Below are positions 1 to 64,000 of a DNA stretch of 64,000 bases, one piece after another; position 1 is the first letter of the stretch; every line of letters begins with the position of its first letter. The DNA comes from Micrococcaceae bacterium Sec5.8 (GTDB taxonomy: Bacteria > Actinomycetota > Actinomycetes > Actinomycetales > Micrococcaceae), in the NCBI GenBank assembly GCA_039636775.1, contig CP143429.1, positions 806,001 through 870,000 on the forward strand, read 5' to 3'. Both the position numbers and the translations under genes were made by a program. The notes under the pieces were generated by a model that was not told the origin of the DNA, made no database searches, and saw only the letters and a list, made by a program, of their open reading frames with translations.

Positions 1-164
1 ACGCCGAGCGAGGCGATGTACGGCAGCCGTGCGGTGAGCCCGGCGAGGTCGCCCACGCCATCGCCGTCGCCGTCGGCGAAGGAGCGCGGATAGACCTGGT
101 AGATGACCGCGGACTGCCACCACTGCACGTCGGGCGTGAGCGTGGTTTCTTCGACAGGACTCAT
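1..164 (-). CDS. GH13 alpha-glucosidase, N-terminal part (cut by window edge)
   Basis: The 54 visible codons begin MSPVEETTLTPDVQ and continue with WWQSAVIYQVYPRSF, the usual N-terminal strand of GH13 oligo-1,6-glucosidases and alpha-glucosidases. An Asp/Gly-rich DGDGDGVGDLAGL segment follows, the calcium-site loop of this family. The ATG at 164 overlaps the stop of the upstream permease gene (ATGA), so the gene is the last visible member of the sugar operon. The enzyme is inferred to hydrolyse imported alpha-glucosides in the cytoplasm, since no signal peptide is visible. The catalytic Asp/Glu/Asp lie outside the window, so exact specificity cannot be read. Confidence 0.85.
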   Translation of the reverse strand, partial: MSPVEETTLTPDVQWWQSAVIYQVYPRSFADGDGDGVGDLAGLTARLPYIASLG

Positions 165-1072
165 TTGCTGGCGCCGGCGGTGAGGCCTTCGACGATCCGG
201 CGCTGGAAGATCAGCACCATGATCACCAGCGGGACGGTGACGATGACGCCGGCGGCCATCTGCTCGCCGAAGGGCGCCTGGAATTCGGTGGCGCCGGTGA
301 ACTTGGAGATCGCGACCGTGGCGGTCTGGATCTTCGGATCGTTGATCATCGACAGGGCGATGATGAACTCGTTCCAGCTGTGGATAAACGTCAGGATCGC
401 GGTGGTGAAGACGCCCGGCGCGGCGAGCGGCAGCAGCACCCGGCGGAACGCCTGCCACTTGGTGCAGCCGTCGATCATGGCGGCCTCTTCAAGGTCGAAC
501 GGCAGGGCCTTCATGAAGGTGGTGAGGTTCCAGACCGCCAGCGGGATCGCGAAGGACAGGTTCGGCACGATCATCGCCTGGTAGGTGTTGATCCAGCCGA
601 TGTCCGTGAAGAGCCGCAGCAGTGGCACGACGACGGAGATGCCGGGGAACATCGAGGTCGCAATGATGACGCCAAGGATCACCGACTTGAAGCGGAAGTT
701 CAGCCGGGCGATCGCGTAGGCGGCGAACACGCCCAGGACCAGCGCGAACGTGGTGGTGGTGCCGGCGACGATCAGGGAGTTCAGCAGCGCCTGGCCGAAC
801 ATCGTGGAGCCGTCGAAGACCTTGGCGTAGTTCTCCAGCGAGAACGGGGCCGGCAGCAGGGTGTTGTCGAAGATGTCCGCGGTGCGGCGGAGGCTGGAGA
901 CCAGCATCCAGTAGAACGGGGCCAGGCAGTACGCGAAGATCAGGGCCAGTCCGGCGTAGACGCTGTAGGAGCGCCAGGTGCGCTTGGCTTTGGGCCGGGT
1001 CGACGGCGGCGCGTCGGCTGGGGCGGCGGCGCCGGAATCAGCCGCGGCGTTGCGGAGGTCGGAGATGGTCAT
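161..1072 (-). CDS. carbohydrate ABC transporter permease, MalG/AglG type
   Basis: This 303-residue inner-membrane permease has a cytoplasmic Pro/Ala-rich N-terminus, a first membrane span (SVYAGLALIFAYCLAPFYWM) and several further hydrophobic segments. The EAA loop that contacts the ATPase is visible as EEAAMIDGCTKWQAFRRVLLP. The reading frame is open further upstream, but the ATG at 1072 is chosen because it gives an ATGA overlap with the preceding permease gene and a normal MalG-type N-terminus. It should pair with the MalF-type permease next door and the binding protein at 2210-3529. No ATPase gene lies in this operon, so a shared MsiK-like ATPase elsewhere in the genome is inferred, as is common in actinobacteria. 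Confidence 0.92.
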   Translation of the reverse strand: MTISDLRNAAADSGAAAPADAPPSTRPKAKRTWRSYSVYAGLALIFAYCLAPFYWMLVSSLRRTADIFDNTLLPAPFSLENYAKVFDGSTMFGQALLNSLIVAGTTTTFALVLGVFAAYAIARLNFRFKSVILGVIIATSMFPGISVVVPLLRLFTDIGWINTYQAMIVPNLSFAIPLAVWNLTTFMKALPFDLEEAAMIDGCTKWQAFRRVLLPLAAPGVFTTAILTFIHSWNEFIIALSMINDPKIQTATVAISKFTGATEFQAPFGEQMAAGVIVTVPLVIMVLIFQRRIVEGLTAGASK

Positions 1073-2115
1073 CGGGTGGCCTCGGTCTTCTTCTGTGCGG
1101 AGTTGGCCAGGGAGCGGGACTTCTTCGCGCTCTTCTTGGACAGCAGCTTCAGTTCCTTGGCGCCGGTGACGTCGGCGCCGAGCACCTTCACGAACACGAT
1201 CGCGACGACGGCGACGTACAGGAAGAGCATGACGGCGAACGCGGAGGCGGAGCCGTAGCGCAGCTGGTTGGATTCGTCCCAGGCGAGCATGGAGAGGGTC
1301 TCCACGGATTCCTTGCCGGGCCCGATCAGCACAAAGGGCAGGTCGAACATGCGCAGCGCGTCGAGCATACGGAACAGCACGGCCACCAGCAGGGTGGGCT
1401 TGACCAGCGGCAGGGTGATGGAGCCGAGCTGGCGCCACCAGCCGGCGCCGTCGATCCGAGCGGCTTCGTAGACTTCGCCGGGGATGACCTGCATGCCCGC
1501 GAGGACCAGCAGGCCGATGAAGGGGGCGGTCTTCCAGACTTCGGCGATGATGACGGCGACCTTGGAGGCGTTGCCTTCGGCGGTCCAGAGGATCTCGCTG
1601 CCGATCAGGGTGTTAGCGATGCCGTCGGACTGGAAGATCCAGCGCCACAGCAGGCCGGAGACGGCTGTGGGGACGGCCCACGGGACCAGGATGCTGGCGC
1701 GCAGGAAGGACCGGCCGCGGAAGGCGCGGTTCATGGCGAGGGCCAGGCAGAGGCCCAGGACGGTCTCGAGGAACACCGTGGTGACGGTGAAGAAGGTTGT
1801 GTTGGCGAAGGCGTTGAGGAAGCGGCGGCCGGACTCGCCGACGAAGAGGTCGGCGTAATTGGCCAGGCCCACGAAGGATTCCACATCGGAGACGAAGCCG
1901 TCCGCATCCAGGCCGGATTCGGCGCGGAACAGGGACTGGTGCACCGCGGAGAGCAGCGGGTACACGATCACCAGGGCCAGCACCAGGATGGTGGGGGAGA
2001 GCAGCATCGCGGCCATGCGGCCTTCGCCGGGGGAGCGTTTGCCGCGTTTGCGCGGGCTGCCGGGTTGGGGCGCGCCGGTCTGCGCGCCGGCGGGCGGGGC
2101 GGTCGTCGTCGTCAT
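1069..2115 (-). CDS. carbohydrate ABC transporter permease, MalF/AglF type
   Basis: The 348-residue protein begins with a Pro/Gly/Lys-rich cytoplasmic tail (about residues 1-35), followed by membrane spans beginning MLLSPTILVLALVIVYPLL. The EAA motif is visible as YEAARIDGAGWWRQLGSITLP. The C-terminus is long and Lys/Ser rich. It is translationally coupled to the MalG-type gene by an ATGA overlap at 1069-1072. The 94-bp gap to the upstream binding-protein gene holds a strong stem-loop. Substrate is inferred from the operon (LacI regulator, GH13 enzyme) to be an alpha-glucoside or maltodextrin, not from this protein alone. Confidence 0.92.
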   Translation of the reverse strand: MTTTTAPPAGAQTGAPQPGSPRKRGKRSPGEGRMAAMLLSPTILVLALVIVYPLLSAVHQSLFRAESGLDADGFVSDVESFVGLANYADLFVGESGRRFLNAFANTTFFTVTTVFLETVLGLCLALAMNRAFRGRSFLRASILVPWAVPTAVSGLLWRWIFQSDGIANTLIGSEILWTAEGNASKVAVIIAEVWKTAPFIGLLVLAGMQVIPGEVYEAARIDGAGWWRQLGSITLPLVKPTLLVAVLFRMLDALRMFDLPFVLIGPGKESVETLSMLAWDESNQLRYGSASAFAVMLFLYVAVVAIVFVKVLGADVTGAKELKLLSKKSAKKSRSLANSAQKKTEATR

Positions 2116-2144
2116 GCTTGGGTACCTAACTGGAGTTGCAGCTG

Positions 2145-2176
2145 CCTGGCCGGCCGGGATGGGCCGGCCGGCCAGG
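2145..2176 (-). other. intercistronic stem-loop between binding protein and permease genes
   Basis: Bases 2145-2157 and 2164-2176 form a perfect 13-bp G+C stem with a 6-nt loop. It lies just after the stop of the binding-protein gene and before the permease start. There is no T-run, so a full terminator is unlikely. Such hairpins between a binding-protein gene and its permease genes typically protect the upstream mRNA and lower downstream expression, as known for malE-malF. That role is inferred here. Confidence 0.6.
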
Positions 2177-2209
2177 CGGGTGGTCTGAACTGCGGGGGTT
2201 ACTGCTGGA

Positions 2210-3529
2210 TTACTTGGACAGCTCGGTGAGCTTGGCCTGCATGTCGTTCAGGGCCGTGTCCGTGTCCTTGGCGCCGGTGATCGCCGCGTAGGCCTCTTCC
2301 TGGATGGCCTTGGTGGTGGCGCCGTACTGGACCACCTTGGGCCGCGGCTGGGCGTTGTTCAGCGAGGTCAGCAGTGTGGGGAAGAACGGGCGCTTGGCGA
2401 CGACGGCGGGATCCTCGAACAGCGAGGCGTAGACCGGGGCGCGGGAGCTGAGCTCGAGGCGCTTCTGGGCCTGCTCCTCGCTGGTGAAGAACTTGACGAA
2501 CTCCAGTGCGGTGGCCTTGTTCGGGGTGAACGGGGAGATGGCGAGGCTGCGGCCGCCGAGGGTGGAGACGCCGGGGCCGTCGGTGCCGGGGATGGAGGTG
2601 ATGTCGAACTTGCCGGCCACCTGGCTGGAGCCATCCGTGGCGCTCAGGGAGGCGTGCAGGAAGGGCCAGTTGCGCATGAAGACAAGCTTGCCCTCCTGGA
2701 ACGCGCGGCGGCCCTGCTCCTCGAGGTAGGTGATGGCGTCGGACGGGAACATTCCGTCCTTGAAGCCGTTCACCAGCAGGTTCAGGCCTTCCTTGGCTTC
2801 GGGGGTGTTGACGGTGGGCTTGCCCTCGGCGTCGACGATCGAGCCGCCGGCGGAGGCCACGGCCTCGGAGAAGTTGACCGTGAGGGCCTCGTTCTTGTCG
2901 AACTGGCCGGTGTAGCAGGACATGCCGGCAGCTTCCGGGAGCGCCAGGATCGCGTCGCAGGCGGTCTTCATCTCGTCCCAGGTCTTGGGCGGGGCGGCGA
3001 TGCCGACGGCCTTGAGCAGGTCGGAGCGGAAGTAGAACAGGGCGCCGTCGGTGTAGTACGGGGCGCCGACCAGGGAGTCCCGGTAGGTTGCGGCGTTGAC
3101 CGTGGCGGGGATCATCTGGTCGGTGGGGACGGCGTCCGCGGGCAGCGGCAGGATCCACTTGTTGGCGGCGAACTCGGAGGTCCAGACGACGTCCAGGTTC
3201 AGCACGCTGAAGGTGTCCGACTTGATCTGGGCGTTCTGGATGAGCTGCTGGCGCTGCTGGTCCGCGGAGTCGGGCAGTTCGATGAACGTGACCTTCTCCT
3301 CCGGGTGGGCGGCGTTCCATTCCTCGATGGTCTTGTTCGCGGCACCGGAGGCGTCGCGGTTGGAGACGTAGTTGATGGGGCCCTTGCCCTCGAAGGACGC
3401 GGCGGCGGCCTTCGGGGTGCTCTTCGCTTCCGTGGAGGCACCGCCGCAGCCGGTGAGGGCGACGGCGGCGACGGTCAGGGATGCGGTGGTGGCGAGAAGA
3501 GTCTGCCAGGTGCGGCGGCGCTGCCTCAT
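2210..3529 (-). CDS. extracellular sugar-binding lipoprotein of ABC transporter
   Basis: The 439-residue protein starts MRQRRRTWQ. It carries a type II signal peptide with a basic n-region, a hydrophobic core (LLATTASLTVAAVAL) and the lipobox LTGC, so it is expected to be a membrane-anchored substrate binder. The body is a typical solute-binding family 1 protein (for example INYVSNRDASGAANKTIEEWN near the N-terminus and a TPNKATALEFVKFF segment near the C-terminus). An in-frame ATG six codons upstream exists, but AAGGAG sits at correct spacing before the ATG at 3529, which decides the start. It delivers substrate to the two permeases downstream. Confidence 0.9.
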   Translation of the reverse strand: MRQRRRTWQTLLATTASLTVAAVALTGCGGASTEAKSTPKAAAASFEGKGPINYVSNRDASGAANKTIEEWNAAHPEEKVTFIELPDSADQQRQQLIQNAQIKSDTFSVLNLDVVWTSEFAANKWILPLPADAVPTDQMIPATVNAATYRDSLVGAPYYTDGALFYFRSDLLKAVGIAAPPKTWDEMKTACDAILALPEAAGMSCYTGQFDKNEALTVNFSEAVASAGGSIVDAEGKPTVNTPEAKEGLNLLVNGFKDGMFPSDAITYLEEQGRRAFQEGKLVFMRNWPFLHASLSATDGSSQVAGKFDITSIPGTDGPGVSTLGGRSLAISPFTPNKATALEFVKFFTSEEQAQKRLELSSRAPVYASLFEDPAVVAKRPFFPTLLTSLNNAQPRPKVVQYGATTKAIQEEAYAAITGAKDTDTALNDMQAKLTELSK

Positions 3530-3645
3530 GTGATGCTCCTTGTTCATTGGGGTGGTGCGGGGTGGTTTTGTGCATGCGGAATCGCGGCGGCTGGCCGGTT
3601 GGTGGCACGGGGGAGTGCCGGCTGCCGCCGGTGGTTTGTGGGGGT

Positions 3646-4662
3646 TTAGCTGGTGGGTTCTGGGGCTCCGGGCGGGGCTGGCGCCGTTTGATGCGGCGGG
3701 GCGGTGGAGCCGCGCTCGATCAGCCGGTGCGGCATGATCTTCGGCCCCAGGTCGCGGGAGCGGAGCAGCTTTTTCACGGCCATCCGTCCCATTTCCTCGA
3801 GCGGCTGGGCCATGGTGCTCAGCGGCGGGTTCACGTGCAGTGAGGTGGAGGTGTTGTCGAAGCCCAGGACGGAAACGTCTTCCGGCACCCGGAGCCCGCG
3901 GCGCTGCAGTTCATTGACGACGGCGGCACCCATCTCGTCGCTCATTGCGAAGATCGCGGTCAGTCCGGGGTCCTGCTGCAGCAGCTCGTCGACGCCGGGG
4001 GCGCCGCTTTCGTAGAAGAAGCTGCCCGCGGCAGTGACCGGAGTGCAGCCGGATTCGGTCATGGCGCGGAGGTAGCCGCGTTTCCGGGGCTGGGCCACGT
4101 AGACCGACGCCGGGTCTCCGGTGAGCAGGCCGATGCGCCGGTGGCCGAGCCGCAGCAGGTGACGGGTTGCGTCGTAGGCTGCCTGCTCGTCGTCGATGGC
4201 CACGCTGGGGGAGCCCGACTTGTCACTGATGGCGACGGAGATGATGGGGACGTTGGGCCCCAGCAGCTGCCTGGTCTCCGGCGTGATCACCGCGGAGATA
4301 AGGATGACGCCGGCGGCCCGGTAGGTGCGCAGGGTCCGGAGGTACCCGGCGATGTAGGCGGACCTGGCGCCGGTGCGGCCCAGCATCACGGCGTAGCCGC
4401 GTTCCTGGGCTTCCTCCTCGACGCCCTGCATGACCTGGGAGGCCAGGGCGTCGGACACCATGGGAGCGAGCAGTCCGATGACGGAGGTCTGTCGGGTTTT
4501 CAGGCCCCGGGCGAGGTAGTCCGTTTCGTAGCTGAGGCTCTTGACGGCGGTTTCCACGCGTTCGCGGGTCTCGTCGGAGTAGCCCACCAGACCGTTGACA
4601 ACCCGGGAGACGGTGGCCGGGGAGACGCCGGCGTGCTTGGCGACATCGCGGATGGTGACCAC
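3646..4662 (-). CDS. LacI-family transcriptional regulator
   Basis: The 338-residue repressor opens with the LacI helix-turn-helix (TIRDVAKHAGVSPATVSRVV) and the hinge helix, followed by a periplasmic-binding-protein-like effector domain (SVIGLLAPMVSDALASQVM onward; FAMSDEMGAAVVNELQRRG; SVLGFDNTSTSLHVNPPLS). It starts at a GTG with a strong AGGAGGAACA ribosome site. It is the first gene of the leftward sugar operon and probably controls itself and the transporter through the repeated operator-like sites at 4706-4748. The effector is unknown; an alpha-glucoside is the simple guess. Confidence 0.93.
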   Translation of the reverse strand: MVTIRDVAKHAGVSPATVSRVVNGLVGYSDETRERVETAVKSLSYETDYLARGLKTRQTSVIGLLAPMVSDALASQVMQGVEEEAQERGYAVMLGRTGARSAYIAGYLRTLRTYRAAGVILISAVITPETRQLLGPNVPIISVAISDKSGSPSVAIDDEQAAYDATRHLLRLGHRRIGLLTGDPASVYVAQPRKRGYLRAMTESGCTPVTAAGSFFYESGAPGVDELLQQDPGLTAIFAMSDEMGAAVVNELQRRGLRVPEDVSVLGFDNTSTSLHVNPPLSTMAQPLEEMGRMAVKKLLRSRDLGPKIMPHRLIERGSTAPPHQTAPAPPGAPEPTS

Positions 4663-4705
4663 TGTTCCTCCTCCCTGAGGGTGTCTCTGTTGTCTGCTGC
4701 TTGCG

Positions 4706-4748
4706 TTACGTAAACGGTTTCGGAAAACGGTTTACGTAAACGGTTTCG
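4706..4748. promoter_or_regulatory. tandem LacI-type operator-like sites upstream of the sugar operon
   Basis: The 17-base unit TTACGTAAACGGTTTCG occurs at 4706-4722 and again at 4732-4748, so the two copies sit 26 bp apart. Each contains a TTACGTAA palindrome. The AT-centred palindrome and flanking CGGTTT resemble operators of LacI-family regulators in actinobacteria. The sites lie 44-86 bp before the GTG of the LacI gene, where an operator for autoregulation and operon control is expected. Binding is inferred, not shown. Confidence 0.65.
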
Positions 4749-4797
4749 TTCGGTGCAGGATCAACAGTAAGGGCAGACGTGCCGAAGGCATGACTGT

Positions 4798-5715
4798 TTA
4801 GGAAACAACGCCCTCAGGAGGGGCCCCGGCGCCCGGTCCGTCGAACAGCGAGCTGCTGCTGCTCTGGGGCACCACCACGTGGACGGCGTTGCGCTGGATG
4901 GTGAAGTCGGCCGACGTGGTGGTGGCAATTTCGCCGTAGAGGTTCGCCAGCAGCGGCGGCTCGGTGGAAAGCCGCACATGCAGGCTGTCAGGTGGTACAC
5001 CCGGTCGTGTTCGATGAAGCTGTCGGCGTTGAGCAGCCGTGAGATGCTCACGTGTTCCCGGAGCGGGCCGGCCAGGATGGCGTAGATGTCAAGAATGTCG
5101 TCATCGATCCCCGCTGCGGGGCAACAGTGTTGCCGCCCCCCGTAATGCCGGCTGTGGCCGACGGCCACCTGAAGCAGGTCCTCGAGCTCCAGCGGCTAGT
5201 GGTCCTCTTCCGGGAACTCGAGGCGGGCCCGGAACGGCTGGTGCCGGGAATAGGGGCTTAGGGTGGCGATGCTGTACGCCAGCGGCCCGATGTACCGCTT
5301 CGGGCGGGGGCTCAGAACCTCAGCCACTGGCACCGACAGGCCCACGGACGCGACGTTGAGGAGAGGCTCACCGTTAGCCGGGCCTAGGTCGATGTACGCC
5401 GCCTTCCCGTCCGCGACGGCAGCGCCCGCCTCGGCAAGGTTGTTCGGTATCTCCAGCGTGCGGGCGAAGTCGTTGGCAGCGCCCAGTGGAATAACGCCGA
5501 GCACAAGGTTTGTGCCGGCCGTCTGCGTAGGACAGAGTCCCGTCCCCGCCGCCGACAACCACCAGGTCGTGCCCGTCCGCAAGCACCCGGTCAAGCGTCA
5601 TGGCCAAGTCTGCCCCCCGACATCAGACCTTCAGGATGGCGCCCGGAATCCGCGCCGCCAGAACCCCCTGTTTCTCCAGCAGCAGCAGGACGTCCTTGCC
5701 GCTGTAGCTTTATCA
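4798..5715 (-). pseudogene. broken diacylglycerol/lipid kinase (YegS/DgkA-like) gene
   Basis: Pieces of one lipid kinase can be read in order on the minus strand in different frames. The nucleotide-binding segment DLVVVGGGDGTLS (5530-5580) holds the family GGGDGT motif. Then come LGVIPLGAANDFARTL, a long open piece ending RLEFPEEDH at an in-frame stop near 5196, and finally ILDIYAILAGPLREHVSISRLL and a C-terminal tail ending at 4798. At least one internal stop and several frameshifts break the frame (near 5110, 5200, 5560 and 5600). The N-terminus is mostly lost. The product cannot be functional. The function of the intact family is phosphorylation of diacylglycerol or related lipids. Confidence 0.8.
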
Positions 5716-5981
5716 GCGTCTGCGCCCGGCTATTGCCGGATTCCGGTGGCGGGTCGCAATAGTTGACTGCTTGGACCCGCGGCTCCAGCAGTGAATGAAC
5801 CCCGGAGACAACTAGGGTTCTTTCACTGTGTCGACACAATTTCGGGACTCGTCGTCCTGAGGGCGCGGCCGAGCGCAGAACTGTCGACCTCTGCTGGCAC
5901 ACTAGGGGGCTCAGTACTCGCATGTTTTTGCGGAAACCGTTCCAAGGGCACATGACGCTGGCGTTGGCTTAGTCTCAGCGC

Positions 5982-6572
5982 TTAGTCACTGGAGTCGGTT
6001 ACTGCGATCCCCCTGATGGCCAGTTCGGCCATGCCTTCCTTCTCGACCAACTCCACTGACATCGCCTGCAGCTCTTTCCGGCACTGCTCCTTACCTGCCC
6101 GATTACCGTTCTGCCACTTCGGGGCAGCAGTCAGAACCGTCTGATACACCTCAGATATCAGCATGCGAACATTGACGCCAAGGTAGACCTCACGCCCTTC
6201 TGCCGTCTGTTCATTGCTAACCAAGTTCTGAATGGCGCTCGGCCAGCGGTCGACCGTATCGGCTATCTTTGCTGTGCGCTTGCTTGCTAGCCTCAGTCGT
6301 GCGGTCGAGGCGAGCAGCACGACTACGAGGTCCTGCTTCGTCGATGGCTCAATTGTTCGCGAGACCTCGTAGGCCTTGCCAACCGCAGCCACGAAACCGG
6401 CTATGGCCTCGATCTCGCGGGCCTCACGGGCATTCTTCCGCTGATGTTTGTTCGAGAGTCCAACAACAACGAGAGCGACAACGGCACCCATGAAGGCGCC
6501 TATCGAGCCGTTCCAGAAAGCAATCCATGTACCGCACGTGATGCCCAGTGCATCGCCACAAATCAAGTTCAC
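5982..6572 (-). CDS. hypothetical membrane-anchored protein
   Basis: This 196-residue ORF has one clear membrane segment near the N-terminus (about residues 17-42, including GAFMGAVVALVVVGL), then a charged Lys/Arg/Glu-rich helix (KHQRKNAREAREIEAI) and a soluble, mostly helical C-terminal region. No family is recognised. The base composition is clearly less G+C-rich than the sugar operon. It stands alone between pseudogenes. It may be a small regulator or an orphan from an integrated element; I cannot assign a role. Confidence 0.5.
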   Translation of the reverse strand: MNLICGDALGITCGTWIAFWNGSIGAFMGAVVALVVVGLSNKHQRKNAREAREIEAIAGFVAAVGKAYEVSRTIEPSTKQDLVVVLLASTARLRLASKRTAKIADTVDRWPSAIQNLVSNEQTAEGREVYLGVNVRMLISEVYQTVLTAAPKWQNGNRAGKEQCRKELQAMSVELVEKEGMAELAIRGIAVTDSSD

Positions 6573-6774
6573 TCAGGGAGTCTATCTTCGCTGCTGAGAC
6601 TTGCTTTCTAACGCAGAGTGGGCTCGGCAGTGCCTCAAGCTTGGTGGACGGCGCCCTGGACTCACCACTGGCTGGTGTCAGTCTGAGAGTGAGGCGGAGT
6701 GCGTGAGGCCAGTCGTGATAGTCAAACTCGATGAAGTAGGCGGAGGGTTTACCGAATGGTCCTGAGCCGCAACT

Positions 6775-7037
6775 TCTGGCGTACGCCGACTTTGACTGGC
6801 CAAGGACGCGTTCCTGATCGTGGCGTCCAACATCGTCCTGCTCGGATCGCCAGGCACCGGCAAACAGACCTCGCCTCCGGTCTAGGGCTCCGGGCACCCA
6901 GTTGGGTCAACGGGTTCTATTCGCCACCGCGATTGACTGCGATTTTCGGCTCCAAGGCGAACATCAGCACGGGAGGCTGCCCCGGAAACTGGTCAGGTTG
7001 CGCCGCTTTGGATTGATCATCGTGGATGAAGTGGCAA
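6775..7037 (+). pseudogene. IstB-like ATPase remnant of an IS21-family element
   Basis: Several frames of the plus strand give recognisable IstB pieces in order: an ADFDWPR segment, then FLIVASNIVLLGSPGTGKQT (a decayed Walker A; the family has GPPGTGKTH), then GQRVLFATAIDCDFRLQGEH and LPRKLVRLRRFGLIIVDEV (Walker B region). At least two frameshifts and one stop interrupt it, and no IstA or terminal repeats are seen. It marks an old IS21-type insertion beside the island. Confidence 0.7.
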
Positions 7038-7095
7038 CGTCCAGCGTCCTGAGGGATGGCGGTGGCCGCTGGACCGGGTGCAGCCGGCCGGGGGA

Positions 7096-7530
7096 CTAGT
7101 CCGCTACCGCCGCTTTCGGCGTCGGCGAGGCCTCCATCCACTCGCTCAGCCACGGGGCGCGCACGCTCGAGTCATGCGGCAGTCGGCCACGACGGTTACC
7201 TTCGCGCCGACGACGATCCAGGTCGTGACGGCGGATAGGTCCGCCAGTGAGCGGATGATCGCCGACCCGGCGCCGAGCGGGCGGGCGATGCCGTTGAAGT
7301 CCACTTCGGGGATCAGCATGGTATTTTTCGGTCACCCCTGGGAGCCCTACTGCTGCATTTCGGCTTCGTAGGCTGCATCGTTGTAGATCACGACGACGGC
7401 GCTGCTCGTCGCCCCAACCGGCAGACAGTTCCATCAGGAAACTGCCGTCGCGGGAAGCCAGAACCAGGGTGCGGCCGTAAGCCCTTGGTACGGCGGGGCT
7501 GCTGGCGACAATCTTTTCCAGCCCTGCCAG
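7096..7530 (-). pseudogene. C-terminal fragment of a TPP-dependent acetolactate synthase-like enzyme
   Basis: Reading the minus strand from about 7530 down gives, across frames, RTLVLASRDGSFLMELSAG, then VVVIYNDAAYEAEMQQ, then VDFNGIARPLGAGSAIIRSL, LADLSAVTTWIVVGAKVTVV and a tail WLSEWMEASPTPKAAVAD. This is the order of the thiamine-diphosphate C-terminal domain of acetolactate synthase/benzoylformate decarboxylase-like enzymes (family pattern DGG..M...E..., then VYND..Y). The N-terminal two thirds are missing, and stops and frameshifts are present. It is a dead fragment. Confidence 0.6.
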
Positions 7531-8510
7531 GGCGGCTGATGGCCTTCGTCTTCATTATGTTGCTCACCGCTATAAACCTCACCAGCGTGAAGAACTTCGG
7601 CGAGTTCGAGTTCTGGTTCGCCCCGCTCAAAGTGGCAGCAATCGTCGGGTCCCTCCTGGTGGGCGCCGCTCTGCTCTTCGGTTGGCTGCCGAGCGTCTAG
7701 GCGCCGGGGCGTGGCCAACTTCACAGGCGACAGGTTCGCGCCGGACGGTTTCGCGGGGATTGCCGGTCCGGCGCTCTTCGTGGTGGCCTTCGCCTTTGGC
7801 GGCACCGAGATCGTGTCCGTGGTGGCAGCCGAGACCGCGGAGCCGGTCCGCACTGTGAAGAAGGCAGTCCGTACAGTGCTGAGGCGCATCCTGGTTTTCT
7901 ACATCGGTGCGATCTTCGTGATCGCCGCGGTGGTTTCCGTGGGTTCGGCCGGGCTGAAGAGCTTTTTCGCTGCCGTGCTGAAGGCGGTCGGCATGCCGGG
8001 TGCTGCCAGCGCCATCACCATAGTGGCTCCGGCAGCACTGCTCTCAACCCCTCGACGCCAACCTCTACGGGGTCTCCCGGATGGCGTTCTCCCTGGCCGA
8101 GCGGGGCGAAGCGCCACGCCTTCCCGCTTCCGTGTCCAAGGCCCGGGTCCCGGTTGTCGCGGTCCTGGCCAGCATCGCCTTCGGTGTTGTCACGGTCGTG
8201 CTCGAGCTGGCCCTCCCCGAAAAGGTGCTTCCCTTCCTGCTCAACATTGTGCGCTCGACCTGGCTGCTGGTGTGGATGTCGGCGCTGCTCGCCTAGCTCG
8301 CACTGCGCCTCCGGGCCGACCGCGAGCGAACGGAGCTTCCCCTGCGGATGCCCGGCTTCCCGTGGCTCACGCGCATCGGTCTGCTTATCCTTGCGGCGAT
8401 CTTCACGGTGGGCTTCATCGGCGAGATTCCCGTCCCCAGCTCCTGCTCTTTTGGACTCGTGGGGCTTCTGGCGGTGGCGAACCACAGGTTCGGTAAGGGG
8501 ACGCGTGGCG
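7531..8510 (+). pseudogene. broken APC-superfamily amino acid permease gene
   Basis: Three consecutive frames give a nearly continuous APC/AAT permease: LMAFVFIMLLTAINLTSVKN, then (7711 on) FAGIAGPALFVVAFAFGGTE and VVAAETAEPVRTVKKAVRTV, then (8060 on) LYGVSRMAFSLAERGEAPR and further spans up to LLAVANHRFG. Internal stops at 7698 and 8294 and a frameshift near 8050 disrupt it, and the N-terminal spans are absent. The motif GGTEIVS..AAETA..P is typical of this family. It shares the high G+C of the flanks and is therefore a decayed resident gene rather than island cargo. Confidence 0.75.
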
Positions 8511-8645
8511 TTGAAGCGGTGGAGACTGACAAAGAACCGACTGATAAGGGCCCGAGCTACCTCGCGGCCTCAGGGCACTCGAAGGGCTCGTCAGGCTTCG
8601 GTCTGGCGTGCGCTCCGTCGGAGGCTTCCACTTAGAAGGACAGGT

Positions 8646-10436
8646 TCAATGCCGTATTTGCCAATAGTACGGAGAGTCGCTGACGGCAAGCACACCTTGA
8701 CTCCCTTTATCGAACACCCTTTTTAGGCGCGTCCGCTGCTGAGGGTTGGTATTGCCCTGCAGCAGGCTGGCCATATCATACAGCACTGGGTGTGTTTCTG
8801 CATAATAATTGTGTCCGAGGCCTAGGAGAGATACATCCAGGTTCCCCACTTGAATAGTGTCAATTCCGGGGTAAATGGTGACAGGGGGCGTATGACCTGC
8901 ACGTTCAAAGGATTGCAAATGTCCAGAAAGTCGCAGCGCTTTATCCTTCGATGAAACATACATTGTGGTGTTTTCCGACAAGGAGGGGAAGGCGGATGCA
9001 AGACTACTGAATGTACCTCGGTCCACGTCGGGGGCTGCAAGAATTACGACACCCAACTTTATTTCCGCGCTATTCGCGAGATGCTCAAACTTAGATACAA
9101 CCCTTGAAAAAACTCGATTGCCCATAGAATGAGCAATTACATTTATCCGAGTCGCCCCGGCGCGGTGAGCCAAAAGCTGTATGTACTTTTCCAAGCTTTG
9201 TTCGCTGGCATCGGCGCGGTTTTGGTCTGCGATATAACCACGAATATTTCCTCTGGAAGGCCAGCTGAACAGCGCCATCTGACCGCGTATGTCCAGGTCA
9301 TGACCTATTTGGGCGGCACGTATTACTGCATTCTCAAACTTGGTGTTGTAGCCATGGATATACAGTAGAATGCTTCTATCGTCCGTCTCGGACAGAGAGC
9401 TCCTCAAGCCGCCAACAAAGTCATCATCATTCCTAAATGTTTCAAACTTGGCAATTCGCATCTTCTGATTCCAGGCGGATACGGAATATAGGTGACGCCA
9501 CCAAGGCGCGGCCACCGTACCGAATGGCATGTCATGTGGTATGCGAACAAGACAGCGACCGAAGTGCAAAGAGCCCGGTCCATCTCTTTCACCTGTGTAC
9601 CAAGGCCGTTTGTCGGGGTCTTTTGCGGCCTGTCTGTTTGTACCAAACCACACAGGAAATAGGATTGAACCCGGCGAGGGAGTTATTTCTGGTTGCATTT
9701 CCCGCGGCGAAATGTAGTCATTCGATTGTTTGGCGGTTTCGAGAGAAATTCCATTATCTAGGTAACCCCCGTCCGAATGAGCTAACCAGTCTTGAGTATC
9801 AGGCAAATCCAGGAGAAGTTCTTCTGCGCGCAGCGGTTCTAGTACTTGATCCTGGAGAGTGCGGCCAGTTCTGGTTACTACGGGTCTCACGGATTCAGGG
9901 CGAAGATAGGACATATTTTCGAGCGCTATCCACGGGAGATTGGCTCTCTGGGCTTCCCTCACGCCAGAATAGTCCGTTAGTTGCGTCGCTTGAGCAGATA
10001 TTTGCTCCAAAGCTCGACCGCGGTTCCCCGCTTGCTCGGCGAGACCATCAAGAAAAGCTGCCGCCGCGGGCAAATATGGCCGCTCCCCTTCCAGCTGGGC
10101 GACATCCTGCTTTGGCAGGAACATGCGTTGGGTGACGAAGCCTTGCTCCCACCAGTCCGATAGGCGTGCGAGTTCGATTGGGCGGTTGCCCGCGGTGCGG
10201 CCCCACAATCGAACCAACATGGCGGCGAACTTGATTTTTGCAGGAGATGCGGACCTTCTTCTTCCCGCTTCAAGGCCGTACTGAGCAATAGCAGTCGCTG
10301 ACCTCATGAACTCAACGAACGTGATCCCTGTGTCGCCGTCGCCAACTGCTTCATTGGGCCAAAAATGTTCCTGAACCGTCTCAGAATCACGAAGGGCAAG
10401 AAGACGATTAACCTGGTGCAAACCCTCTAGCAACAT
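8646..10436 (-). CDS. alpha/beta hydrolase (DUF900-like) with long unknown N-terminal region
   Basis: The 596-residue protein has two parts. Residues about 1-260 are not recognised. From about 265 it matches the DUF900 alpha/beta-hydrolase pattern: ILFPVWFGTNRQ, then FGRCLVRIPHDMPFG, ILLYIHGYNTKFENAVIRAA (oxyanion strand), ALFSWPSRGN, and the nucleophile elbow NVIAHSMGNRVF with Ser near residue 436. VVILAAPDVDRGTF and a C-terminal LGLGHNYY segment with a candidate catalytic His follow. No signal peptide is visible, so it should be cytoplasmic. The gene is AT-richer than the flanks and stands alone upstream of other defence-type genes. An esterase effector role is speculative. Confidence 0.75.
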   Translation of the reverse strand: MLLEGLHQVNRLLALRDSETVQEHFWPNEAVGDGDTGITFVEFMRSATAIAQYGLEAGRRRSASPAKIKFAAMLVRLWGRTAGNRPIELARLSDWWEQGFVTQRMFLPKQDVAQLEGERPYLPAAAAFLDGLAEQAGNRGRALEQISAQATQLTDYSGVREAQRANLPWIALENMSYLRPESVRPVVTRTGRTLQDQVLEPLRAEELLLDLPDTQDWLAHSDGGYLDNGISLETAKQSNDYISPREMQPEITPSPGSILFPVWFGTNRQAAKDPDKRPWYTGERDGPGSLHFGRCLVRIPHDMPFGTVAAPWWRHLYSVSAWNQKMRIAKFETFRNDDDFVGGLRSSLSETDDRSILLYIHGYNTKFENAVIRAAQIGHDLDIRGQMALFSWPSRGNIRGYIADQNRADASEQSLEKYIQLLAHRAGATRINVIAHSMGNRVFSRVVSKFEHLANSAEIKLGVVILAAPDVDRGTFSSLASAFPSLSENTTMYVSSKDKALRLSGHLQSFERAGHTPPVTIYPGIDTIQVGNLDVSLLGLGHNYYAETHPVLYDMASLLQGNTNPQQRTRLKRVFDKGSQGVLAVSDSPYYWQIRH

Positions 10437-10659
10437 GCCTCACTCACTTCACATTTGATAATTGCCTGTAACCCTACTAGGCGAAGACTTGCTGACGGCA
10501 ACTGTGCGATTGGCCCAGCCATACCGGTTGAGAGGGCCGCCCAGTCCCCTTCTGGGCGCAAGGTCGATCATTGGCTCTAGATTGGATCTGGCGGAGGTGC
10601 TGGAGTGTCTCGTCCGACGGGAGATCAGACACTTCTTCCCAATCGACCTCGCGTGAGCG

Positions 10660-11490
10660 TCAACTCCGCGGCAGAACGGTGTATTCGCTGGCCGTGAGTT
10701 GAGCTGCCGCTCTAAGACTGCCCCTAAGTTTGTAGAAACCCGGCCGATGGCGTAGTCCATATACTCGGTACAAGCGAAACCCTGATGATGCATCTAATGA
10801 AAGGTCGACCTCATCTGACGAAACCATGAACGGGAATTCAGCAAGGGAGTTTGTGGCTTTGACCAGTATTGTCCTGAGAGAGCCGGAAATGGAACGGGAA
10901 ATAACCAGTCCCGTTCCGGTTCTGTAGTCATTTTTCCTTATCTCCACGGCTGCAGCCAGATCGCTGCGTTCAGAAGCGGCCAGCGTCCTCTTCTCGTGCA
11001 GGGCAACGGCCTTTAGTGCCATAAGGTGAACGGCTCCGGACTGCGCCTCGGCGGCGAGAAGATCATTGGAGATCACCTGTCTACGCAGCCTTGCGCTCTT
11101 CCAAGGGGCGGTTACCGAGGGGATCTCGGCTGGTTCCAAAGCGGGAACATCCGAATTCATTCCAATGGAAGTCATCGACTGCATCGCGAGATCGCCAAAA
11201 TTCTCAATACCGCCAATTCCCTCTAAAACGGCCGCTTCTAGGGAGATCTGAATATTTGGGAGCGGTTTGTATCCGTAAATCGGTGGTATTCCATATGCGA
11301 GAAGTATCGCGCTAATATTTCTATGTTTCATTTCAATCGACGAGTCTGTGCGCTTGCTCAGCATGGGGGACAGCGCGCGTCGTTCTGACGACTTGTTGTA
11401 TGGAATGCCGTTCCACTCGCATAGCAACATGCGCAGATAGCTGTTGACTACCGCGGTGTTTTCGGGGGAGCTCCAGGCTGAGCCTTGCAT
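10660..11490 (-). CDS. DUF3883-fold protein with decayed nuclease active site
   Basis: The 276-residue protein begins with the short N-terminal module common in DUF3883/HNH proteins (SYLRMLLCEWNGIPYNKSSE, IEMKHRNISAILLAYGIP, IYGYKPLPNIQ). The C-terminal third aligns by eye with DUF3883 (PD-(D/E)XK fold), ending FRLYRVYGLRHRPGFYKLRG. The family pattern GxGYDI...IEVK reads here GTGLVIS...TILVK. The usual Asp and Glu are replaced by Val and Leu, and only the Lys is kept. It therefore probably binds DNA or a partner without cutting. Downstream (leftward) is the hydrolase gene. No close operon partner is evident. Confidence 0.7.
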   Translation of the reverse strand: MQGSAWSSPENTAVVNSYLRMLLCEWNGIPYNKSSERRALSPMLSKRTDSSIEMKHRNISAILLAYGIPPIYGYKPLPNIQISLEAAVLEGIGGIENFGDLAMQSMTSIGMNSDVPALEPAEIPSVTAPWKSARLRRQVISNDLLAAEAQSGAVHLMALKAVALHEKRTLAASERSDLAAAVEIRKNDYRTGTGLVISRSISGSLRTILVKATNSLAEFPFMVSSDEVDLSLDASSGFRLYRVYGLRHRPGFYKLRGSLRAAAQLTASEYTVLPRS

Positions 11491-11577
11491 CTAGGTAGTC
11501 TCACTCTCACGAGTTTTGTTCTTGGTTATTCAGGGTCAGTTCATACTTTGTACCGCGAAAAATGACAGACGAGTTGG

Positions 11578-12276
11578 CTAGACCAAGCGGATCCCATCGA
11601 CCACCTGCTTGCGTTGTACCAAGCGGACCCCATCGACCACTTGCTTGCGTTGTTCTGGAGGCAACCGAAGGAAATGCAGCCACACTTGGTCCAGCGGGGT
11701 CTGGATGCGTCTGTCGTTGGCGAGCCAAAGGCGGAAGCTTTCCCTTTCCCTGGGGTTGAGGTCTTCCAGCTCGCTTAACACGTCCTCCGCGGAGAACGGT
11801 GCTGAGGCCCCCCGGCAACGGGCACATACAGTGCAAAGAGCGCCGCCTTGCATGGGCTCCCTGCCGCGAGCCACTGTCAGAACAGCTGTCCGTGCAGGAT
11901 CGTCCATATAGGCCTCGCCGGCGGAAATGCCGCAGAAGACGCAGGCGAAGTTGTCTCGAAGCATTACTGCTCGGCGCTCGGCCTCTGTGATCATCGAAAT
12001 CGCTGCTGACCTGTACGTCTTTTCCCAGACCCGACCGCCGACTGATACCAGGCGCAGCTCGTCTGGATCCAAAGAAACATCCTGCGAATTTGTGTGTATC
12101 ACCCACCCCTCAGGACGTAGATCGCGCATCCTGCGGTCAACTTGTTCAACGTTGGGGAAGGCTTCCCGCAACTGGGCTTTGGTGAATACGCCCCCGGGTC
12201 CGATCTCCTCGTGCAGCCACAGCGCAACACGGCTCTTGGTTCCGCCATCGAAAGTCTTCCAATTAGGCAAGGTCAT
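11578..12276 (-). CDS. HNH-type / Cys-pair nuclease-like protein
   Basis: The 232-residue product (start MTLPNWKTFDGG) has an N-terminal winged-helix-like part (KSRVALWLHEEIGPGGVFTK..LREAFPNVEQVDRRMRDLRPEG). A zinc-type module follows with two Cys pairs, NFACVFCGIS and CTVCARC, as in HNH proteins whose metal-binding loops frame the fold. The canonical HNH histidines are not obvious, so activity is uncertain. The frame is open 24 codons upstream, but ATG 12276 is preceded by GGAAG and gives a normal N-terminus. The last residues contain a 12-residue tandem duplication. It is transcribed divergently from the ParB-like operon. Confidence 0.65.
   Translation of the reverse strand: MTLPNWKTFDGGTKSRVALWLHEEIGPGGVFTKAQLREAFPNVEQVDRRMRDLRPEGWVIHTNSQDVSLDPDELRLVSVGGRVWEKTYRSAAISMITEAERRAVMLRDNFACVFCGISAGEAYMDDPARTAVLTVARGREPMQGGALCTVCARCRGASAPFSAEDVLSELEDLNPRERESFRLWLANDRRIQTPLDQVWLHFLRLPPEQRKQVVDGVRLVQRKQVVDGIRLV
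11582..11653. repeat. 36-bp tandem duplication in the 3' end of the HNH-like gene
   Basis: Two adjacent 36-bp units (11582-11617 and 11618-11653) differ at two positions. They encode two copies of a QRKQVVDG(V/I)RLV peptide at the extreme C-terminus of the HNH-like protein. The unit length is a multiple of three, so the frame is kept. It looks like a recent slippage duplication. Confidence 0.85.
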
Positions 12277-12392
12277 GCAGTGAATCTTCCGACACGACCG
12301 TGCCCACATGCAAAATACGGTTCTTCCGCTCCTAAACCTATTGGCCAAGTACCATCAATCAATCAAGTAAAAAAATTTGGAATGGGGAAGCT
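12277..12392. promoter_or_regulatory. divergent promoter region, HNH-like gene / ParB-like operon
   Basis: This 116-bp AT-rich gap separates the leftward HNH-like gene from the rightward three-gene operon and must hold both promoters. It includes a run of seven A (about 12369-12375) and a GGGGAAG ribosome site just before the GTG start of the operon. No clear -35/-10 pair or operator palindrome is evident by eye. Confidence 0.4.
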
Positions 12393-13805
12393 GTGACGAC
12401 AAGGCCGGGCGATGCGGCGCGCATCGAATCTTTGGTGGAGGATCGGCTGAATGCGGTCCTTGGGGAGCTCGGCTCCAGGGAGACCGTAACAGTCGAATGG
12501 CGTGACGCCGTGGTTCATCTGCCGGTGATCTCTATGCCAGTGGACGCGCTTTACTACAACCCCGCAACCCACCGGATACGGGCACAGCGTTCACTAGATC
12601 CCGACCTGGACGTCATCCTCGACAACGATCCCTACGGAGACGCGGCGCAAGGCTATCTGCACCAGCTTCTAAAAGGCGATCCCTCCGACCCACGCACGAC
12701 GGATCCTGCATTTGAGCTCCTCAAAGCTGATTTGGAGGAGCACGGACAATCGGAACCGGGGATTGTAACGCGATGGGGCGAACTCATCAATGGCAACACT
12801 CGTCGTGCCGCCCTTTCGGAACTTCAAGTAAAGAATATCCGCGTCGGCGTTTTGCCAAGCGATGCTGGAGCTGAAGACATCCGGTCCGTCGAGCTGGCTC
12901 TGCAGCTTCGACGAGACCATAAACGTGACTATTCGTTCATGAATGAGCTTCTGGCCATAGATGAGCGTATTCGGGCAGGACGTCCCGCCACCGAGATCAT
13001 GTATGAATTCCGTATTCGTCAGCAGAAATTTGACCGATCCCGCTGGATCCTCGGTCTCGTTCGGGAAGCAATCGACAGGAGTCGCATCTGCGATGAGAAC
13101 GGCGCAGACCTATCCCTTAAACTTGTCGACTTTGAGACTCACCAAGGAAAGCTTGAAGAGCTCTACCGCGCATATTCGTCGCTAAAGCTGAAAGACCCAG
13201 ACAAAGCTGATGCTCTCCGGGAGCAGCGGTTGCTGGCACTCATCCTGAACAAATCTAAGACGGATCTTCGATATGTGGACTCTGAATTCGCTGATACCTA
13301 TGCGGCGGCGTTGCTGGCGGGAACGCATGGCGTGGACAGCACGGTAACTATTCCGGGCCTCGGAGTGACAGTGCCCGGTGCCAGCGCCAAGGTGGACCGA
13401 TTGCGTTCAGTTACGACGAAAGTGCTCCAGGCTCGCGTCGTCGAAGCTGCTGGGCCCGCCGCGGGCGGGTACGTGCACCGCAATGCGCTCGACCTGTTGG
13501 ACAGAACTCGCGAGGTCGTCGAGGCCGGTCTTAGGAAGGCCGGCAAGGACGGTCGTGTCCTCAAGAAAAAATTGGAGCCCGTAGACCGGCTCGCTGAGGC
13601 CAACGAAGCACTGGAATTGGCGACGGCTGCTGTTGCCGATGCAAGGGCGACAGGGAATTACGATCCTTCATCACTCGATGAGGCATTGGGGTCTATCCGT
13701 GGCTCGCTCGTTTCTCTGGCCAGAATCATCCTGCGCGGGCAAGACGAGGAGTACCCGGCGACGGAATGGCTAACTTCGTTGGTGCAATCTCCAGAGGTCC
13801 AATAA
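12393..13805 (+). CDS. ParB/Srx-like domain protein, first gene of three-gene operon
   Basis: The 470-residue protein starts at GTG with GGGGAAG upstream. Residues about 45-160 look like a ParB/sulfiredoxin-type domain: IRAQRSLDPDLDVILDNDP, then SEPGIVTRWGELINGNTRRA, where GNTRR matches the family G-N/H-R nucleotide-binding pattern. The middle (RRDHKRDYSFMNELLAIDER and following) is helical and could be an HTH/linker. The C-terminal third (LDLLDRTREVVEAGLRKAGK) is helical with coiled-coil character. The family uses CTP/ATP or acts as a nuclease in other contexts. It lies 3 bp upstream of the SNF2 gene and is probably a DNA- or nucleotide-sensing subunit of one complex. Confidence 0.7.
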   Translation: MTTRPGDAARIESLVEDRLNAVLGELGSRETVTVEWRDAVVHLPVISMPVDALYYNPATHRIRAQRSLDPDLDVILDNDPYGDAAQGYLHQLLKGDPSDPRTTDPAFELLKADLEEHGQSEPGIVTRWGELINGNTRRAALSELQVKNIRVGVLPSDAGAEDIRSVELALQLRRDHKRDYSFMNELLAIDERIRAGRPATEIMYEFRIRQQKFDRSRWILGLVREAIDRSRICDENGADLSLKLVDFETHQGKLEELYRAYSSLKLKDPDKADALREQRLLALILNKSKTDLRYVDSEFADTYAAALLAGTHGVDSTVTIPGLGVTVPGASAKVDRLRSVTTKVLQARVVEAAGPAAGGYVHRNALDLLDRTREVVEAGLRKAGKDGRVLKKKLEPVDRLAEANEALELATAAVADARATGNYDPSSLDEALGSIRGSLVSLARIILRGQDEEYPATEWLTSLVQSPEVQ

Positions 13806-13808
13806 CCA

Positions 13809-15590
13809 ATGCTGAAACTTCAGCTAGCGCTAGATCCCGGACGCGTCCAGTTGGCTTGTGATGATGAGCAGATTGAGGAACTCCGAAAGATAGCTACTAG
13901 ACTTGTTACGGCGACCTATGTTCGCCCACGGGTAGTAGAAGTCGACCTGGACGACCTGCTGGTGAATGTCGCAGAAGTCGCGAACTGGCCGCGGGACGAC
14001 GAGGTGCTCTGGTCGGATGAGCTAGGCAGCATCATCCGAGATAACTTCTCGGACGCCGAGGCTATGCGCTCCCGGCTCAACACCGATGAAGTCGACGGCG
14101 AATTGCAGATGCTGTCTGGCGGCTGGCTAGACGAACTCAGGTCGTTTCAAAAGCGCGACGTTTCTAAGCTGCTTAGCCTGAAGCATGGGGCAAACTTTAG
14201 CGTTCCTGGCGCCGGCAAGACGAGGGCGACACTGGCATTGTTGATGAACCGTATGGCTCAAGGCTCTGCCGACAGGCTTTTAGTTGTCAGCCCCAAATCG
14301 GCATTCGAGGCCTGGTCAGACGAAGTGAGCGTGACCCTGGGCCAGGGTGACTTCACCCCGAATATCGTGACGACGAACGAGGAGCTCTCGGGCCTCGTCA
14401 TCTTGGTCAATTATGAGCGATTGGCAACAATGATGCCGCACCTAATTCGATGGATGCGGTTGGGGAAGACGATGTTGGTTCTGGATGAAGCTCATCGTAT
14501 GAAGCTAGGCGTACGCGGTCAGTGGGGGAGCGCATGCATGCAGTTGGCACCATTCGCATCCCACCGACTAATCCTCAGTGGTACGCCGGCACCCAACGGT
14601 TCCGCAGACCTGGAGAGCCTATTTTCTTTTGTGTGGCCCGGCCAGGGTACCCGGCACGTCCGGAATGCAATCTCGACAGGCTCCCTCAAATCGGCAAGTG
14701 CTGCACTTCGCCCTCTGTTCACACGAACAACCAAGACTGAACTGGAATTGCCTCCAATGACGCCTACGGTCAGGCGGGTCGAGCTGCCTCCTCTTCATCG
14801 GGAGATTTACGATGCGCTTGTATGGCGGGAGTCGGTCAGACTCAAGCGCGATGGCCGCAACATGGCGGATCTCGGCAAAGTAATCTTGTACCTCATAATG
14901 GCCGCGACTTCGCCGGCGCTCGTAGCCGTTGGCGCAAGTCGACATGAACCCTTGGCATATCGAGTACCTCCCCTTGAGCTGCCCCTCGACCACGACGGAC
15001 GAACCATGTTGGAGGACCTTCCCAACTTCGAACTGAGTCCTAAATATGTCGAAGTGGCCAAAATCGTGCAGAAGAACTGGCAAGAGGGGAGAAAGACCCT
15101 GGTGTGGTCCACTTTCGTGAGGAACCTGACTACCCTCGAACGCATACTTGAACCGTTCAACCCCGCGATGGTGCACGGCGGAACCGAAGATAGAGCCGAC
15201 CAGATTAAGAAATTTCGTACTGACCCCACCTGTGCAGTGCTGCTGTCGAATCCGGCGACACTCGGTGAGGGCATCAGTTTCCATCACACTTGTCATGATG
15301 CCGTCTATGTTGACCGCGATTTCTCGGCCGGTCGGTATTTACAAAGTGTGGATAGAATCCATCGACTAGGCCTGGCACCGGATGTACGTACAAACGTGAC
15401 AATTCTGGTGGGCGCCAACACTATTGACGAGTTGGTCGAGCTCCGTCTGCAGCAGAAGCTCGACTTCATGGGCGGCATATTGGACGACGGCAACATCATG
15501 GTGCTCGGAGACCTGGCCGAGGAAGTAAGCGAGAGCGCGGGACTGGATGCCAGAGACGTCGAAGAACTGCTCAACCACTTGAAACCATGA
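13809..15590 (+). CDS. SNF2-family helicase/ATPase
   Basis: The 593-residue SF2 ATPase has Walker A FSVPGAGKTR (about residues 130-139), then LLVVSPKSAFEAW (Ia), TMLVLDEAHRMK (DEAH at 226-229) and LILSGTPAPNG (III). The second RecA domain has TLVWSTFVRNLTTLERIL, VLLSNPATLGEGISFH and QSVDRIHRLG (VI, arginine finger). It is compact, without a bromodomain, chromodomain or visible nuclease fusion. It probably translocates on double-stranded DNA. It is coupled to the nuclease gene by an ATGA overlap at 15587-15590 and sits 3 bp after the ParB-like gene. All motifs look intact, so activity is expected. Confidence 0.9.
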   Translation: MLKLQLALDPGRVQLACDDEQIEELRKIATRLVTATYVRPRVVEVDLDDLLVNVAEVANWPRDDEVLWSDELGSIIRDNFSDAEAMRSRLNTDEVDGELQMLSGGWLDELRSFQKRDVSKLLSLKHGANFSVPGAGKTRATLALLMNRMAQGSADRLLVVSPKSAFEAWSDEVSVTLGQGDFTPNIVTTNEELSGLVILVNYERLATMMPHLIRWMRLGKTMLVLDEAHRMKLGVRGQWGSACMQLAPFASHRLILSGTPAPNGSADLESLFSFVWPGQGTRHVRNAISTGSLKSASAALRPLFTRTTKTELELPPMTPTVRRVELPPLHREIYDALVWRESVRLKRDGRNMADLGKVILYLIMAATSPALVAVGASRHEPLAYRVPPLELPLDHDGRTMLEDLPNFELSPKYVEVAKIVQKNWQEGRKTLVWSTFVRNLTTLERILEPFNPAMVHGGTEDRADQIKKFRTDPTCAVLLSNPATLGEGISFHHTCHDAVYVDRDFSAGRYLQSVDRIHRLGLAPDVRTNVTILVGANTIDELVELRLQQKLDFMGGILDDGNIMVLGDLAEEVSESAGLDARDVEELLNHLKP

Positions 15591-16486
15591 GCATGCCCCG
15601 AACAGTGATAGTGGCCATCGGTAGATGGCTCGATTTGCTGAGTAAAACTGGTTTTGTGCGGGCGAACGCAATCGTCCACAACGATGCGGCGTATACCGAC
15701 ATTACGCCCACCCAGTACGCCACAGCTCTTGAATGGCTGTGGAGGATTACCGATATCCGCGGTCTGGTTGAACTGGCGAAGGATTCAGGCACACGGAGGA
15801 TTCCCCTGGATTTCTCCAGACGCGTGGCCCTGCAGTCACTGATCATTGAAGAGAGTCCGTCCTGGCTCTCCGTGGCGGATCAGCTAGTGGCCACGCCGGA
15901 CGATCTTCCTACGGACGTCGTCGAATGGGGTGCGAGCCTCGGTATGACCGACGAGGATTGTCTGGATAGCGTGCGAAATGTGTCTCGAAAGGTGAACTTG
16001 CAGGCGAGATCCGACTTCGGCGCGGCTGGGGAGTCAGCGTTGCTGGCCCTTTTGGAGACGGCATGGCCGGGCTCGGCAACACACATTTCGACCATTTCGG
16101 ACGGATTCGGATACGATATTTCCTTTCAAGAATCCGGAATCGAGTGGCACCTCGAAGTCAAGTCCGTAGCCGCTGGCCCTCGCGCCCGCATCTTCCTCAC
16201 TCGCCACGAATTTGAAGTTGCTCGCAGGGATCCTGCATGGAGGTTGGTCATATTATCCATGGACCACGACTGGTCAGTTCTCTCCGTCTGCGTTGCAGAC
16301 AGCGAGAAGCTGATGATGCGTTCGCCACGGGACGTCGCGACCAGCGCCACATGGGAGACCTGCAGGTTTGTACTGAGCGCCGAGGAGGCGAGCCTCCCGT
16401 TTTGCCGAGCCCTCGGTATCGAAACTCCAAAGTCCGCGAGTGTTGCCCTATGGGGGAGTCCCGGGCTTCCCGTCGCAACGGCCTAA
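15587..16486 (+). CDS. PD-(D/E)XK nuclease with DUF3883 domain
   Basis: The 299-residue protein has an unassigned N-terminal half (residues 1-140, helical) and a C-terminal DUF3883 nuclease domain. The catalytic set is complete: E149 in FGAAGESALL, D177 in GFGYDISF, and E190 and K192 in WHLEVKS. RIFLTRHEFEVARRDP and AWRLVILSM follow, the usual family continuation. It is the third gene of the ParB-like/SNF2 operon, so the three proteins likely form a nucleotide-driven DNA-cutting complex. The DUF3883 fold also occurs at 10660-11490 in an inactivated form. The substrate (modified or foreign DNA) is unknown. Confidence 0.85.
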   Translation: MSMPRTVIVAIGRWLDLLSKTGFVRANAIVHNDAAYTDITPTQYATALEWLWRITDIRGLVELAKDSGTRRIPLDFSRRVALQSLIIEESPSWLSVADQLVATPDDLPTDVVEWGASLGMTDEDCLDSVRNVSRKVNLQARSDFGAAGESALLALLETAWPGSATHISTISDGFGYDISFQESGIEWHLEVKSVAAGPRARIFLTRHEFEVARRDPAWRLVILSMDHDWSVLSVCVADSEKLMMRSPRDVATSATWETCRFVLSAEEASLPFCRALGIETPKSASVALWGSPGLPVATA

Positions 16487-16569
16487 CTCAGCACCGGTGG
16501 CTCGATGGCTGACACAGCGACGGTCCCCGGCGCCTCGGAATTTGTCAAGGTGAATGAGGCCAGTGGGAG

Positions 16570-17571
16570 TTAGGCTGCGGCTTTGGTGTCGGTTTTCTCG
16601 GCTGGTTTGTTGATCCAGGCGGTATCGGGGATGGTGATGATCTTGGGGTCGTTGTTGGTGGTGAATCGTTCGGGTGTTTTTGCCCGTGCGGCGGCAAGGG
16701 TTCTGGCGCGTTCAAGGGCTTTGCCGGCGGCCAGTCCGTAGTGCACGTCTGCCGGTGTGTTGAGGCCGATTCCGGTGTGGCAATGGGTGTGGTTATACCC
16801 GTCGACGAAGGAGCCCATGAAGGCCCTCGCGTCAGGCAGGGACCCGAAGCGTTCGGGGAATATGGGGGCGAACTTCAGCGATTTGAACCAAGCCTCACTG
16901 TACGGATTATCATTGCTGACGCGCGGACGGGAATGGGACCGGGTGATCTCCAGATCCGAGAGCAGCGCGGCGACTGTTTTGGACGTCATGGAGGTGCCAC
17001 GGTCGGCGTGGACGATCTGCGGGATGCCGTGGATACCGAAGATCTCCTTCATCATTTCCACGGCCAGTTCCCCGGACTCGTGGGCATGGACGTAGGCGCC
17101 GACAATGTAGCGGGAATAGATGTCGATCATGACGTAGCAATCGTAGTATTTGCCCTTGATCGGGCCGGCGAGCTTGGTGATGTCCCACGAAAAAACTTGC
17201 CCAGGGCCGGTCGCGACCAGCTCCGGGACGGCCCGGGCCGGGTGGCGTGCCTGTCGGCGGCGTTCCTTGACCTGCCGGCTCTCCTCCAGAACGCGGTAGA
17301 ACGTGGAGATTGAGCACAAATAGATGCCTTCATCCAGGAGCCGGGCATAAATCTGCACCGGCGGCAGATCGATGAAATCCTTCGAGTTCACGGTCGCCAG
17401 GATGTGAGCGCGCTCCGCCGCTGAGAGCTTATTTGCCGGTGCCGGGGCGGGCCGCGGGTCTTCCGCCGGGATTCGGACTTTGCGGGTCGCTGTGGCCCTG
17501 GGGACCCCGGCAATCACGGCTGCTTCCCTGGTTGGGATGTCCGCGCCGGTGAGGGCGGTGTAGGCAGACAT
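16570..17571 (-). CDS. IS3-family transposase OrfB (DDE integrase), copy 1
   Basis: The 333-residue DDE transposase has an N-terminal HTH-like part and the rve integrase core. Catalytic residues are D130 (VFSWDITK), D190 (VHADRGTS) and E226 (NPYSEAWFK), with the classical 35-residue D-E spacing. It overlaps orfA in the arrangement TGATG, so coupled re-initiation rather than the usual -1 frameshift may supply OrfB. It differs from copy 2 by two residues (Ser versus Asn near 98; Thr versus Ser near the C-terminus). The protein looks fully intact. Confidence 0.9.
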   Translation of the reverse strand: MSAYTALTGADIPTREAAVIAGVPRATATRKVRIPAEDPRPAPAPANKLSAAERAHILATVNSKDFIDLPPVQIYARLLDEGIYLCSISTFYRVLEESRQVKERRRQARHPARAVPELVATGPGQVFSWDITKLAGPIKGKYYDCYVMIDIYSRYIVGAYVHAHESGELAVEMMKEIFGIHGIPQIVHADRGTSMTSKTVAALLSDLEITRSHSRPRVSNDNPYSEAWFKSLKFAPIFPERFGSLPDARAFMGSFVDGYNHTHCHTGIGLNTPADVHYGLAAGKALERARTLAAARAKTPERFTTNNDPKIITIPDTAWINKPAEKTDTKAAA

Positions 17572-18008
17572 CAGGGTTTCTTGTACCAGGGCTGCTGCTC
17601 CGCGCTTTCGGAGATATCCTCCAAAAGCAGTCGTGCTTTTTCCATAATCGACAACGCAGCTTCAGTCCGTGCCAGCTTGCGTTCACTCACCTCCAGCTGC
17701 CGGCGTAGACGACCGATTTCCGCCTGTTCAGCAGTGGGCTTGCCTATCTTTTCCCCAGGCTTCTTGCCCTCCAGGATGCCGGCGTCGCGGAGCTTGCGCC
17801 ACTCGGTGATTTGGGATGAATACAGGCCCTCGCGGCGCAGGTATGCCCCGCCTCCGGTGCCGTCGTCGCAGGCCCGTTGATACGCATCCAAGTGCGCCAA
17901 TTTTTGTGCCGGAGTGAACGACCTTCGAGGGGACGGCCCACCGGCGCGGGGGCCAGAATTACTCATGGATCCATCTTCCCGCACCGGGGAAATCGTGGAG
18001 ATAGACAT
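17571..18008 (-). CDS. IS3-family transposase OrfA, copy 1
   Basis: The 145-residue protein contains the HTH that binds the IS ends (RRSFTPAQKLAHLDAYQRAC; SSQITEWRKLRDAGIL) and a C-terminal leucine-zipper-like coiled coil (EIGRLRRQLEVSERKLARTE). A second in-frame ATG at codon 15 (MSNSG) is an alternative start with a possible GGAAG ribosome site. It precedes orfB with a TGATG overlap. It differs from copy 2 by one residue near the C-terminus (Pro versus Ser). Confidence 0.88.
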   Translation of the reverse strand: MSISTISPVREDGSMSNSGPRAGGPSPRRSFTPAQKLAHLDAYQRACDDGTGGGAYLRREGLYSSQITEWRKLRDAGILEGKKPGEKIGKPTAEQAEIGRLRRQLEVSERKLARTEAALSIMEKARLLLEDISESAEQQPWYKKP

Positions 18009-18051
18009 TGGTGATGTTCCTGATTCTCGCCCTACAGATTAAGCGAAGTTG

Positions 18052-18945
18052 CTATGAGCCGCTGGCCTCATCCAACCCTGACGCGTAGGGGAACACGCGC
18101 AGGAGGCTGAAAACGAAGTGCCGTGCATGGTCCGTCTTCATTCCTGTCCTTCCCCCCGCGCTCTCATGGGCAAGCTCGCGGAGGGCTACGTTACCGCCAT
18201 GGCCGTCTCGCGCGTACGCTGTCCACCGGCCGAGAATTCGTTCGGCACCATCGGCTTTGCCGACGTACTGTTTGCCGTTCGTGGAGTCCGTGATGAGGTA
18301 GATTCCCTGGACCTCTGACAGGGCGATACGCCAGTCCGTGTAGCGGGGATCGTCCACCATGTCGCGCAGTTGGTGGTAGGTGAGCAGTACGCCGTCGAAG
18401 CCTGGAAAGTGGACCTTGTCCCGGTCTGCGATCTCCAGCACGGGCATGCGCGCGCCTGTGGCTGAGCCCGCGCTCCGGTGCCAACTGCGGGGGTTGTCCC
18501 ATTCGACTACGAGCCGGTCATTGAGGGGTGCAAGGAATTCTGTCGGGCGCAGGTCGAAGCTTCTGTAGTTCTTGGTGGATGTTGTTGCCACTTCGCCGTG
18601 GTTCTCGTAAGTACCCCAAAGGCGGGAGCGACGCCCGCCGTCGGCAATGAGGATCACCCAGTATCGGGGAGGATTTGCCGGGAAGCGGGGCGGAATGTCT
18701 TGGGTTCTGGTGTAGGCGAGGACCCGCTCTTGGGTCAGATCCTCCGGCCCACGCAACGCATCGGGATCACTCGGCTTGAAGGTGTGGCGGATGACGTGTA
18801 TATCCTCCAGCCGGACCGCTGGGTCATAGTCCGCACCTATCCCGCTAAGCACATGACCCAGCGTAAGGGACGTGCGGGAGGTCGGCTCTTTGGAGAACAT
18901 TGTCTCCGCAGGCACGTAAAGGGCAGGGGATCGCAGATCAGACAC
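18052..18945 (-). pseudogene. GIY-YIG nuclease gene truncated at its 3' end by IS copy 1
   Basis: The 297-codon frame starts at GTG 18945. The N-terminal 200 residues are of unknown type, with PRYWVILIADGGRRSRLWGTY and ADRDKVHFPGFDGVLLTYH. The C-terminal part is a GIY-YIG domain: VQGIYLITDSTNGKQYVGKA, then RILGRWTAYARDGHGGNVALREL. The last 12 residues (PYASGLDEASGS) and the stop lie inside the IS end, so the natural C-terminus is lost. The family carries its catalytic Glu after the YIG region, and the truncation may remove part of the fold. The gene is probably a casualty of the IS insertion, though a shortened protein could still be made. Confidence 0.7.
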
Positions 18946-19059
18946 TGGAACACCTTATGCCAGTGACTCGTGCGTTCTAGTCAGCCGGTGAGACCTCTCG
19001 TATGTCTAGAGGTGCGAGACGATCTGGAGTGAAGCGTTTAGGGCACCTTCCAGGGGCGG

Positions 19060-19262
19060 CTTTATGGGCCGGCGTATACGGGCACGTCACCTCCAGCATC
19101 CGCACAGACAGCCTTTGGAACTACCCCCGGCACCACCCGGGACGTCACCGAACACCCGGGCTTGTACGCCGTCGGTTGCGTGGCTGACCGGGCACGGTTC
19201 GTCCATCGTGGCGGGCGTGGGCCCGCGATGTCGAGTACATTGCGCAGCACATCGCCTGCCGG
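19060..19262 (+). pseudogene. C-terminal fragment of a flavin monooxygenase gene
   Basis: Three plus-strand frames give pieces in order: DSLWNYPRH, then DVTEHPGLYAVG, then WLTGHGSSIVAGVG and finally DVEYIAQHIACR before a stop. These match the end of the intact monooxygenase at 39721-40986 (QWNYPRHSRGVTDVPGLYAVG, WLTKHLSATLPVVG, DDAEFVAGHIAAR). Frameshifts separate the pieces. This C-terminal piece lies upstream of the N-terminal piece at 20232-20643, so the gene order is scrambled. Confidence 0.7.
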
Positions 19263-19287
19263 TGAGGGCGACCTTCCAGAGGGGTGG

Positions 19288-20112
19288 CTACCCTGCGCAG
19301 GCCCCGTCGAAGTCCACTGGGGCGGCGAGGCCGGCCGAGCTGAACCATTCCCTGGCCCAGGCCTGGACCGAGGGGATCGCGAGTTGCTCGGCAACAAGCT
19401 CCGGCGGCCGGCCGAACACGGACTTCCCCTCCTCCAGGAGGTCCCCGGTGCCGCTTCCGGCGAGGAGCCCGAAGAGGGCAGGCTGGTCGAGGAAGGGAAT
19501 CTTCCCGCCGTCGCCGTCGGTCAGCACGCCCCAGCGCGAGGTGAACAGCGAAAACTCCTCCGGACTTTCCCCGTGGTCCATCACGAGCGGGCAGGCTTCG
19601 CCGTCGAGCTGGATCCGCGAGTAGTTGGGCTCCGTTTCGTCGAGGGCCATCAGTTGGACGTCGTCGAGCCACGAAAGCCAGACCGCTGTACACTCTCCCA
19701 GCAGCGGATACGGGGCGGCGGCGATGTAGCCGGCCTTGCTCACGTGGGCCGAGTGGCCAACGGCGACGTTGTGGAGCTGCCCCCGGACCAGCGGCAGGAC
19801 CGCGCTGACAGGCTGGTGGTAGTTGGCGAATTTCCGCCGCATCACGTCGGCGCTTGAATTCGAGCCGATTGAGACCACCAGGGAACGGGCTTCCAGCGGT
19901 GCCGCGCTGGCTTGCGCGAGGGCTTCATCCAATCCGGCTGAAAGCCCAAGGGGCCGGAATTCCTTGCCGTCCATAACACCCGAAGCCACGGGCGGGTCCC
20001 ACGGATACAGCAGCGGATCGAGATGGCCGGCGCCGTCCGCACTGCTCAGTCCCAACGCGTCATCCGAGTGAAGCCGGATGAAGCCGTCGGCATCGTGCTG
20101 GAGACTGATCAA
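19288..20112 (-). CDS. conserved-looking hypothetical protein
   Basis: The 274-residue frame is intact and has the high-G+C codon pattern of the flanking chromosome. It has no signal peptide or membrane span. Readable blocks include SLVVSIGSNSSADVMRRKF, VGHSAHVSKAGYIAAAPY, VWLSWLDDVQLMALDETEPN and LLEEGKSVFGRPPELVAEQL. No family is recognised. It sits between two pieces of one monooxygenase pseudogene, so it was probably carried in by the same rearrangement. Role unknown. Confidence 0.6.
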   Translation of the reverse strand: MISLQHDADGFIRLHSDDALGLSSADGAGHLDPLLYPWDPPVASGVMDGKEFRPLGLSAGLDEALAQASAAPLEARSLVVSIGSNSSADVMRRKFANYHQPVSAVLPLVRGQLHNVAVGHSAHVSKAGYIAAAPYPLLGECTAVWLSWLDDVQLMALDETEPNYSRIQLDGEACPLVMDHGESPEEFSLFTSRWGVLTDGDGGKIPFLDQPALFGLLAGSGTGDLLEEGKSVFGRPPELVAEQLAIPSVQAWAREWFSSAGLAAPVDFDGACAG

Positions 20113-20231
20113 GGCGGCCCGCTTTCATGGTTGGGACTTCCAGTGTCCCGCACTTTTGGGGGAACCCACATTCGGCATTTAGGGAGCCGGGCAGGCCGCG
20201 CCGCCATAGCTCAGGCCGCCAGGTAGCAGTC

Positions 20232-20643
20232 ATGCCGTCCCCCGAAGCAACTGCCCGTCACCGACACGCCGAGAGTCAACACCGTGGTGGTCGAGTCCGG
20301 ACAGGCGGGACTGGCCACCAGTTACTGGCTCGCCCCGGCCGGCGCTGAGCACCAGGTGCTGGAGCGGCGGGATGCTCTGGGTGGGGCGCGGCGGGACCGA
20401 TGGGACAATTTCTACCTGAACACCACCAACTCCTCGTTCATGCTGCCGGAGCTGAAGTACGACACCCCCGAGCGGTGCAGCCGGGCACGGAGGCGATCCG
20501 GATCACGCCGGCGGGCGGCCGGCAACCTCATCGTGGAGACCGTCGGCGGACGCCGGCAGAGGACGTGGTCTTGGCGAACGGCTCCTTCCAGCGCCCGCGC
20601 ATCCCTCCCGTCCGTCGGACTCCCGGGGGTACCGCCGCCGTGA
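20232..20643 (+). pseudogene. N-terminal fragment of a flavin monooxygenase gene
   Basis: Starting MPSPEATARHRHAES, the region continues after a frameshift with VVVESGQAGLATSYWLAPAG, GARRDRWDNFYLNTTNSSFM and, in another frame, EDVVLANGSFQRPRIPP. The intact paralogue at 39721-40986 has LVMGAGQAGLATSYWL, WQDRWESFYLNTPNFSFLL and RNVVLANGAFQVPRIPP at the same places. The FAD-binding GAGQAG has become ESGQAG, and an internal deletion removes about 60 residues. Non-functional. Confidence 0.75.
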
Positions 20644-21092
20644 CGTCTAGATATTGCACTCAACCTGCACGGGAAACCAAGGTGCCAATCGGTCAAACTT
20701 CTTTCCTTGAAAGACAAGATCCAGGCCAGGCCTCGGACTGTCCGGACGCGTAGATGTTACAAAATTGACCGCTTGGTCAACTTGGTCAGACGGGGACGCC
20801 GCTGCAGAAACTCGGCGTGGAAAAGTTCCGGAAGGCCTCCGCAATGAAGGCTACCTAGATCGTCAGGGGCAGCTCTAACCGACGAAGTTCATGTACAGAG
20901 GTTCAGCTGGGCCAGGCTCCCCTGATGTCTAGGGAACCTCGCGCCCGACAGACCAGTGCTCAAATTGCCGACAGTTCACCCCCCGGCTGATGGACGTCGC
21001 AAACTTGGGACAGGCCCGACTCCCGGAGACGCTTCGTCGGCAACCTTCTCCCCGACCAGTCCCCACCTGACGCGACGGCACACTTATTGACG
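20644..21092. other. no recognisable gene
   Basis: This 449-bp stretch after the monooxygenase fragment has no supported gene. One plus-strand frame with a short LDIALNLHGKP segment could be a further decayed piece of the monooxygenase (the intact protein has ILQVNLHG), but this is weak. It ends at the stop of the DrmB-like gene and may hold its terminator. I see no clear hairpin with a T-run. Confidence 0.4.
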
Positions 21093-23033
21093 CTACAGTT
21101 CTAGATCGGAAAAGTAGCCAAGCGTTGGATCGGTCAGAGTCCCGATCACCAGACCGCGATCCAGGAACCGGTTGAACTGCTCACAGCTGGTCTCAGGCAA
21201 CAACGCGCAGCCGTGGCAGGCCGCGAGGTTGCACGAGTCCGGACCCTGCCCCTTCTCGCCTGCATCCATGCAAACTGGGTCGGTCGAACACCAACGTGCT
21301 CCGCTCAGCGCCGACGCAAAGACCGACCGCATGTTGTCCGGGCGAGACATCCTGACGAGCCCGCCCATCGTGCCTTCGGAGTCTCCCGCCGCAGTGTAGA
21401 GCAAGAGTCCTGCTGTATGCCGATCAGCTGCATCAGACACATACAACCGCTCCCGAAGGGACGCGGAGCTGTAACCACAGGCGAAGACCAGCTGATTAAT
21501 CAGCAGATGGCCCAACGTATGAAGCAGTACGTACCGTGGGCTGAGCGTGCGTGCATGGAGCCCACGCTGCGACGCGACGTGGCCGTAGTGCGCGGTAATC
21601 TTGTCCGCTCGTGCCTGGACCTCAGGTCGAGCCTCCCACTTCGCGAGGCGATCGCTGTCAATCTCGATATAGATCCCCTCGCCCTTCACGACGTATGCAG
21701 GCAGCCAGTCCTGTTCAGGTGAAAGCGACTGACGACGTAAGAGAGCCTTCCCGACGCTGAGCTTGAGGACGTCATCTCGCACCCGCGTAAAGCCACGGAG
21801 TGCCCTCGTCTCTCGTAAGACATCAACGCTCCTCACACGGTCGAAATGCAACGCCAGGTCGGCATGCATTCCCGGATTGGTTGCCGTCAGGTAATCGTCC
21901 TTCGGCGTTTCGCGGATCGCAACGTATTCGGGATAGCGCCATTCGTCGTCTTCCGTAAGGAGCTCCGTACCGCCTTCCTCGCTCAACTCAGGCTGCGGCC
22001 CTTCGACCCCCAGCAGGTCTCGATAGCCGGCCATGAGTTCTTCATCCGAGATCGGCCTAAATCGTTCCGGCGGAACGTTACGCATTAGCGTCTTACGCAG
22101 TACCGCGACATCAAGATCTTCGCCAAAAGCTGTGTGCAGGGTCCGCATGGTCGCACTCACCGCCGGGTGACGCATCAACTCGTGCATCTCTACACTGACC
22201 GCGCCCTCTTTCCTCGGGAGGTAGATCGATGACTCCACTTTCGGGAAGTAGACGTTCCCGGCACCACGCAGCGCGCCTCGCATAGGCAACCCGCAGACGC
22301 CGTCGAGTTCCGCCAACCACGGCCGTGCGCCAGTGCAGTAGTGCGGGTCATTCTCGTTCAAGGACAGCTGATCGGTCAGGTTTGTGTGCTCTTCACCTTG
22401 GGAGTCTCGCCACGATCCCGTGATGCCGAGAAGTGACCGCTGTTTCCCGCAACCATCAACAACTTTTCCCTTGACAAGGCCACAGGTTACGACCTGACCC
22501 TCGAGGCCCCCACCACCCCGTGATTCAAGGCGCAAGACACCCTTACATTTCGGGTTATGAGCGCGGTGCACCCACTTGTCGAATGGGAAGTCGTCGAGAT
22601 GCCCAGCTATGCAGATGGCGACGAAGGGCACCTGGGACATCCGGGGCTTGTACTGTCTGTCGGCGTGCTCTGAGTCTGGACACTTCTCACCCTGTTGCAT
22701 AGTAAGGGTGCTGAGCTTGAGTCGTTTGCAGTACATACAGAAGCTCCAGCGAGGAAATCGCAGCACCGGCACCGTCAGCTTGACGTTACGTTGATCGCTT
22801 CCTGCGCCTTGGTAGCGATAATCCGGCGGGAGACGGAACTCCTGAACCCGCAGCCGCGCCTCAAGGCGCCAGTCGTGCTCCTGGTACTCCTCCAAAGCGA
22901 GGTTTGGATTACTAGCCGGATACCAGTGATCCAAGCCAGCAGTAATGATCGACGTCCCATTGACCAGGACACTCATCGCCCCCACACCGAACGGCGTAAC
23001 GACCTGCGCCCGCCGCATGCTACCCGTACTCAT
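21093..23033 (-). CDS. drmB: DrmB-like protein (DUF1998, zinc cluster)
   Basis: The 646-residue protein has an N-terminal zinc-ribbon-like segment (FCMYCKRLKL... GEKCPDSEH), a middle of unknown fold, and a C-terminal DUF1998 region: RYVLLHTLGHLLINQLVFAC near residue 510, LLLYTAAGDSEGTMGGLVRM, and the Cys-rich end (WCSTDPVC, DSCNLAACHGC, PETSCEQFN). This order is typical of DrmB, the DUF1998 partner of the DISARM helicase. In DISARM, DrmA and DrmB form a complex that loads on DNA. Its ATG overlaps the drmA-like stop (ATGA at 23030-23033), and it is the last gene of the five-gene operon. Confidence 0.85.
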   Translation of the reverse strand: MSTGSMRRAQVVTPFGVGAMSVLVNGTSIITAGLDHWYPASNPNLALEEYQEHDWRLEARLRVQEFRLPPDYRYQGAGSDQRNVKLTVPVLRFPRWSFCMYCKRLKLSTLTMQQGEKCPDSEHADRQYKPRMSQVPFVAICIAGHLDDFPFDKWVHRAHNPKCKGVLRLESRGGGGLEGQVVTCGLVKGKVVDGCGKQRSLLGITGSWRDSQGEEHTNLTDQLSLNENDPHYCTGARPWLAELDGVCGLPMRGALRGAGNVYFPKVESSIYLPRKEGAVSVEMHELMRHPAVSATMRTLHTAFGEDLDVAVLRKTLMRNVPPERFRPISDEELMAGYRDLLGVEGPQPELSEEGGTELLTEDDEWRYPEYVAIRETPKDDYLTATNPGMHADLALHFDRVRSVDVLRETRALRGFTRVRDDVLKLSVGKALLRRQSLSPEQDWLPAYVVKGEGIYIEIDSDRLAKWEARPEVQARADKITAHYGHVASQRGLHARTLSPRYVLLHTLGHLLINQLVFACGYSSASLRERLYVSDAADRHTAGLLLYTAAGDSEGTMGGLVRMSRPDNMRSVFASALSGARWCSTDPVCMDAGEKGQGPDSCNLAACHGCALLPETSCEQFNRFLDRGLVIGTLTDPTLGYFSDLEL

Positions 23034-26000
23034 AGTTCTCCCTCCTCAGCCTCTGCGTCAACCCGGTTGTAAGCAAGGGAAATCTGCAACCGACACTCAG
23101 CGTCGACGTTGCGCATGCTGGTCGGGACTTCCCAGATCGTCGCCTCGCTGTCGAGGTCCGGCAGGGTTCCGGCATACCGCATCAAACCCTGTTTAGGATC
23201 CCCTTGAATGACGTTGGCCGACCACATAGTTCGCTCCCAGCTCGCCCACTGCCGGGCCCGGCGCTTGGCCATGCGTTTCAGCACCGGCACCTCGTCGGGG
23301 TCGGCGATGGCTGCCCGTGCTTCAAGCAGAGCAATCGCATCTTCATACTCGCGCAGCGGAAACGGGTACGGCGGGAGTAGCGGCGCTACATGGCGGATGT
23401 GTGCCACCGCAGCGGCATGGAGTGCGCGACGCAACACCGGCGCAGCAAACGGCGTCACCGACGTTGGCTCGACCTGCGCGTAGAGCCGTTGATGGTAGGT
23501 GCGAAAGCGCTCATAGTGGCTTCGGTCTCGCGGCTTCGCCGCGCCATAGATAGCAATGACTAGCCCGGGACTGACGTCCGCCCGACGGCCGACTCGACCG
23601 CTGACCTGGATGTACTGTGCCGTGGTCTTGGGCTGGCCAACGATCGTCATGAGTCCGAGCCGGTCGATATCGACACCGACTTCGATGATGTTCGACGCCA
23701 AGCAGATGTCGACACAGTTCGGCGACCCGTAACGAGCCTGGAGTACCTCGATGGCCTTCGGGATCTCATCGCTTCGACGCCGGGAGGTGAGCTCCATCGT
23801 CTCCCGCGGCCAACGCGGTTCGATACCATCCCGGAAGCGCAGTCCGGTCAAGTAGTCAGGTACGTCCGATTCCAGCAGCGACACGGTGTTGCCCAGCTCG
23901 CGCAGGCTGTTGAGGAAGTTGACATTCGTCCAGTAACCATCACGGTCGGGCTCGGGGATCTCGGTACCTGCCTGCAGGGTTGCCGCTGCGACTCGCACTT
24001 GGACAGTCTGCATCGACCCGAGCGAAGAGCTCATGACGCCGAGATAGCGGCGTCCCGGCTCGAGCGAGCCATCGTCGAGCGTGGCCGCCTCAGCGAAAAA
24101 CGAATGCCCTTCTTCCAGCCCATGCGGCGGGAAGAGTGCCACCTGCTGGCGTCCGAAGAGTCCCCGGATTTGATCCTCATACCGCCGAATGGTGGCCGTC
24201 GATGCGATGATCTTGGGCGGCACAGGCTCACCGCCGCGATAATCGGTGCACAGCTCGTCGATCACGGGTTCATATAGACCGACCATCGAGCCAAGCGGTC
24301 CAGAGATCAGATGGAGCTCGTCCTGGATGATGAGGCCAGGCGGAGACACCTGGCGGCTACCGTCATCGCCTAAGCCGAACAGTCGTCTCGACTCTGGGCG
24401 CCAAGCCATCATGGCGAACTTGTCGACGGTACCGATGACGATCGATGGGCGAGTTTCGTAGATGTCGTCGTCGACGACATGCACCGGCAACCCCTTCCGT
24501 CCGCTGAACAGACAGACCGTATCGACACAGCGAAAGATGACCTTCTGCCCGACTTGTTCGTAGCCGATGACGTCCTGACCACTTCGCCCTCTCGGTTTCG
24601 TGCCCATCTGAGCCCCGCACCAAGGACAGCGGAGTAGCAGAAACTCATTCTGTGTCTGCGGGTCGCGCCTCAACTGACTCAGAACCTCGACGGCCCTCTT
24701 CCAGGTATTCGGAGTAGAGGACCCACCAAGCCAAATCCCAATACTAAATCGGGTCTCGCCGAGATCCTCCGCATTCTTCGATCGGATGTCCTCTAGAACG
24801 CAGACCAATGCCGCAGCACGAAGAAACTGTTGTGCTGTTAGCAGCCGCAGCGTGTAGCGCATGAGCGTGTCGGTGCCCGCATCCTCTGGGTTGCGCAGAC
24901 GCCGGGCAAGCAAGCTGATCGCCGACGCACCGAGGTAAGCCTCCGTCTTACCTCCACCAGTCGGAAAGAAGATCAGGTCTACTATTCCGCGGGTGGCACG
25001 CGAAGGCTCCACGAGTTCAGGCAAACTAGCCAGGATGAAGGCGATCTGGAATGGACGCCAGTTGCCCGTCCCCGGCTTCACGACAGGTTCCGGGTGCGGA
25101 CCCTGCACTCGCAGAATTCCACCAGACCCGGCGGCGACTTCGCGAGGCTCGAAGCGCGATCGCACCTGCTGGTAGAGCATGGCTTCGTTCATTAGCCGGA
25201 AGGCGCGGCCAGCGATCGGATTAGAGTTCACGAGATCCCACCCGGCCCGCATCCTAGCCAGCGCCTCACGACAGAGCGTCATGTGCCTCGTCGCGGCTGG
25301 CCGAAAACGGGGCGAAAGTTCCGGGATGAGTCTCTCCTGCTGGGTGATCCACACATCGTAGAGGCGTAGGACTGTTTCAACCTGCACCCGTCCTGCGTCG
25401 CTTCCCTCAGCCAACGACGCCATGCTAACCATGACCGGCGTTCTGTTTCCCGTCTCATCCGTCACGTATATGTTCGGCGTCAAGCTGACGACCTCATATA
25501 CCGGGAGCGGTTCAGCCTGGACCCACGACGTTGCCTCGTGCTTGGCTTCGCCCCACTCCGCAGCACAGCCGTGTCCAATTGCGTAGGTCCGCTTGTTCCT
25601 GTACAGCAGATCTATAGATTGTTCTTCTTCGTCCCGGTCCGGCTGCTCGACGTCGTGGTAGGCCTCGATCGTGAGCCCACCCGCGGCAGCAACCGTGAAG
25701 CCCATCTGGAACAGGGCGCTGGCCGAACCGGTGCCTGACGTTTGATTCAGAACGGCCACTGTCACGAGCCGGAGTTCAGGGTCATGCTCTCCGGGAACCG
25801 GCCGGCTGAAGACCTGCGTAGTCGGAGCAACGCGCGGTCGCTCTTCGCCACTTGCCGTATCAACGTTCTTGAGCCGATTGTTCTCGTTTAGAAGCACGTG
25901 CCCCGGAACCGTGCCAGAGAGTTCGAACGGGCGACGGAGCCACCACTCGCGGGCTTTGGTCACTCCCGGAATGTGCACGCTCAACTTGTCGTAGTAGGCG

Positions 26001-26506
26001 CCCTTCACCGTGACTACCAAGTAGCCGTTTGTCGGCACGCGGCATTTGAACGAGATCGCCATCGCTGACGGCTTGAAGGTGTTGGCGTCGCTGAGGTCGA
26101 AGTCGTCGGAATCTGCCTCATCATGGCGAAGTCGCCCCTTGACCTCAACAGTCGGGGCGTCGAGATGCACCTCGGTACCTCCGAGCCCAGCGACCCAGCT
26201 GAGGTCGGGGTCATCCTGCGAACCCCCGTCGGAAGTCCCGGGAGACGAGATCGCTGTACCTCGCTGTGCTGCGCCGTTGTGTAGCACACCTATGCCATAG
26301 CGACGGAGAGGATCCGAGCGCGTGAGGATCTCCTGGTGCGTCGTCGTCTCGTGAAACTGACCGCGGCTGGCTTCTTGAGATTCGAAGGTCAGCACCCCCG
26401 AGGAGCAGTCGAGTGGCGTCCCGGGGGGCGAGTCCGTGTCCACAGGACCAAATAACTCGCGCCGAACTGCCGCCTCGACGATACCGCGCGCCTCCAGCCC
26501 AGTCAT
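23030..26506 (-). CDS. drmA: DrmA-like SF2 helicase
   Basis: The 1,158-residue protein has a long N-terminal region (about 1-480) of beta-rich unknown fold, then an SF2 helicase core. Walker A is FFPTGGGKTEAYLGAS (near residue 514), motif II LIIQDELHLISGPLGSM (near 729; DELH), motif III ASTATIRRYEDQI. The C-terminal RecA domain has LASNIIEVGVDIDRLG and IQVSGRVGRRADVSPGL (near 950). The length and the pairing with DUF1998 fit DrmA, the single-stranded-DNA-binding helicase of DISARM. It is coupled to genes on both sides by ATGA overlaps. All ATPase motifs look intact. Confidence 0.87.
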   Translation of the reverse strand: MTGLEARGIVEAAVRRELFGPVDTDSPPGTPLDCSSGVLTFESQEASRGQFHETTTHQEILTRSDPLRRYGIGVLHNGAAQRGTAISSPGTSDGGSQDDPDLSWVAGLGGTEVHLDAPTVEVKGRLRHDEADSDDFDLSDANTFKPSAMAISFKCRVPTNGYLVVTVKGAYYDKLSVHIPGVTKAREWWLRRPFELSGTVPGHVLLNENNRLKNVDTASGEERPRVAPTTQVFSRPVPGEHDPELRLVTVAVLNQTSGTGSASALFQMGFTVAAAGGLTIEAYHDVEQPDRDEEEQSIDLLYRNKRTYAIGHGCAAEWGEAKHEATSWVQAEPLPVYEVVSLTPNIYVTDETGNRTPVMVSMASLAEGSDAGRVQVETVLRLYDVWITQQERLIPELSPRFRPAATRHMTLCREALARMRAGWDLVNSNPIAGRAFRLMNEAMLYQQVRSRFEPREVAAGSGGILRVQGPHPEPVVKPGTGNWRPFQIAFILASLPELVEPSRATRGIVDLIFFPTGGGKTEAYLGASAISLLARRLRNPEDAGTDTLMRYTLRLLTAQQFLRAAALVCVLEDIRSKNAEDLGETRFSIGIWLGGSSTPNTWKRAVEVLSQLRRDPQTQNEFLLLRCPWCGAQMGTKPRGRSGQDVIGYEQVGQKVIFRCVDTVCLFSGRKGLPVHVVDDDIYETRPSIVIGTVDKFAMMAWRPESRRLFGLGDDGSRQVSPPGLIIQDELHLISGPLGSMVGLYEPVIDELCTDYRGGEPVPPKIIASTATIRRYEDQIRGLFGRQQVALFPPHGLEEGHSFFAEAATLDDGSLEPGRRYLGVMSSSLGSMQTVQVRVAAATLQAGTEIPEPDRDGYWTNVNFLNSLRELGNTVSLLESDVPDYLTGLRFRDGIEPRWPRETMELTSRRRSDEIPKAIEVLQARYGSPNCVDICLASNIIEVGVDIDRLGLMTIVGQPKTTAQYIQVSGRVGRRADVSPGLVIAIYGAAKPRDRSHYERFRTYHQRLYAQVEPTSVTPFAAPVLRRALHAAAVAHIRHVAPLLPPYPFPLREYEDAIALLEARAAIADPDEVPVLKRMAKRRARQWASWERTMWSANVIQGDPKQGLMRYAGTLPDLDSEATIWEVPTSMRNVDAECRLQISLAYNRVDAEAEEGEL

Positions 26507-28203
26507 ACTGTCCCTCCCAGTGCTGCCCTGAGTGTCCCGGCTTCGATCAAAGCGAACAGCCTGTCGGTCGCTCGCGTCAGGCCAACATACAGCAGCGATT
26601 CGAAGTTCGGCATGGTGTGCCGGTCGATATCGGTAACCACCACCGCCCGTGCCTCGAGTCCTTTGAACGCTTGGATCGTACTGTAGGACAGTTGTCCCGG
26701 TCGCGACGCGCTGCCGTCAGCGGGTCGAAGCACCTGGCGGAGCCAAGTATCTGTTGTCCTACTCGCAGTAGAGTTCCCCTCAAGAGGGCTCAGCACCACG
26801 ATCTCGTTCAGCTCAAACCCATCGTTGCGCAGGGTACGTACAGCGCTCACCAGCTGCTCAGACTGGTCGCTTCCGGACTTGTACGTGAATACGGACGGAT
26901 CGAAGCCGTCGTCCAGCCGCCGGAATCGCTGATAGCCGGGTTGCAGCTTACTGAACGTGTTCACTTGGTAACCAATCCTCGGCAGGTTGCGACAGTTGGT
27001 GATGAGCCGATGCATAGTGAGCTGACCCACACGGCTACGGAGCAGCTCCCGCCCGGCTGGCGCATCGAATATCGCTTGCCGCTCGAAGTCGCCGAAAAGG
27101 AGCAAACGCCCGTCCTCAAGCCCACCGGCTACCATCAGATCAAGCACATCGAGGTAGGGCTCGCGAACGATGTCCTGGATCTCATCGACAACTAAGAAGT
27201 CGCTGACCAGTCCCTCGCCACCTTCCAGGAGCACCTCCATCGCCCGGTCCGGCAGCTCGCGCTCCCAGAAATCTGGCCCTGCTCCCGGGGGCGGCTGCAC
27301 GCCGGCGATCCGCACCAGTTCCTTGTGGAGTGTGCCAACCGTGAGCCCAGGGAGGTCGTCCATATCGCTGACAAGGCGTCGCCCCAGGAACCGGTTGAAA
27401 CACAGCAACCGCCCCGATCGACCCATGCTCACTTCCCTGCGTGCTGCCTCGGTCGCAAGGAGCGTCTTACCCGAGCCTGCCGGACCGGTGAAGAGGACCT
27501 GCCGGTTGTCCTGCATGGCGTCTAGCGCCTCGTACTGCTCCCCGATAAAGCTGATGAGCTCCTGCTCACGTACTCGTCGTCGATCGCCAGCCACTGTCGC
27601 TAGCTCGAAACGGGGGCGCAGGATCGACGCGATCCGGTCAGTCTGGGCTTGGTCCGGACCGACACCTCCATAGGAGAAGTACTGAATTTTCGCATCGAGA
27701 TGCGCGTTGCCCTCCTCGAGCGTTCGTAAGATCGCCGCCGGAACCCCCTTGCGTAGATCCTCGGAGTCCAAAACCTGCCAGTCGTGCCACTCGGTCGATG
27801 AAGGCAGCATTGTCCGCGCGCGGACTTCAGTAAACCAAGCACAGCTCAGTAGCGGAATCGAGCGCAAGTCCAGGTTCTTGGACTCGAGGAAGCCTCGCAG
27901 GCTGTGCATGGCTTCATTCGCCTGCTTGAACGGATGCCGCGCAGTCGGCCGGTCATGACCGAGCTTCCACTGACCGTCATCGAGCACGGTGATGGTCTGG
28001 TGCGACTTCACTTCGATGACGAGCACCCCGTGGTCGGGCACGACGACGACGAAGTCAGCCTCGCCTTCTACTTGGCGGACGTGCTCGGCGATGGCTAGCG
28101 AATGCAACACGATCCAGCCCTCGGTATCTGGGCTCGAGGCAAGGGCTGCATAGAGCGCCTTCTCGCCGGGCGGCGCCGATTCTGGCCGGTAGGACGGCAT
28201 CAT
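26503..28203 (-). CDS. NERD-domain plus UvrD-like helicase fusion
   Basis: The 566-residue product starts MMPSYRPES; ATG 28203 gives an ATGA overlap with the gene before it. Residues about 10-95 are a NERD (nuclease-related) domain, with EADFVVVVPDHGVLVIEVKSH supplying the Asp and E-x-K pattern. Then comes an SF1 helicase core: LFTGPAGSGKTLLATEAARR (near 243), DFLVVDEIQDIVREPYLDVL (DEIQD near 338), LLLFGDFERQAIF, STIQAFKGLEARAVVV and LYVGLTRATDRLFAL (motif VI). In classical DISARM a PLD nuclease (DrmC) is the nuclease-type subunit; here this NERD protein may take that place. That substitution is inference. Confidence 0.85.
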   Translation of the reverse strand: MMPSYRPESAPPGEKALYAALASSPDTEGWIVLHSLAIAEHVRQVEGEADFVVVVPDHGVLVIEVKSHQTITVLDDGQWKLGHDRPTARHPFKQANEAMHSLRGFLESKNLDLRSIPLLSCAWFTEVRARTMLPSSTEWHDWQVLDSEDLRKGVPAAILRTLEEGNAHLDAKIQYFSYGGVGPDQAQTDRIASILRPRFELATVAGDRRRVREQELISFIGEQYEALDAMQDNRQVLFTGPAGSGKTLLATEAARREVSMGRSGRLLCFNRFLGRRLVSDMDDLPGLTVGTLHKELVRIAGVQPPPGAGPDFWERELPDRAMEVLLEGGEGLVSDFLVVDEIQDIVREPYLDVLDLMVAGGLEDGRLLLFGDFERQAIFDAPAGRELLRSRVGQLTMHRLITNCRNLPRIGYQVNTFSKLQPGYQRFRRLDDGFDPSVFTYKSGSDQSEQLVSAVRTLRNDGFELNEIVVLSPLEGNSTASRTTDTWLRQVLRPADGSASRPGQLSYSTIQAFKGLEARAVVVTDIDRHTMPNFESLLYVGLTRATDRLFALIEAGTLRAALGGTV

Positions 28204-29714
28204 TCGAGCCATTGTGCACCCCAATCTTCGAACGGCACCCTCGCATCATGCCGTGGAACAATCACCTGATGTGGCGAGATAGCGAGGACTCGCGTCGCGA
28301 TGATGCCTCGGAACCCGTCTGCCTGAACGTCCAAGCTCAAGTGCCCCTCGCGTTCCAGCTCTGATAGATCCGCCGCAGAGACTGCAACCTCCAACTTTTC
28401 CCGCACGTCGGCGATCGCCTGATGGATCAACTGACGCAGCTTGGTCGCATAACCGAAGGTTGGTTGGATTGGAATCCGTAACCACCTAAGCAGAATCTCG
28501 AAGTCATGATCGCTATTCGGGCGGACGAGGTTCGGCTCTATCCACGCCGGCGCGCGATCGGCCGTGGTCATGCCTAGTTGTCGGAGTTCACTGACAACCG
28601 CCTTTCTGCCACGCAAAGTCAGGAGCCGGGAAAGCTCATCTTTCCAAGCATGCTGAGAAGCACTGACAGATTCTCCCTTGGCGCCAAGCAACCGCAGCGC
28701 GGCTGCATACAACACGCCTTGTTCCGTCTCGCCTTGTCGAAGCAACAGATATGTGCCGGGCCGGACTGCGTGTATGTCGCAATAGACGACTCGTTCCCCG
28801 CTTGGCTGGTTTGGGTCAAGCGCACGGATACGGTCCCCGTCGTCGAGCCAAATCGCCAAGTTACCGCTGAGCAGTACCTTCCATGCGACCACTTCCTCGC
28901 TGCTCGGCTCACGATCAGCCGGCTGCCGATTACCCCACAGGGGCATTGGAAGGAACTCCTCCTCAACCTCAGGCTCCACCGCCTCGGCAGAGGGCTCACC
29001 CAGATCACCTACGGTGAATGTCCGTGATTCAACTCGAATGGCGTTGTCGGCATACGGCGCGATCACGGACTCCGGAAGCGAGCGGTCGCCAATCCATGCA
29101 GGCATAAGGAAACTCACCCCATTCGCGGGCGGCGCCGTTACAAGAGATGACTTAAAAAAGCGCGGCGGCCCCACTGCAAAAGCCTGTTCCACTTGACGCT
29201 TCTCGCGGTGCAAGTCCCCAATCGTCATGACGGAAACGCCTAGGTCTCCAAGCCAAGCTTGAAGTCCTGCCCTCGCGGAACTGCTGGCAGGCACAACAAC
29301 ACAGTCACTCGGTCCTATTTCTTCGATAGAGCTCCACAGGACCGACCCGAGCAACGGTACTGCTTCCAAGGCCGCCTGTGCGGCGGCTGCCAGTTCGTCG
29401 AGTATTTCGTCGTTCGCGGCCGAACCGCGCAGCAGTCTCGCTTGCACCGATACCTGCTCGGCCGCATCGCGGAGACCAGCGTTCAGACTGATCGGCTGTG
29501 GCTGCGTCACTAGCCGCCATCGCATCGCATTGACCGCGCCAGCCAGATCGGTCCAAGGTGCCGGATCCCCCTCACGCATGATCGAAAGCAGTCTACGAGC
29601 AGCTGCGTTGAGGCGCGCTCCTCCGGAATCAGCGACCCGAACTATCTCGACACCGTTTCGCAGGAGTTCCGCACACGAGGCGTAGCGCGCGTTAAGTGCC
29701 TCAATCCGAGTCAT
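28200..29714 (-). CDS. unknown protein of the DrmAB-like operon (504 aa)
   Basis: No family is recognised with certainty. The 504-residue protein is soluble. Blocks include GPSDCVVVPASSSARAGLQA, VSVMTIGDLHREKRQVEQAF, FKSSLVTAPPANGVSFLMP, an acidic linker (EAVEPEVEEEFLPMP) and a C-terminal part with RWLRIPIQPTFGYATKLRQL. The strand-turn patterns suggest a helicase-like or Rossmann-type fold without a readable P-loop. It is joined to its neighbours by ATGA overlaps on both sides. Together with the preceding gene it totals 818 residues, near the size of class 2 DISARM DrmE, so the two might be a split DrmE. This is a guess from size and position. Confidence 0.6.
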   Translation of the reverse strand: MTRIEALNARYASCAELLRNGVEIVRVADSGGARLNAAARRLLSIMREGDPAPWTDLAGAVNAMRWRLVTQPQPISLNAGLRDAAEQVSVQARLLRGSAANDEILDELAAAAQAALEAVPLLGSVLWSSIEEIGPSDCVVVPASSSARAGLQAWLGDLGVSVMTIGDLHREKRQVEQAFAVGPPRFFKSSLVTAPPANGVSFLMPAWIGDRSLPESVIAPYADNAIRVESRTFTVGDLGEPSAEAVEPEVEEEFLPMPLWGNRQPADREPSSEEVVAWKVLLSGNLAIWLDDGDRIRALDPNQPSGERVVYCDIHAVRPGTYLLLRQGETEQGVLYAAALRLLGAKGESVSASQHAWKDELSRLLTLRGRKAVVSELRQLGMTTADRAPAWIEPNLVRPNSDHDFEILLRWLRIPIQPTFGYATKLRQLIHQAIADVREKLEVAVSAADLSELEREGHLSLDVQADGFRGIIATRVLAISPHQVIVPRHDARVPFEDWGAQWLE

Positions 29715-30655
29715 AGCGCAACCGTGAACGCAAGAGCCTCAACACCGATTGGCGGTGTCCAGCCCAGGGTGTCGCGGATCGAGACGGGTTCCCCCCGCGT
29801 GTTTCGTAGCTGCACGATAATTTCGGCAGCCGTCTCATCCGCGACTGATCGATCCAGGACGCAGACCACAATTGGAGCCTCCATCTCAGCCAGATACTTG
29901 ATCGCGCCGCTCCCATCCAACACGACCGCATCAATCTCCTTGGGTAACGGAAGAACCTCAGCGAGGCTAGCTGACGCGTACAGCCGTGTCGACCACGTCG
30001 GGACGCGCTCGTCCTTCGGGAGCAAGAGGGCTGCGATTTCATCCGGCGCAGACACGGTACAGCCGTCCTGTGCAAGGTACGCGCCGAAATCGTCATTCAG
30101 CCACTCGAGCGTTCCCACGATAGCCAGGTCCGTAGCTGGGCTCGCAAGACGCTGATCCCAGGTCTCCCGCAATCCCGCAAGATCGCAGACACTTCCTGGA
30201 ACGGGCCGTCGTCCTCGCAAGGGCTCCGTAAGTTCAGGCAACACGGCGAGTGCACGAATCGACTCCGCCTGCCAATATGTACCGCCCACGTGAACGCGTG
30301 GACGCGCAACGTTGTCGTCAAATTCGTAAAAGTAGTCACTCAGAACCGCGCTCGAAGTGACGATCCTCACCGGAGTTCCACGCTCGAGGCTCCGCATGAG
30401 TTCGATCGGCGGCCGAATCTCAGGGGCAGGTCGCGTCATGGCCCATCCACAGCCAATTAGAGCGGCCGCGAAATCTCTCCTCGGTACCGAAACGACTACA
30501 ACGAGTTGACGTCCTTCGTCTCGCTGAGCGGACCGCGCAAGTCGAGCGCCAAGAGCAACCAGTGATCCGATCCAAGATGCTCGATGTGCCGGCCCGTCAA
30601 TGGCCTCTGCTAGGGCAAGCAACGCAGGCCCCGCACCCGGACACGCAGAAACCAA
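29711..30655 (-). CDS. unknown protein, first gene of the DrmAB-like operon (314 aa)
   Basis: The gene begins at a TTG (30655) with a strong GAAAGGGGG ribosome site seven bases upstream, so this start is favoured although it is not ATG. Readable blocks are RQLVVVVSVPRRDFAAALIG, TPVRIVTSSAVLSDYFYEFD, LAIVGTLEWLNDDFGAYLAQ and APIVVCVLDRSVADETAAEI. The alternation of beta strands and helices suggests an alpha/beta fold, but no catalytic motif is evident. It overlaps the next gene by ATGA. Co-translation with the helicases implies a stoichiometric partner. Function unknown. Confidence 0.6.
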   Translation of the reverse strand: MVSACPGAGPALLALAEAIDGPAHRASWIGSLVALGARLARSAQRDEGRQLVVVVSVPRRDFAAALIGCGWAMTRPAPEIRPPIELMRSLERGTPVRIVTSSAVLSDYFYEFDDNVARPRVHVGGTYWQAESIRALAVLPELTEPLRGRRPVPGSVCDLAGLRETWDQRLASPATDLAIVGTLEWLNDDFGAYLAQDGCTVSAPDEIAALLLPKDERVPTWSTRLYASASLAEVLPLPKEIDAVVLDGSGAIKYLAEMEAPIVVCVLDRSVADETAAEIIVQLRNTRGEPVSIRDTLGWTPPIGVEALAFTVAL

Positions 30656-30980
30656 TGTGGACCCCCTTTCTCGTAACTCATCACAGCCCTCTCTTCAGGA
30701 TCATAGGGCGGCACGCCGACATCGCCTTTAAGACGCCGAACGCTAATTCGTCGTCCACCAAATGCGTCCCAACACCGCGATATGGCCGACCCCAGGCCGC
30801 AGCATCCGCGGCAGATTCCTAGCGCCTAGCCAGAGCACGGCGGTATGGAGGGCCAAGCAAGTCTTTCGTCGCGGGAGAAGATGAAGCCATCGGCAGTCCC
30901 CCGAGGGAGCGCCGGCGAATGTACCCTAGATCGGAGCTAACGAAGTCGAGCGTGCTAGGCCGGCATAAGGAACATGACGA
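30656..30980. other. gap between endonuclease gene and DrmAB-like operon
   Basis: The 325-bp stretch lies between the NaeI-like gene and the five-gene operon. A 46-codon minus-strand open piece (GRPYRGVGTHLVDDELAFG, ending at a TGA near 30690) is visible, but it has no start with a ribosome site and matches nothing I know. The promoter of the five-gene operon is expected here. The ribosome site of its first gene is clear. Confidence 0.4.
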
Positions 30981-31907
30981 TTACGCTTCCTCTTTGTCTT
31001 TGGGTTCATCAATCCGCGGAGCTGGCTCCCGGCTCGCCTCATCGGGACGGGCCTGCCGCCACCTACGCCCACCGATAAGCGCCCCAGTGTTGTCTTCGGA
31101 AGGTACAACACGGACCGAGACGTACTCGTCCTGGCGCGGCACCGGAACACCGAGATCTTCAGCCAGCTGACGGTGATAGAGCCCACTGAGGATTAGATAA
31201 CCCTCTGGCGCCAAGACGGAGCGGGAACCGCCGTTATAGCGCACCCGCTTCTGGTGATCTAGCTGACGGCTCACGGTCGCGACGATGTTGCGGTGGACAA
31301 TCATGTCTACGGCCGCCCTGAATAGACGATGCGTGCGCTGCGTGCCAAAGCGACTATCAAAAATGTCGTCCACGACGTCACGCGGAAGCTGGAGCAACAC
31401 GTTCGGGCGCAGTGGCGCATCCTTCCAGAGCCATTGAACAGAGTCCCTCCCCAAGACATTGAGTTGACTCTTCTTGTCCCGGTTGGTTGACTCCTTACGA
31501 ACCTCTGCGGTAATGCGAATGAGGCCAAGGGACCAGACCGACTCCGCATCGCTACCCGTCACGACGAGGGCAAGCTCACCGAAAACCTCTGGGGGCAGCA
31601 TCCAACTTCCCGACGTCTGACTCCACTTGGCGTCAACCTGGTGTCCGGAAATCCGGTAGTCCGTTGCATCTCCGCCCTCAAACTCGAACTCGCGCTGAGC
31701 GTTGATCTCCATGAGCGTGCCGAAATGGGTTTTCTCTGTCTTCATCAATTGATCCCAGCGATACCGACCCGTCTCTTGGCCGTTGTAGATCATGTCGTAG
31801 GTACGGCGAATTACGGATGCCCACCGCACACCGTCGGGGTCAAGCCGCATTAGCTCAGCGGCAACCTCATCGAGGGCAGGGTCCGATTTGGGGGCGAATA
31901 TATCCAT
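30981..31907 (-). CDS. NaeI-family type II restriction endonuclease
   Basis: The 308-residue protein aligns along its length with NaeI by memory of that sequence: LDPDGVRWASVIRRTYDMIY, WDQLMKTEKTHFGTLMEIN, ATDYRISGHQVDAKWSQTSG, SWMLPPEVFGELALVV, RSVLAPEGYLILSG and LGVPVPRQDEYVSVRVVP. The catalytic Glu (EIN), Asp (TDY), Asp and Lys (VDAK) correspond to NaeI E70, D86, D95 and K97. Where NaeI has Leu43, this protein has Ile. NaeI is a type IIE enzyme cutting GCCGGC; the same target is plausible but unproven. A GTG at 31919 is an alternative start; ATG 31907 has GGGTGAG seven bases upstream. The matching 5mC methyltransferase lies about 600 bp upstream. Confidence 0.9.
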   Translation of the reverse strand: MDIFAPKSDPALDEVAAELMRLDPDGVRWASVIRRTYDMIYNGQETGRYRWDQLMKTEKTHFGTLMEINAQREFEFEGGDATDYRISGHQVDAKWSQTSGSWMLPPEVFGELALVVTGSDAESVWSLGLIRITAEVRKESTNRDKKSQLNVLGRDSVQWLWKDAPLRPNVLLQLPRDVVDDIFDSRFGTQRTHRLFRAAVDMIVHRNIVATVSRQLDHQKRVRYNGGSRSVLAPEGYLILSGLYHRQLAEDLGVPVPRQDEYVSVRVVPSEDNTGALIGGRRWRQARPDEASREPAPRIDEPKDKEEA

Positions 31908-32101
31908 AGAGTGGCTCACCCGCTGAGCCTACATATAAGACTGGCTTCATCTACTTGCCGACACGTCCAAATGCAATTACGATTCCGCCGGTATTGGGGG
32001 AATTTGAACACGCACCCACTCACTGACCTCTGGCCACTCGTCAGGGCACGCACCAGGGACGTTGCACCACTTCCTGCTTGGGAACGACGCACAACCGCCT
32101 A

Positions 32102-32497
32102 CTTCGCTTGCGACTCATAGGAAGTGCGGAGTTGTCCACGCTCGAAAGGGTGATTGACACCAACATACAGGACACCGACGACACTCGGGCTAAACTCCCC
32201 GAAGAACTGCAAGCGGAGTAGAGAGCCTAGCCAGACTGGAACTGGACGTACCGGTCACCTATTCACGATCGTCGGCTGCCTCCCGACGGGCTGCACGCAC
32301 CTGGACCTCGCTTCCCCGACATCTGCCCATTCGTTTCGAAGGGACTGGGCAAAGTGTCTTGCGAGCATCCGGGAAACCTCATCAATGGAACACAAGGCCG
32401 GGCTAAATATGTGCTTTGGCGCCGACTCCACCGGGCTGGTCAGCGTCTGACGTGCAGGCATGAAGCCCAGAATGTCTCAGCGCTTGCACAGGTGTAG
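32102..32497 (+). pseudogene. possible decayed small gene between endonuclease and methyltransferase
   Basis: The 31908-32509 gap contains one plus-strand frame that reads like protein. It gives STLERVIDTNIQDTDDTRAK up to a stop at 32219, a second stop at 32228, then RFPDICPFVSKGLGKVSCEH, PGNLINGTQGRAKYVLWRRL and a Cys/His tail ending at 32495. No start codon or ribosome site is evident. The paired Cys/His could be a small zinc module. It may be a broken gene or chance, and I do not recognise a family. Confidence 0.25.
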
Positions 32498-32509
32498 ACG
32501 CGATAATCA

Positions 32510-33517
32510 CTAGCTGACAGCTAGCAGCTCGCGCTCCACTGACTCCTCGAAGTTCATGGTGTCAACCGGCCGAACGCCAAGTGCCCTGGCAATCGACGTA
32601 CCGATAGCAGCGGCAACCGGCGGAGGAAAGGCGTTGCCAATCTGGCGGTAGACCGATGTCTTTTTTCCTGAGAACTGCCAGTCCAAGGGGAATCCTTGGA
32701 CACGGGCGACCATCTCATTGGTAAGACGAGGCACGTGCTCCAGAGGAGTGTCGGGGCCAGGCACCTCATTGGCTATGCCCTTACCGTCGACACCCAGCTG
32801 GAGCCATGCGGCCTTCGCTCGCGTAGGGCCCAAGTCAGCCCCTCCGTGTTTTTTGGATCCGCCGACAACTGTTGGGGCAATACCATCAGCCTTTCGTGCC
32901 CATGCTGCTGCTCCGGGCCAGTTGCGGCTCTCCATCATCGGCAACAGCACCTCGCCAACAGTCGGGGGAGCGCCGTGGGCAGACGGCCATTCAAAATTCT
33001 TCCCGTACCGCTTTTTTACGGCAACTAGGATAAATCGCGGACGAAGCTGGGGGACACCAAACTCACTGGAGTAGAACAACTTCCAGTCGGATTGGTACCC
33101 AAGAGTCTCTAAGGCGTCGAGGATCGACTGCCGGTAGGTGGAGAATCGTGCCGAGGCCAATCCTTTGACGTTCTCCAACATCACGGCAGAAGGATTGGCT
33201 TCCTTCACGAGACGGAGAGCCTCCGGAAATAGATCCCTCTCGTCATCGGCCCCTAGCTGCTTACCAGCAATGCTGAAAGGCGGGCACGGTACTCCTCCGG
33301 CCAGTAGGTCAATGCCTCTGTAGTCCTTGCCGCTGACTTCTCGAACGTCACCGTGGTGAACGTCCCAGGACGGTCGATTGAGCCGCAGAGTCGCAGCCGC
33401 GTCCGTGTCGATCTCGACGGCCAACGAATGGCCGAAGCCGGCTTGTTCCAGCCCTACTGACTGGCCTCCTGCCCCGGCGCAGATTTCGAGCACAGTGAGT
33501 TTGGAGGGGGTTGTCAT
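32510..33517 (-). CDS. DNA (cytosine-5) methyltransferase
   Basis: The 335-residue C5 methyltransferase shows motif I LEICAGAGGQSVGLEQAGF, motif IV GGVPCPPFS with catalytic C78, motif VI MLENVKGL, motif VIII PQLRPRFILV and motif X YRQIGNAFPPPVAAAI. The target-recognition region is compact (about 190-260), as in type II enzymes. The open frame runs 56 codons further upstream, but those codons lie in the spacer and inside IS copy 2, so a start at 33517 (MTTPSKLTVLE) or 33529 is chosen. It should protect the chromosome from the NaeI-like enzyme, and by position it could also serve as the DrmMII-type methylase of the DrmAB-like operon. Confidence 0.88.
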   Translation of the reverse strand: MTTPSKLTVLEICAGAGGQSVGLEQAGFGHSLAVEIDTDAAATLRLNRPSWDVHHGDVREVSGKDYRGIDLLAGGVPCPPFSIAGKQLGADDERDLFPEALRLVKEANPSAVMLENVKGLASARFSTYRQSILDALETLGYQSDWKLFYSSEFGVPQLRPRFILVAVKKRYGKNFEWPSAHGAPPTVGEVLLPMMESRNWPGAAAWARKADGIAPTVVGGSKKHGGADLGPTRAKAAWLQLGVDGKGIANEVPGPDTPLEHVPRLTNEMVARVQGFPLDWQFSGKKTSVYRQIGNAFPPPVAAAIGTSIARALGVRPVDTMNFEESVERELLAVS

Positions 33518-33730
33518 GTCGTCCATCATCTCATTTCGGCTTGTTGGGTCTTGCCACTGAGACCCTGTGTCTCCAACTTTGCCGCGCACCTCCGACAAGA
33601 ACGGACGGCATGGATCGCGAGCTGAGTGTCCGGCGATGGTCGGCAAGGCCCTACGCGTCAGGGTTGGATGAGGCCAGCGGCTCATAGCAACTTCGCTTAA
33701 TCTGTAGGGCGAGAATCAGGAACATCACCA

Positions 33731-34168
33731 ATGTCTATCTCCACGATTTCCCCGGTGCGGGAAGATGGATCCATGAGTAATTCTGGCCCCCGCGCCGGTG
33801 GGCCGTCCCCTCGAAGGTCGTTCACTCCGGCACAAAAATTGGCGCACTTGGATGCGTATCAACGGGCCTGCGACGACGGCACCGGAGGCGGGGCATACCT
33901 GCGCCGCGAGGGCCTGTATTCATCCCAAATCACCGAGTGGCGCAAGCTCCGCGACGCCGGCATCCTGGAGGGCAAGAAGCCTGGGGAAAAGATCGGCAAG
34001 CCCACTGCTGAACAGGCGGAAATCGGTCGTCTACGCCGGCAGCTGGAGGTGAGTGAACGCAAGCTGGCACGGACTGAAGCTGCGTTGTCGATTATGGAAA
34101 AAGCACGACTGCTTTTGGAGGATATCTCCGAAAGCGCGGAGCAGCAGTCCTGGTACAAGAAACCCTGA
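33731..34168 (+). CDS. IS3-family transposase OrfA, copy 2
   Basis: This 145-residue twin of the protein at 17571-18008 has an N-terminal HTH (SSQITEWRKLRDAGIL) and a C-terminal leucine-zipper-like coiled coil. It ends EQQSWYKKP instead of EQQPWYKKP. An alternative start is the ATG at 33773. The stop overlaps the orfB start as TGATG. Confidence 0.88.
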   Translation: MSISTISPVREDGSMSNSGPRAGGPSPRRSFTPAQKLAHLDAYQRACDDGTGGGAYLRREGLYSSQITEWRKLRDAGILEGKKPGEKIGKPTAEQAEIGRLRRQLEVSERKLARTEAALSIMEKARLLLEDISESAEQQSWYKKP

Positions 34169-35169
34169 TGTCTGCCTACACCGCCCTCACCGGCGCGGAC
34201 ATCCCAACCAGGGAAGCAGCCGTGATTGCCGGGGTCCCCAGGGCCACAGCGACCCGCAAAGTCCGAATCCCGGCGGAAGACCCGCGGCCCGCCCCGGCAC
34301 CGGCAAATAAGCTCTCAGCGGCGGAGCGCGCTCACATCCTGGCGACCGTGAACTCGAAGGATTTCATCGATCTGCCGCCGGTGCAGATTTATGCCCGGCT
34401 CCTGGATGAAGGCATCTATTTGTGCTCAATCTCCACGTTCTACCGCGTTCTGGAGGAGAACCGGCAGGTCAAGGAACGCCGCCGACAGGCACGCCACCCG
34501 GCCCGGGCCGTCCCGGAGCTGGTCGCGACCGGCCCTGGGCAAGTTTTTTCGTGGGACATCACCAAGCTCGCCGGCCCGATCAAGGGCAAATACTACGATT
34601 GCTACGTCATGATCGACATCTATTCCCGCTACATTGTCGGCGCCTACGTCCATGCCCACGAGTCCGGGGAACTGGCCGTGGAAATGATGAAGGAGATCTT
34701 CGGTATCCACGGCATCCCGCAGATCGTCCACGCCGACCGTGGCACCTCCATGACGTCCAAAACAGTCGCCGCGCTGCTCTCGGATCTGGAGATCACCCGG
34801 TCCCATTCCCGTCCGCGCGTCAGCAATGATAATCCGTACAGTGAGGCTTGGTTCAAATCGCTGAAGTTCGCCCCCATATTCCCCGAACGCTTCGGGTCCC
34901 TGCCTGACGCGAGGGCCTTCATGGGCTCCTTCGTCGACGGGTATAACCACACCCATTGCCACACCGGAATCGGCCTCAACACACCGGCAGACGTGCACTA
35001 CGGACTGGCCGCCGGCAAAGCCCTTGAACGCGCCAGAACCCTTGCCGCCGCACGGGCAAAAACACCCGAACGATTCACCACCAACAACGACCCCAAGATC
35101 ATCACCATCCCCGACAGCGCCTGGATCAACAAACCAGCCGAGAAAACCGACACCAAAGCCGCAGCCTAA
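34168..35169 (+). CDS. IS3-family transposase OrfB (DDE integrase), copy 2
   Basis: The 333-residue protein is identical to the copy 1 OrfB except at two positions (Asn near 98, Ser near the C-terminus). The catalytic D130, D190 and E226 are conserved, so this copy should also be active. Transcription runs outward from the bracketed defence genes toward the lipase gene. Confidence 0.9.
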   Translation: MSAYTALTGADIPTREAAVIAGVPRATATRKVRIPAEDPRPAPAPANKLSAAERAHILATVNSKDFIDLPPVQIYARLLDEGIYLCSISTFYRVLEENRQVKERRRQARHPARAVPELVATGPGQVFSWDITKLAGPIKGKYYDCYVMIDIYSRYIVGAYVHAHESGELAVEMMKEIFGIHGIPQIVHADRGTSMTSKTVAALLSDLEITRSHSRPRVSNDNPYSEAWFKSLKFAPIFPERFGSLPDARAFMGSFVDGYNHTHCHTGIGLNTPADVHYGLAAGKALERARTLAAARAKTPERFTTNNDPKIITIPDSAWINKPAEKTDTKAAA

Positions 35170-35203
35170 CTCCCACTGGCCTCATTCACCTTGACAAATT
35201 CCG

Positions 35204-35706
35204 CCCCCCGCAGGACCCTAGGACTCTTCGAGCCGCAGGTTCCGTGTCCCATCAGAAGGTGGACGTGGCCTGACTTGTCGCGCCCGTCGGCTGTCTCCAG
35301 TGAAGGGGCCGCCCTCCTGGGCCGTGCAGCCGGACACCGCAAGGAGTTCTTGTACAGCTGTGCGTGTTCACGCGGTCAGGGCGCGGGCACTCATTCGAAT
35401 GCCCGGGTTCCTGTTCGCCGGTGTCCCGTGGAATGAACGTTTGTGTAGGCGAGGTTGGCGGATTTCTCAGGCCTTCCTCCGGCGGAAAGAGTGTACTGAC
35501 CAGTAGCTTTGCATCGCGAGGGAGCGATATTTCCGGGCGGACAGGGTTCGCCCGCGGAGCCCGTTTTCGTGCACATCCGTGCAAATCCATGGCCCCACAG
35601 GGCCTCGGGCTGCCTACCGTTGAGTATCCGGGCAACCTGGCTGACTCGCAGCACAGCGATTAATGCCGGCCCGCACCACCGCTGACACGCGAACAAAGAG
35701 GTTTCT
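35204..35706. other. no recognisable gene; upstream region of the lipase gene
   Basis: This 503-bp stretch between IS copy 2 and the lipase gene carries only short frames without family resemblance. It must contain the lipase promoter. The AAAGAGG ribosome site just before 35707 is clear. No strong palindromic operator is seen. It probably contains the right junction of the island with the resident chromosome. Confidence 0.5.
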
Positions 35707-36555
35707 ATGTCACTGCTCACCAAAGTCCTGTCCACCGCCGCCGCTGCCGCCCTGGCCGGCTCCCTGGCCGTGGCCCCCGCCCATGCCGGACCTGTTGAGA
35801 TTTCCCCGCAGGGTGCCAACGACTGGTCCTGCAAACCAAGCGCCGAGCATCCGTATCCGGTCATCCTGGTGCCGGGAACCTTCGAGAGCATGGACAAGAA
35901 GTGGTCCACCCTCTCGCCCTACCTCAAGAGCGCCGGGTACTGCGTCTTCGCCCTCAACTACGGCGAGACCAACGGCGTGTACGCCACCGCGCCGGTCGCC
36001 GATTCGGCGCAGCAGCTCGCCCCGTTCGTGGACAAAGTGCGTTCCGCCACCGGTGCCAAGAAGGTGGACCTCGTCGGCCACAGCCAGGGCGGCATGATGC
36101 CCCGCTACTACATGGGCTTCCTCGGCGGCGCCAAGAGCGTCCACCACCTCATCGGGATCGCACCCTCCAACCACGGCACCGAAGGCGTGACCGTCCCGCA
36201 GCCGGGCGCCGTCCCGGACCCCAACTACACCGGCGTAGGCTGTGCCGCCTGCGCCGACCAGCAGGCGGGGTCGCCCTTTATGCAGAAGCTCAACTCCATC
36301 GGCGACACCGTTGCGGGACCCTCCTACACCGTCATCTCCACCGTGAACGACGAAGTGGTCATTCCCTACAACAGCCAGTTCCTCAACGGGCCGGCGCGGC
36401 AGGTCACCAACATCACCATCCAGGACAAGTGCCCCGCCGACCCGATCGAACATGACCAGACGCCGAACGACCCCGTGGTGCACCAGTTCGTCGCCCACGC
36501 ACTGGGCAGGGTGTCCGGTCCCGCTGATCCGGCCTACCAGCCCAACTGCATCTAG
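35707..36555 (+). CDS. secreted triacylglycerol lipase / esterase
   Basis: The 282-residue protein has a Sec signal peptide (MSLLTKVLSTAAAAALAGSL, cleavage expected after APAHA) and an alpha/beta hydrolase body of the class 2 lipase type. Readable features are YPVILVPGTFESMDKKWSTL (oxyanion region) and the elbow VDLVGHSQGGMMPRYYMGFL with the nucleophile Ser. SNHGTEGV follows, and later NDEVVIPYNSQF supplies the acid residue and HDQTPNDPVVHQFV the catalytic His. Two internal Cys pairs (GCAAC) suggest extracytoplasmic disulfides. It should hydrolyse esters outside the cell. It converges with the PhoD gene. Confidence 0.9.
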   Translation: MSLLTKVLSTAAAAALAGSLAVAPAHAGPVEISPQGANDWSCKPSAEHPYPVILVPGTFESMDKKWSTLSPYLKSAGYCVFALNYGETNGVYATAPVADSAQQLAPFVDKVRSATGAKKVDLVGHSQGGMMPRYYMGFLGGAKSVHHLIGIAPSNHGTEGVTVPQPGAVPDPNYTGVGCAACADQQAGSPFMQKLNSIGDTVAGPSYTVISTVNDEVVIPYNSQFLNGPARQVTNITIQDKCPADPIEHDQTPNDPVVHQFVAHALGRVSGPADPAYQPNCI

Positions 36556-36584
36556 TAAGTGGCGCCGGGCTGGGGGGAGTGGCG

Positions 36585-38165
36585 CTACTGCAGCCCCGGC
36601 ACCCCGTCCAGAATCTCAAACGACGCCTTCGTAGAAACGGGCGCACCCGGCGTCGTGACGTAGTCCAGTGTCCGGAAGTCAGCGGTCATCGCGTCCTTCG
36701 TGATGCGGGTGTTCACGTAGCCCCGGTTGTCGTTGTAGAACTTCAGGTGCGGGTTCCAGGCCATCACCGGATCCGCAGTGGATCCAGAGCCGTTGCCTGT
36801 AGATGTGATGGACGTGCACACCAGTTCCGAGCCCACGACGGGCGACGCCGGGTCCTTGTAGTCCACCTTGACGTCGTTGGCCCAGTTCCGGTGCACGTCG
36901 CCGGTCAGCACGACGGCGTTGCGCACGTTCGCGTCCACCCAGCCCTGGGTGATGCGGCGGCGCGACGCGGCATAGCCGTCCCACCCGTCCATGGAGACGT
37001 CGTCGATCTCCGGCGCCTTGTCCCGGTCCCGTTCGGCGAAGAACACCTGCTGGCCCAGGATGTCCCAGCGCTGCGTGGAGTTCCGGAAGCCGTCCAGCAG
37101 CCACTTCTCCTGCTCCGAGCCGGTGATGGTGCGGTCCTCGGCCAGACGCCCGGCCACGTTCTTCCTCCAGCCGTCGCCGGCGAGCTGGTCATCCCGGTAT
37201 TGCCGGGTGTCCATCATGTGGAAGTTGGCCAGCTGGCCCCACTGGATGGTGCGGTAGATCTTCATGTCGAACCCGGCCGGCACGGACGAGGCCCGCAGCG
37301 GCATGTTCTCGTAGTACGCCTGGAAGGCCGCGGCCCGGCGCTGCCGGAAATGCTCGGTGGTGTCGTTCAGCTGCCCGGCGTCGGTGTTCTCCGGGATCTC
37401 GTCCGCCCAGTTGTTGTCCACCTCGTGGTCATCCCACACCACCAGCCACGGCGCCACCGCATGCGCGGCCTGCAGGTCGGCGTCGGCCTTGTACTGGGCG
37501 TGGCGCTGCCGGTAGCCGGCCAGGCTGGTGGTCTCCGGCCCCTCGTGGTCGCGCGGGTTGCCGCCGCCTATCACATAACTGTCCTTCTTGTACTCGTACA
37601 GATAGTCGCCCAGGTGCAGCACCAGGTCCGGGTGGTCCTGCGCCAGCCGCGCGTAGGCGGTGAAGTAGCCGTGCTCGTACTGCGCGCAGCTGGCGAACGA
37701 CATGGCCAGCGCCGCCGGCGTCTCGTGCAGCGCCGGGCTGGTCAGGGCGCGGCCCACCGGGCTGATGTGCCGGCCGGTGCGGAAGCGGTAGAAGTATTCG
37801 CGCCCCGGCCGCAGGCCGCGCAGCTCCACGTGCACGGAGTGCGCGGTCTCGATCCGGGCCCGCTCGACGCCGCGTGCTACTACCTTCCGCATGCCGGCGT
37901 CCTCCGCCACTTCCCACGCCACCGCGACGTTGCGCGATGGCATCCCGCCCAGGCCGTTCCCGGCCACCGGGTCCACAGCCAGCCGGGTCCAGATCACGAA
38001 GCCGTCCGGCCAAGGCTCGCCGGAGGCGATGCCCAGCAGGAACGGATCAGTGCGGAGGCCGGCGTCGTCCGCGGTGGAGGTGGCGACGGCGGCACCCGGC
38101 CAGGCGGCGACGAGCCCGGCCCCGAGGCCGGCGGAAAGAACGGATCTGCGTGAAATGTTGTCCAT
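36585..38165 (-). CDS. phoD: alkaline phosphatase D (PhoD-type), Tat-secreted
   Basis: The 526-residue protein begins with a twin-arginine signal (NISRRSVLSAGLGAGLVA), so it is exported folded. The N-terminal Fn3-like PhoD domain follows (DPFLLGIASGEPWPDGFVIW; WTRL; REYFYRFRTG). The metallophosphatase core shows MSFASCAQYEHGYFTAYARL, LVLHLGDYLYEYKK, LVVWDDHEVDNNWADE and VLTGDVHRNWANDVKVD, the metal-binding Asp/His/Asn set. PhoD hydrolyses phosphate mono- and diesters outside the cell. Length and motif order are normal. It stands alone. Phosphate regulation is likely but no Pho box is evident. Confidence 0.93.
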   Translation of the reverse strand: MDNISRRSVLSAGLGAGLVAAWPGAAVATSTADDAGLRTDPFLLGIASGEPWPDGFVIWTRLAVDPVAGNGLGGMPSRNVAVAWEVAEDAGMRKVVARGVERARIETAHSVHVELRGLRPGREYFYRFRTGRHISPVGRALTSPALHETPAALAMSFASCAQYEHGYFTAYARLAQDHPDLVLHLGDYLYEYKKDSYVIGGGNPRDHEGPETTSLAGYRQRHAQYKADADLQAAHAVAPWLVVWDDHEVDNNWADEIPENTDAGQLNDTTEHFRQRRAAAFQAYYENMPLRASSVPAGFDMKIYRTIQWGQLANFHMMDTRQYRDDQLAGDGWRKNVAGRLAEDRTITGSEQEKWLLDGFRNSTQRWDILGQQVFFAERDRDKAPEIDDVSMDGWDGYAASRRRITQGWVDANVRNAVVLTGDVHRNWANDVKVDYKDPASPVVGSELVCTSITSTGNGSGSTADPVMAWNPHLKFYNDNRGYVNTRITKDAMTADFRTLDYVTTPGAPVSTKASFEILDGVPGLQ

Positions 38166-38283
38166 GCCTCCGACCGTACGGAGGGTGGTTGGACAAGGTC
38201 TGAGGGCGATATGAATGCGCGGTTAACTGCGTGACAAGATCTGTTGAGTGGGTCACCACCCGCGTTGAAAAAGGGTATGCAGC

Positions 38284-39030
38284 TCAGGCCCCGAGCTCGT
38301 GAGCTAGTTCGGTGATGCTCGATGCCGAGAGGTCCCAATCGCTCTCCGGCGTCAGATCCGCAACCTGGCCCGGGCCGTATTCGGTGGGGCGGGCGATGAA
38401 CGCCGTCGCCAGCCCGGCCTCCCGGGCAGCACGCAGGTCACTGTTGTGGGCGGCCACGAGCATCACCTCACCGGGCCTGAGGTCCAGGAACTCCGCAGTC
38501 CGAAGGTATGCCGCCGGCAGCGGCTTGTACGTGCGCGTCATGTCCGAGCCGATGATCACGTCCCACGGAAGCCCGGCGTTTCTGGCCATGTCCACCAGCA
38601 GCGAGGTGTTGCCGTTGGAGAGGGGACCCACGATGTAGCCTCGGCGGACGGCGGCCAGGCCCACCAGGCTGTCCGGCCACGGGGGCAGGCGGTGCCAAGA
38701 TCTGTTCAACGCCTCCAGGGTTGTTGCGTCCAGCTGATCCGGATCGAAGCCGTGGCGGCGGAGCACCTGGTCCAGGTTTTCGCGGTGGAGTGTGTCCAGG
38801 GTGGCGAATTCACGGGATCCGGAGCGGATGGCCTCCATTGCCGGCTGGTAGAGGGCGCGCCAGTCATCGGCGAACGCCCCGGCGTCGAGATCCTGCCCAT
38901 GTGTCGCGGCGAAAGCGGCCGCCTGCCGGGCGACGCCGGTGCGCCAGTCCACTACCGTGCCGAAGGTGTCGAACAGGACGGCGCGGACCCCGCACCCGGT
39001 TGACGGTGAACGGTATGGCTGGATCGTCAT
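38284..39030 (-). CDS. haloacid dehalogenase type II (HAD superfamily)
   Basis: The 248-residue product has the HAD motif I VRAVLFDTFGTVVDWRTGVA with the nucleophile Asp, motif II VGPLSNGNTSLLVDMARNAG, the lysine motif TRTYKPLPAAYLRTA and motif IV VMLVAAHNSDLRAAREAGL. These match type II haloacid dehalogenases such as L-2-haloacid dehalogenase. The frame is open far upstream, but ATG 39030 follows a near-perfect GGAAGGAG ribosome site. It is divergent from the flavin reductase gene, with a 45-bp gap. The substrate could be a 2-haloacid or a phosphate ester. Confidence 0.9.
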   Translation of the reverse strand: MTIQPYRSPSTGCGVRAVLFDTFGTVVDWRTGVARQAAAFAATHGQDLDAGAFADDWRALYQPAMEAIRSGSREFATLDTLHRENLDQVLRRHGFDPDQLDATTLEALNRSWHRLPPWPDSLVGLAAVRRGYIVGPLSNGNTSLLVDMARNAGLPWDVIIGSDMTRTYKPLPAAYLRTAEFLDLRPGEVMLVAAHNSDLRAAREAGLATAFIARPTEYGPGQVADLTPESDWDLSASSITELAHELGA

Positions 39031-39075
39031 ATCCTGTCTCCTTCCCGAAACTTCCCTGAGCGTTAGTCTGGCAGT

Positions 39076-39696
39076 ATGCGCACTGATTTCGATCCCGCAA
39101 CCACGTCCGCCCGTGATTTCTACCGGTTGCTCACCGCGGTGGTGGTTCCCCGGCCCATCGCCTGGGTTTCGAGTGTCTCGCCGGAGGGCGTCGACAACCT
39201 TGCCCCGCACTCGTTCTTCACCGTGGCGTCCACGAATCCTCCCATCGTGCAGTTCACCTCGGTGGGGGAGAAGGATTCGCTCCGCAACATTACCGAGTCC
39301 GGCGAAGTCGTGGTGAACCTCGCCCCGGCCGCGCTGCTGGAGGAGGTCAACGCCACCGGCACCAACTTTCCGCCCGATGTCAGTGAGTTCGACGCCGCCG
39401 GCCTCACCCGGGAGCCGAGCCTCACCGTGGGTGCGCCGCGGGTCAAGGAATCGCTGGCGGTGCTCGAATGCCGCCTCCATTCGGTCCTGCCGATGGGTGA
39501 TTCCATCCTGGTTTTCGGCGAAGTGACGCACGCTGCGGTGAGTGACGCGGTTCTGGACGGCAGCCACCCTCGGATTGACCTGCTGGAGCCGCTGTCCCGG
39601 CTGGGCCTGGACGAGTGGGGCACGCTGGGCACGGTCCAGGACCTCAAACGGATCCACCTCAAGGACTGGCCGGGGCCTTTCCGCGCGAAGGCCTGA
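39076..39696 (+). CDS. flavin reductase-like FMN-binding protein
   Basis: The 206-residue protein shows the flavin-reductase-like pattern: ARDFYRLLTAVVVPRPIAWV, SVSPEGVDNLAPHSFFTVAS, NPPIVQFTSVG and a DSLRNITESGEVVVNLA block. Family members bind FMN and reduce it with NAD(P)H or act as oxidoreductases. It overlaps no neighbour. Whether it serves the FAD monooxygenase on the other strand is unknown. Confidence 0.87.
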   Translation: MRTDFDPATTSARDFYRLLTAVVVPRPIAWVSSVSPEGVDNLAPHSFFTVASTNPPIVQFTSVGEKDSLRNITESGEVVVNLAPAALLEEVNATGTNFPPDVSEFDAAGLTREPSLTVGAPRVKESLAVLECRLHSVLPMGDSILVFGEVTHAAVSDAVLDGSHPRIDLLEPLSRLGLDEWGTLGTVQDLKRIHLKDWPGPFRAKA

Positions 39697-39720
39697 ACGA
39701 CTGGCCAGGACGCATCCCGG

Positions 39721-40986
39721 TCACCGGGCCGCGATGTGACCTGCCACGAACTCCGCGTCGTCGCCCACCACCGGCAGCGTGGCGGACAGGTGCTTGGTAA
39801 GCCAGGGGAGGCCCACGGCATAGAGGCCCGGGACATCGGTGACACCTCGACTGTGGCGCGGGTAGTTCCACTGGTCGAGCACGGGGATGTCGAGGAAGTT
39901 GAAGTCCAGGCCGTAACCGGTGCACCAAATGACCGAGGTGACACCTTCGGCCTCCAAGTTGAGCCGCGACCCCGATTCTGCGGGCAGCCAGTCATCTGCC
40001 GCCGGAGGTTCCGCGGCCGGTGCGTCGATGCCTGCGGCGTGAATGTAGGCGTCGGCCAGCCGCCCCAGCCGCGCACCGAACCCCGCCTCCACCAGGGCGA
40101 GGCGTGCCGGGAGGTCGTCACTGAAGACGAGTACGCCGTCGTCCGCTCCCTCAAACCGGCCGTGCAGCCGGACGCCCCGTCGGCCGAGATCCCGCAGATG
40201 GATGCTGTGGCCGCCACCGTTGCCGGAGATCAGCGGGTTGCACATAAAGCGCGCGGCGGGGGAGGGGAGCTGGTCCGCCTGGAGGCCGTTGATGCCGTAC
40301 TCGGGGCCGTGGAGGTTGACCTGCAGAATCCAGTGGAAGACGTCCTGACCGCGGTACCGCCGCGGAGCCTCCGGGCAGGATGAGACGGACAGGTGCACCT
40401 CCCGGCCGGCGTCGAGCAGGTCCTCGGTGATCTGACCGCCGGACTGCCCGGTGCCCACCACCAGCACGGCGCCGCCGGGAAGCTGCTGTGGGTTGCGGTA
40501 GTCGTGGCTGTGCAGCTGGCGGATGTGCCCGGGTAGCCCGACGGCGGCTGGCGGGATCCGCGGGACCTGGAAGGCGCCGTTCGCGAGGACCACGTTCCGT
40601 GCCTGCCAGCGGCCTTGAGTGGTCTCCACCGTGAAGCGGCCGTCGGCGACGCCGACCCGGGTCACCTCCGTGCCGAGCCGCACCGGTGCTTCGATCCGTG
40701 CGGCGTAGTCGCGGAAGAGTGCGATCACCTCGTCGCGGGGGAGGAAGGCGTCCGGCTCGGGGCCGTCGTAGGTCATCCCCGGCAGCAGGAACGAGAAGTT
40801 CGGGGTGTTCAGGTAAAACGACTCCCAGCGGTCCTGCCAAGCGCCGCCCAGTTCCGGCCGCTGCTCCAGCAGATGATGTTCGACGCCGTGCCGGGTCAGC
40901 CAGTAGCTGGTGGCCAGGCCGGCCTGCCCCGCGCCCATCACCAGGGTGTCGACCTCGTGGACGGGGCGCTCGGCGGGGGAGGGCAT
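39721..40986 (-). CDS. FAD/NAD(P)-binding flavin monooxygenase (Trk/YdhS-like)
   Basis: The 421-residue enzyme has an N-terminal FAD-binding glycine motif (LVMGAGQAGLATSYWL), the downstream GGAWQDRWESFYLNTPNFSF region and a second NAD(P)-binding motif (AVLVVGTGQSGGQITEDLL). A C-terminal CTGYGLDFNFLDI precedes the GLYAVGLPWLTKHLSATLPV tail. This is the class B-type flavin monooxygenase layout, close in size to cytoplasmic MSMEG-type enzymes. It lies 2 bp downstream of the TfoX-like gene. Two decayed pieces of a paralogue occur at 19060-19262 and 20232-20643. Substrate unknown. Confidence 0.9.
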   Translation of the reverse strand: MPSPAERPVHEVDTLVMGAGQAGLATSYWLTRHGVEHHLLEQRPELGGAWQDRWESFYLNTPNFSFLLPGMTYDGPEPDAFLPRDEVIALFRDYAARIEAPVRLGTEVTRVGVADGRFTVETTQGRWQARNVVLANGAFQVPRIPPAAVGLPGHIRQLHSHDYRNPQQLPGGAVLVVGTGQSGGQITEDLLDAGREVHLSVSSCPEAPRRYRGQDVFHWILQVNLHGPEYGINGLQADQLPSPAARFMCNPLISGNGGGHSIHLRDLGRRGVRLHGRFEGADDGVLVFSDDLPARLALVEAGFGARLGRLADAYIHAAGIDAPAAEPPAADDWLPAESGSRLNLEAEGVTSVIWCTGYGLDFNFLDIPVLDQWNYPRHSRGVTDVPGLYAVGLPWLTKHLSATLPVVGDDAEFVAGHIAAR

Positions 40987-40988
40987 GG

Positions 40989-41384
40989 CTACTTCTTTGC
41001 TGCCTTCACTTTTGGAGCTTTGGGGGCCTTGGGAGCCTTCGGCGGCAGTCCGGCCACGTGCTCGAAGGCCTTCTCCACCCAGGCCCGTGCCCGCGCCTGG
41101 TCGCCGTCGCCCTCGGCGTTCCAGATTTCCGGCAAGCCGGTGTATCCGCCCATGGGGCGCTCGGCGGGCCCGAACGGAACCGTCCGCTCCGTGCTTTCGA
41201 GCAGTTCTTTGTCCGCTTCGGCCAGCTTCACCCCGACAGTGGGGCCGAACAGGCCGGCGAACATGTTGCCGTTCACGAAGGCGCCGAGGTTTCCGAACAT
41301 CGGCTTGATAACCACCGCGGGAATGTCCGGCAGCACCGAGCGGAAGTGGTCCTTGTCGGCGTCGGATGCTTTGGGCATTTCCAC
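40989..41384 (-). CDS. TfoX N-terminal-domain protein
   Basis: The 131-residue protein starts at GTG 41384 with GGAGG six bases upstream (an ATG two codons later is weaker). It carries the TfoX-N fold signature: VVIKPMFGNLGAFVNGNMFA, LFGPTVGVKLAEADKELLE and GYTGLPEIW. The last residues are a Lys/Ala/Pro tail (KAPKAPKAPKVKAAKK) that could contact DNA. Outside gammaproteobacteria this family is not shown to control competence. It lies immediately upstream of the monooxygenase gene and is probably co-transcribed with it. Confidence 0.85.
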   Translation of the reverse strand: MEMPKASDADKDHFRSVLPDIPAVVIKPMFGNLGAFVNGNMFAGLFGPTVGVKLAEADKELLESTERTVPFGPAERPMGGYTGLPEIWNAEGDGDQARARAWVEKAFEHVAGLPPKAPKAPKAPKVKAAKK

Positions 41385-41503
41385 GGGGTACCTCCGGAAA
41401 CTGCGGGTGCGGAACAGTTCTTTTTGCAGGATAACCCCGCGGCCGGACCAGGTATAGACGGAGTACAGACGGTGCCGGACCGAGCCCCGATTAAGCCCGA
41501 GGT

Positions 41504-42796
41504 TTAGCCTTCCGCAGCCGCCGCCAGCCGTTCGTCCAGGCCGCACCAGTCGGCGATGAACAGGGCAATGCTCTTGGTGATCCGGCGGACGGACTCGACG
41601 GAGACCCGCTCGTCGAAGCCGTGGATGGACTCCGACACCGGGCCGTACACCAGCGCGGGAGTGTCGGCGTAGAGGGCGAAGACCCGGCCGTCGAGGTAGC
41701 CCGGGGTGGTGAAGCTCTCCAGCTCGCCGCCGAAGACCTGTTCGTGGGTGCGGCCCAGCAGCGTTTCGGCGTCGCTGCCCGGTTCCAGCACGTAGCCCTC
41801 GGCGAAGAACCCGGTCTTGGTGCCGACCGCCTTGATGGGGTCCGGACCGGTGCCCAGCTGCGCCAGGCACTCCTGGAGTTCAGCCCAGGCGTCCTCGGCC
41901 GCGATCCCCGGATAGATGGCCGCCCGCACGTCGAACTCGCACCACGCCGGCACGCTGGAAGGCCAGTCCCCGCCGGCGATCCCGCCGAAGTTGAAGTTGA
42001 TCGGGTGCTCCAGGTCTTCGAAGTGGCGGTGCTGTCCCCGCTCGGCGTTCCACTTCTCCTCCACCTCACGCAGCGCCGTCATCGCCGTGTACGCGGCGTC
42101 GATCGCGTTGAAGCCGGTGCCCATCTCGCGCGGGTGGGTGGGGTTGCCGGTGACCCTGACCTTGAACCAGAGCACACCCACGTTGGCGCGGACCAGCATG
42201 TCCTCTTCCGGTTCGGGAATGATGACCGCGTCGGCCTGGTAGCCGCGCATCAGGGCGGACAGGGAGCCGTTGCCCGTGCATTCCTCCTCGACGACGGACT
42301 GGAAGTGGATGCGCCCGGCCGGCTCGAACCCGGCGGCGCGCACGGCGTCGAACGCGAAGAGGTTCGCCGCGAGCCCCGCCTTCATGTCGCCTGCACCGCG
42401 GCCGTACATCCACCCGTCGATGACCGGGGCGTCCCAGGGGTAGCGGGACCAGTCTTCGGCCGGGCCCTCCGGAACGACGTCGATATGGCCGTTGAGGATC
42501 AGGGACCGGCCGCGCTCGGTGCCCGGGCGGTAGGTGCCCACCACGTTGGTCATCCCGTCATAGGACACCGTCACCGGGCCGAAGCCCTCGTGGACGGAGA
42601 GCTCCTGCGCGTCCAGCTCCCAGCGGTCCATGTCCAGGCCGCGGCCGGACATGGCGCCGAACATCAGGTCCTGGGCGCTGCCCTCCCGGGTCCGCAGCGA
42701 CGGGTGCTTGACGAGGTCCTGGGTGAAGGACAACTGAGCGTCGAAGCCAGCGTCGACGGCGTCCAGGATGCGACGGGTTTGGTCGTCACTGAGCAT
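41504..42796 (-). CDS. M20 family metallopeptidase (ArgE/DapE-type deacylase)
   Basis: The 430-residue enzyme has the M20 metal sites in order: LILNGHIDVVPEG (His, Asp), YGRGAGDMKAGLAANLFAFD (bridging Asp), VVEEECTGNGSLS (catalytic Glu and metal Glu), EPEEDMLV and a C-terminal SIHGFDERVSVES (His). It likely hydrolyses N-acyl amino acids or short peptides in the cytoplasm. The AGGAG ribosome site fixes ATG 42796. It is the last gene of a leftward set after the MHS-type transporter gene, from which it is separated by a hairpin at 42814-42842. Confidence 0.9.
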   Translation of the reverse strand: MLSDDQTRRILDAVDAGFDAQLSFTQDLVKHPSLRTREGSAQDLMFGAMSGRGLDMDRWELDAQELSVHEGFGPVTVSYDGMTNVVGTYRPGTERGRSLILNGHIDVVPEGPAEDWSRYPWDAPVIDGWMYGRGAGDMKAGLAANLFAFDAVRAAGFEPAGRIHFQSVVEEECTGNGSLSALMRGYQADAVIIPEPEEDMLVRANVGVLWFKVRVTGNPTHPREMGTGFNAIDAAYTAMTALREVEEKWNAERGQHRHFEDLEHPINFNFGGIAGGDWPSSVPAWCEFDVRAAIYPGIAAEDAWAELQECLAQLGTGPDPIKAVGTKTGFFAEGYVLEPGSDAETLLGRTHEQVFGGELESFTTPGYLDGRVFALYADTPALVYGPVSESIHGFDERVSVESVRRITKSIALFIADWCGLDERLAAAAEG

Positions 42797-42813
42797 GTTC
42801 GTCTCCTAACGGG

Positions 42814-42842
42814 CGGGGAGCCGTCCGCCGGACGGCTCCCCG
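42814..42842 (-). terminator. 13-bp stem hairpin between MFS and M20 genes
   Basis: Bases 42814-42826 and 42830-42842 are exact complements and enclose a 3-nt loop, giving a very stable G+C hairpin 17 bp before the M20 start. There is no T-run, so it may be an mRNA-stabilising or partial-attenuation element between the transporter gene and the peptidase gene rather than a complete terminator. Confidence 0.55.
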
Positions 42843-42912
42843 CTGTTGATGGTTGAGCATTGGTGGGTGATAGCGCCTGGGCGCCGGGGACCGTCGGGCC
42901 CGCAGCCGGTCT

Positions 42913-44244
42913 CTAGGCGTCCGCGACGAGCTTCTTGTCCTGCACGCGCAGGCGCTCGCCGAAGAACCCGCCCACGGCGGTGAGCAGCGAGATGATCATC
43001 AGGATCAGGGCGGCGCCCCAGGACTGGTTGCCGGAGACGCCCAGCATGGCGGTGGCCAGCAGCGGCATGAACCCGCTGGTGGCGCCGGCGATGTTGTAGC
43101 CGAGGGCCACGCCGGAGTAGCGCAGCTTCGGCGGGAACAGTTCGGTCAGCAGGGCTCCGTTCACGGCGTACGCCACCGCGATGAGCATGATGCCGATGGT
43201 GATGGCCAGCGTGATCAGGAGCGGGGACTTGGTGTCGATCATGGCGAAGAGCGGGAACGCCGTGATGGCGCTGACGATGCCGCCCCACATGGTGACCTTG
43301 CCCGGGCCGATCTTCTCGGCCAGCCGGCCCATCAGGAAGGTGACGCCGATCTGGGCCACGGCGGCGACCAGGGTCGCGTTGACCATGACGTTGCGGTCCA
43401 CCTTCAGGGTGTTCGCGCCGTAGCTGACCACGAAGGTGGTGATCATGTAGAAGCCGCCGACGCCGAGCAGGGCGGCGAGGATCGCTACCAGCAGGCGGCC
43501 GCCGGCGTGGCGGAATACATCCAGGGCCGGGACCTTGGAGGTTTCGCCCATGGCGAGCAGGTCCTTGAAGATGGGGGACTCCTCCACCTTAAGGCGGATC
43601 CAGAGTGCGACGCCGAGCATCGGGAATGCCAGCAGGAACGGGATGCGCCAGCCCCAGGCGTCAAACGCCTCGGACGGGAAGAGCAGGACCAGTGAGAAGG
43701 CGCCGGAGGCCAGCAGCGTCGCGACCGGCGACCCGACCTGGACTAGCGCCGCATACCGGCCGCGCTTTTCCACCGGGGCGTGTTCCACGGCCATGGTCAC
43801 CGCGCCGCCCCACTCGCCACCGACGGCCAGGCCCTGGACCAGGCGCAGGACCGCCAGCAGGACCGGCGCGGCCAGGCCGATACTGCCGAAGTCAGGCAGC
43901 AGGCCGATCAGGGCGGTGGCGAGGCCGATCATCACGATGGTGATCAGCAGGGCCGGGCGGCGGCCGTACCGGTCACCGATGTAGCCGAAGATGACGGCGC
44001 CGATCGGACGGGCCGCGAAGCCGACGCCGAAGGTGGCGAAGGAGGCCAGCAGCGCCGCGGTGGGGTCCATGTTGGTGAAGAAGAGTCGGTTGAACACCAG
44101 CGCCGCGGCGGTGCCGAAGAGGTAGTAGTCGTACCACTCCAGCGCGGTTCCGACGAAAGCGGCGCGGGCAATTTTGCCCGCGTCCTTGCCGGAAATCACC
44201 GGAGGGGCACCTGCGGCGGGGGAGAGCGAGTTTGAGGTCGTCAC
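42913..44244 (-). CDS. MFS transporter, MHS (metabolite:H+ symporter) family
   Basis: The 443-residue membrane protein has the MHS signature of the first spans (FVGTALEWYDYYLFGTAAAL), the loop GYIGDRYGRRPALLITIVMI, then VLLAVLRLVQGLAVGGEWGG and VEHAPVEKRGRYAALVQVGS, and twelve hydrophobic segments in all. MHS carriers import small organic acids or osmolytes such as shikimate, proline or betaine with protons. It is followed by the M20 deacylase and preceded by the PucR-type regulator. The solute may be an N-acyl amino acid or related acid, by context only. Confidence 0.9.
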   Translation of the reverse strand: MTTSNSLSPAAGAPPVISGKDAGKIARAAFVGTALEWYDYYLFGTAAALVFNRLFFTNMDPTAALLASFATFGVGFAARPIGAVIFGYIGDRYGRRPALLITIVMIGLATALIGLLPDFGSIGLAAPVLLAVLRLVQGLAVGGEWGGAVTMAVEHAPVEKRGRYAALVQVGSPVATLLASGAFSLVLLFPSEAFDAWGWRIPFLLAFPMLGVALWIRLKVEESPIFKDLLAMGETSKVPALDVFRHAGGRLLVAILAALLGVGGFYMITTFVVSYGANTLKVDRNVMVNATLVAAVAQIGVTFLMGRLAEKIGPGKVTMWGGIVSAITAFPLFAMIDTKSPLLITLAITIGIMLIAVAYAVNGALLTELFPPKLRYSGVALGYNIAGATSGFMPLLATAMLGVSGNQSWGAALILMIISLLTAVGGFFGERLRVQDKKLVADA

Positions 44245-44413
44245 TGCGTGGGCCCTTTCGAGCGGGGGGAGTTGTGCATCTCGGGTCCTTCGGCAGCCGG
44301 CAGGCGGGAGCCTGCGCGCTGCGGTGGTCCTTCGAGACTAGGCGAGTGATAAAGCCCTAAACAATGACAATATCCACCCACTTTTCGCTTCTTAATTGGG
44401 CTTTTTCACAAAA

Positions 44414-45601
44414 TCACTCGACGACGTCGCTGTACCGGCTCAGCGCGATGAGGGCCCGGGCGGCCTGGGCCGGCACCGTGAGGTCCAGGCCGATCACCTC
44501 GTGCAGGCTGTGCAGGCGGTTCACCACGGTGTTGCGGTGGCAGAACAGCTCTTCGGAGGTTTCCTTGATGGAGCCGGTGCGTCCGTAGCTGCGTGCCACC
44601 TGCAGCAGGCGCTGGCGTTCCAGCGGCGTGCAGTTGTCCAGCGCCTGCCGGATCGGCGCCGAGAAGTCCGGAAATTTCCGCTCCAGAAGTCCGCCGGCGA
44701 TGCCCATCCAGGTGTCCTCCATGGTGGCGAGGCCGGCGCCGCGGCGCTGGTGCTGGGCCAGCACCAGCGCCGAAGCGGCAGCCGCGGGGACCGCGGCCAG
44801 CCCCTCCACGCCGGGGACGTAGCCGGCCGGGAAGGGCGGAGCCTCCGCGGACCAGGTGCGCCCTTTGCGCTGTTGCCGGAAAAGGTACAGGACGCCGGCG
44901 TTCTCGTAGGCGTAGATGCGGTGGTCGGACTGGCGCTGCGCCTGCGCCACGGACTCCGCGGTGACCGCCAGCACTTCAAAGCTGCCGGCGGCCTGCACGC
45001 CGAGGGCGGCGGCCAGCTCGCGGACTTCGGCGGGGCCACCCAGGTCTGCGTTGAACAGCCGGGACAGCAGCCGCTGCCTGTAGAGCTGCTTGTTGCGGGC
45101 CAGCCGTGCTTCCTCCTCGGCGTAGGCCTGCTGGATGCTGCTCACGTAGCCCTCGACGGCGTCGAGGACTCGGTCCATGTTGGCCACCAGAACGCCGATT
45201 CCGGTGGTCCCCGCCACCCGTTCCAGCCCCTTCCAGAGAACCCGGAAGTCATTGCGGATCGCTTCGAGGAACGCGTCCAGGGGCACGCCCTGGCGGGCCC
45301 GGCGCGACGCCACCTCTCGCGGCAGCGCCTGCAGGTCGGCGGGAAGCGGCAGGCCCGCCATCTGAAAGAGGAACATGTCCATGGTGTCGGCCGCGGTCTG
45401 GTAAACGTCCTCCGGGGGAACCAGGGCGTCGCCGTAGGAAACAGCGGAGAACCGGGCGAGGAAGTCTTTGACCAGCAAGTCCCGGTCCCGCCAGAGGCTC
45501 TCCAGCAGCTCGGTCCATTCCGGTTCCATGGGCCGCCCGGGCCGGAAGTCGCGGGGAGCGGCCGCGGCGGGGCGGGCGTAGCCGCCGTCGTGTGTCGTCA
45601 T
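44414..45601 (-). CDS. PucR/CdaR-type transcriptional regulator
   Basis: The 395-residue protein ends with a PucR C-terminal helix-turn-helix (GSIKETSEELFCHRNTVVNR; LHSLHEVIGLDLTV). It begins with a helical sensor part (EPEWTELLESLWRDRDLLVK; VYQTAADTMDMFLFQMAG) and a GGDEF-like middle region (ARNKQLYRQRLLSRLFNADL onward). Family members respond to purine, carbon or amino-acid metabolites. It is transcribed away from the amidohydrolase gene, whose shared upstream region holds an inverted repeat at 45610-45627. It may control both flanking operons. Confidence 0.88.
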   Translation of the reverse strand: MTTHDGGYARPAAAAPRDFRPGRPMEPEWTELLESLWRDRDLLVKDFLARFSAVSYGDALVPPEDVYQTAADTMDMFLFQMAGLPLPADLQALPREVASRRARQGVPLDAFLEAIRNDFRVLWKGLERVAGTTGIGVLVANMDRVLDAVEGYVSSIQQAYAEEEARLARNKQLYRQRLLSRLFNADLGGPAEVRELAAALGVQAAGSFEVLAVTAESVAQAQRQSDHRIYAYENAGVLYLFRQQRKGRTWSAEAPPFPAGYVPGVEGLAAVPAAAASALVLAQHQRRGAGLATMEDTWMGIAGGLLERKFPDFSAPIRQALDNCTPLERQRLLQVARSYGRTGSIKETSEELFCHRNTVVNRLHSLHEVIGLDLTVPAQAARALIALSRYSDVVE

Positions 45602-45609
45602 GAGCTCAT

Positions 45610-45627
45610 TTTATGCAAAAGCATAAA
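45610..45627. promoter_or_regulatory. inverted repeat in the PucR/amidohydrolase divergent region
   Basis: TTTATGC at 45610-45616 and GCATAAA at 45621-45627 are exact inverted halves with a 4-base AAAA spacer. It lies 8 bp before the PucR-type gene start and about 130 bp upstream of the amidohydrolase gene, in a locally AT-rich patch. A regulator-binding site for autoregulation is the natural reading. Confidence 0.5.
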
Positions 45628-45757
45628 TTTCGGCCAGAAAGCGGCGTTGGATGTCCATTGAGGGCAGCAATATTACAGCGTTGAATGGATCGGGAGCTTC
45701 ACCTCCCGTATCAACCCGACCGCCCGAGCGGACCGGGACCCACAGCAAAGAGGATTC

Positions 45758-47452
45758 ATGCCCGTTGATCTCCTGATCCGCAACGCCCACATCCTGACCC
45801 AGGATGCGTCCCGCCCCACCGCGACCAGCCTGCTCATCCACGACGGCAAAATCCTCGACGTGGAGCCGGACCCCGCCCTGGCCGGCTCCGCCGCACGGAC
45901 CATCGACGCTGCCGGACTCACGGTTGTTCCCGGGTTCAACGATGTCCATGCGCACAGCGTGTGGTTCGGGCTGGGGCTGATGGAGGCCAATCTGGGAACG
46001 GTGCGCAGCCTGGCGGATGTGTACCGGATCATCGCCGACGCCGCGGACGGGCTGGCACCGGGCGACTGGGTGGTGGCTTCGGGCTTCAGCCCGCTGCTGA
46101 TCGGCGGCCAGCAGCCGGACCGCGACCGGCTGGATGCAGCGGCCGGCGGGCGCCCGGTGTGGATCAAACACTCCTCCGGCCACGCCTGCACCCTCAATGG
46201 CGCGGCCCTGGATCTTGTCGCCGCGGGCGCCGACCTCAGCGCCCCGATCGACGGCGGCGCCGTCGTCGTCGATGACGACGGCATGCCCACCGGGCTGCTG
46301 GAGGAAAACGCGATGCGCCTGGTGCAGGACATCCTGCTGCCCTACCCGCTGGAGACGATCGAACGGGCCCTGGACCTGGCCACTTCGCATTACCTTTCCG
46401 AAGGCATCACCAGCGTCACGGACGCCGGAGTCGCCGGCGGTTGGATCGGCTATTCGCCCCGCGAGTTCGCGGCCTACCAGAACGCCCGCGACCGGGGCCT
46501 GCTCAGCGTCCGGATGCAACCGATGATGGTCATCGACGCCCTGCACGGAGTGCCCGGCCACGACGACGACCTGGCCTTCACGGGTCTGGACGGCGGCATC
46601 CGCACCGGGCTGGGCGACGACTGGCTCCGGCTGGGCCCGGTGAAGATCTTCAGCGACGGCTCGCTCCTGGGCAGCACTGCGTACATGACCGAGGACTATG
46701 TCGGCTGCTCCCACAACCACGGCTACCTGCAGATGGACGCGGAAAAGCTGCGCGAGTCGGCGCTGGGCGCTTACCGGGCCGGGTGGGCGGTCGCGATGCA
46801 CGCCATCGGCGACCACGCGATCGACCATGCGATTGACATCATCACCGAGGCGCAGGACAGCTACGGCTCGAACAGCCAGCCCAACCGGATCGAGCACGGC
46901 GGCGTGGTCCGGCCGGACCAGCTGGACCGGATCGCCAAGGCCGGCATCGTGCTGGTCCCGCAGCCGCACTTCATCACCGAATTTGGCGACGGCATGGCCC
47001 GCCTGCTGGGTCCGAAGCGCACGGCGTGGTCCTATCCGGCCAAAAGCCTGCTGAGCCACGGGCTGGTGCTGCCGGGGAGCTCGGACCGTCCTGTCTCCAA
47101 CGGCCGTCCGCTGGATGTGATGCAGTCGTTCGTGGAGCGGCTGACCCCCTCCGGCGCGGTCTACGGCCCGGAGGAACGAATCACGGCAGCCGAGGCGCTG
47201 GCCGCGTACACCACGGGTTCGGCCGCCGCGACCGGCACCGGGGACGTCAAGGGACGCCTGGCGGCCGGGTACCTGGCGGACCTGGTGTTCCTCGACCAGG
47301 ACCCCACCGCCGTCGACCCGTCCCGCATCGGCGCCACCCAGGTCCTGGCCACCATGGTGGGCGGACAGGTCCGTTTCGGCGCAGACAATCTCCCGCCGCG
47401 GGCCCGCGGCGAAGACCTCGAGGCAGCAATGACAGGGAAGGAAACCCCATGA
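45758..47452 (+). CDS. amidohydrolase family protein (YtcJ-like, Amidohydro_3)
   Basis: The 564-residue protein has the metal-dependent amidohydrolase pattern: LTVVPGFNDVHAHSVWFGLG, then KHSSGHACTLNGAALDL, YLSEGITSVTDAGVAGG, LGPVKIFSDGSLLGSTAYMT, AMHAIGDHAIDHAID and LVLPGSSDRPVSNGRPLDVM. YtcJ-like members hydrolyse N-acyl or cyclic amide bonds. The AAAGAGG ribosome site fits the ATG at 45758. It is coupled by ATGA to the M20-type hydrolase gene. The natural substrate is unknown; a cyclic or acylated amino acid fits the context. Confidence 0.88.
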   Translation: MPVDLLIRNAHILTQDASRPTATSLLIHDGKILDVEPDPALAGSAARTIDAAGLTVVPGFNDVHAHSVWFGLGLMEANLGTVRSLADVYRIIADAADGLAPGDWVVASGFSPLLIGGQQPDRDRLDAAAGGRPVWIKHSSGHACTLNGAALDLVAAGADLSAPIDGGAVVVDDDGMPTGLLEENAMRLVQDILLPYPLETIERALDLATSHYLSEGITSVTDAGVAGGWIGYSPREFAAYQNARDRGLLSVRMQPMMVIDALHGVPGHDDDLAFTGLDGGIRTGLGDDWLRLGPVKIFSDGSLLGSTAYMTEDYVGCSHNHGYLQMDAEKLRESALGAYRAGWAVAMHAIGDHAIDHAIDIITEAQDSYGSNSQPNRIEHGGVVRPDQLDRIAKAGIVLVPQPHFITEFGDGMARLLGPKRTAWSYPAKSLLSHGLVLPGSSDRPVSNGRPLDVMQSFVERLTPSGAVYGPEERITAAEALAAYTTGSAAATGTGDVKGRLAAGYLADLVFLDQDPTAVDPSRIGATQVLATMVGGQVRFGADNLPPRARGEDLEAAMTGKETP

Positions 47453-48702
47453 GCACCACCGACGAGCAGTTCCTTACAGATTTCGCGACCATGTCCGGGT
47501 TCGGCGCGACCTCCGGCGGCGGCGTCGACCGGCAGGCCGGCACCGCCGCCGACCACGCCACCCGGTCCTGGTTCAGCCAGTGGCTGGCGCAGCACGGCTA
47601 TACCGAAACGGTGGACGAGGCAGGCAACCAGTTCGGCACCCTGGAGCTGGTGCCCGGCGCCCCGTACGTGCTGGTCGGCTCGCACCTGGACTCCCAGCCG
47701 TTGGCCGGCCGGTACGACGGCGCCTACGGCGTGCTCGCCGCGGCCCACGCAGGCAGCCGCGTCGCCGCCGAGGCCCGGACCGGGAACCTGGACCCCGCCT
47801 ACAACCTCGCCGTGGTGAACTGGTTCAACGAGGAAGGCAGCCGGTTCGCGCCCAGCATGATGGGCAGCGGCGTCTTCACCGGAAAGCTGACGCTGCGCGA
47901 CGCCCTCGCGACGGCGGACCCCGCGGGCACGACCGTCGCCGAGGCCCTGGCCGCCGGGCACCGCGACGCCGACGCCGACGCCCCGGTCCTGGCCCAGGTG
48001 GCCCGCTACGCCGAAATCCACATCGAGCAGGGCCGGGAGCTGGAGGAGAGCGGCACACACGTGGGCATCGTGGACCGAACCTGGGCCGCGAGCAAGTACC
48101 GGGTGACCGTGGACGGGGCGCAGTCGCATACCGGCGCGACCCGGATGGAGGACCGCCGTGACGCGCTCTACGGGGCCGCGCTGGTCATCGCCGCCGCCCG
48201 GGAACTGGCCGCGGAATTCGAACCCGGGCTGCTGCACACTTCGGTGTCCGAACTGTTCGTCCTGCCGAACTCGCCGGTGACGATCGCCCGGCAGGTCCTG
48301 ATGAACCTGGATCTCCGCTCCCCGGACGAGTCCGTGCTGACCCTCGCGATGGAGCGGCTAAGCAAGCGGATCATCGACGCCGAGACCGATTCCCGCACGG
48401 ACATCCGCCTCACGCTCACACACAACTGGGGGTTGCTGTCCTACCAGCCCGGCGGAGTGGCGCTTGGCAAGGCCAGTGCGGACAGCCTGGGCTACACCCA
48501 CAAAGAGGTCATGACTGTCGCCGGGCACGATTCGACCAACCTGAAGGACGTCGTCCCGACCGTGATGCTGTTCGTCCCCAGCGTCGAGGGCATCTCCCAC
48601 AACGAGGCCGAATTCACCCGCGACGAGGACGCGCTGCGCGGCGTGGAACTGCTCACAGACGTCACCCGCCGGCTGGTGCGCGGCGAATTGGAAGAGAGCT
48701 AG
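47449..48702 (+). CDS. Zn-dependent hydrolase, M20 (allantoate amidohydrolase / N-carbamoylase type)
   Basis: The 417-residue protein matches the AllC/HyuC group: YVLVGSHLDSQPLAGRYDGA (His, Asp), VVNWFNEEGSRFAPSMMGSG (Glu), then YAEIHIEQGRELEESG with the family IHIEQG motif, and VTVDGAQSHTGATRMEDRRD. MTVAGHDSTNLKDVVPTVML and SHNEAEF near the C-terminus complete the metal site. Members cleave N-carbamoyl-L-amino acids or allantoate. The frame is open upstream, but ATG 47449 gives the ATGA overlap with the amidohydrolase gene. The pair probably works in series: ring opening, then decarbamoylation. Confidence 0.9.
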   Translation: MSTTDEQFLTDFATMSGFGATSGGGVDRQAGTAADHATRSWFSQWLAQHGYTETVDEAGNQFGTLELVPGAPYVLVGSHLDSQPLAGRYDGAYGVLAAAHAGSRVAAEARTGNLDPAYNLAVVNWFNEEGSRFAPSMMGSGVFTGKLTLRDALATADPAGTTVAEALAAGHRDADADAPVLAQVARYAEIHIEQGRELEESGTHVGIVDRTWAASKYRVTVDGAQSHTGATRMEDRRDALYGAALVIAAARELAAEFEPGLLHTSVSELFVLPNSPVTIARQVLMNLDLRSPDESVLTLAMERLSKRIIDAETDSRTDIRLTLTHNWGLLSYQPGGVALGKASADSLGYTHKEVMTVAGHDSTNLKDVVPTVMLFVPSVEGISHNEAEFTRDEDALRGVELLTDVTRRLVRGELEES

Positions 48703-48739
48703 CCGGGCACCGGTGAAAACCTAGCGGGCGGGAACGCCG

Positions 48740-49483
48740 TCAGCGGCCGCCGACCCCGGCCCTGACGCCGGCCGTCTCCTCCTTATCCGCCAGCGTTGCC
48801 CGGGCGTCCGTCCGGTACCGCCGGTGGCCGACGCCCGCTACAGCAGAAGCAATCAGCGCAGCAACGCCCAGCCCCATCCAGAGCCCCACGTGCAGGGCCG
48901 CGGACCCGGCCAGGGCGCCCAGCAGGATCAGCACAATGGCCAGCGCCCGGCGGACCCAGTGGACGCCGGTGCCGCCGGCGAGGCGGGAGTCGGCGGCGAG
49001 TCCGGTGATGGTGGAGGTGACCACCACCGTGGTGATCTCGGCGACCTTGAGTTTCTTCGCCGTCGCGGCCTGGATCCCCATCAGCAGGGCCATCCCCGAG
49101 GTGGTGATGCTGCCGTAGAGCTCCTCGGCGTGCACCGGCGCCAGCGCCACAAACACCGTCAGGGCCCAGAGGCCCAGGGCCACCGTGAGGAAGTTCGTGG
49201 AAGTCCGGTGTGACCAGCCCTCACCCGAGCGCCGCAGCACCCGTCCCGCCAGGGCGGCGCCCAGCATGAAGAAGGCCAGTGCCAGGGCCGGCCGCAGGAC
49301 CGGCAGGCCGGTGCCGCCCACCACGGCCATGCCCAGCAGCACCACGTTGCCGGTCATATTGCCGGTAAACACCCGGTCCAGGCCGAGATAGCCCACCGCA
49401 TCCACCACGCCGGTGGAGAACGTGAGCATCAGCATCAGGACCAGGTGGAGGCGGGCGGTGCCGCCGGAAAACTTGGGTTTCAC
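48740..49483 (-). CDS. YoaK-family membrane protein (DUF1275)
   Basis: The 247-residue protein has six or so hydrophobic segments and the DUF1275 pattern LMLTFSTGVVDAVGYLGLDR, then VFTGNMTGNVVLLGMAVVGG, TSGMALLMGIQAATAKKLKV and TTVVVTSTITGLAADSRLAG. The ATG at 49540 is open, but the GTG at 49483 has GGAGATA before it and removes an unusual N-terminal extension, so it is preferred. It is convergent with the M20-type gene and divergent from the binding-protein gene. Function unknown. Confidence 0.85.
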   Translation of the reverse strand: MKPKFSGGTARLHLVLMLMLTFSTGVVDAVGYLGLDRVFTGNMTGNVVLLGMAVVGGTGLPVLRPALALAFFMLGAALAGRVLRRSGEGWSHRTSTNFLTVALGLWALTVFVALAPVHAEELYGSITTSGMALLMGIQAATAKKLKVAEITTVVVTSTITGLAADSRLAGGTGVHWVRRALAIVLILLGALAGSAALHVGLWMGLGVAALIASAVAGVGHRRYRTDARATLADKEETAGVRAGVGGR

Positions 49484-49534
49484 AGAAATATCTCCGATAC
49501 ATGCTTGAAACAAAAGTATACGAATGTAGGATCC

Positions 49535-49549
49535 ATACACAGATTGTAT
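49535..49549. promoter_or_regulatory. ATACA-N5-TGTAT inverted repeat before the peptide transporter operon
   Basis: ATACA at 49535-49539 and TGTAT at 49545-49549 are inverted halves with a 5-base spacer, in the AT-rich region before the binding-protein gene. GntR/FCD regulators bind short A/T palindromes of this type. The GntR gene at the end of the same operon (56548) is a natural candidate for the binder. Inference from position and motif only. Confidence 0.45.
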
Positions 49550-49590
49550 TCAATACCGTAGTCGTCTTCGACCCGATGATTTGGATCCGT

Positions 49591-51264
49591 ATGTCACCCT
49601 TGTTCCGTTCCACCGCCCCGCCGGCCACCGGCCGGCGTCACGCCCGGACTGCCGCCCTGTTCGGCGGCGTGGCCCTCGTGGCCGTTGCCGCCACGGGCTG
49701 CCAGCCGATCCAGCCGCTGCCCGAAGCCGTCAACCGCACGGACGTCATGTCCGCCCCCATCGGCACCCAGCAGATCAAGGAGGGCGGGAACCTGGTGATG
49801 GCGCTCTCCGCCGAGCCGGACCGCCTCGACCCGACAACGTCGTCGTCCCTCTACACTCGCTACGTCATGCAGACGATGTGCCAGAAGCTCTACGACATCG
49901 ATGACCAGGGCGAGATCGTCCCGCAGCTGGCCACCGCGCTGCCCGAGGTCAGCGCGGACGGCCTGGCCGTCACCATTCCGGTCCGCACCGGCGCCACCTT
50001 CGCCGACGGCACCCCGTTCAACGCCGACGCCGCCCGGCTGACGATCGAGCGCGGCCTCACCCTGAAAGGCTCGGCCCGGAAAAGCGAACTGGGACCCATC
50101 GCCAGCGTGGAGACCCTGGACGAGACCACGCTGCGGATCAATTACAAGAAGCCCTTCGCCCCGATCACCGCCGCGCTCGCGGACCGGGCCGGCATGGTGC
50201 TCTCACCCAAAGCCGTGGCCGACGCCGGTGCCTCCTTCGGCGACCACCCCGTCTGTGTGGGTCCCTTCAAATTCGCCGAACGGGTGCCGCAGACCTCCAT
50301 CAAGGTTGAACGCGACCCGCTCTACTACGACGCCACGAACGTCCACCTGGACACCATCACCTACCGGATCATGACGGACTCGAACATCCGGGCCGCCAAC
50401 CTGCGCTCCGGCGACGTCCAGGTGGCCGACTCCATCTCCCCGCAGGACGTGGACGCCCTCTCCAAGGAAGACGACGTCGGCGTCCTCCAGGTGGGGTCCC
50501 TCGGTTACCAGGGACTGACCCTGAACCTGGGCAACACCGACGGCGTCGGCAAACCACCGGGGGAGATCGACACCGCCCTGGCCAAGGACGCCAAGGTCCG
50601 GATCGCCCTCTCCATGTCCGTGGACCGGGCAGCCCTGGTGAACACCGTCTTCAACAACTGGTACGAACCGGCCTGCTCACCGATTGCGCCCTCCAGCCCC
50701 TTCGCCACGGACCTCAGCAGGGCCTGCCCGGAATTCAACCCGGAAAAGGCCAAAGCCCTCCTCCAGGAAGCCGGGGTACAGACCCCGTACCCGGTGGAAC
50801 TGCAGGTCAGCAACTCACCGGACACGCTGCGCTACGCCCAGGCCCTGCAGGCAGCGGTGGCGGACGCCGGCTTCGCCCTGACCATCCGGCCCGTGGAATA
50901 CTCCACGCTGCTGGACGTCCAGACCCGCGGCGACTTCGCGGCCCTCCAGCTGGGCTGGTCCGGCCGCGTGGATCCACACGGGAACATGTTCAACTTCCTC
51001 GCCACCGGCGCCGGCAACAACTACTCCGGCTACAGCAACCCGGCGGTGGACAAGCTCCTCGCCGCGGCCTCCGGCGCAACGGACCAGGCAGCCCGCGCGG
51101 AGCTCTACGGCCAGGTGGTGCAGCAGGTGCAGGCGGACAATCCCGTGATCTACCTCTACCGCGTCCGCAGCCTCACGGCCTACAGCACCGGGGTGGCCGG
51201 CATCGACACCTTCGCCGACGGCGTGGTCCACCTCAGCAACGCAGCCTTCGTGACGAAGAAGTAA
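49591..51264 (+). CDS. peptide ABC transporter substrate-binding lipoprotein (SBP_bac_5)
   Basis: The 557-residue protein (start MSPLFRSTAPPA) has a signal peptide ending at lipobox VAATGC, so it is a lipid-anchored binder. The body shows the family 5 features: LVMALSAEPDRLDPTTSSSL, CQKLYDIDDQGEIVPQLATA, RIALSMSVDRAALVNTVFNN and LQLGWSGRVDPHGNMFNFLA. A second ATG lies 15 bp upstream; the chosen start gives the normal signal length. It feeds the two Dpp-type permeases that follow. The ligand is likely a peptide or gamma-glutamyl compound, judged by the gamma-glutamyltransferase gene in the operon. Confidence 0.92.
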   Translation: MSPLFRSTAPPATGRRHARTAALFGGVALVAVAATGCQPIQPLPEAVNRTDVMSAPIGTQQIKEGGNLVMALSAEPDRLDPTTSSSLYTRYVMQTMCQKLYDIDDQGEIVPQLATALPEVSADGLAVTIPVRTGATFADGTPFNADAARLTIERGLTLKGSARKSELGPIASVETLDETTLRINYKKPFAPITAALADRAGMVLSPKAVADAGASFGDHPVCVGPFKFAERVPQTSIKVERDPLYYDATNVHLDTITYRIMTDSNIRAANLRSGDVQVADSISPQDVDALSKEDDVGVLQVGSLGYQGLTLNLGNTDGVGKPPGEIDTALAKDAKVRIALSMSVDRAALVNTVFNNWYEPACSPIAPSSPFATDLSRACPEFNPEKAKALLQEAGVQTPYPVELQVSNSPDTLRYAQALQAAVADAGFALTIRPVEYSTLLDVQTRGDFAALQLGWSGRVDPHGNMFNFLATGAGNNYSGYSNPAVDKLLAAASGATDQAARAELYGQVVQQVQADNPVIYLYRVRSLTAYSTGVAGIDTFADGVVHLSNAAFVTKK

Positions 51265-51273
51265 GGACCTCCC

Positions 51274-52224
51274 ATGACCCGCTATCTCTGGACCCGACTC
51301 TGGCAGTCCCTGGTCACCCTGGTCCTGGCCTCCCTGGTGATTTTCATCGGCATCCGGCAACTCCCCGGCGATCCCGCGATCGCCATGGCCGGGGAGGAGG
51401 CCAGCCCGGAACAGCTCGAGGCCGTCCGCTCCCAGCTGGGCCTGGACCAGCCCCTCCCGGCCCAGTACTTCAGCTTCATCGGCCGGCTCCTGCACGGGGA
51501 CCTGGGCCAGTCCACCCGCACCGGCACCCCGGTCACGGACCTGATCGCCACCACGCTGCCCGTCACCCTCTGGCTCTCCGCCTACGCGATCGTGCTCGCC
51601 GTCGTCGCCGGCATCCTCCTGGGCGTCATCTCCGAACGGTTCCGCGGCCGCTGGCCCGAATGGGTCTCCAACGCCGTCGCCCTGGTGGGACTCTCGGTCC
51701 CGAGCTTCTGGCTGGGCCTGCTCGCCATCCTCTACCTCGCCGTCAACCTCGGCTGGTTCCCCGCCTCCGGGTACGTGAACGTCCTGGAGGACCCGGTGCG
51801 GGGCCTGTACTACCTGACACTGCCGGCCATCATCCTGGGCACCGCGCTGGCCGCGGTGATTCTCCGGCAGACCCGCGCGTCCATGATCGAGACCATGAGC
51901 ACCGACTACGTCCGGACCGCCAACGCCAAGGGCCTCAGCGGCGGCCGGGTGCTGTTCCGCTACGGGCTGCGCAACTCCCTGATTGTGGTGGTCACCATTG
52001 TGGGCCTGCAGCTGGGCGGGCTGATCTCCGGAGCCGTGGTCACGGAACGGATCTTCGCGCTGCCGGGCTTCGGCAAGCTCACCCTCGACGCCGTGTTCAC
52101 CCGCGACTATCCCGTCATCCAGGCCGTGGTGCTCATCATTACCGTGAGCTACATCGTGATCAACCTCGCGGTGGACATCCTGTACTCGGTCATCAATCCG
52201 AAAATCCGAGTGGGAGTCAACTAA
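51274..52224 (+). CDS. peptide ABC transporter permease DppB-type
   Basis: The 316-residue permease shows RYLWTRLWQSLVTLVLASLV at the start, the extracytoplasmic GDPAIAMAGEEASPEQLEAV, QLGLDQPLPAQYFSFIGRLL, and the EAA-type loop DYVRTANAKGLSGGRVLFRY. FALPGFGKLTLDAVFTRDYP is a family signature near the end. Six membrane spans are expected. It follows the binding protein by 9 bp and touches the DppC-type gene. Confidence 0.93.
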   Translation: MTRYLWTRLWQSLVTLVLASLVIFIGIRQLPGDPAIAMAGEEASPEQLEAVRSQLGLDQPLPAQYFSFIGRLLHGDLGQSTRTGTPVTDLIATTLPVTLWLSAYAIVLAVVAGILLGVISERFRGRWPEWVSNAVALVGLSVPSFWLGLLAILYLAVNLGWFPASGYVNVLEDPVRGLYYLTLPAIILGTALAAVILRQTRASMIETMSTDYVRTANAKGLSGGRVLFRYGLRNSLIVVVTIVGLQLGGLISGAVVTERIFALPGFGKLTLDAVFTRDYPVIQAVVLIITVSYIVINLAVDILYSVINPKIRVGVN

Positions 52225-53118
52225 ATGGCCATCACCGAAATCCGCCCCGCAGCGCTGGACTCAGCAGGACTGGGCTCCGCCCGCGGCCGCATCTGGAAAT
52301 CCCTGCGCCGCAACCCGCTGGGCCTCACCGGCGGCATCATGCTGGCCCTGGTGCTCATCGTGGCGCTCTTCGCGCCGCTCATTGCCCCCTACGATCCCGC
52401 GCAGGTGCACTTCAACACACCGTTCCAGAAGCCCGGCACCGTCGGGTTCCTGCTCGGCACCGACGACCTGGGCCGGGACATCTTCTCCCGCCTGGTGTTC
52501 GGCGTCCGCGCCTCACTGATCGTCGGCGTGCTCTCCGTCCTGCTCTCGGTCCTGGTGGGCGCCCCGCTGGGCCTGCTGGCGGGCTACTGGAAATGGCTGG
52601 ACGTCATCATCTCCCGCCTCACCGACGTGACACTGGCCTTCCCGTTCCTGATCATCGCCGTGGGCCTGGTGGCCATCAGCGGCCCCAGCCTGGCCAACGC
52701 GGCAGTGGCCCTGGGCATCGCCCACATCCCGGCCATGATCCGGGTGGTCCGCGGCGAAACCCTGCGGATCAAGGAAAGCGACTTTGTGCTGGCCGCCAAG
52801 ACCATGGACGCCTCCGGCGGGCGGATCATCTTCCAGCACGTGCTGCCCAACACGGCGTCGGCCCTGATTGTGCAGGCTACGGTGATCATGCCGGTCGCCG
52901 TGATCGGTGAGGCCCTGCTGTCCTTCCTGGGCCTGGGCATCCAGCCACCCTCACCCAGCCTGGGCATCATGCTCTCCGACGCCCAGCAGTACATCTTCCG
53001 CTCACCCACCGCAGCGATCATCCCCGGCATCGGCATCGCCGTCATCTGCCTGGCCTTCAACCTCTTCGGGGACGCCCTGCGCGACGCCCTGGACCCCACA
53101 GCCTCCAGCCGAAAGTAG
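52225..53118 (+). CDS. peptide ABC transporter permease DppC-type
   Basis: The 297-residue permease has RRNPLGLTGGIMLALVLIVA (first span), LLGTDDLGRDIFSRLVFGVR (the family loop before span 2), the EAA loop ESDFVLAAKTMDASGGRIIF, and IMLSDAQQYIFRSPTAAIIP. It begins directly after the DppB stop. It should form the heterodimeric channel with DppB. No anomaly. Confidence 0.93.
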   Translation: MAITEIRPAALDSAGLGSARGRIWKSLRRNPLGLTGGIMLALVLIVALFAPLIAPYDPAQVHFNTPFQKPGTVGFLLGTDDLGRDIFSRLVFGVRASLIVGVLSVLLSVLVGAPLGLLAGYWKWLDVIISRLTDVTLAFPFLIIAVGLVAISGPSLANAAVALGIAHIPAMIRVVRGETLRIKESDFVLAAKTMDASGGRIIFQHVLPNTASALIVQATVIMPVAVIGEALLSFLGLGIQPPSPSLGIMLSDAQQYIFRSPTAAIIPGIGIAVICLAFNLFGDALRDALDPTASSRK

Positions 53119-53122
53119 CCCC

Positions 53123-54952
53123 ATGACGTACACCACCCCCGACTCCTTCACCACCCGCCCCACCCTGCAGGGCACCTTCGGAATGACCGCCTCCACCCAC
53201 TGGCTCGCGACGGCGTCCGCCCAGGCCGTGCTGGAACGCGGCGGCAACGCCTTCGACGCCGCCGTCGCCGGAGCCTTCGTCCTGCACGTCGTGGAACCGC
53301 ACCTGAACGGCCCGGGCGGGGACATGACCGGCGTCTTCGTCACCGCCGGCGCCCCCGCCGAACCCGTCGTGCTGATGGGCCAGGGCCCGGCACCGGCCGC
53401 GGCGACCCGGGAACACTACCTGGCCGAAGGCCTGGAACTGGTGCCCGGCGCCGGCGGGCTGGCCGCCGCCGTCCCCGCCGCCGTCGACGCCTGGCTTCTC
53501 CTGCTCCGGGACCACGGCACCTGGGAACTGTCCGAGGTCCTGGCCTTCGCGATCGGGTACGCCCGGGACGGCCACCCGGTCCTGGACCGGGTAGGCAGCA
53601 CCATCGCCTCCGTCAAGGACCTCTTCACCGAACACTGGCCGACGTCGGCCGCCCTCTGGATGCCGGAGGGCAGGATCCCGGCCGGCGGCGACCTGGTCAC
53701 CAACGGCGCCTACGCCGATGTCCTGGACCGGCTGGTCGCCGCCGGCGGGTCCGCGGACGACGGCGGTGCCGGGTCCCGGGAATCCCGGATCGACGCCGCC
53801 CGGCGCGAATGGAGCGAAGGCTTCGTGGCGAAGGCCGCGGTGGAATTCCTGGCCACCCCGCACCGCCACTCCTCCGGCACGGACCACGCCGCGGTCATCA
53901 CCGAGGCGGACTTCGCGGCCTGCAGCGCCTCCTACGACACCGCCACCACGCTGGAATTCCGCGGCCACACCATCGCCAAGACCGGCCCCTGGGGCCAGGG
54001 CCCGGCCCTGCTGCAGACCCTGGCCATCCTGGACGGCTACCCGGACGAGTACCTCGACCCCTCCACCGCCCTCGGCGCGCACACCATCCTGGAAGCGCAG
54101 AAGCTCGCCATCGCCGACCGCGAGGCGTACTACGGGGACGCCGCCGTGCCTCTGGATTACCTGCTGAGTCCGGAGTACGCCGCGGCCCGCCGCGAACTGA
54201 TCACGGACCAGGCCTCGCACGAGTTCCGCCCGGGCACCGTCCCCGGCCACGAGCCGTTCGTGCCGCCGCTGCGCACCGAATACCTGCCGCCGTCGCACCC
54301 GGGCAAAGGCGAACCACTGTTTGCCGGCGTCGGCGAACCCACGGTCATGCCCACCGGGGAAACCCGCGGCGACACCTGCCACATCGATGTGGTGGACCGG
54401 TGGGGCAACATGATCTCAGCGACCCCCTCCGGCGGCTGGCTGCAGTCCTCGCCCGCCATCCCCGAGCTGGGTTTCTGCCTCGGCTCCCGGCTGCAGATGA
54501 CCTGGCTCGAAGACGGCGCACCCTCCACCCTCACCGCGGGCAAGCGTCCGCGGACCACCCTGACCCCCACCCTGGTCCTCAAGGACGGCAAACCGGTCAC
54601 CGCACTTGGTTCGCCGGGCGGGGACCAGCAGGACCAGTGGCAGCTGCTCTACCTGCTCCGGACCCTGGTGGGCGGGTACTCGCCGCAGGAAGCCGTGGAC
54701 GCCCCAGCGCTGCACACCACCTCCATCCCGGGATCCTTCTGGCCCCGGACCTGGACGCCCGGCGGCGCCGTCGTCGAGGACCGTCTCGGCGAGGACGTCA
54801 TTGATGAGCTGGAACGCCGCGGCCACGTGGTGACCCGCGCCGGAGACTGGGCCCTGGGCCGGCTCTCCTGCGTGGTCTCCGATCCCGAAACCGGCGTGCT
54901 GAAGGCCGCCGCCAACCCCCGAGGAGCCCAGGGCTATGCAGCAGGACGCTAA
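53123..54952 (+). CDS. gamma-glutamyltransferase family protein
   Basis: The 609-residue Ntn hydrolase-type protein shows the GGT pattern: STHWLATASAQAVLERGGNA, FDAAVAGAFVLHVVEPHLNG, the propeptide cleavage region TRGDTCHIDVVDRWGNMISA with the nucleophile Thr in GDTCH, and KRPRTTLTPTLVLKDGKPV with ALGSPGGDQQDQWQLLYLLR. No signal peptide is visible, so it is probably cytoplasmic, unlike classical GGT. Start 53123 is preferred over the long upstream open frame, because the latter overlaps the permease gene fully. It likely cleaves gamma-glutamyl or similar amide substrates brought in by the transporter. It overlaps the ATPase gene by 17 bp. Confidence 0.9.
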   Translation: MTYTTPDSFTTRPTLQGTFGMTASTHWLATASAQAVLERGGNAFDAAVAGAFVLHVVEPHLNGPGGDMTGVFVTAGAPAEPVVLMGQGPAPAAATREHYLAEGLELVPGAGGLAAAVPAAVDAWLLLLRDHGTWELSEVLAFAIGYARDGHPVLDRVGSTIASVKDLFTEHWPTSAALWMPEGRIPAGGDLVTNGAYADVLDRLVAAGGSADDGGAGSRESRIDAARREWSEGFVAKAAVEFLATPHRHSSGTDHAAVITEADFAACSASYDTATTLEFRGHTIAKTGPWGQGPALLQTLAILDGYPDEYLDPSTALGAHTILEAQKLAIADREAYYGDAAVPLDYLLSPEYAAARRELITDQASHEFRPGTVPGHEPFVPPLRTEYLPPSHPGKGEPLFAGVGEPTVMPTGETRGDTCHIDVVDRWGNMISATPSGGWLQSSPAIPELGFCLGSRLQMTWLEDGAPSTLTAGKRPRTTLTPTLVLKDGKPVTALGSPGGDQQDQWQLLYLLRTLVGGYSPQEAVDAPALHTTSIPGSFWPRTWTPGGAVVEDRLGEDVIDELERRGHVVTRAGDWALGRLSCVVSDPETGVLKAAANPRGAQGYAAGR

Positions 54953-56567
54953 CAACCAGGACACACCTCTGCTCTCCGTCCGGAACCTGGAGGTCAGCTA
55001 TGGCGGGACGTCCGTGCTGGAGAGCGTCAGCTTTGACCTTAAAAAGGGCGAGCGGGTGGCGATCGTGGGCCAGTCCGGGTCCGGTAAATCCACCGTGATC
55101 GGCGCCATCCTGGGTCTGCTCCCGGGCAGCGGCCGGATCTCCCGGGGCTCCATCCTGCTCGAGGACACGGATCTGGCGGATCTGAGCGGAAAGCAGATGC
55201 GCGGGATCCGCGGCACCCGGATCGGCCTGGTGCCGCAGGATCCGATGTCCAACCTGAACCCCGCCATGAAGGTCGGCGCGCAGGTGGCGGACGCCCTCGT
55301 CAGCAACGGCCTGCGCGGCCGTGCGGCGGTGAAGCAGCGCGCCGTCGAACTCATGGCCGAAGCCGGGATTCCCGACGCCGGACGCCGGTACGGGCAGTAC
55401 CCGCACGAATTCTCGGGCGGGATGCGCCAGCGGGTGCTGATCGCAATCGCGCTTGCCGGTGAACCGGACCTGCTGATCGCCGACGAACCGACGTCGGCGC
55501 TGGACGTCACCGTGCAGCGGCAGATCCTGAACCACCTGCAGACCCTGGTGGACGCCCGCGGCACCTCGCTGCTCTTCGTCACCCACGACCTCGGGCTGGC
55601 CGCGGACCGCACGGACCGGATCATTGTGATGGCGGACGGCCGGATCGTGGAGACGGGCACGCCGGAGGAAATCCTGTTCGACCCGCAGGAGGATTACACC
55701 GCGCGCCTGGTTGCCGCGGCACCGTCGGCCAGCCTGCTCCCCGGCGCCGGGCTGACCGCGGACCCACTGGCCAGCAGGGCACCCGAACCGGTGCTGACGG
55801 TGAGGAACCTGTCCAAGGTCTTCAAACTGCGCGGCCAGCGCGGCGGGGTGATCCAGGCGGTGGACGACGTCTCCTTCAGCGTCGAACGCGGCACCACCAC
55901 CGCCGTCGTCGGCGAATCGGGCTCGGGCAAGAGCACGCTGGCGCGGATTGTGCTGGGACTGGAAACCGCCTCCGGGGGAGAGGCGCTCATCAACGGCGGC
56001 AGCCTCGCCACCACCAACGTCCGTGAGCGGCGGGCCCTGCGCCGGATCGTTCAGCCGGTGTTCCAGGACCCCTACGGATCCCTGGACCCGACGTACTCGA
56101 TTGAACGGTTGATTGATGAGCCGCTGCGGATCTTCGGCGTCGGGAACAAGGAAAGCCGGCGCCGGCGGGTGGGCGAACTCCTGGACCAGGTGGCCCTGCC
56201 GCGCACGGTGGCCCAGCGCCGGCCCAACGAACTCTCCGGCGGCCAGCGCCAGCGCGTGGCGATCGCCCGGGCGCTGGCACTGGAACCCGACGTTCTCATC
56301 TGCGACGAGGCCGTCTCGGCCCTCGATGTGCTGGTGCAGGAACAGATCCTGGATCTGCTGGGGGAACTGCAGGATAGGCTGGGCCTGAGCTACCTGTTCA
56401 TCACCCATGATCTGGCCGTCGTCCGCCAGATCGCACACAATGTGGTGGTCATGAAATCCGGAAAAGTGGTGGAATCGGGCAGCGTGGACCAGGTCTTCCT
56501 GGCTCCGGCCGCCGACTACACCCGAGAACTACTTGGAGCCATTCCTGGTGCAGCATTCGCTAGATAG
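54936..56567 (+). CDS. dual-ATPase subunit of peptide ABC transporter (DppD-DppF fusion)
   Basis: The 543-residue protein contains two ABC domains. The first has Walker A GQSGSGKSTVIGAILG, signature FSGGMRQRVLIAIALAGEPD and Walker B LLIADEPTSALDVTVQRQIL. The second has GESGSGKSTLARIVLG, LSGGQRQRVAIARALALEPD and VLICDEAVSALDVLVQEQIL. Such fused DppDF subunits serve DppBC-type peptide importers. It overlaps the GGT gene upstream and the GntR gene downstream, so the operon is tightly coupled. Confidence 0.94.
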   Translation: MQQDANNQDTPLLSVRNLEVSYGGTSVLESVSFDLKKGERVAIVGQSGSGKSTVIGAILGLLPGSGRISRGSILLEDTDLADLSGKQMRGIRGTRIGLVPQDPMSNLNPAMKVGAQVADALVSNGLRGRAAVKQRAVELMAEAGIPDAGRRYGQYPHEFSGGMRQRVLIAIALAGEPDLLIADEPTSALDVTVQRQILNHLQTLVDARGTSLLFVTHDLGLAADRTDRIIVMADGRIVETGTPEEILFDPQEDYTARLVAAAPSASLLPGAGLTADPLASRAPEPVLTVRNLSKVFKLRGQRGGVIQAVDDVSFSVERGTTTAVVGESGSGKSTLARIVLGLETASGGEALINGGSLATTNVRERRALRRIVQPVFQDPYGSLDPTYSIERLIDEPLRIFGVGNKESRRRRVGELLDQVALPRTVAQRRPNELSGGQRQRVAIARALALEPDVLICDEAVSALDVLVQEQILDLLGELQDRLGLSYLFITHDLAVVRQIAHNVVVMKSGKVVESGSVDQVFLAPAADYTRELLGAIPGAAFAR

Positions 56568-57255
56568 CGCGGACACCGCCCCCCGCCAGCGCGTCCAGGA
56601 CGAGATCCGCCGCGACATCATTTTCGGGATCCTCCCGGCGGGCAGCCGCATCACCGAAACGGCGCTGGCGCACAAGTACGGGATCTCCCGGGTGCCGGTC
56701 CGGGAGGCCCTGCGCGCCCTGGAAGTTGAGGGCTTCGTGGAATCCAAGCCCTTCGCCGGGTCCACGGTGTCCGCCATCCCGGTCGATGACGCGGACGATC
56801 TCTTCGCAATCCGGGAAGCCCTGGAAGCAGCCACCGCGCGGCGGGCCGCCCGGAACGCGGCCGCGCAGTTTGCCGCCGGCGGCCCGGACCCGGCGTGGTG
56901 GAAGACCCGCAAGGACCTGGCTGTCCTGCTGGAAGAGGGGGACAAAGCGGTGGCCGACGGGCGGATTGATCTGTTGCCCGAGCTCAACATCCGCTTCCAC
57001 CTCGGGATCGCGGACCTGAGCCGCAGTTCATCCCTGACGGCGCTGCTCCGCCAGATTTCGGGGAAAATCGAATGGCTGTACGCCTCCGACGTCGACAACC
57101 GGGGGAAGAGTTCCTGGAGCGAACACCGCGCCATCATGGCGGCGATTGATGCGGGGAACGTGCTGGAGGCCGAGCAGGGCATGGCCGCGCATGTCCACAG
57201 CTCGAGGCTGGGCTACCTGACCCGGTTCTCACCCGGCGGGCCGCCCTCAGCGTAG
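56548..57255 (+). CDS. GntR-family regulator with FCD domain
   Basis: The 235-residue protein has a GntR winged helix (RRDIIFGILPAGSRITETAL; YGISRVPVREALRALEVEGF) and an FCD effector domain with metal-binding residues (AIREALEAATARRAARN; FHLGIADLSRSSSLTALLRQ; SEHRAIMAAIDAGNVLEAEQ). GTG 56548 with GGAG nine bases upstream is favoured over the TTG at 56533. It overlaps the transporter ATPase gene by 20 bp, so it belongs to the operon and probably controls it. Its final 115 bp recur at 61838-61952. Confidence 0.9.
   Translation: MQHSLDSADTAPRQRVQDEIRRDIIFGILPAGSRITETALAHKYGISRVPVREALRALEVEGFVESKPFAGSTVSAIPVDDADDLFAIREALEAATARRAARNAAAQFAAGGPDPAWWKTRKDLAVLLEEGDKAVADGRIDLLPELNIRFHLGIADLSRSSSLTALLRQISGKIEWLYASDVDNRGKSSWSEHRAIMAAIDAGNVLEAEQGMAAHVHSSRLGYLTRFSPGGPPSA
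57141..57255 (+). repeat. 115-bp direct repeat, copy A (3' end of gntR)
   Basis: The last 115 bp of the GntR gene, including its stop, recur at 61838-61952 in the same orientation, with about four base differences and no indels. Similarity ends sharply at both sides. The pair encloses 57256-61837. Confidence 0.9.
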
Positions 57256-57359
57256 CCGGGCCCGCCGACGCTGTGGCGTCCCGGGAGTGGACGCCGACGC
57301 CCACCCAGAAGGCGAGTTCCCCGCCGTCGTGGATCTTTTCGCCGTCGCGCCGGCCGCGG

Positions 57360-57746
57360 TCACCGGCCACCCTTCGCGAGGTAGTCCTGACCGTCGTAGT
57401 GCACGTCCAGGGTTGCGATCACGCCGCCGTGGAAGGTGAAAAACTCGGCAAACCGGACCCTGCCGGCGGGCATCTCGGCGTCGTACAGGACGGCGGACCC
57501 GTGCTCGCTATGCACCTCGCGGACCAGGTCGATGCTTCGAACGGTCGCAATGAAGCCCTTCACGCCGTGGAGGAACCCGTCCGTGGCATGGGGAATGTGG
57601 CCCGCGAGGGAGCCGGTGAAATCGAGGTGGTCCGAGAGCAGTACGCGGAGCCTCTGCCCCTCATCAAAGGCGTCGATTCCTGCGACCAGGACGCGGTAGT
57701 ACTCCTGGAGTGTTGCCGGCGCGGACGCCGAGACGGTGCTGGCCAC
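57360..57746 (-). CDS. SnoaL-like / nuclear-transport-factor-2 fold protein
   Basis: The 128-residue protein is a single NTF2-like fold: LQEYYRVLVAGIDAFDEGQR, VLLSDHLDFTGSLAGHIPHA, DGFLHGVKGFIATVRSIDLV and RVRFAEFFTFHGGVIATLDV. The family includes polyketide cyclases and small hydrolase-like proteins. The gene stands apart with a start at 57746 and no coupled neighbour. It lies in the block flanked by the 115-bp repeats. Confidence 0.8.
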   Translation of the reverse strand: MASTVSASAPATLQEYYRVLVAGIDAFDEGQRLRVLLSDHLDFTGSLAGHIPHATDGFLHGVKGFIATVRSIDLVREVHSEHGSAVLYDAEMPAGRVRFAEFFTFHGGVIATLDVHYDGQDYLAKGGR

Positions 57747-57802
57747 GGAGCTCTCCCTCGCTGGTAAACGTGTCTTCGAAGATGGCGTGCTGGCCTCTTA
57801 TT

Positions 57803-58078
57803 GTCAAGGACTTCTAACGGTGACCGGGTCGCTTTGCCCAGCGGGCGGAGGTCCTCGGGCCGGATGGGGTAGGTCAGGAGCCGCAGCCCAGCACCACCCC
57901 AGGCAAGCGCCCCGACGGCCGGCAGCGCCGCCGACAGTGCGGGAAAGCCTTCGAGTCCGAGCCCCACCACGATGATCCCGCTGGCCATGGTGAGGGCGAA
58001 GTATCCCGGAGTGAGGGTCTGCACCCTCTGGGAGAAGCGGGAGCCGAAGGAATTCCGGCCGGCGATGGCAGTGGGCAT
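57803..58078 (-). pseudogene. 5' fragment of a TDT-family (C4-dicarboxylate/tellurite-resistance type) transporter gene
   Basis: About 90 codons beginning MPTAIAGRN give the first two spans of a TDT-type permease (RVQTLTPGYFALTMASGIIV; VGLGLEGFPALSAALPAVGA). Resemblance stops near 57800, where unrelated sequence leading to the SnoaL-like gene starts. The remaining eight spans are missing, so no functional carrier can result. The truncation point may be a recombination junction. Confidence 0.65.
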
Positions 58079-58104
58079 GGCACCAGGCTAAGGGCTTGCC
58101 GAAT

Positions 58105-59913
58105 TCACCCTTGCGGCTCCTCGCAACCAACGTCGCGGAGCGCCAGCACCGCCTGGACCAACGCGGCGTGGGTCAGGGCCTGGGGGTAGTTCCCGAGCAG
58201 GGCACCGGTGCCCTGCTCGGCTTCCTCGCTGAACAGGCCCAGCGGGCCCCCGACCACGAGCAGCGCTTCGAAGAGTTCCTCAGCTTCCGCCACCCTTCCC
58301 GTAAGGGCGAGGGCTTGCGCCAGCCAGAAGGAGCAGGGCAGGAAAGCGCCCTCGTCCCCGGGCAGCCCGTCCTGGCCGGGCGGGTAGCGGTAGAGGAAGG
58401 GGTAGCCGGCGGACAGCTCCGCCCGGACGGCATCCACCGTGCCCCGGAGCCGCGCCGAGCCTGGCGACTCGAAACCGGTCACCGGCAGGATCAGCAGGGC
58501 CGAGTCCAGATCACCGGAGCCATAGGACCGGGTGTACGTGTTCCTGGCCGGGTCGAATCCCCGGGCCCGGATGTCCGCGGCGAGGGCACTTCTCGCGGTT
58601 TCCCAGCGGCGCCGCCGCCGCATGCTGATCCGGTGGGTCTCAGCGATCCGCAGCGCCCGGTCCAGGGCCAGCCAGCCCATGACCTTGGAATGCACGTGCT
58701 GCGCGGGGTCGTCGCGGATCTCCCAGATGCCGGCGTCCGGTTCCGGCCACCGCCGCGCCACGAGATCCGTGAAGCCCGGCATTGCCCGCCACGTTTCCGA
58801 GTTGAGCCGGTGCCCCTGCGCCACGAGGTTCCACGCTGCGTCCAGGACCCAGCCGTAGCCGTCGAGCTGGTGCTGGTGGGCGGCCCCGTTGCCCGTCCGC
58901 ACCGGAACGCTGCCCGCGTACCCCGGCCAGTTCGCCAGGGTGCGCTCGCGGGGGACATGCCCGCCGGTCAGCGTGAGCAGGGCCGGCAGCCGGGGCCGCT
59001 GCAGCCTGCTGGCATGCAGGAGCCAGTTCAGGAAGTTCAGGGCCTCCCCGTCCTTGCCCAGGGCGAGGAACGCGGCAATACCGATGCTGGCGTCCCGCGG
59101 CCAGGCGAACCGGTAATCCCAGTTCCGGATCCCGCCGGGGTCCTCCGGCAGGGACGTCGTGGGGGCCGCCACCGGCGCGCCCGACGGCGAGTACGTCAAC
59201 AGCTTCAACGTCAGCAGGCTCCGCAGGACCGCCTCGCGAAACGGGACGTCCCCGCTGATGCCCGATGCCCAGTCCCGCCAGCGGGCTTCGTCCGCGTCCA
59301 CCAGGTCCCACGCGGTCCCGGGGTCCACCCAGACCAGCGGCTCCGCGTAGGCCAAAGCGAGCACCAGCACCACGGGATGCCCGGGCACGACGGTGACTGC
59401 CGCCGTCGTCCCCGGTTCCACCCGCAGTCCGCCGCTGCAGCCCAGCGACATGGCCAGGGCGCCCCAGTCGCAGACCAGGTGCTGCCCCTGCCGGATGCGC
59501 GGGCGGAGGTGGCGCTCGCCGAAGCGCGGGTCAAAGACGACGGCGGCCTGTGCCGGTGCGCCCGCCGCCGCCAGCCGCCGGATCAGGAGAGTGGTGGGCA
59601 GCAGCTGGCCCGAGACTTCCCCGATCATCGCCTCGGTGAGGGTCAGTGTGCCGCCGTCCGTGGCCCAGACCGTCTCGAGCGTAGCGGTGTGCGGCCGGTA
59701 CCGGCGGATGAGCTGTTGTGCGGACACGGCGGGGCCGGCGCGGAAGGTGCCTGCGTCCGCGCCGCCGAGCAGGGCGCCGAACACGGGGTCGCCGTCGAAG
59801 GTGGGGGCGCAGAGCCAGTCAATGCCGCCGTCGGCCGAGACCAGGGCGGCCGTGCGGGTGTCGCCGAGCAGCCCGTAGCCGGCGAGGGCGGGGGAGGGTG
59901 CCACTGGCTTCAA
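58105..59913 (-). CDS. glycoside hydrolase family 15 protein (glucoamylase/trehalase-like)
   Basis: The 602-residue protein shows the actinobacterial GH15-like layout: an N-terminal beta region (ALVSADGGIDWLCAPTFDGD; RYRPHTATLETVWATDGGTL) and the (alpha/alpha)6 part with GGIRNWDYRFAWPRDASIGI, GYGWVLDAAWNLVAQGHRLN and GIWEIRDDPAQHVHSKVMGW, where the WEIRD segment holds a catalytic Glu. SEEAEQGTGALLGNYPQAL is the usual C-terminal motif with the second acid. Members act on trehalose or alpha-glucans. No signal peptide is present. Confidence 0.92.
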   Translation of the reverse strand: MKPVAPSPALAGYGLLGDTRTAALVSADGGIDWLCAPTFDGDPVFGALLGGADAGTFRAGPAVSAQQLIRRYRPHTATLETVWATDGGTLTLTEAMIGEVSGQLLPTTLLIRRLAAAGAPAQAAVVFDPRFGERHLRPRIRQGQHLVCDWGALAMSLGCSGGLRVEPGTTAAVTVVPGHPVVLVLALAYAEPLVWVDPGTAWDLVDADEARWRDWASGISGDVPFREAVLRSLLTLKLLTYSPSGAPVAAPTTSLPEDPGGIRNWDYRFAWPRDASIGIAAFLALGKDGEALNFLNWLLHASRLQRPRLPALLTLTGGHVPRERTLANWPGYAGSVPVRTGNGAAHQHQLDGYGWVLDAAWNLVAQGHRLNSETWRAMPGFTDLVARRWPEPDAGIWEIRDDPAQHVHSKVMGWLALDRALRIAETHRISMRRRRRWETARSALAADIRARGFDPARNTYTRSYGSGDLDSALLILPVTGFESPGSARLRGTVDAVRAELSAGYPFLYRYPPGQDGLPGDEGAFLPCSFWLAQALALTGRVAEAEELFEALLVVGGPLGLFSEEAEQGTGALLGNYPQALTHAALVQAVLALRDVGCEEPQG

Positions 59914-59941
59914 GGTGCTTCACCTTCTCTCGCCGGCTCGG

Positions 59942-60418
59942 TCAGCGGACCGTGAGGAGCAGCCCGAGCAGCGAGCCGTAGACCAGGTGCGCCGCCACGG
60001 CCACCGCCGGCGTCTGGATGCCGTAGTTCAGGCCCAGCAGGCCGGGCGGTTCGAGGGCCGCGCGGCTGGCCGGGCCGGCCCGGGTGCTGGCCATCCGGGG
60101 GTGGATGCCGGGCAGCAACGGCAGGACGATGGTCAGCGCCACGGTGACGTGCAGGAGACCCAGCAGCGCGCCGATCCACCAGGTGGCCCTGCCCAGCAGC
60201 GCGAAGACCGCCGCGTAACCGAGGGCGAAAACCTGTCCGGCCGCGAGGTGGATGAAGAACCCTGCAATCCGGGCCTTGTCCGGATCCGGGGTGACGAGGC
60301 TGCCCAGGACCAGGGGCAGGTCCAGCCGGGTCCAGCCGGCCATCTGGCAGGCGATCATCACCGCGGTCAGGGCGGTGGTGGCCAGCAGCCCGAACAGCGC
60401 CCAGCCAGACCAGTCCAT
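59942..60418 (-). CDS. small hypothetical membrane protein
   Basis: The 158-residue protein has about four hydrophobic segments (LFGLLATTALTAVMIACQMA; HLAAGQVFALGYAAVFALLG; IGALLGLLHVTVALTIVLPL; VAAHLVYGSLLGLLL). No catalytic motif is visible. It lies 28 bp upstream of the GH15 gene on the same strand, so they may be co-transcribed. Function unknown. Confidence 0.7.
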   Translation of the reverse strand: MDWSGWALFGLLATTALTAVMIACQMAGWTRLDLPLVLGSLVTPDPDKARIAGFFIHLAAGQVFALGYAAVFALLGRATWWIGALLGLLHVTVALTIVLPLLPGIHPRMASTRAGPASRAALEPPGLLGLNYGIQTPAVAVAAHLVYGSLLGLLLTVR

Positions 60419-60570
60419 CTCAACCGCCGACCCGGTGCTGCTGACGGGTGCGGGACGTTTTGGTTGCCTTCATGATGCACCTTCTAAAGCCGGATTCTCC
60501 AATGTAGAGTTCGCGAAGAGCAACGGGCAAGGGCCGCTTGTCACCGGGGCTCAAGCCGGCTCTCGGCGAC

Positions 60571-61014
60571 TCAGCGCTCCTCTGCAGTTTCGAGATGTGC
60601 CTTCAGTGCGGACCAGATTCGTTGCTCCTGCCGGCGTCCCAGGGCTGCGATCAGCGGGGCCGTGAGCTTCAGCAGTCCTTTCGGCCGGACGTCCCAGGTC
60701 CACGTCATCCGGGTTCCGGCAGCTTCCAGTGCAAAGGTCAGGACCCCGCTGATGTCTGCTGAGTCCATCCGGGTCACTGAGCCAAGCCGTTCCGGTGGGG
60801 CGTACTCGGTGACCTCGAGCTCCAAGGGTGTGGCCCGCGTGCCCGAGGTCAGGACAGCGCGCCACCGTGTGCCAACACCGATCGGTCCCGGAGTGAGCTT
60901 CGCGACGCTGCGCATTTGCGGGTTGTAGGCCGGCTCGTTCCGCTCGTCCGCGACGAAGCCGAAGACTTCCTCGATCGGGCGCCGGATGAGGATGGTGCCA
61001 CTGAACCTTGTCAT
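60571..61014 (-). CDS. SRPBCC / polyketide cyclase-like protein
   Basis: The 147-residue protein is a START-like fold: FSGTILIRRPIEEVFGFVAD at the N-terminus, YNPQMRSVAKLTPGPIGVGT, LELEVTEYAPPERLGSVTRM and a C-terminal amphipathic helix. Such proteins bind hydrophobic ligands. ATG 61014 gives the ATGA overlap with the DUF4386-like gene, which fixes the start. The two are likely co-expressed. Confidence 0.87.
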   Translation of the reverse strand: MTRFSGTILIRRPIEEVFGFVADERNEPAYNPQMRSVAKLTPGPIGVGTRWRAVLTSGTRATPLELEVTEYAPPERLGSVTRMDSADISGVLTFALEAAGTRMTWTWDVRPKGLLKLTAPLIAALGRRQEQRIWSALKAHLETAEER

Positions 61015-61760
61015 GTTTTCGCTGTTCTCGCGGAGTCCGTCGTGGCCGCCGGCTGCCCTCCCGGTTGAACGCGACCTGCCAGCCGAAGGAGGGAGACACC
61101 CACGACGGCGAACCACACCCAGAGCAGCGGCCCGTACACGGCGTAGAGGGCGGGCACTGCGAAGCGCAGGGCCTCGCTGGCGAGGCCAAGTGCGCCGGTG
61201 ACGATCCCAAGCCAGCCGGTCCAGTGCGGCAAAGCGCCCCGGCGCAGGGGCAGCGAGATCAGCAGGAGTCCCAGCGGGGTGAGCGCACCGGCGAGGGAGA
61301 CCGTGTTGTTTTCAGCCACAAGGGCCTCCGCCGCGGCGATGAAGACCGACTGCGCGGCGGGATCCGCCGCTGCAGCGTACTGGTCGCTGAGGTACACGAG
61401 CGAGAGGGTACCTTCGCTCGTCACCGGAACGGCAAGAAGTGCGGTCCAGGATGCGCCGCCGACCGCGAAGCCCAGGAGCGCGAGGCTGGGGTTGGCCGGA
61501 AGAAGAGCGACCAGGAGCGCGACGAAGACGATGAGCCCGAACAGCGAGGGCACGAGCCAGAGGATCTGCTGGGCAATATAGGAGGCCCTGTGGTTGCCGA
61601 TGAACCGCAGCGTCGCCTCGCCCCCGGACACCGGAGGGGGATCCGTGGCGTAAAGCGCGAGGGCTGCCAGCCCAAAAAGGACGAACAGGATCCCCGCGGC
61701 ACCGCCGACCCGATACAGGGGGCCCCACGCCGCGGTTTTGGGCCACAAGTACGCTGACAT
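61011..61760 (-). CDS. DUF4386-like integral membrane protein
   Basis: The 249-residue product has six hydrophobic segments (VGGAAGILFVLFGLAALALY; QILWLVPSLFGLIVFVALLV; ALLGFAVGGASWTALLAVPV; SLAGALTPLGLLLISLPL; LGIVTGALGLASEALRFAVP; YGPLLWVWFAVVGVSLLRLA). The frame is open 45 codons further upstream, into the repeated gntR fragment, but ATG 61760 with AGGGGC fits best. It precedes and overlaps the SRPBCC gene. Function unknown. Confidence 0.75.
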   Translation of the reverse strand: MSAYLWPKTAAWGPLYRVGGAAGILFVLFGLAALALYATDPPPVSGGEATLRFIGNHRASYIAQQILWLVPSLFGLIVFVALLVALLPANPSLALLGFAVGGASWTALLAVPVTSEGTLSLVYLSDQYAAAADPAAQSVFIAAAEALVAENNTVSLAGALTPLGLLLISLPLRRGALPHWTGWLGIVTGALGLASEALRFAVPALYAVYGPLLWVWFAVVGVSLLRLAGRVQPGGQPAATTDSARTAKT

Positions 61761-61837
61761 GCCCCTATGATGGGCCCGGAGCCGCCGTCGCCACAGTGCC
61801 GAACGACTCCGCGTTGCGGGTCGCCGGCCTGCACATG

Positions 61838-61952
61838 GGCGATTGATGCGGGGAACGTGCTGGAGGCCGGGCAGGGCATGGCCGCGCATGTCCACAGCTC
61901 AAGGCTGGGGTACCTGACCCGGTTCTCACCCGGCGGGCCACCCTCAGCGTAG
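61838..61952 (+). repeat. 115-bp direct repeat, copy B (orphan 3' end of gntR)
   Basis: This segment encodes the last 38 residues of the GntR protein (IDAGNVLEAGQGMAAHVHSS and following) with about four base changes against 57141-57255. No HTH or FCD start precedes it, so it is an orphan fragment. Its end overlaps the stop of the JetD gene on the other strand by nine bases, so the last residues of JetD are encoded by this fragment. Confidence 0.9.
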
Positions 61953-63272
61953 CTGCGGGCCCGTCCGGCTGAGCCGGTTGGCGTTCAGGTTCGCGGAGCT
62001 GAGCTGCTCCAGCGCCCAATCCCAGCGGATCAGTTCTTGTTCCAACCGGACGGACGTGCCGAACCGGTTCCGGCCCAGCGCGGCGTAGAGCGCCGACTCC
62101 TCAGCCGTCAGCCTGCTCAGCGCGGCCCGGGAAGGCGCCGGCTCGGTGCCCCAGGCATCGCGGTGCGCCAGCAGCGTTTCCTCGTCCATCATGACGCTCA
62201 CCACCTGAGGGTGCACCGCCCGGAGCTGGTCCAGGATCCGGAAGCCGTGGGTGTCCAGGTCACCCCAGTACCAGACCTCGCAGTTGCGGAGCCACCCGGC
62301 ATCGCGCAGAGACGAGAACCCGTAGCCGCCGCCGTAAAGGGCCAGGGTGCCCGGGGCCTCCGGGAGGGCGAGGAAGTTCACCAGGTTTTCGGTGACAAGA
62401 ACGCACCGGACCGGCAGGTTCAGGGTACTGAACGCCTCGGCGGTGACCGTCAGGTCCCGCACCTTGCCCAGCAGAGGCATGCCGGGGTCCAGCGCCCGGA
62501 ACCGGACGAGCTCGGGCGGGTGCAGGAAACCGTGCCGCGCGGCGAAGCGGGCCGCCGGTGTCCGGGCCGTTAGCCCGCCCAGCAAGGACCCGGGTTCCGC
62601 GGGCCTCTCCGGAAGGATGTCATCGTCCGCCCGGGCGCCGGCTTCCGCGACGGCATACTGAGCCGGCACGGCCTGCAGCTCCGCGGCCATCTCATCAATG
62701 ACTTTTCGGTGCGTCTCGACGAATTTGGTGTGCACCCCGGGCAGGCTGAGCTGCCGCACGAAGACGCCGGGATCCGGGTTGTCCCGCAGCCACACGGCCA
62801 CCCGGGCCGCAGTCAGCGCGTCGCCGCCGAGTTCAAGCAGCCGCAGCGGCCGTTTCAGCGCCCAGGCCCGAAAGGCAGGCTCCAGCGCCGACAACCCCTC
62901 GGCGAGCCCGCGGAACCGCGCCGCCTCCTTCGATCTTCCAACAAACGCAATGTCATCCTCCGCGGAAGCAAACACCGCCGCGGCCGGCAGCAGGTTGGAC
63001 CCGATGGTGGTGCGGCCCACCTCCGCCGTCTCCAGGGTGAAATGGCCCGCCGCCCCAAACAATTCAGCCGCCCAAGCCCGGGACGCCGCGTAGTCACTCC
63101 GGAGGGTGGCCGCCGTCGGGCGTTTCAGCGGGCGGCGGCGCGGATACACGCCGCCGGGTTCCAGCAGTTCGCGCAGCAGCGCCCCGCTGTCCCAGGCCTT
63201 TTGCGACTGGGCGCGGAGCATCGCCAGCGTGGTCCAGCCCTGGGCCCGCACCGCCGAGGATTCACCCGGCAC
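61944..63272 (-). CDS. jetD: JetD-like nuclease subunit of a Wadjet system
   Basis: The 442-residue protein has the DUF3322-type N-terminal part (YPRRRPLKRPTAATLRSDYA; RLLELGGDALTAARVAVWLR; LPGVHTKFVETHRKVIDEM) and a C-terminal toprim-like DUF2220 domain (VWYWGDLDTHGFRILDQLRA with catalytic acidic residues; VSVMMDEETLLAH). JetD is the topoisomerase VI-like nuclease that cuts plasmid DNA held by the JetABC motor. It starts at GTG 63272 and overlaps the jetC stop by 11 bp. The extreme C-terminus falls in the gntR-derived repeat, so its tail may differ from relatives. Confidence 0.85.
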   Translation of the reverse strand: MPGESSAVRAQGWTTLAMLRAQSQKAWDSGALLRELLEPGGVYPRRRPLKRPTAATLRSDYAASRAWAAELFGAAGHFTLETAEVGRTTIGSNLLPAAAVFASAEDDIAFVGRSKEAARFRGLAEGLSALEPAFRAWALKRPLRLLELGGDALTAARVAVWLRDNPDPGVFVRQLSLPGVHTKFVETHRKVIDEMAAELQAVPAQYAVAEAGARADDDILPERPAEPGSLLGGLTARTPAARFAARHGFLHPPELVRFRALDPGMPLLGKVRDLTVTAEAFSTLNLPVRCVLVTENLVNFLALPEAPGTLALYGGGYGFSSLRDAGWLRNCEVWYWGDLDTHGFRILDQLRAVHPQVVSVMMDEETLLAHRDAWGTEPAPSRAALSRLTAEESALYAALGRNRFGTSVRLEQELIRWDWALEQLSSANLNANRLSRTGPQLR

Positions 63273-64000
63273 GCCGGTCCCGTTCGTCCCGGTATTCCTG
63301 GATGGTCATGTTCCGCAGCTGGGAATCGTCGCCGCGAACGTTCGCCACGAAGCCGACATGGGCCACGAAGGGTTCGATCACGTGGATCTTCTGCAGCGGA
63401 GTGACGATCAACAGCTGGAGCTTCATCCGCTGGAACAGCTCCAGGCCGTACCGCGCGGACTCATCGGACCCCCGGCCGAAGGCCTCATCAATGACGACGA
63501 ACCGGAAGCTGCGGCCGGCAGCAGGATTCTTGCCGGCGCTCTTTCCCGGCCCCTGTCCGGACCCGAGCCCGAACTGGAACGCCAGCGCCGCGGCGAGGAT
63601 GGTGTAGGCCAGCTTCTCCTTCTGCCCGCCGGACTTTCCGCCCGAGTCGGTGAAGTGCTCAAACTCCTCCCCGGTCTCCGTCCACTTCTCCGAGGCGGAA
63701 AAGGTGAACCAGTTCCGCACATCCGTGACCTTGGCCGTCCACCGCTCGTCCAGCGCGGTGTAGCCGTCCCGGCCCCGGAACCGCTCGATCAGCCGCGCCA
63801 CCTGCAGGTACTTCTGCTCCGAGTACTGCTCCTCGTCGCCGATGGTGCCCTCCGAACAGGCCCGCAGGTCCATGCCGAACTGGCGGACATCCAGGTCCGT
63901 GGTGTTCTGGTGCTCCAGCTGGATGTGCCGGCCGGGGTTGTACTCAATCCCGGCCAGGGAGAGGTTGATTTCGCCGATCCGGTTCACGATGTCCTGCCGG
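63262..64000 (-). CDS. jetC: JetC-like SMC/MukB ATPase, C-terminal part (cut by window edge)
   Basis: The visible 245 residues are the C-terminal ATPase lobe of a MukB-like SMC protein: the signature SGGKSGGQKEKLAYTILA, Walker B FRFVVIDEAFGRGSDESARY, and a LLIVTPLQKIHVIEPFVAHV motif typical of Wadjet JetC. The frame stays open to the window end, so the N-terminus, hinge and coiled coils lie outside. JetC with JetAB extrudes DNA loops and lets JetD cleave small circular plasmids. The adjacent jetAB genes should lie beyond 64000. Confidence 0.87.
   Translation of the reverse strand, partial: RQDIVNRIGEINLSLAGIEYNPGRHIQLEHQNTTDLDVRQFGMDLRACSEGTIGDEEQYSEQKYLQVARLIERFRGRDGYTALDERWTAKVTDVRNWFTFSASEKWTETGEEFEHFTDSGGKSGGQKEKLAYTILAAALAFQFGLGSGQGPGKSAGKNPAAGRSFRFVVIDEAFGRGSDESARYGLELFQRMKLQLLIVTPLQKIHVIEPFVAHVGFVANVRGDDSQLRNMTIQEYRDERDRRAG

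Follow-up and report, generated by a model that had tools for sequence, protein, structure and literature searches.

A class-2-like DISARM core with a probably split DrmE and a NERD-UvrD protein, beside a NaeI-type restriction-modification pair, in Micrococcaceae bacterium Sec5.8

The window analysed here, 64,000 nt from the genome of Micrococcaceae bacterium Sec5.8 (GCA_039636775.1, CP143429.1, positions 806,001-870,000, forward strand), carries what is most likely, as judged from sequence, a class-2-like DISARM core composed of a two-gene DrmE, DrmA and DrmB, plus a NERD-UvrD protein, and in which DrmC was not found. The neighbouring NaeI-type methylase-endonuclease pair is a swappable module, apart from this core. 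We lean, if only somewhat, towards a mechanism in which this core, with its split DrmE and NERD-UvrD and without a methylase of its own, would use the adjacent M.NaeI-type methylase as its self mark.

The seven leftward genes described in the initial annotation were all found, as ORFs on the minus strand at 21093-33685 (Table 1), and those that it named are backed by profile matches. What had been taken as one uniform operon is instead a five-gene core, DrmEn-DrmEc-NERD-DrmA-DrmB, in which neighbouring ORFs overlap by 4-25 bases (as called), with NaeI set apart from DrmEn by about 325 bases and from the methyltransferase by about 590.

Table 1. Features of the window, with the basis of each label.
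Feature	Position	Strand	Basis
HNH-like protein (label by eye)	11578..12348	-	ORF
ParB-like protein, 470 aa (label by eye)	12393..13805	+	ORF
SNF2-type helicase, 593 aa	13809..15590	+	PF00176
NOV_C-domain protein, 299 aa	15587..16486	+	PF13020
IS copy 1, 1555 bp	16536..18090	-	Two ORFs, 16570-17571 and 17571-18008
DrmB-like protein (DUF1998/MZB), 646 aa	21093..23033	-	NF038324, E 1.5e-124, 417 bits (cut-off 240); MZB PF09369
DrmA-like SF2 helicase, 1158 aa	23030..26506	-	Walker A and B present; NF038325, Serratia DrmA 7s9v
NERD nuclease domain with UvrD-type SF1 helicase, 573 aa	26503..28224	-	PF08378 and UvrD_C_2
DrmEc, probable C-terminal part of split DrmE, 504 aa	28200..29714	-	Family relatives match PF24957 DrmE_C
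DrmEn, probable N-terminal part of split DrmE, 314 aa	29711..30655	-	Location, 4-bp overlap with DrmEc, combined length
NaeI-type (type IIE) restriction endonuclease, 312 aa	30981..31919	-	PF09126, E 3.6e-100, 335 bits
C5-cytosine methyltransferase, M.NaeI-partner type	32510..33685 (start probably 33517-33586)	-	PF00145, E 1.5e-68
IS copy 2, inverted relative to copy 1	33649..35203	+	

The DISARM-like character first attributed to the locus is borne out by the profile matches of DrmA and DrmB. DrmA reaches 824 bits against NF038325, under the equivalog cut-off of 950, and matches the PADLOC DrmA model at E 9e-202 and Serratia DrmA (7s9v) at E 7.7e-135. Its GGGKT motif is present in 38/38 aligned rows and DELH in 37-38 of the 38 (outgroups included), and V1134 of the window's protein is kept in 36/36 rows. 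The comparison with Val1296 was dropped, since phmmer with the C-terminal stretch of DrmA gave no match.

The two proteins previously listed as unknown are probably a DrmE split over two genes, an assignment made through their relatives. The DrmE_C domain (PF24957) is matched by 14 of the 24 members of the DrmEc family, with a best E of 1.2e-5; the alignment of a remote homologue covers positions 301-789 of the 838 in the DrmE_fam model, with a score under the model cut-off; and a Nostoc homologue, which passes the PF24957 cut-off, is retrieved at E 4.5e-33 by a family profile built without it. In addition, the lengths of DrmEn and DrmEc sum to 818 aa, against 838 for the DrmE_fam model. DrmEc has 416 relatives that scored as hits. 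In the profile searches, the window's own DrmEc and DrmEn gave no direct DrmE match, the DrmEn family no convincing match, and none of the 24 DrmEc family members was matched by PADLOC. The hhalign comparison with the Lactobacillus DrmE-position family was weak (E 0.049 against DrmEc and 0.22 against DrmEn), and DrmEn was not seen in locus L044. The earlier reservation that the unknown proteins could belong to an already described system holds for the DrmE part.

The strongest argument for a shared methylation mark comes from the distribution of methylases among the carriers of this core, a set of 34 cores and 33 carrier genomes, mostly drafts. The window's methyltransferase is 54-84% identical to those of 12 other carrier genomes and 26-27% identical to the dedicated DrmMII type; among the PADLOC models, DrmMII reaches at best 1.1e-36, and DruM and MTase_II do far better. 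Across the 33 carrier genomes, an M.NaeI-type methylase is encoded by 13/13 genomes whose core has no other m5C methyltransferase in its flank (316-897 bits) versus 0/20 of those whose core is flanked by another one (at most 138 bits). Eleven of these 13 enzymes lie near the core on the same contig and two elsewhere (L014, L025). Fisher's test gives p 1.7e-9 with kinship ignored, and on the DrmA tree 6/6 independent pairs go in opposite directions (p 0.031); this is a post hoc contrast, noticed in some of the data on which it was then tested, and it amounts to about six independent contrasts. The narrower contrast of NaeI versus a dedicated methyltransferase does not reach significance on the tree (median p 0.125). 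None of the 13 genomes, the window's own included (best 48 bits), encodes the dedicated DrmMII type anywhere: scores stay at or below 104 bits, with two positive controls at 671 and 694. Plasmid pROB02, which carries the core together with Vsr, NaeI and an M.NaeI-type methyltransferase (58% identical), agrees with this pattern. This complementarity supports the initial suggestion that one mark may be common to the core and the NaeI pair, and part of it could come from incompatibility or from chance island content.

The endonuclease was rightly called a genuine NaeI-type enzyme, as far as homology can tell: besides its PF09126 match, it aligns to 1ev7 at E 2.5e-74 with the E/D/D-x-K residues, whose roles we take to be catalytic, and these four residues are present in 6/6 rows. 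NaeI cleaves after binding two sites, its recognition site being GCCGGC. Our enzyme has Ile where NaeI has Leu43 (numbering counted on the 1ev7 alignment), a position presumably corresponding to a site with a known role. Vsr, which accompanies many relatives, has no match in the window.

That this pair would be a fixed part of the operon, however, does not stand. NaeI is found near 9/34 cores (once as a fragment), in varying places and orientations, and its label changes 8 times for 9 rows on the DrmA tree, as in shuffles (mean 8.3). Among 394 sampled Actinomycetes, NaeI lies near DISARM in three of the 26 NaeI genomes, and in 23 no DISARM was seen near it (the flanks span about 9.5 kb, and contig ends truncate some of them). 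These observations, plus the gaps around NaeI as opposed to the overlaps within the core, favour a reading in which both are neighbours in a defence island and work separately, the core being self-sufficient and needing no methylase or another mark. We regard this as unlikely, although worth serious weight, given that it predicts neither the methylase complementarity nor the distribution of NaeI around DrmB: in the same 394 genomes, NaeI lies within 15 kb of 3/9 DrmB places with NERD-UvrD just upstream versus 0/59 others (p 0.0017), where NERD neighbours among the 59 may be missed because three candidates per genome were scored. The initial caveat that DrmAB-NERD operons might rarely accompany the NaeI pair is half borne out, since NaeI itself is a minority partner.

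In the shared-mark mechanism that we favour, host DNA would be marked as self by the M.NaeI-type cytosine methylase that belongs to the adjacent restriction-modification pair, and neither NaeI nor the DrmAB complex would act on DNA so marked. Unmarked phage DNA, on entry, would be cut by NaeI, loaded by DrmAB, or both, before being degraded, and NERD-UvrD would be the likely nuclease. We infer the reading of the mark by DrmAB from the Serratia DISARM, where, in the part of the study considered here, the DrmAB ATPase is stimulated by unmethylated DNA and less by 5mC DNA (PMC9142583). Phage would likewise be the expected target of the system.

Both parts of the initial observation that a NERD helicase is present and a PLD-type DrmC is not are upheld. 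The PLD motif, searched as HxK-x4-D followed by a G/S-x-N box, was found in no frame of the window and in none of the 33 other carrier loci, and PADLOC DrmC had no match among the nine proteins scanned. Should NERD-UvrD fill the DrmC slot, as was proposed, it would do so from a position between DrmEc and DrmA rather than behind DrmB. It occupies this place in 31 of the 33 informative loci (34 in total; L036 ends at a contig edge), with overlapping frames and with residues E55, D57, E71 and K73 and the Walker A G252-K253 kept in 31/31 rows, and four less closely related DISARM loci (G119, G267, G282, G376) also show a NERD-UvrD match upstream of DrmA. This conservation beside DrmAB argues against an independent defence gene that moved into the operon and does not act with DISARM, an option that we consider very improbable. 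In favour of that option, L022 and L018, the latter truncated before DrmB, retain DrmE-DrmA-DrmB genes but lack NERD-UvrD, Lactiplantibacillus pMK02 and Nostoc HK-01 plasmid1 have no gene between the DrmE-position gene and DrmA, and the NERD-UvrD profile has matches in 82/394 genomes, some over the helicase part only, 9 of them directly upstream of DrmB. Being conserved in this position does not of itself make NERD the enzyme that degrades DNA here.

The DISARM/NaeI cluster is enclosed by the two inverted IS copies, which show 5 differences between them. Their flanks suggest a 15.6-kb inversion between the copies and, with the inversion undone, the cluster would continue from the HNH-ParB-SNF2-NOV module. 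A simple composite transposon was ruled out because the outer 3-bp flanks, CCT and CCC, differ. In an empty-site search covering 19 genomes, its own included, the closely examined nearest relative (G432) has matches to the two sides about 80 kb apart. The module recurs beside DISARM cores of the same kind: in loci L023, L026, L029 and L030 the ParB-like protein recurs with SNF2, and HNH homologues adjoin the two. The SNF2 gene matches BrxHI/BrxHII weakly (E 9.6e-5), below DpdE, ZorD and DrmD, and VSPR is a name that we weighed as a presumptive candidate for ParB-SNF2-NOV. The two IS copies and the inversion, a GIY-YIG-like ORF running into the IS and gene fragments at 19-21 kb could also speak of a decaying island of non-functional defence genes, a reading with little probability, as each of the seven ORFs has full length when compared with its family, the catalytic motifs examined are kept, and close relatives exist at 93-95% identity.

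Tentatively, and with less confidence than in the mechanism above, M.NaeI-type methylases may be seen as hubs, where one cytosine mark would license interchangeable effectors, such as NaeI, HNH-ParB-SNF2-NOV with Vsr, and the split-DrmE/NERD-UvrD DISARM core; cores joining them would lose their own methylase, and here the IS-mediated inversion would have broken up a single array in which all three pointed the same way. If true, defence systems would share an epigenetic signal across system boundaries, with a single mark licensing several weapons. Self/non-self discrimination by DISARM is unsettled: in the portion of the Serratia work used here, DISARM has a methylase, yet it also restricts phage without the sites of that methylase (PMC9142583). 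Cores with a dedicated or a restriction-modification methylase provide a natural series for asking whether DrmAB reads a specific mark, any 5mC, or none.

Regarding known systems, TALON, as outlined in the consulted sections of its description, combines a NERD-type PD-(D/E)xK nuclease with an ARMADA-like YprA helicase (PMC12458937). Our locus shares the pairing of a NERD nuclease with a YprA-family helicase, but this helicase is a DISARM-type DrmA with a separate DrmB, and TPR, CSD and TBP, which TALON has in addition, were not found among the nine proteins scanned. With Druantia type III/ARMADA it has in common the YprA-family helicase and a methylase within or near the operon; according to the same sections, the helicase of those systems typically has an OB-CON-DUF1998 module in one chain (PMC12458937), which here is split into DrmA and DrmB. 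The one methyltransferase among the proteins scanned belongs to the C5-cytosine class and does not resemble PglX, and the helicase is DISARM-type. The likeness to the NaeI restriction-modification system (type IIE) lies in the PF09126/1ev7 homology, the aligned catalytic residues and the partner m5C methylase, and the differences in the lack of a Vsr match in the window, the tie to a DISARM core and the Ile for Leu43.

The closest system is class 2/type II DISARM, which PADLOC, in the excerpt relied on here, defines by DrmA, DrmB, DrmE, DrmC (a PLD nuclease) and DrmMII (PMC9252829). Both have separate, overlapping DrmA and DrmB and an m5C methylase nearby, and homology to DrmE is probable here, through relatives. 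In our locus, however, DrmE is apparently encoded by two genes, NERD-UvrD lies between DrmE and DrmA, and an M.NaeI-partner methylase takes the place of the dedicated DrmMII. PADLOC recovers DrmA and neither DrmE nor DrmC among the nine proteins scanned, DrmB is recovered by NF038324, and the locus falls outside its type II because it has no DrmC and no dedicated DrmMII. It thus adds a DISARM form that the published type II definition, as excerpted, would miss (PMC9252829): a putative variant of DISARM set apart from class 2 by its split DrmE, its NERD-UvrD protein and its restriction-modification methylase.

The seven genes lie on the minus strand of a contig of 3.87 Mb in a single piece. DrmEn, DrmEc, NERD-UvrD, DrmA and DrmB successively overlap by 4, 25, 4 and 4 bases (ORFs as called), whereas gaps of about 590 and 325 bases separate the methyltransferase (MTase) from NaeI and NaeI from DrmEn; thus, a coupled five-gene core can be distinguished from the restriction-modification pair.

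Features of the window, in transcription order where applicable
Feature	Position	Strand	Remark
m5C MTase	33685-32510	minus	ORF, first; start probably at 33517-33586
NaeI	31919-30981	minus	ORF, second
DrmEn	30655-29711	minus	ORF, third
DrmEc	29714-28200	minus	ORF, fourth
NERD-UvrD	28224-26503	minus	ORF, fifth
DrmA	26506-23030	minus	ORF, sixth
DrmB	23033-21093	minus	ORF, seventh
IS copies	16536-18090 and 33649-35203	mutually inverted	1555 bp, 5 differences
HNH-like, ParB-like, SNF2, NOV_C genes	11578-16486		

Profile searches support DrmA, DrmB, NERD-UvrD, NaeI and the MTase. NaeI aligns with 1ev7, catalytic residues Glu70, Asp86, Asp95 and Lys97 included, and at position 43 has Ile where 1ev7 has Leu. 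For the family of the 504-aa DrmEc, 416 matches were scored. Pfam DrmE_C is matched by 14 of 24 family members (best E 1.2e-5), the window's own protein, one of the 24, giving no match in this search. The 24-member profile recovers, among 146 ORFs, a Nostoc plasmid protein encoded directly before DrmA (E 4.5e-33), which exceeds the DrmE_C cut-off (28.2 vs 27). NCBIfam DrmE_fam is matched by one unnamed member of the 23 in the alignment containing the Nostoc homologue (3.6e-18), and a distant homologue at locus L044 covers positions 301-789 of this 838-position model with its residues 2-458, under the cut-off. From these matches, DrmE very probably has its C-terminal part in DrmEc and its first third in the product of the 314-aa gene; their summed length, 818 aa, fits a whole DrmE. 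Profile searches with the DrmEn family gave no convincing match, and its profile finds an ORF upstream of the Nostoc DrmEc, with a transposase gene between them (E 4.9e-7). No DrmEn was seen at L044.

Searching genome contigs with the DrmEc alignment yielded 30 loci, all from Actinomycetota, which together with the window, L044 and L046 (from the 394-genome class sample) and L048 (plasmid pROB02 of Rhodococcus opacus B4) make up the 34 loci compared. Of the 33 informative ones, 31 have NERD-UvrD between DrmEc and DrmA; the exceptions, L018 and L022, lack it, and L036 ends too early to be informative. All 31 aligned rows keep NERD residues E55, D57, E71 and K73 and the helicase Walker A G252-K253. 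At L016, DrmA is interrupted by an IS-like gene. A motif search found no PLD motif in the window or the 33 other core loci; PLD-domain proteins occur somewhere in 30/30 genomes searched.

The methylases of these loci are complementary. Another m5C MTase flanks 20 loci, 15 with DISARM's dedicated type, usually directly upstream of DrmEn, and five with others (L011, L020, L032, L044, L046). Relatives of the window's MTase (M.NaeI-type) reach 316-897 bits in 13 of 33 carrier genomes, namely the window's own and 12 at 54-84% identity, and at most 138 bits in the remaining 20. These 13 coincide exactly with the cores without another flanking m5C MTase (Fisher, 13/0 vs 0/20, p 1.7e-9), in a test that reused part of the data on which the hypothesis was formed, that covers m5C types, and in which most genomes are drafts and several flanks end at contig ends. 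Whole-genome searches found the dedicated type in none of the 13 (at most 104 bits; two controls, 671 and 694). On the DrmA tree (32 rows), 6/6 independent pairs are opposite for this contrast (p 0.031); the narrower contrast of NaeI against other MTases, with a naive p of 3.8e-5, loses significance once the tree is taken into account (median p 0.125). In a class sample, 27/266 genomes, the window's own included, hold a relative of the window's MTase at E <= 1e-60. The M.NaeI-type MTase is near the core on the same contig in 11 of the 13 genomes, nine of them within the window or fetched flank, and elsewhere in the genome for L014 and L025. It lies 3 kb past DrmB at L015 and about 5.6 kb past it at L030, after the HNH-ParB-SNF2-NOV set; on pROB02, it is 58% identical to the window's and adjoins NaeI.

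The initial annotation had suggested one hybrid system of all seven genes; NaeI is instead a partner of the core and no fixed component. It was found inside the fetched flank at 9/34 loci (window, L009, L013, L023, L025, L035, L037, L038, L048), at L025 as a fragment only, and its place and orientation differ among them. On the DrmA tree, its label changes 8 times over 9 rows (shuffles, mean 8.3), a scatter like that of the shuffles, so that gain or loss occurred repeatedly. NaeI is present in 8/30 carrier genomes vs 26/394 Actinomycetes (p 0.0012). In these 394, DrmB exceeds the cut-off at 68 places (counted by hand) in 58 genomes, 9 of which places have a NERD-UvrD match up to about 6 kb upstream (G000, the window's genome, G055, G061, G119, G130, G267, G282, G376, G403). 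Neighbours were assigned by coordinates and three candidates scored per genome, so that they are perhaps undercounted; G148 (NERD-UvrD 8 kb off) and G171 (downstream, helicase part only) were excluded. NaeI lies within 15 kb of 3/9 NERD-type places (G000, G267, G403) vs 0/59 others (p 0.0017), and near a DISARM in only 3/26 NaeI genomes. G267 (L124/L165) carries a more remote DISARM that has a NERD-UvrD match of its own along with an m5C MTase, Vsr and a NaeI-family gene, which suggests that the association arose more than once.

HNH, ParB and SNF2 genes flank four cores (L023, L026, L029, L030; NOV in three) and 4/26 fetched NaeI loci (L104, L107, L123, L125; 24 of the 26 from the survey), and a relative (at least 46% identity) of the MTase in the window is present at 8/8 such loci. 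The module accompanies M.NaeI-type MTases, often Vsr, with or without DISARM, and looks like a separate restriction-type system. At L029, ParB, SNF2, NOV, HNH, Vsr, MTase and DrmEn to DrmB are all co-directional; in the window, an IS copy separates module and core, and the core runs in the opposite direction. Six further genomic IS copies all have matching 3-bp target duplications; the flanks of the window's two are unmatched within each copy. AGG, which borders the right copy on its inner side, is the reverse complement of CCT, which borders the left copy on its outer side; this fits an inversion of the intervening segment (1 in 64 by coincidence). The remaining two flanks, GAA and CCC, do not correspond, which calls for a later deletion or another history in addition. 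With the segment turned back, the genes would form a co-directional array as at L029.

By-eye labels mark several neighbours. A GIY-YIG-like ORF (18052-18945) has its 3' end inside the IS and is thus probably truncated. Positions 20284-20643 resemble part of a flavin monooxygenase-like gene at 39721-40986 (76% identity, about 200 bases). A broken amino-acid-permease-like frame (7471-8482) is 83% identical to a genomic copy about 14 kb upstream; a similar gene borders the core in Arthrobacter nitrophenolicus (L015, 2-1153), perhaps a common insertion spot.

Among the matches listed for DISARM with NaeI, NERD, DrmE, UvrD or shared/trans methylation (titles and abstract openings; supplements and most subscription journals outside scope), this arrangement was not found described. 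A YprA-family survey reports many uncharacterised DISARM-like classes and mentions NERD in a passage on TALON (PMC12458937); a domain review places NERD in Mokosh type I and Nhi-like systems (PMC10952713). On a Tsukamurella plasmid (L053), DrmA of a DISARM-like operon is preceded by genes for a RelA/SpoT-domain protein and a UvrD helicase, and DrmB is followed by those for another helicase and a methylase. Serratia DrmAB is described as autoinhibited and activated by 5'-overhang DNA, with lower ATPase on 5mC DNA (PMC9142583). In the proposed mechanism, the M.NaeI-type methylase would supply the self mark to be read, DrmAB and the split DrmE would act on unmarked DNA in a presumed phage defence, and NERD-UvrD would be the cutting nuclease. 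Under the five-part PADLOC definition of type II DISARM (PMC9252829), 2/5 parts (DrmC and a dedicated DrmMII) were not found and the probable split DrmE has no direct match, so the locus is not filed as type II; type II DISARM is the system that it would most resemble in its working.
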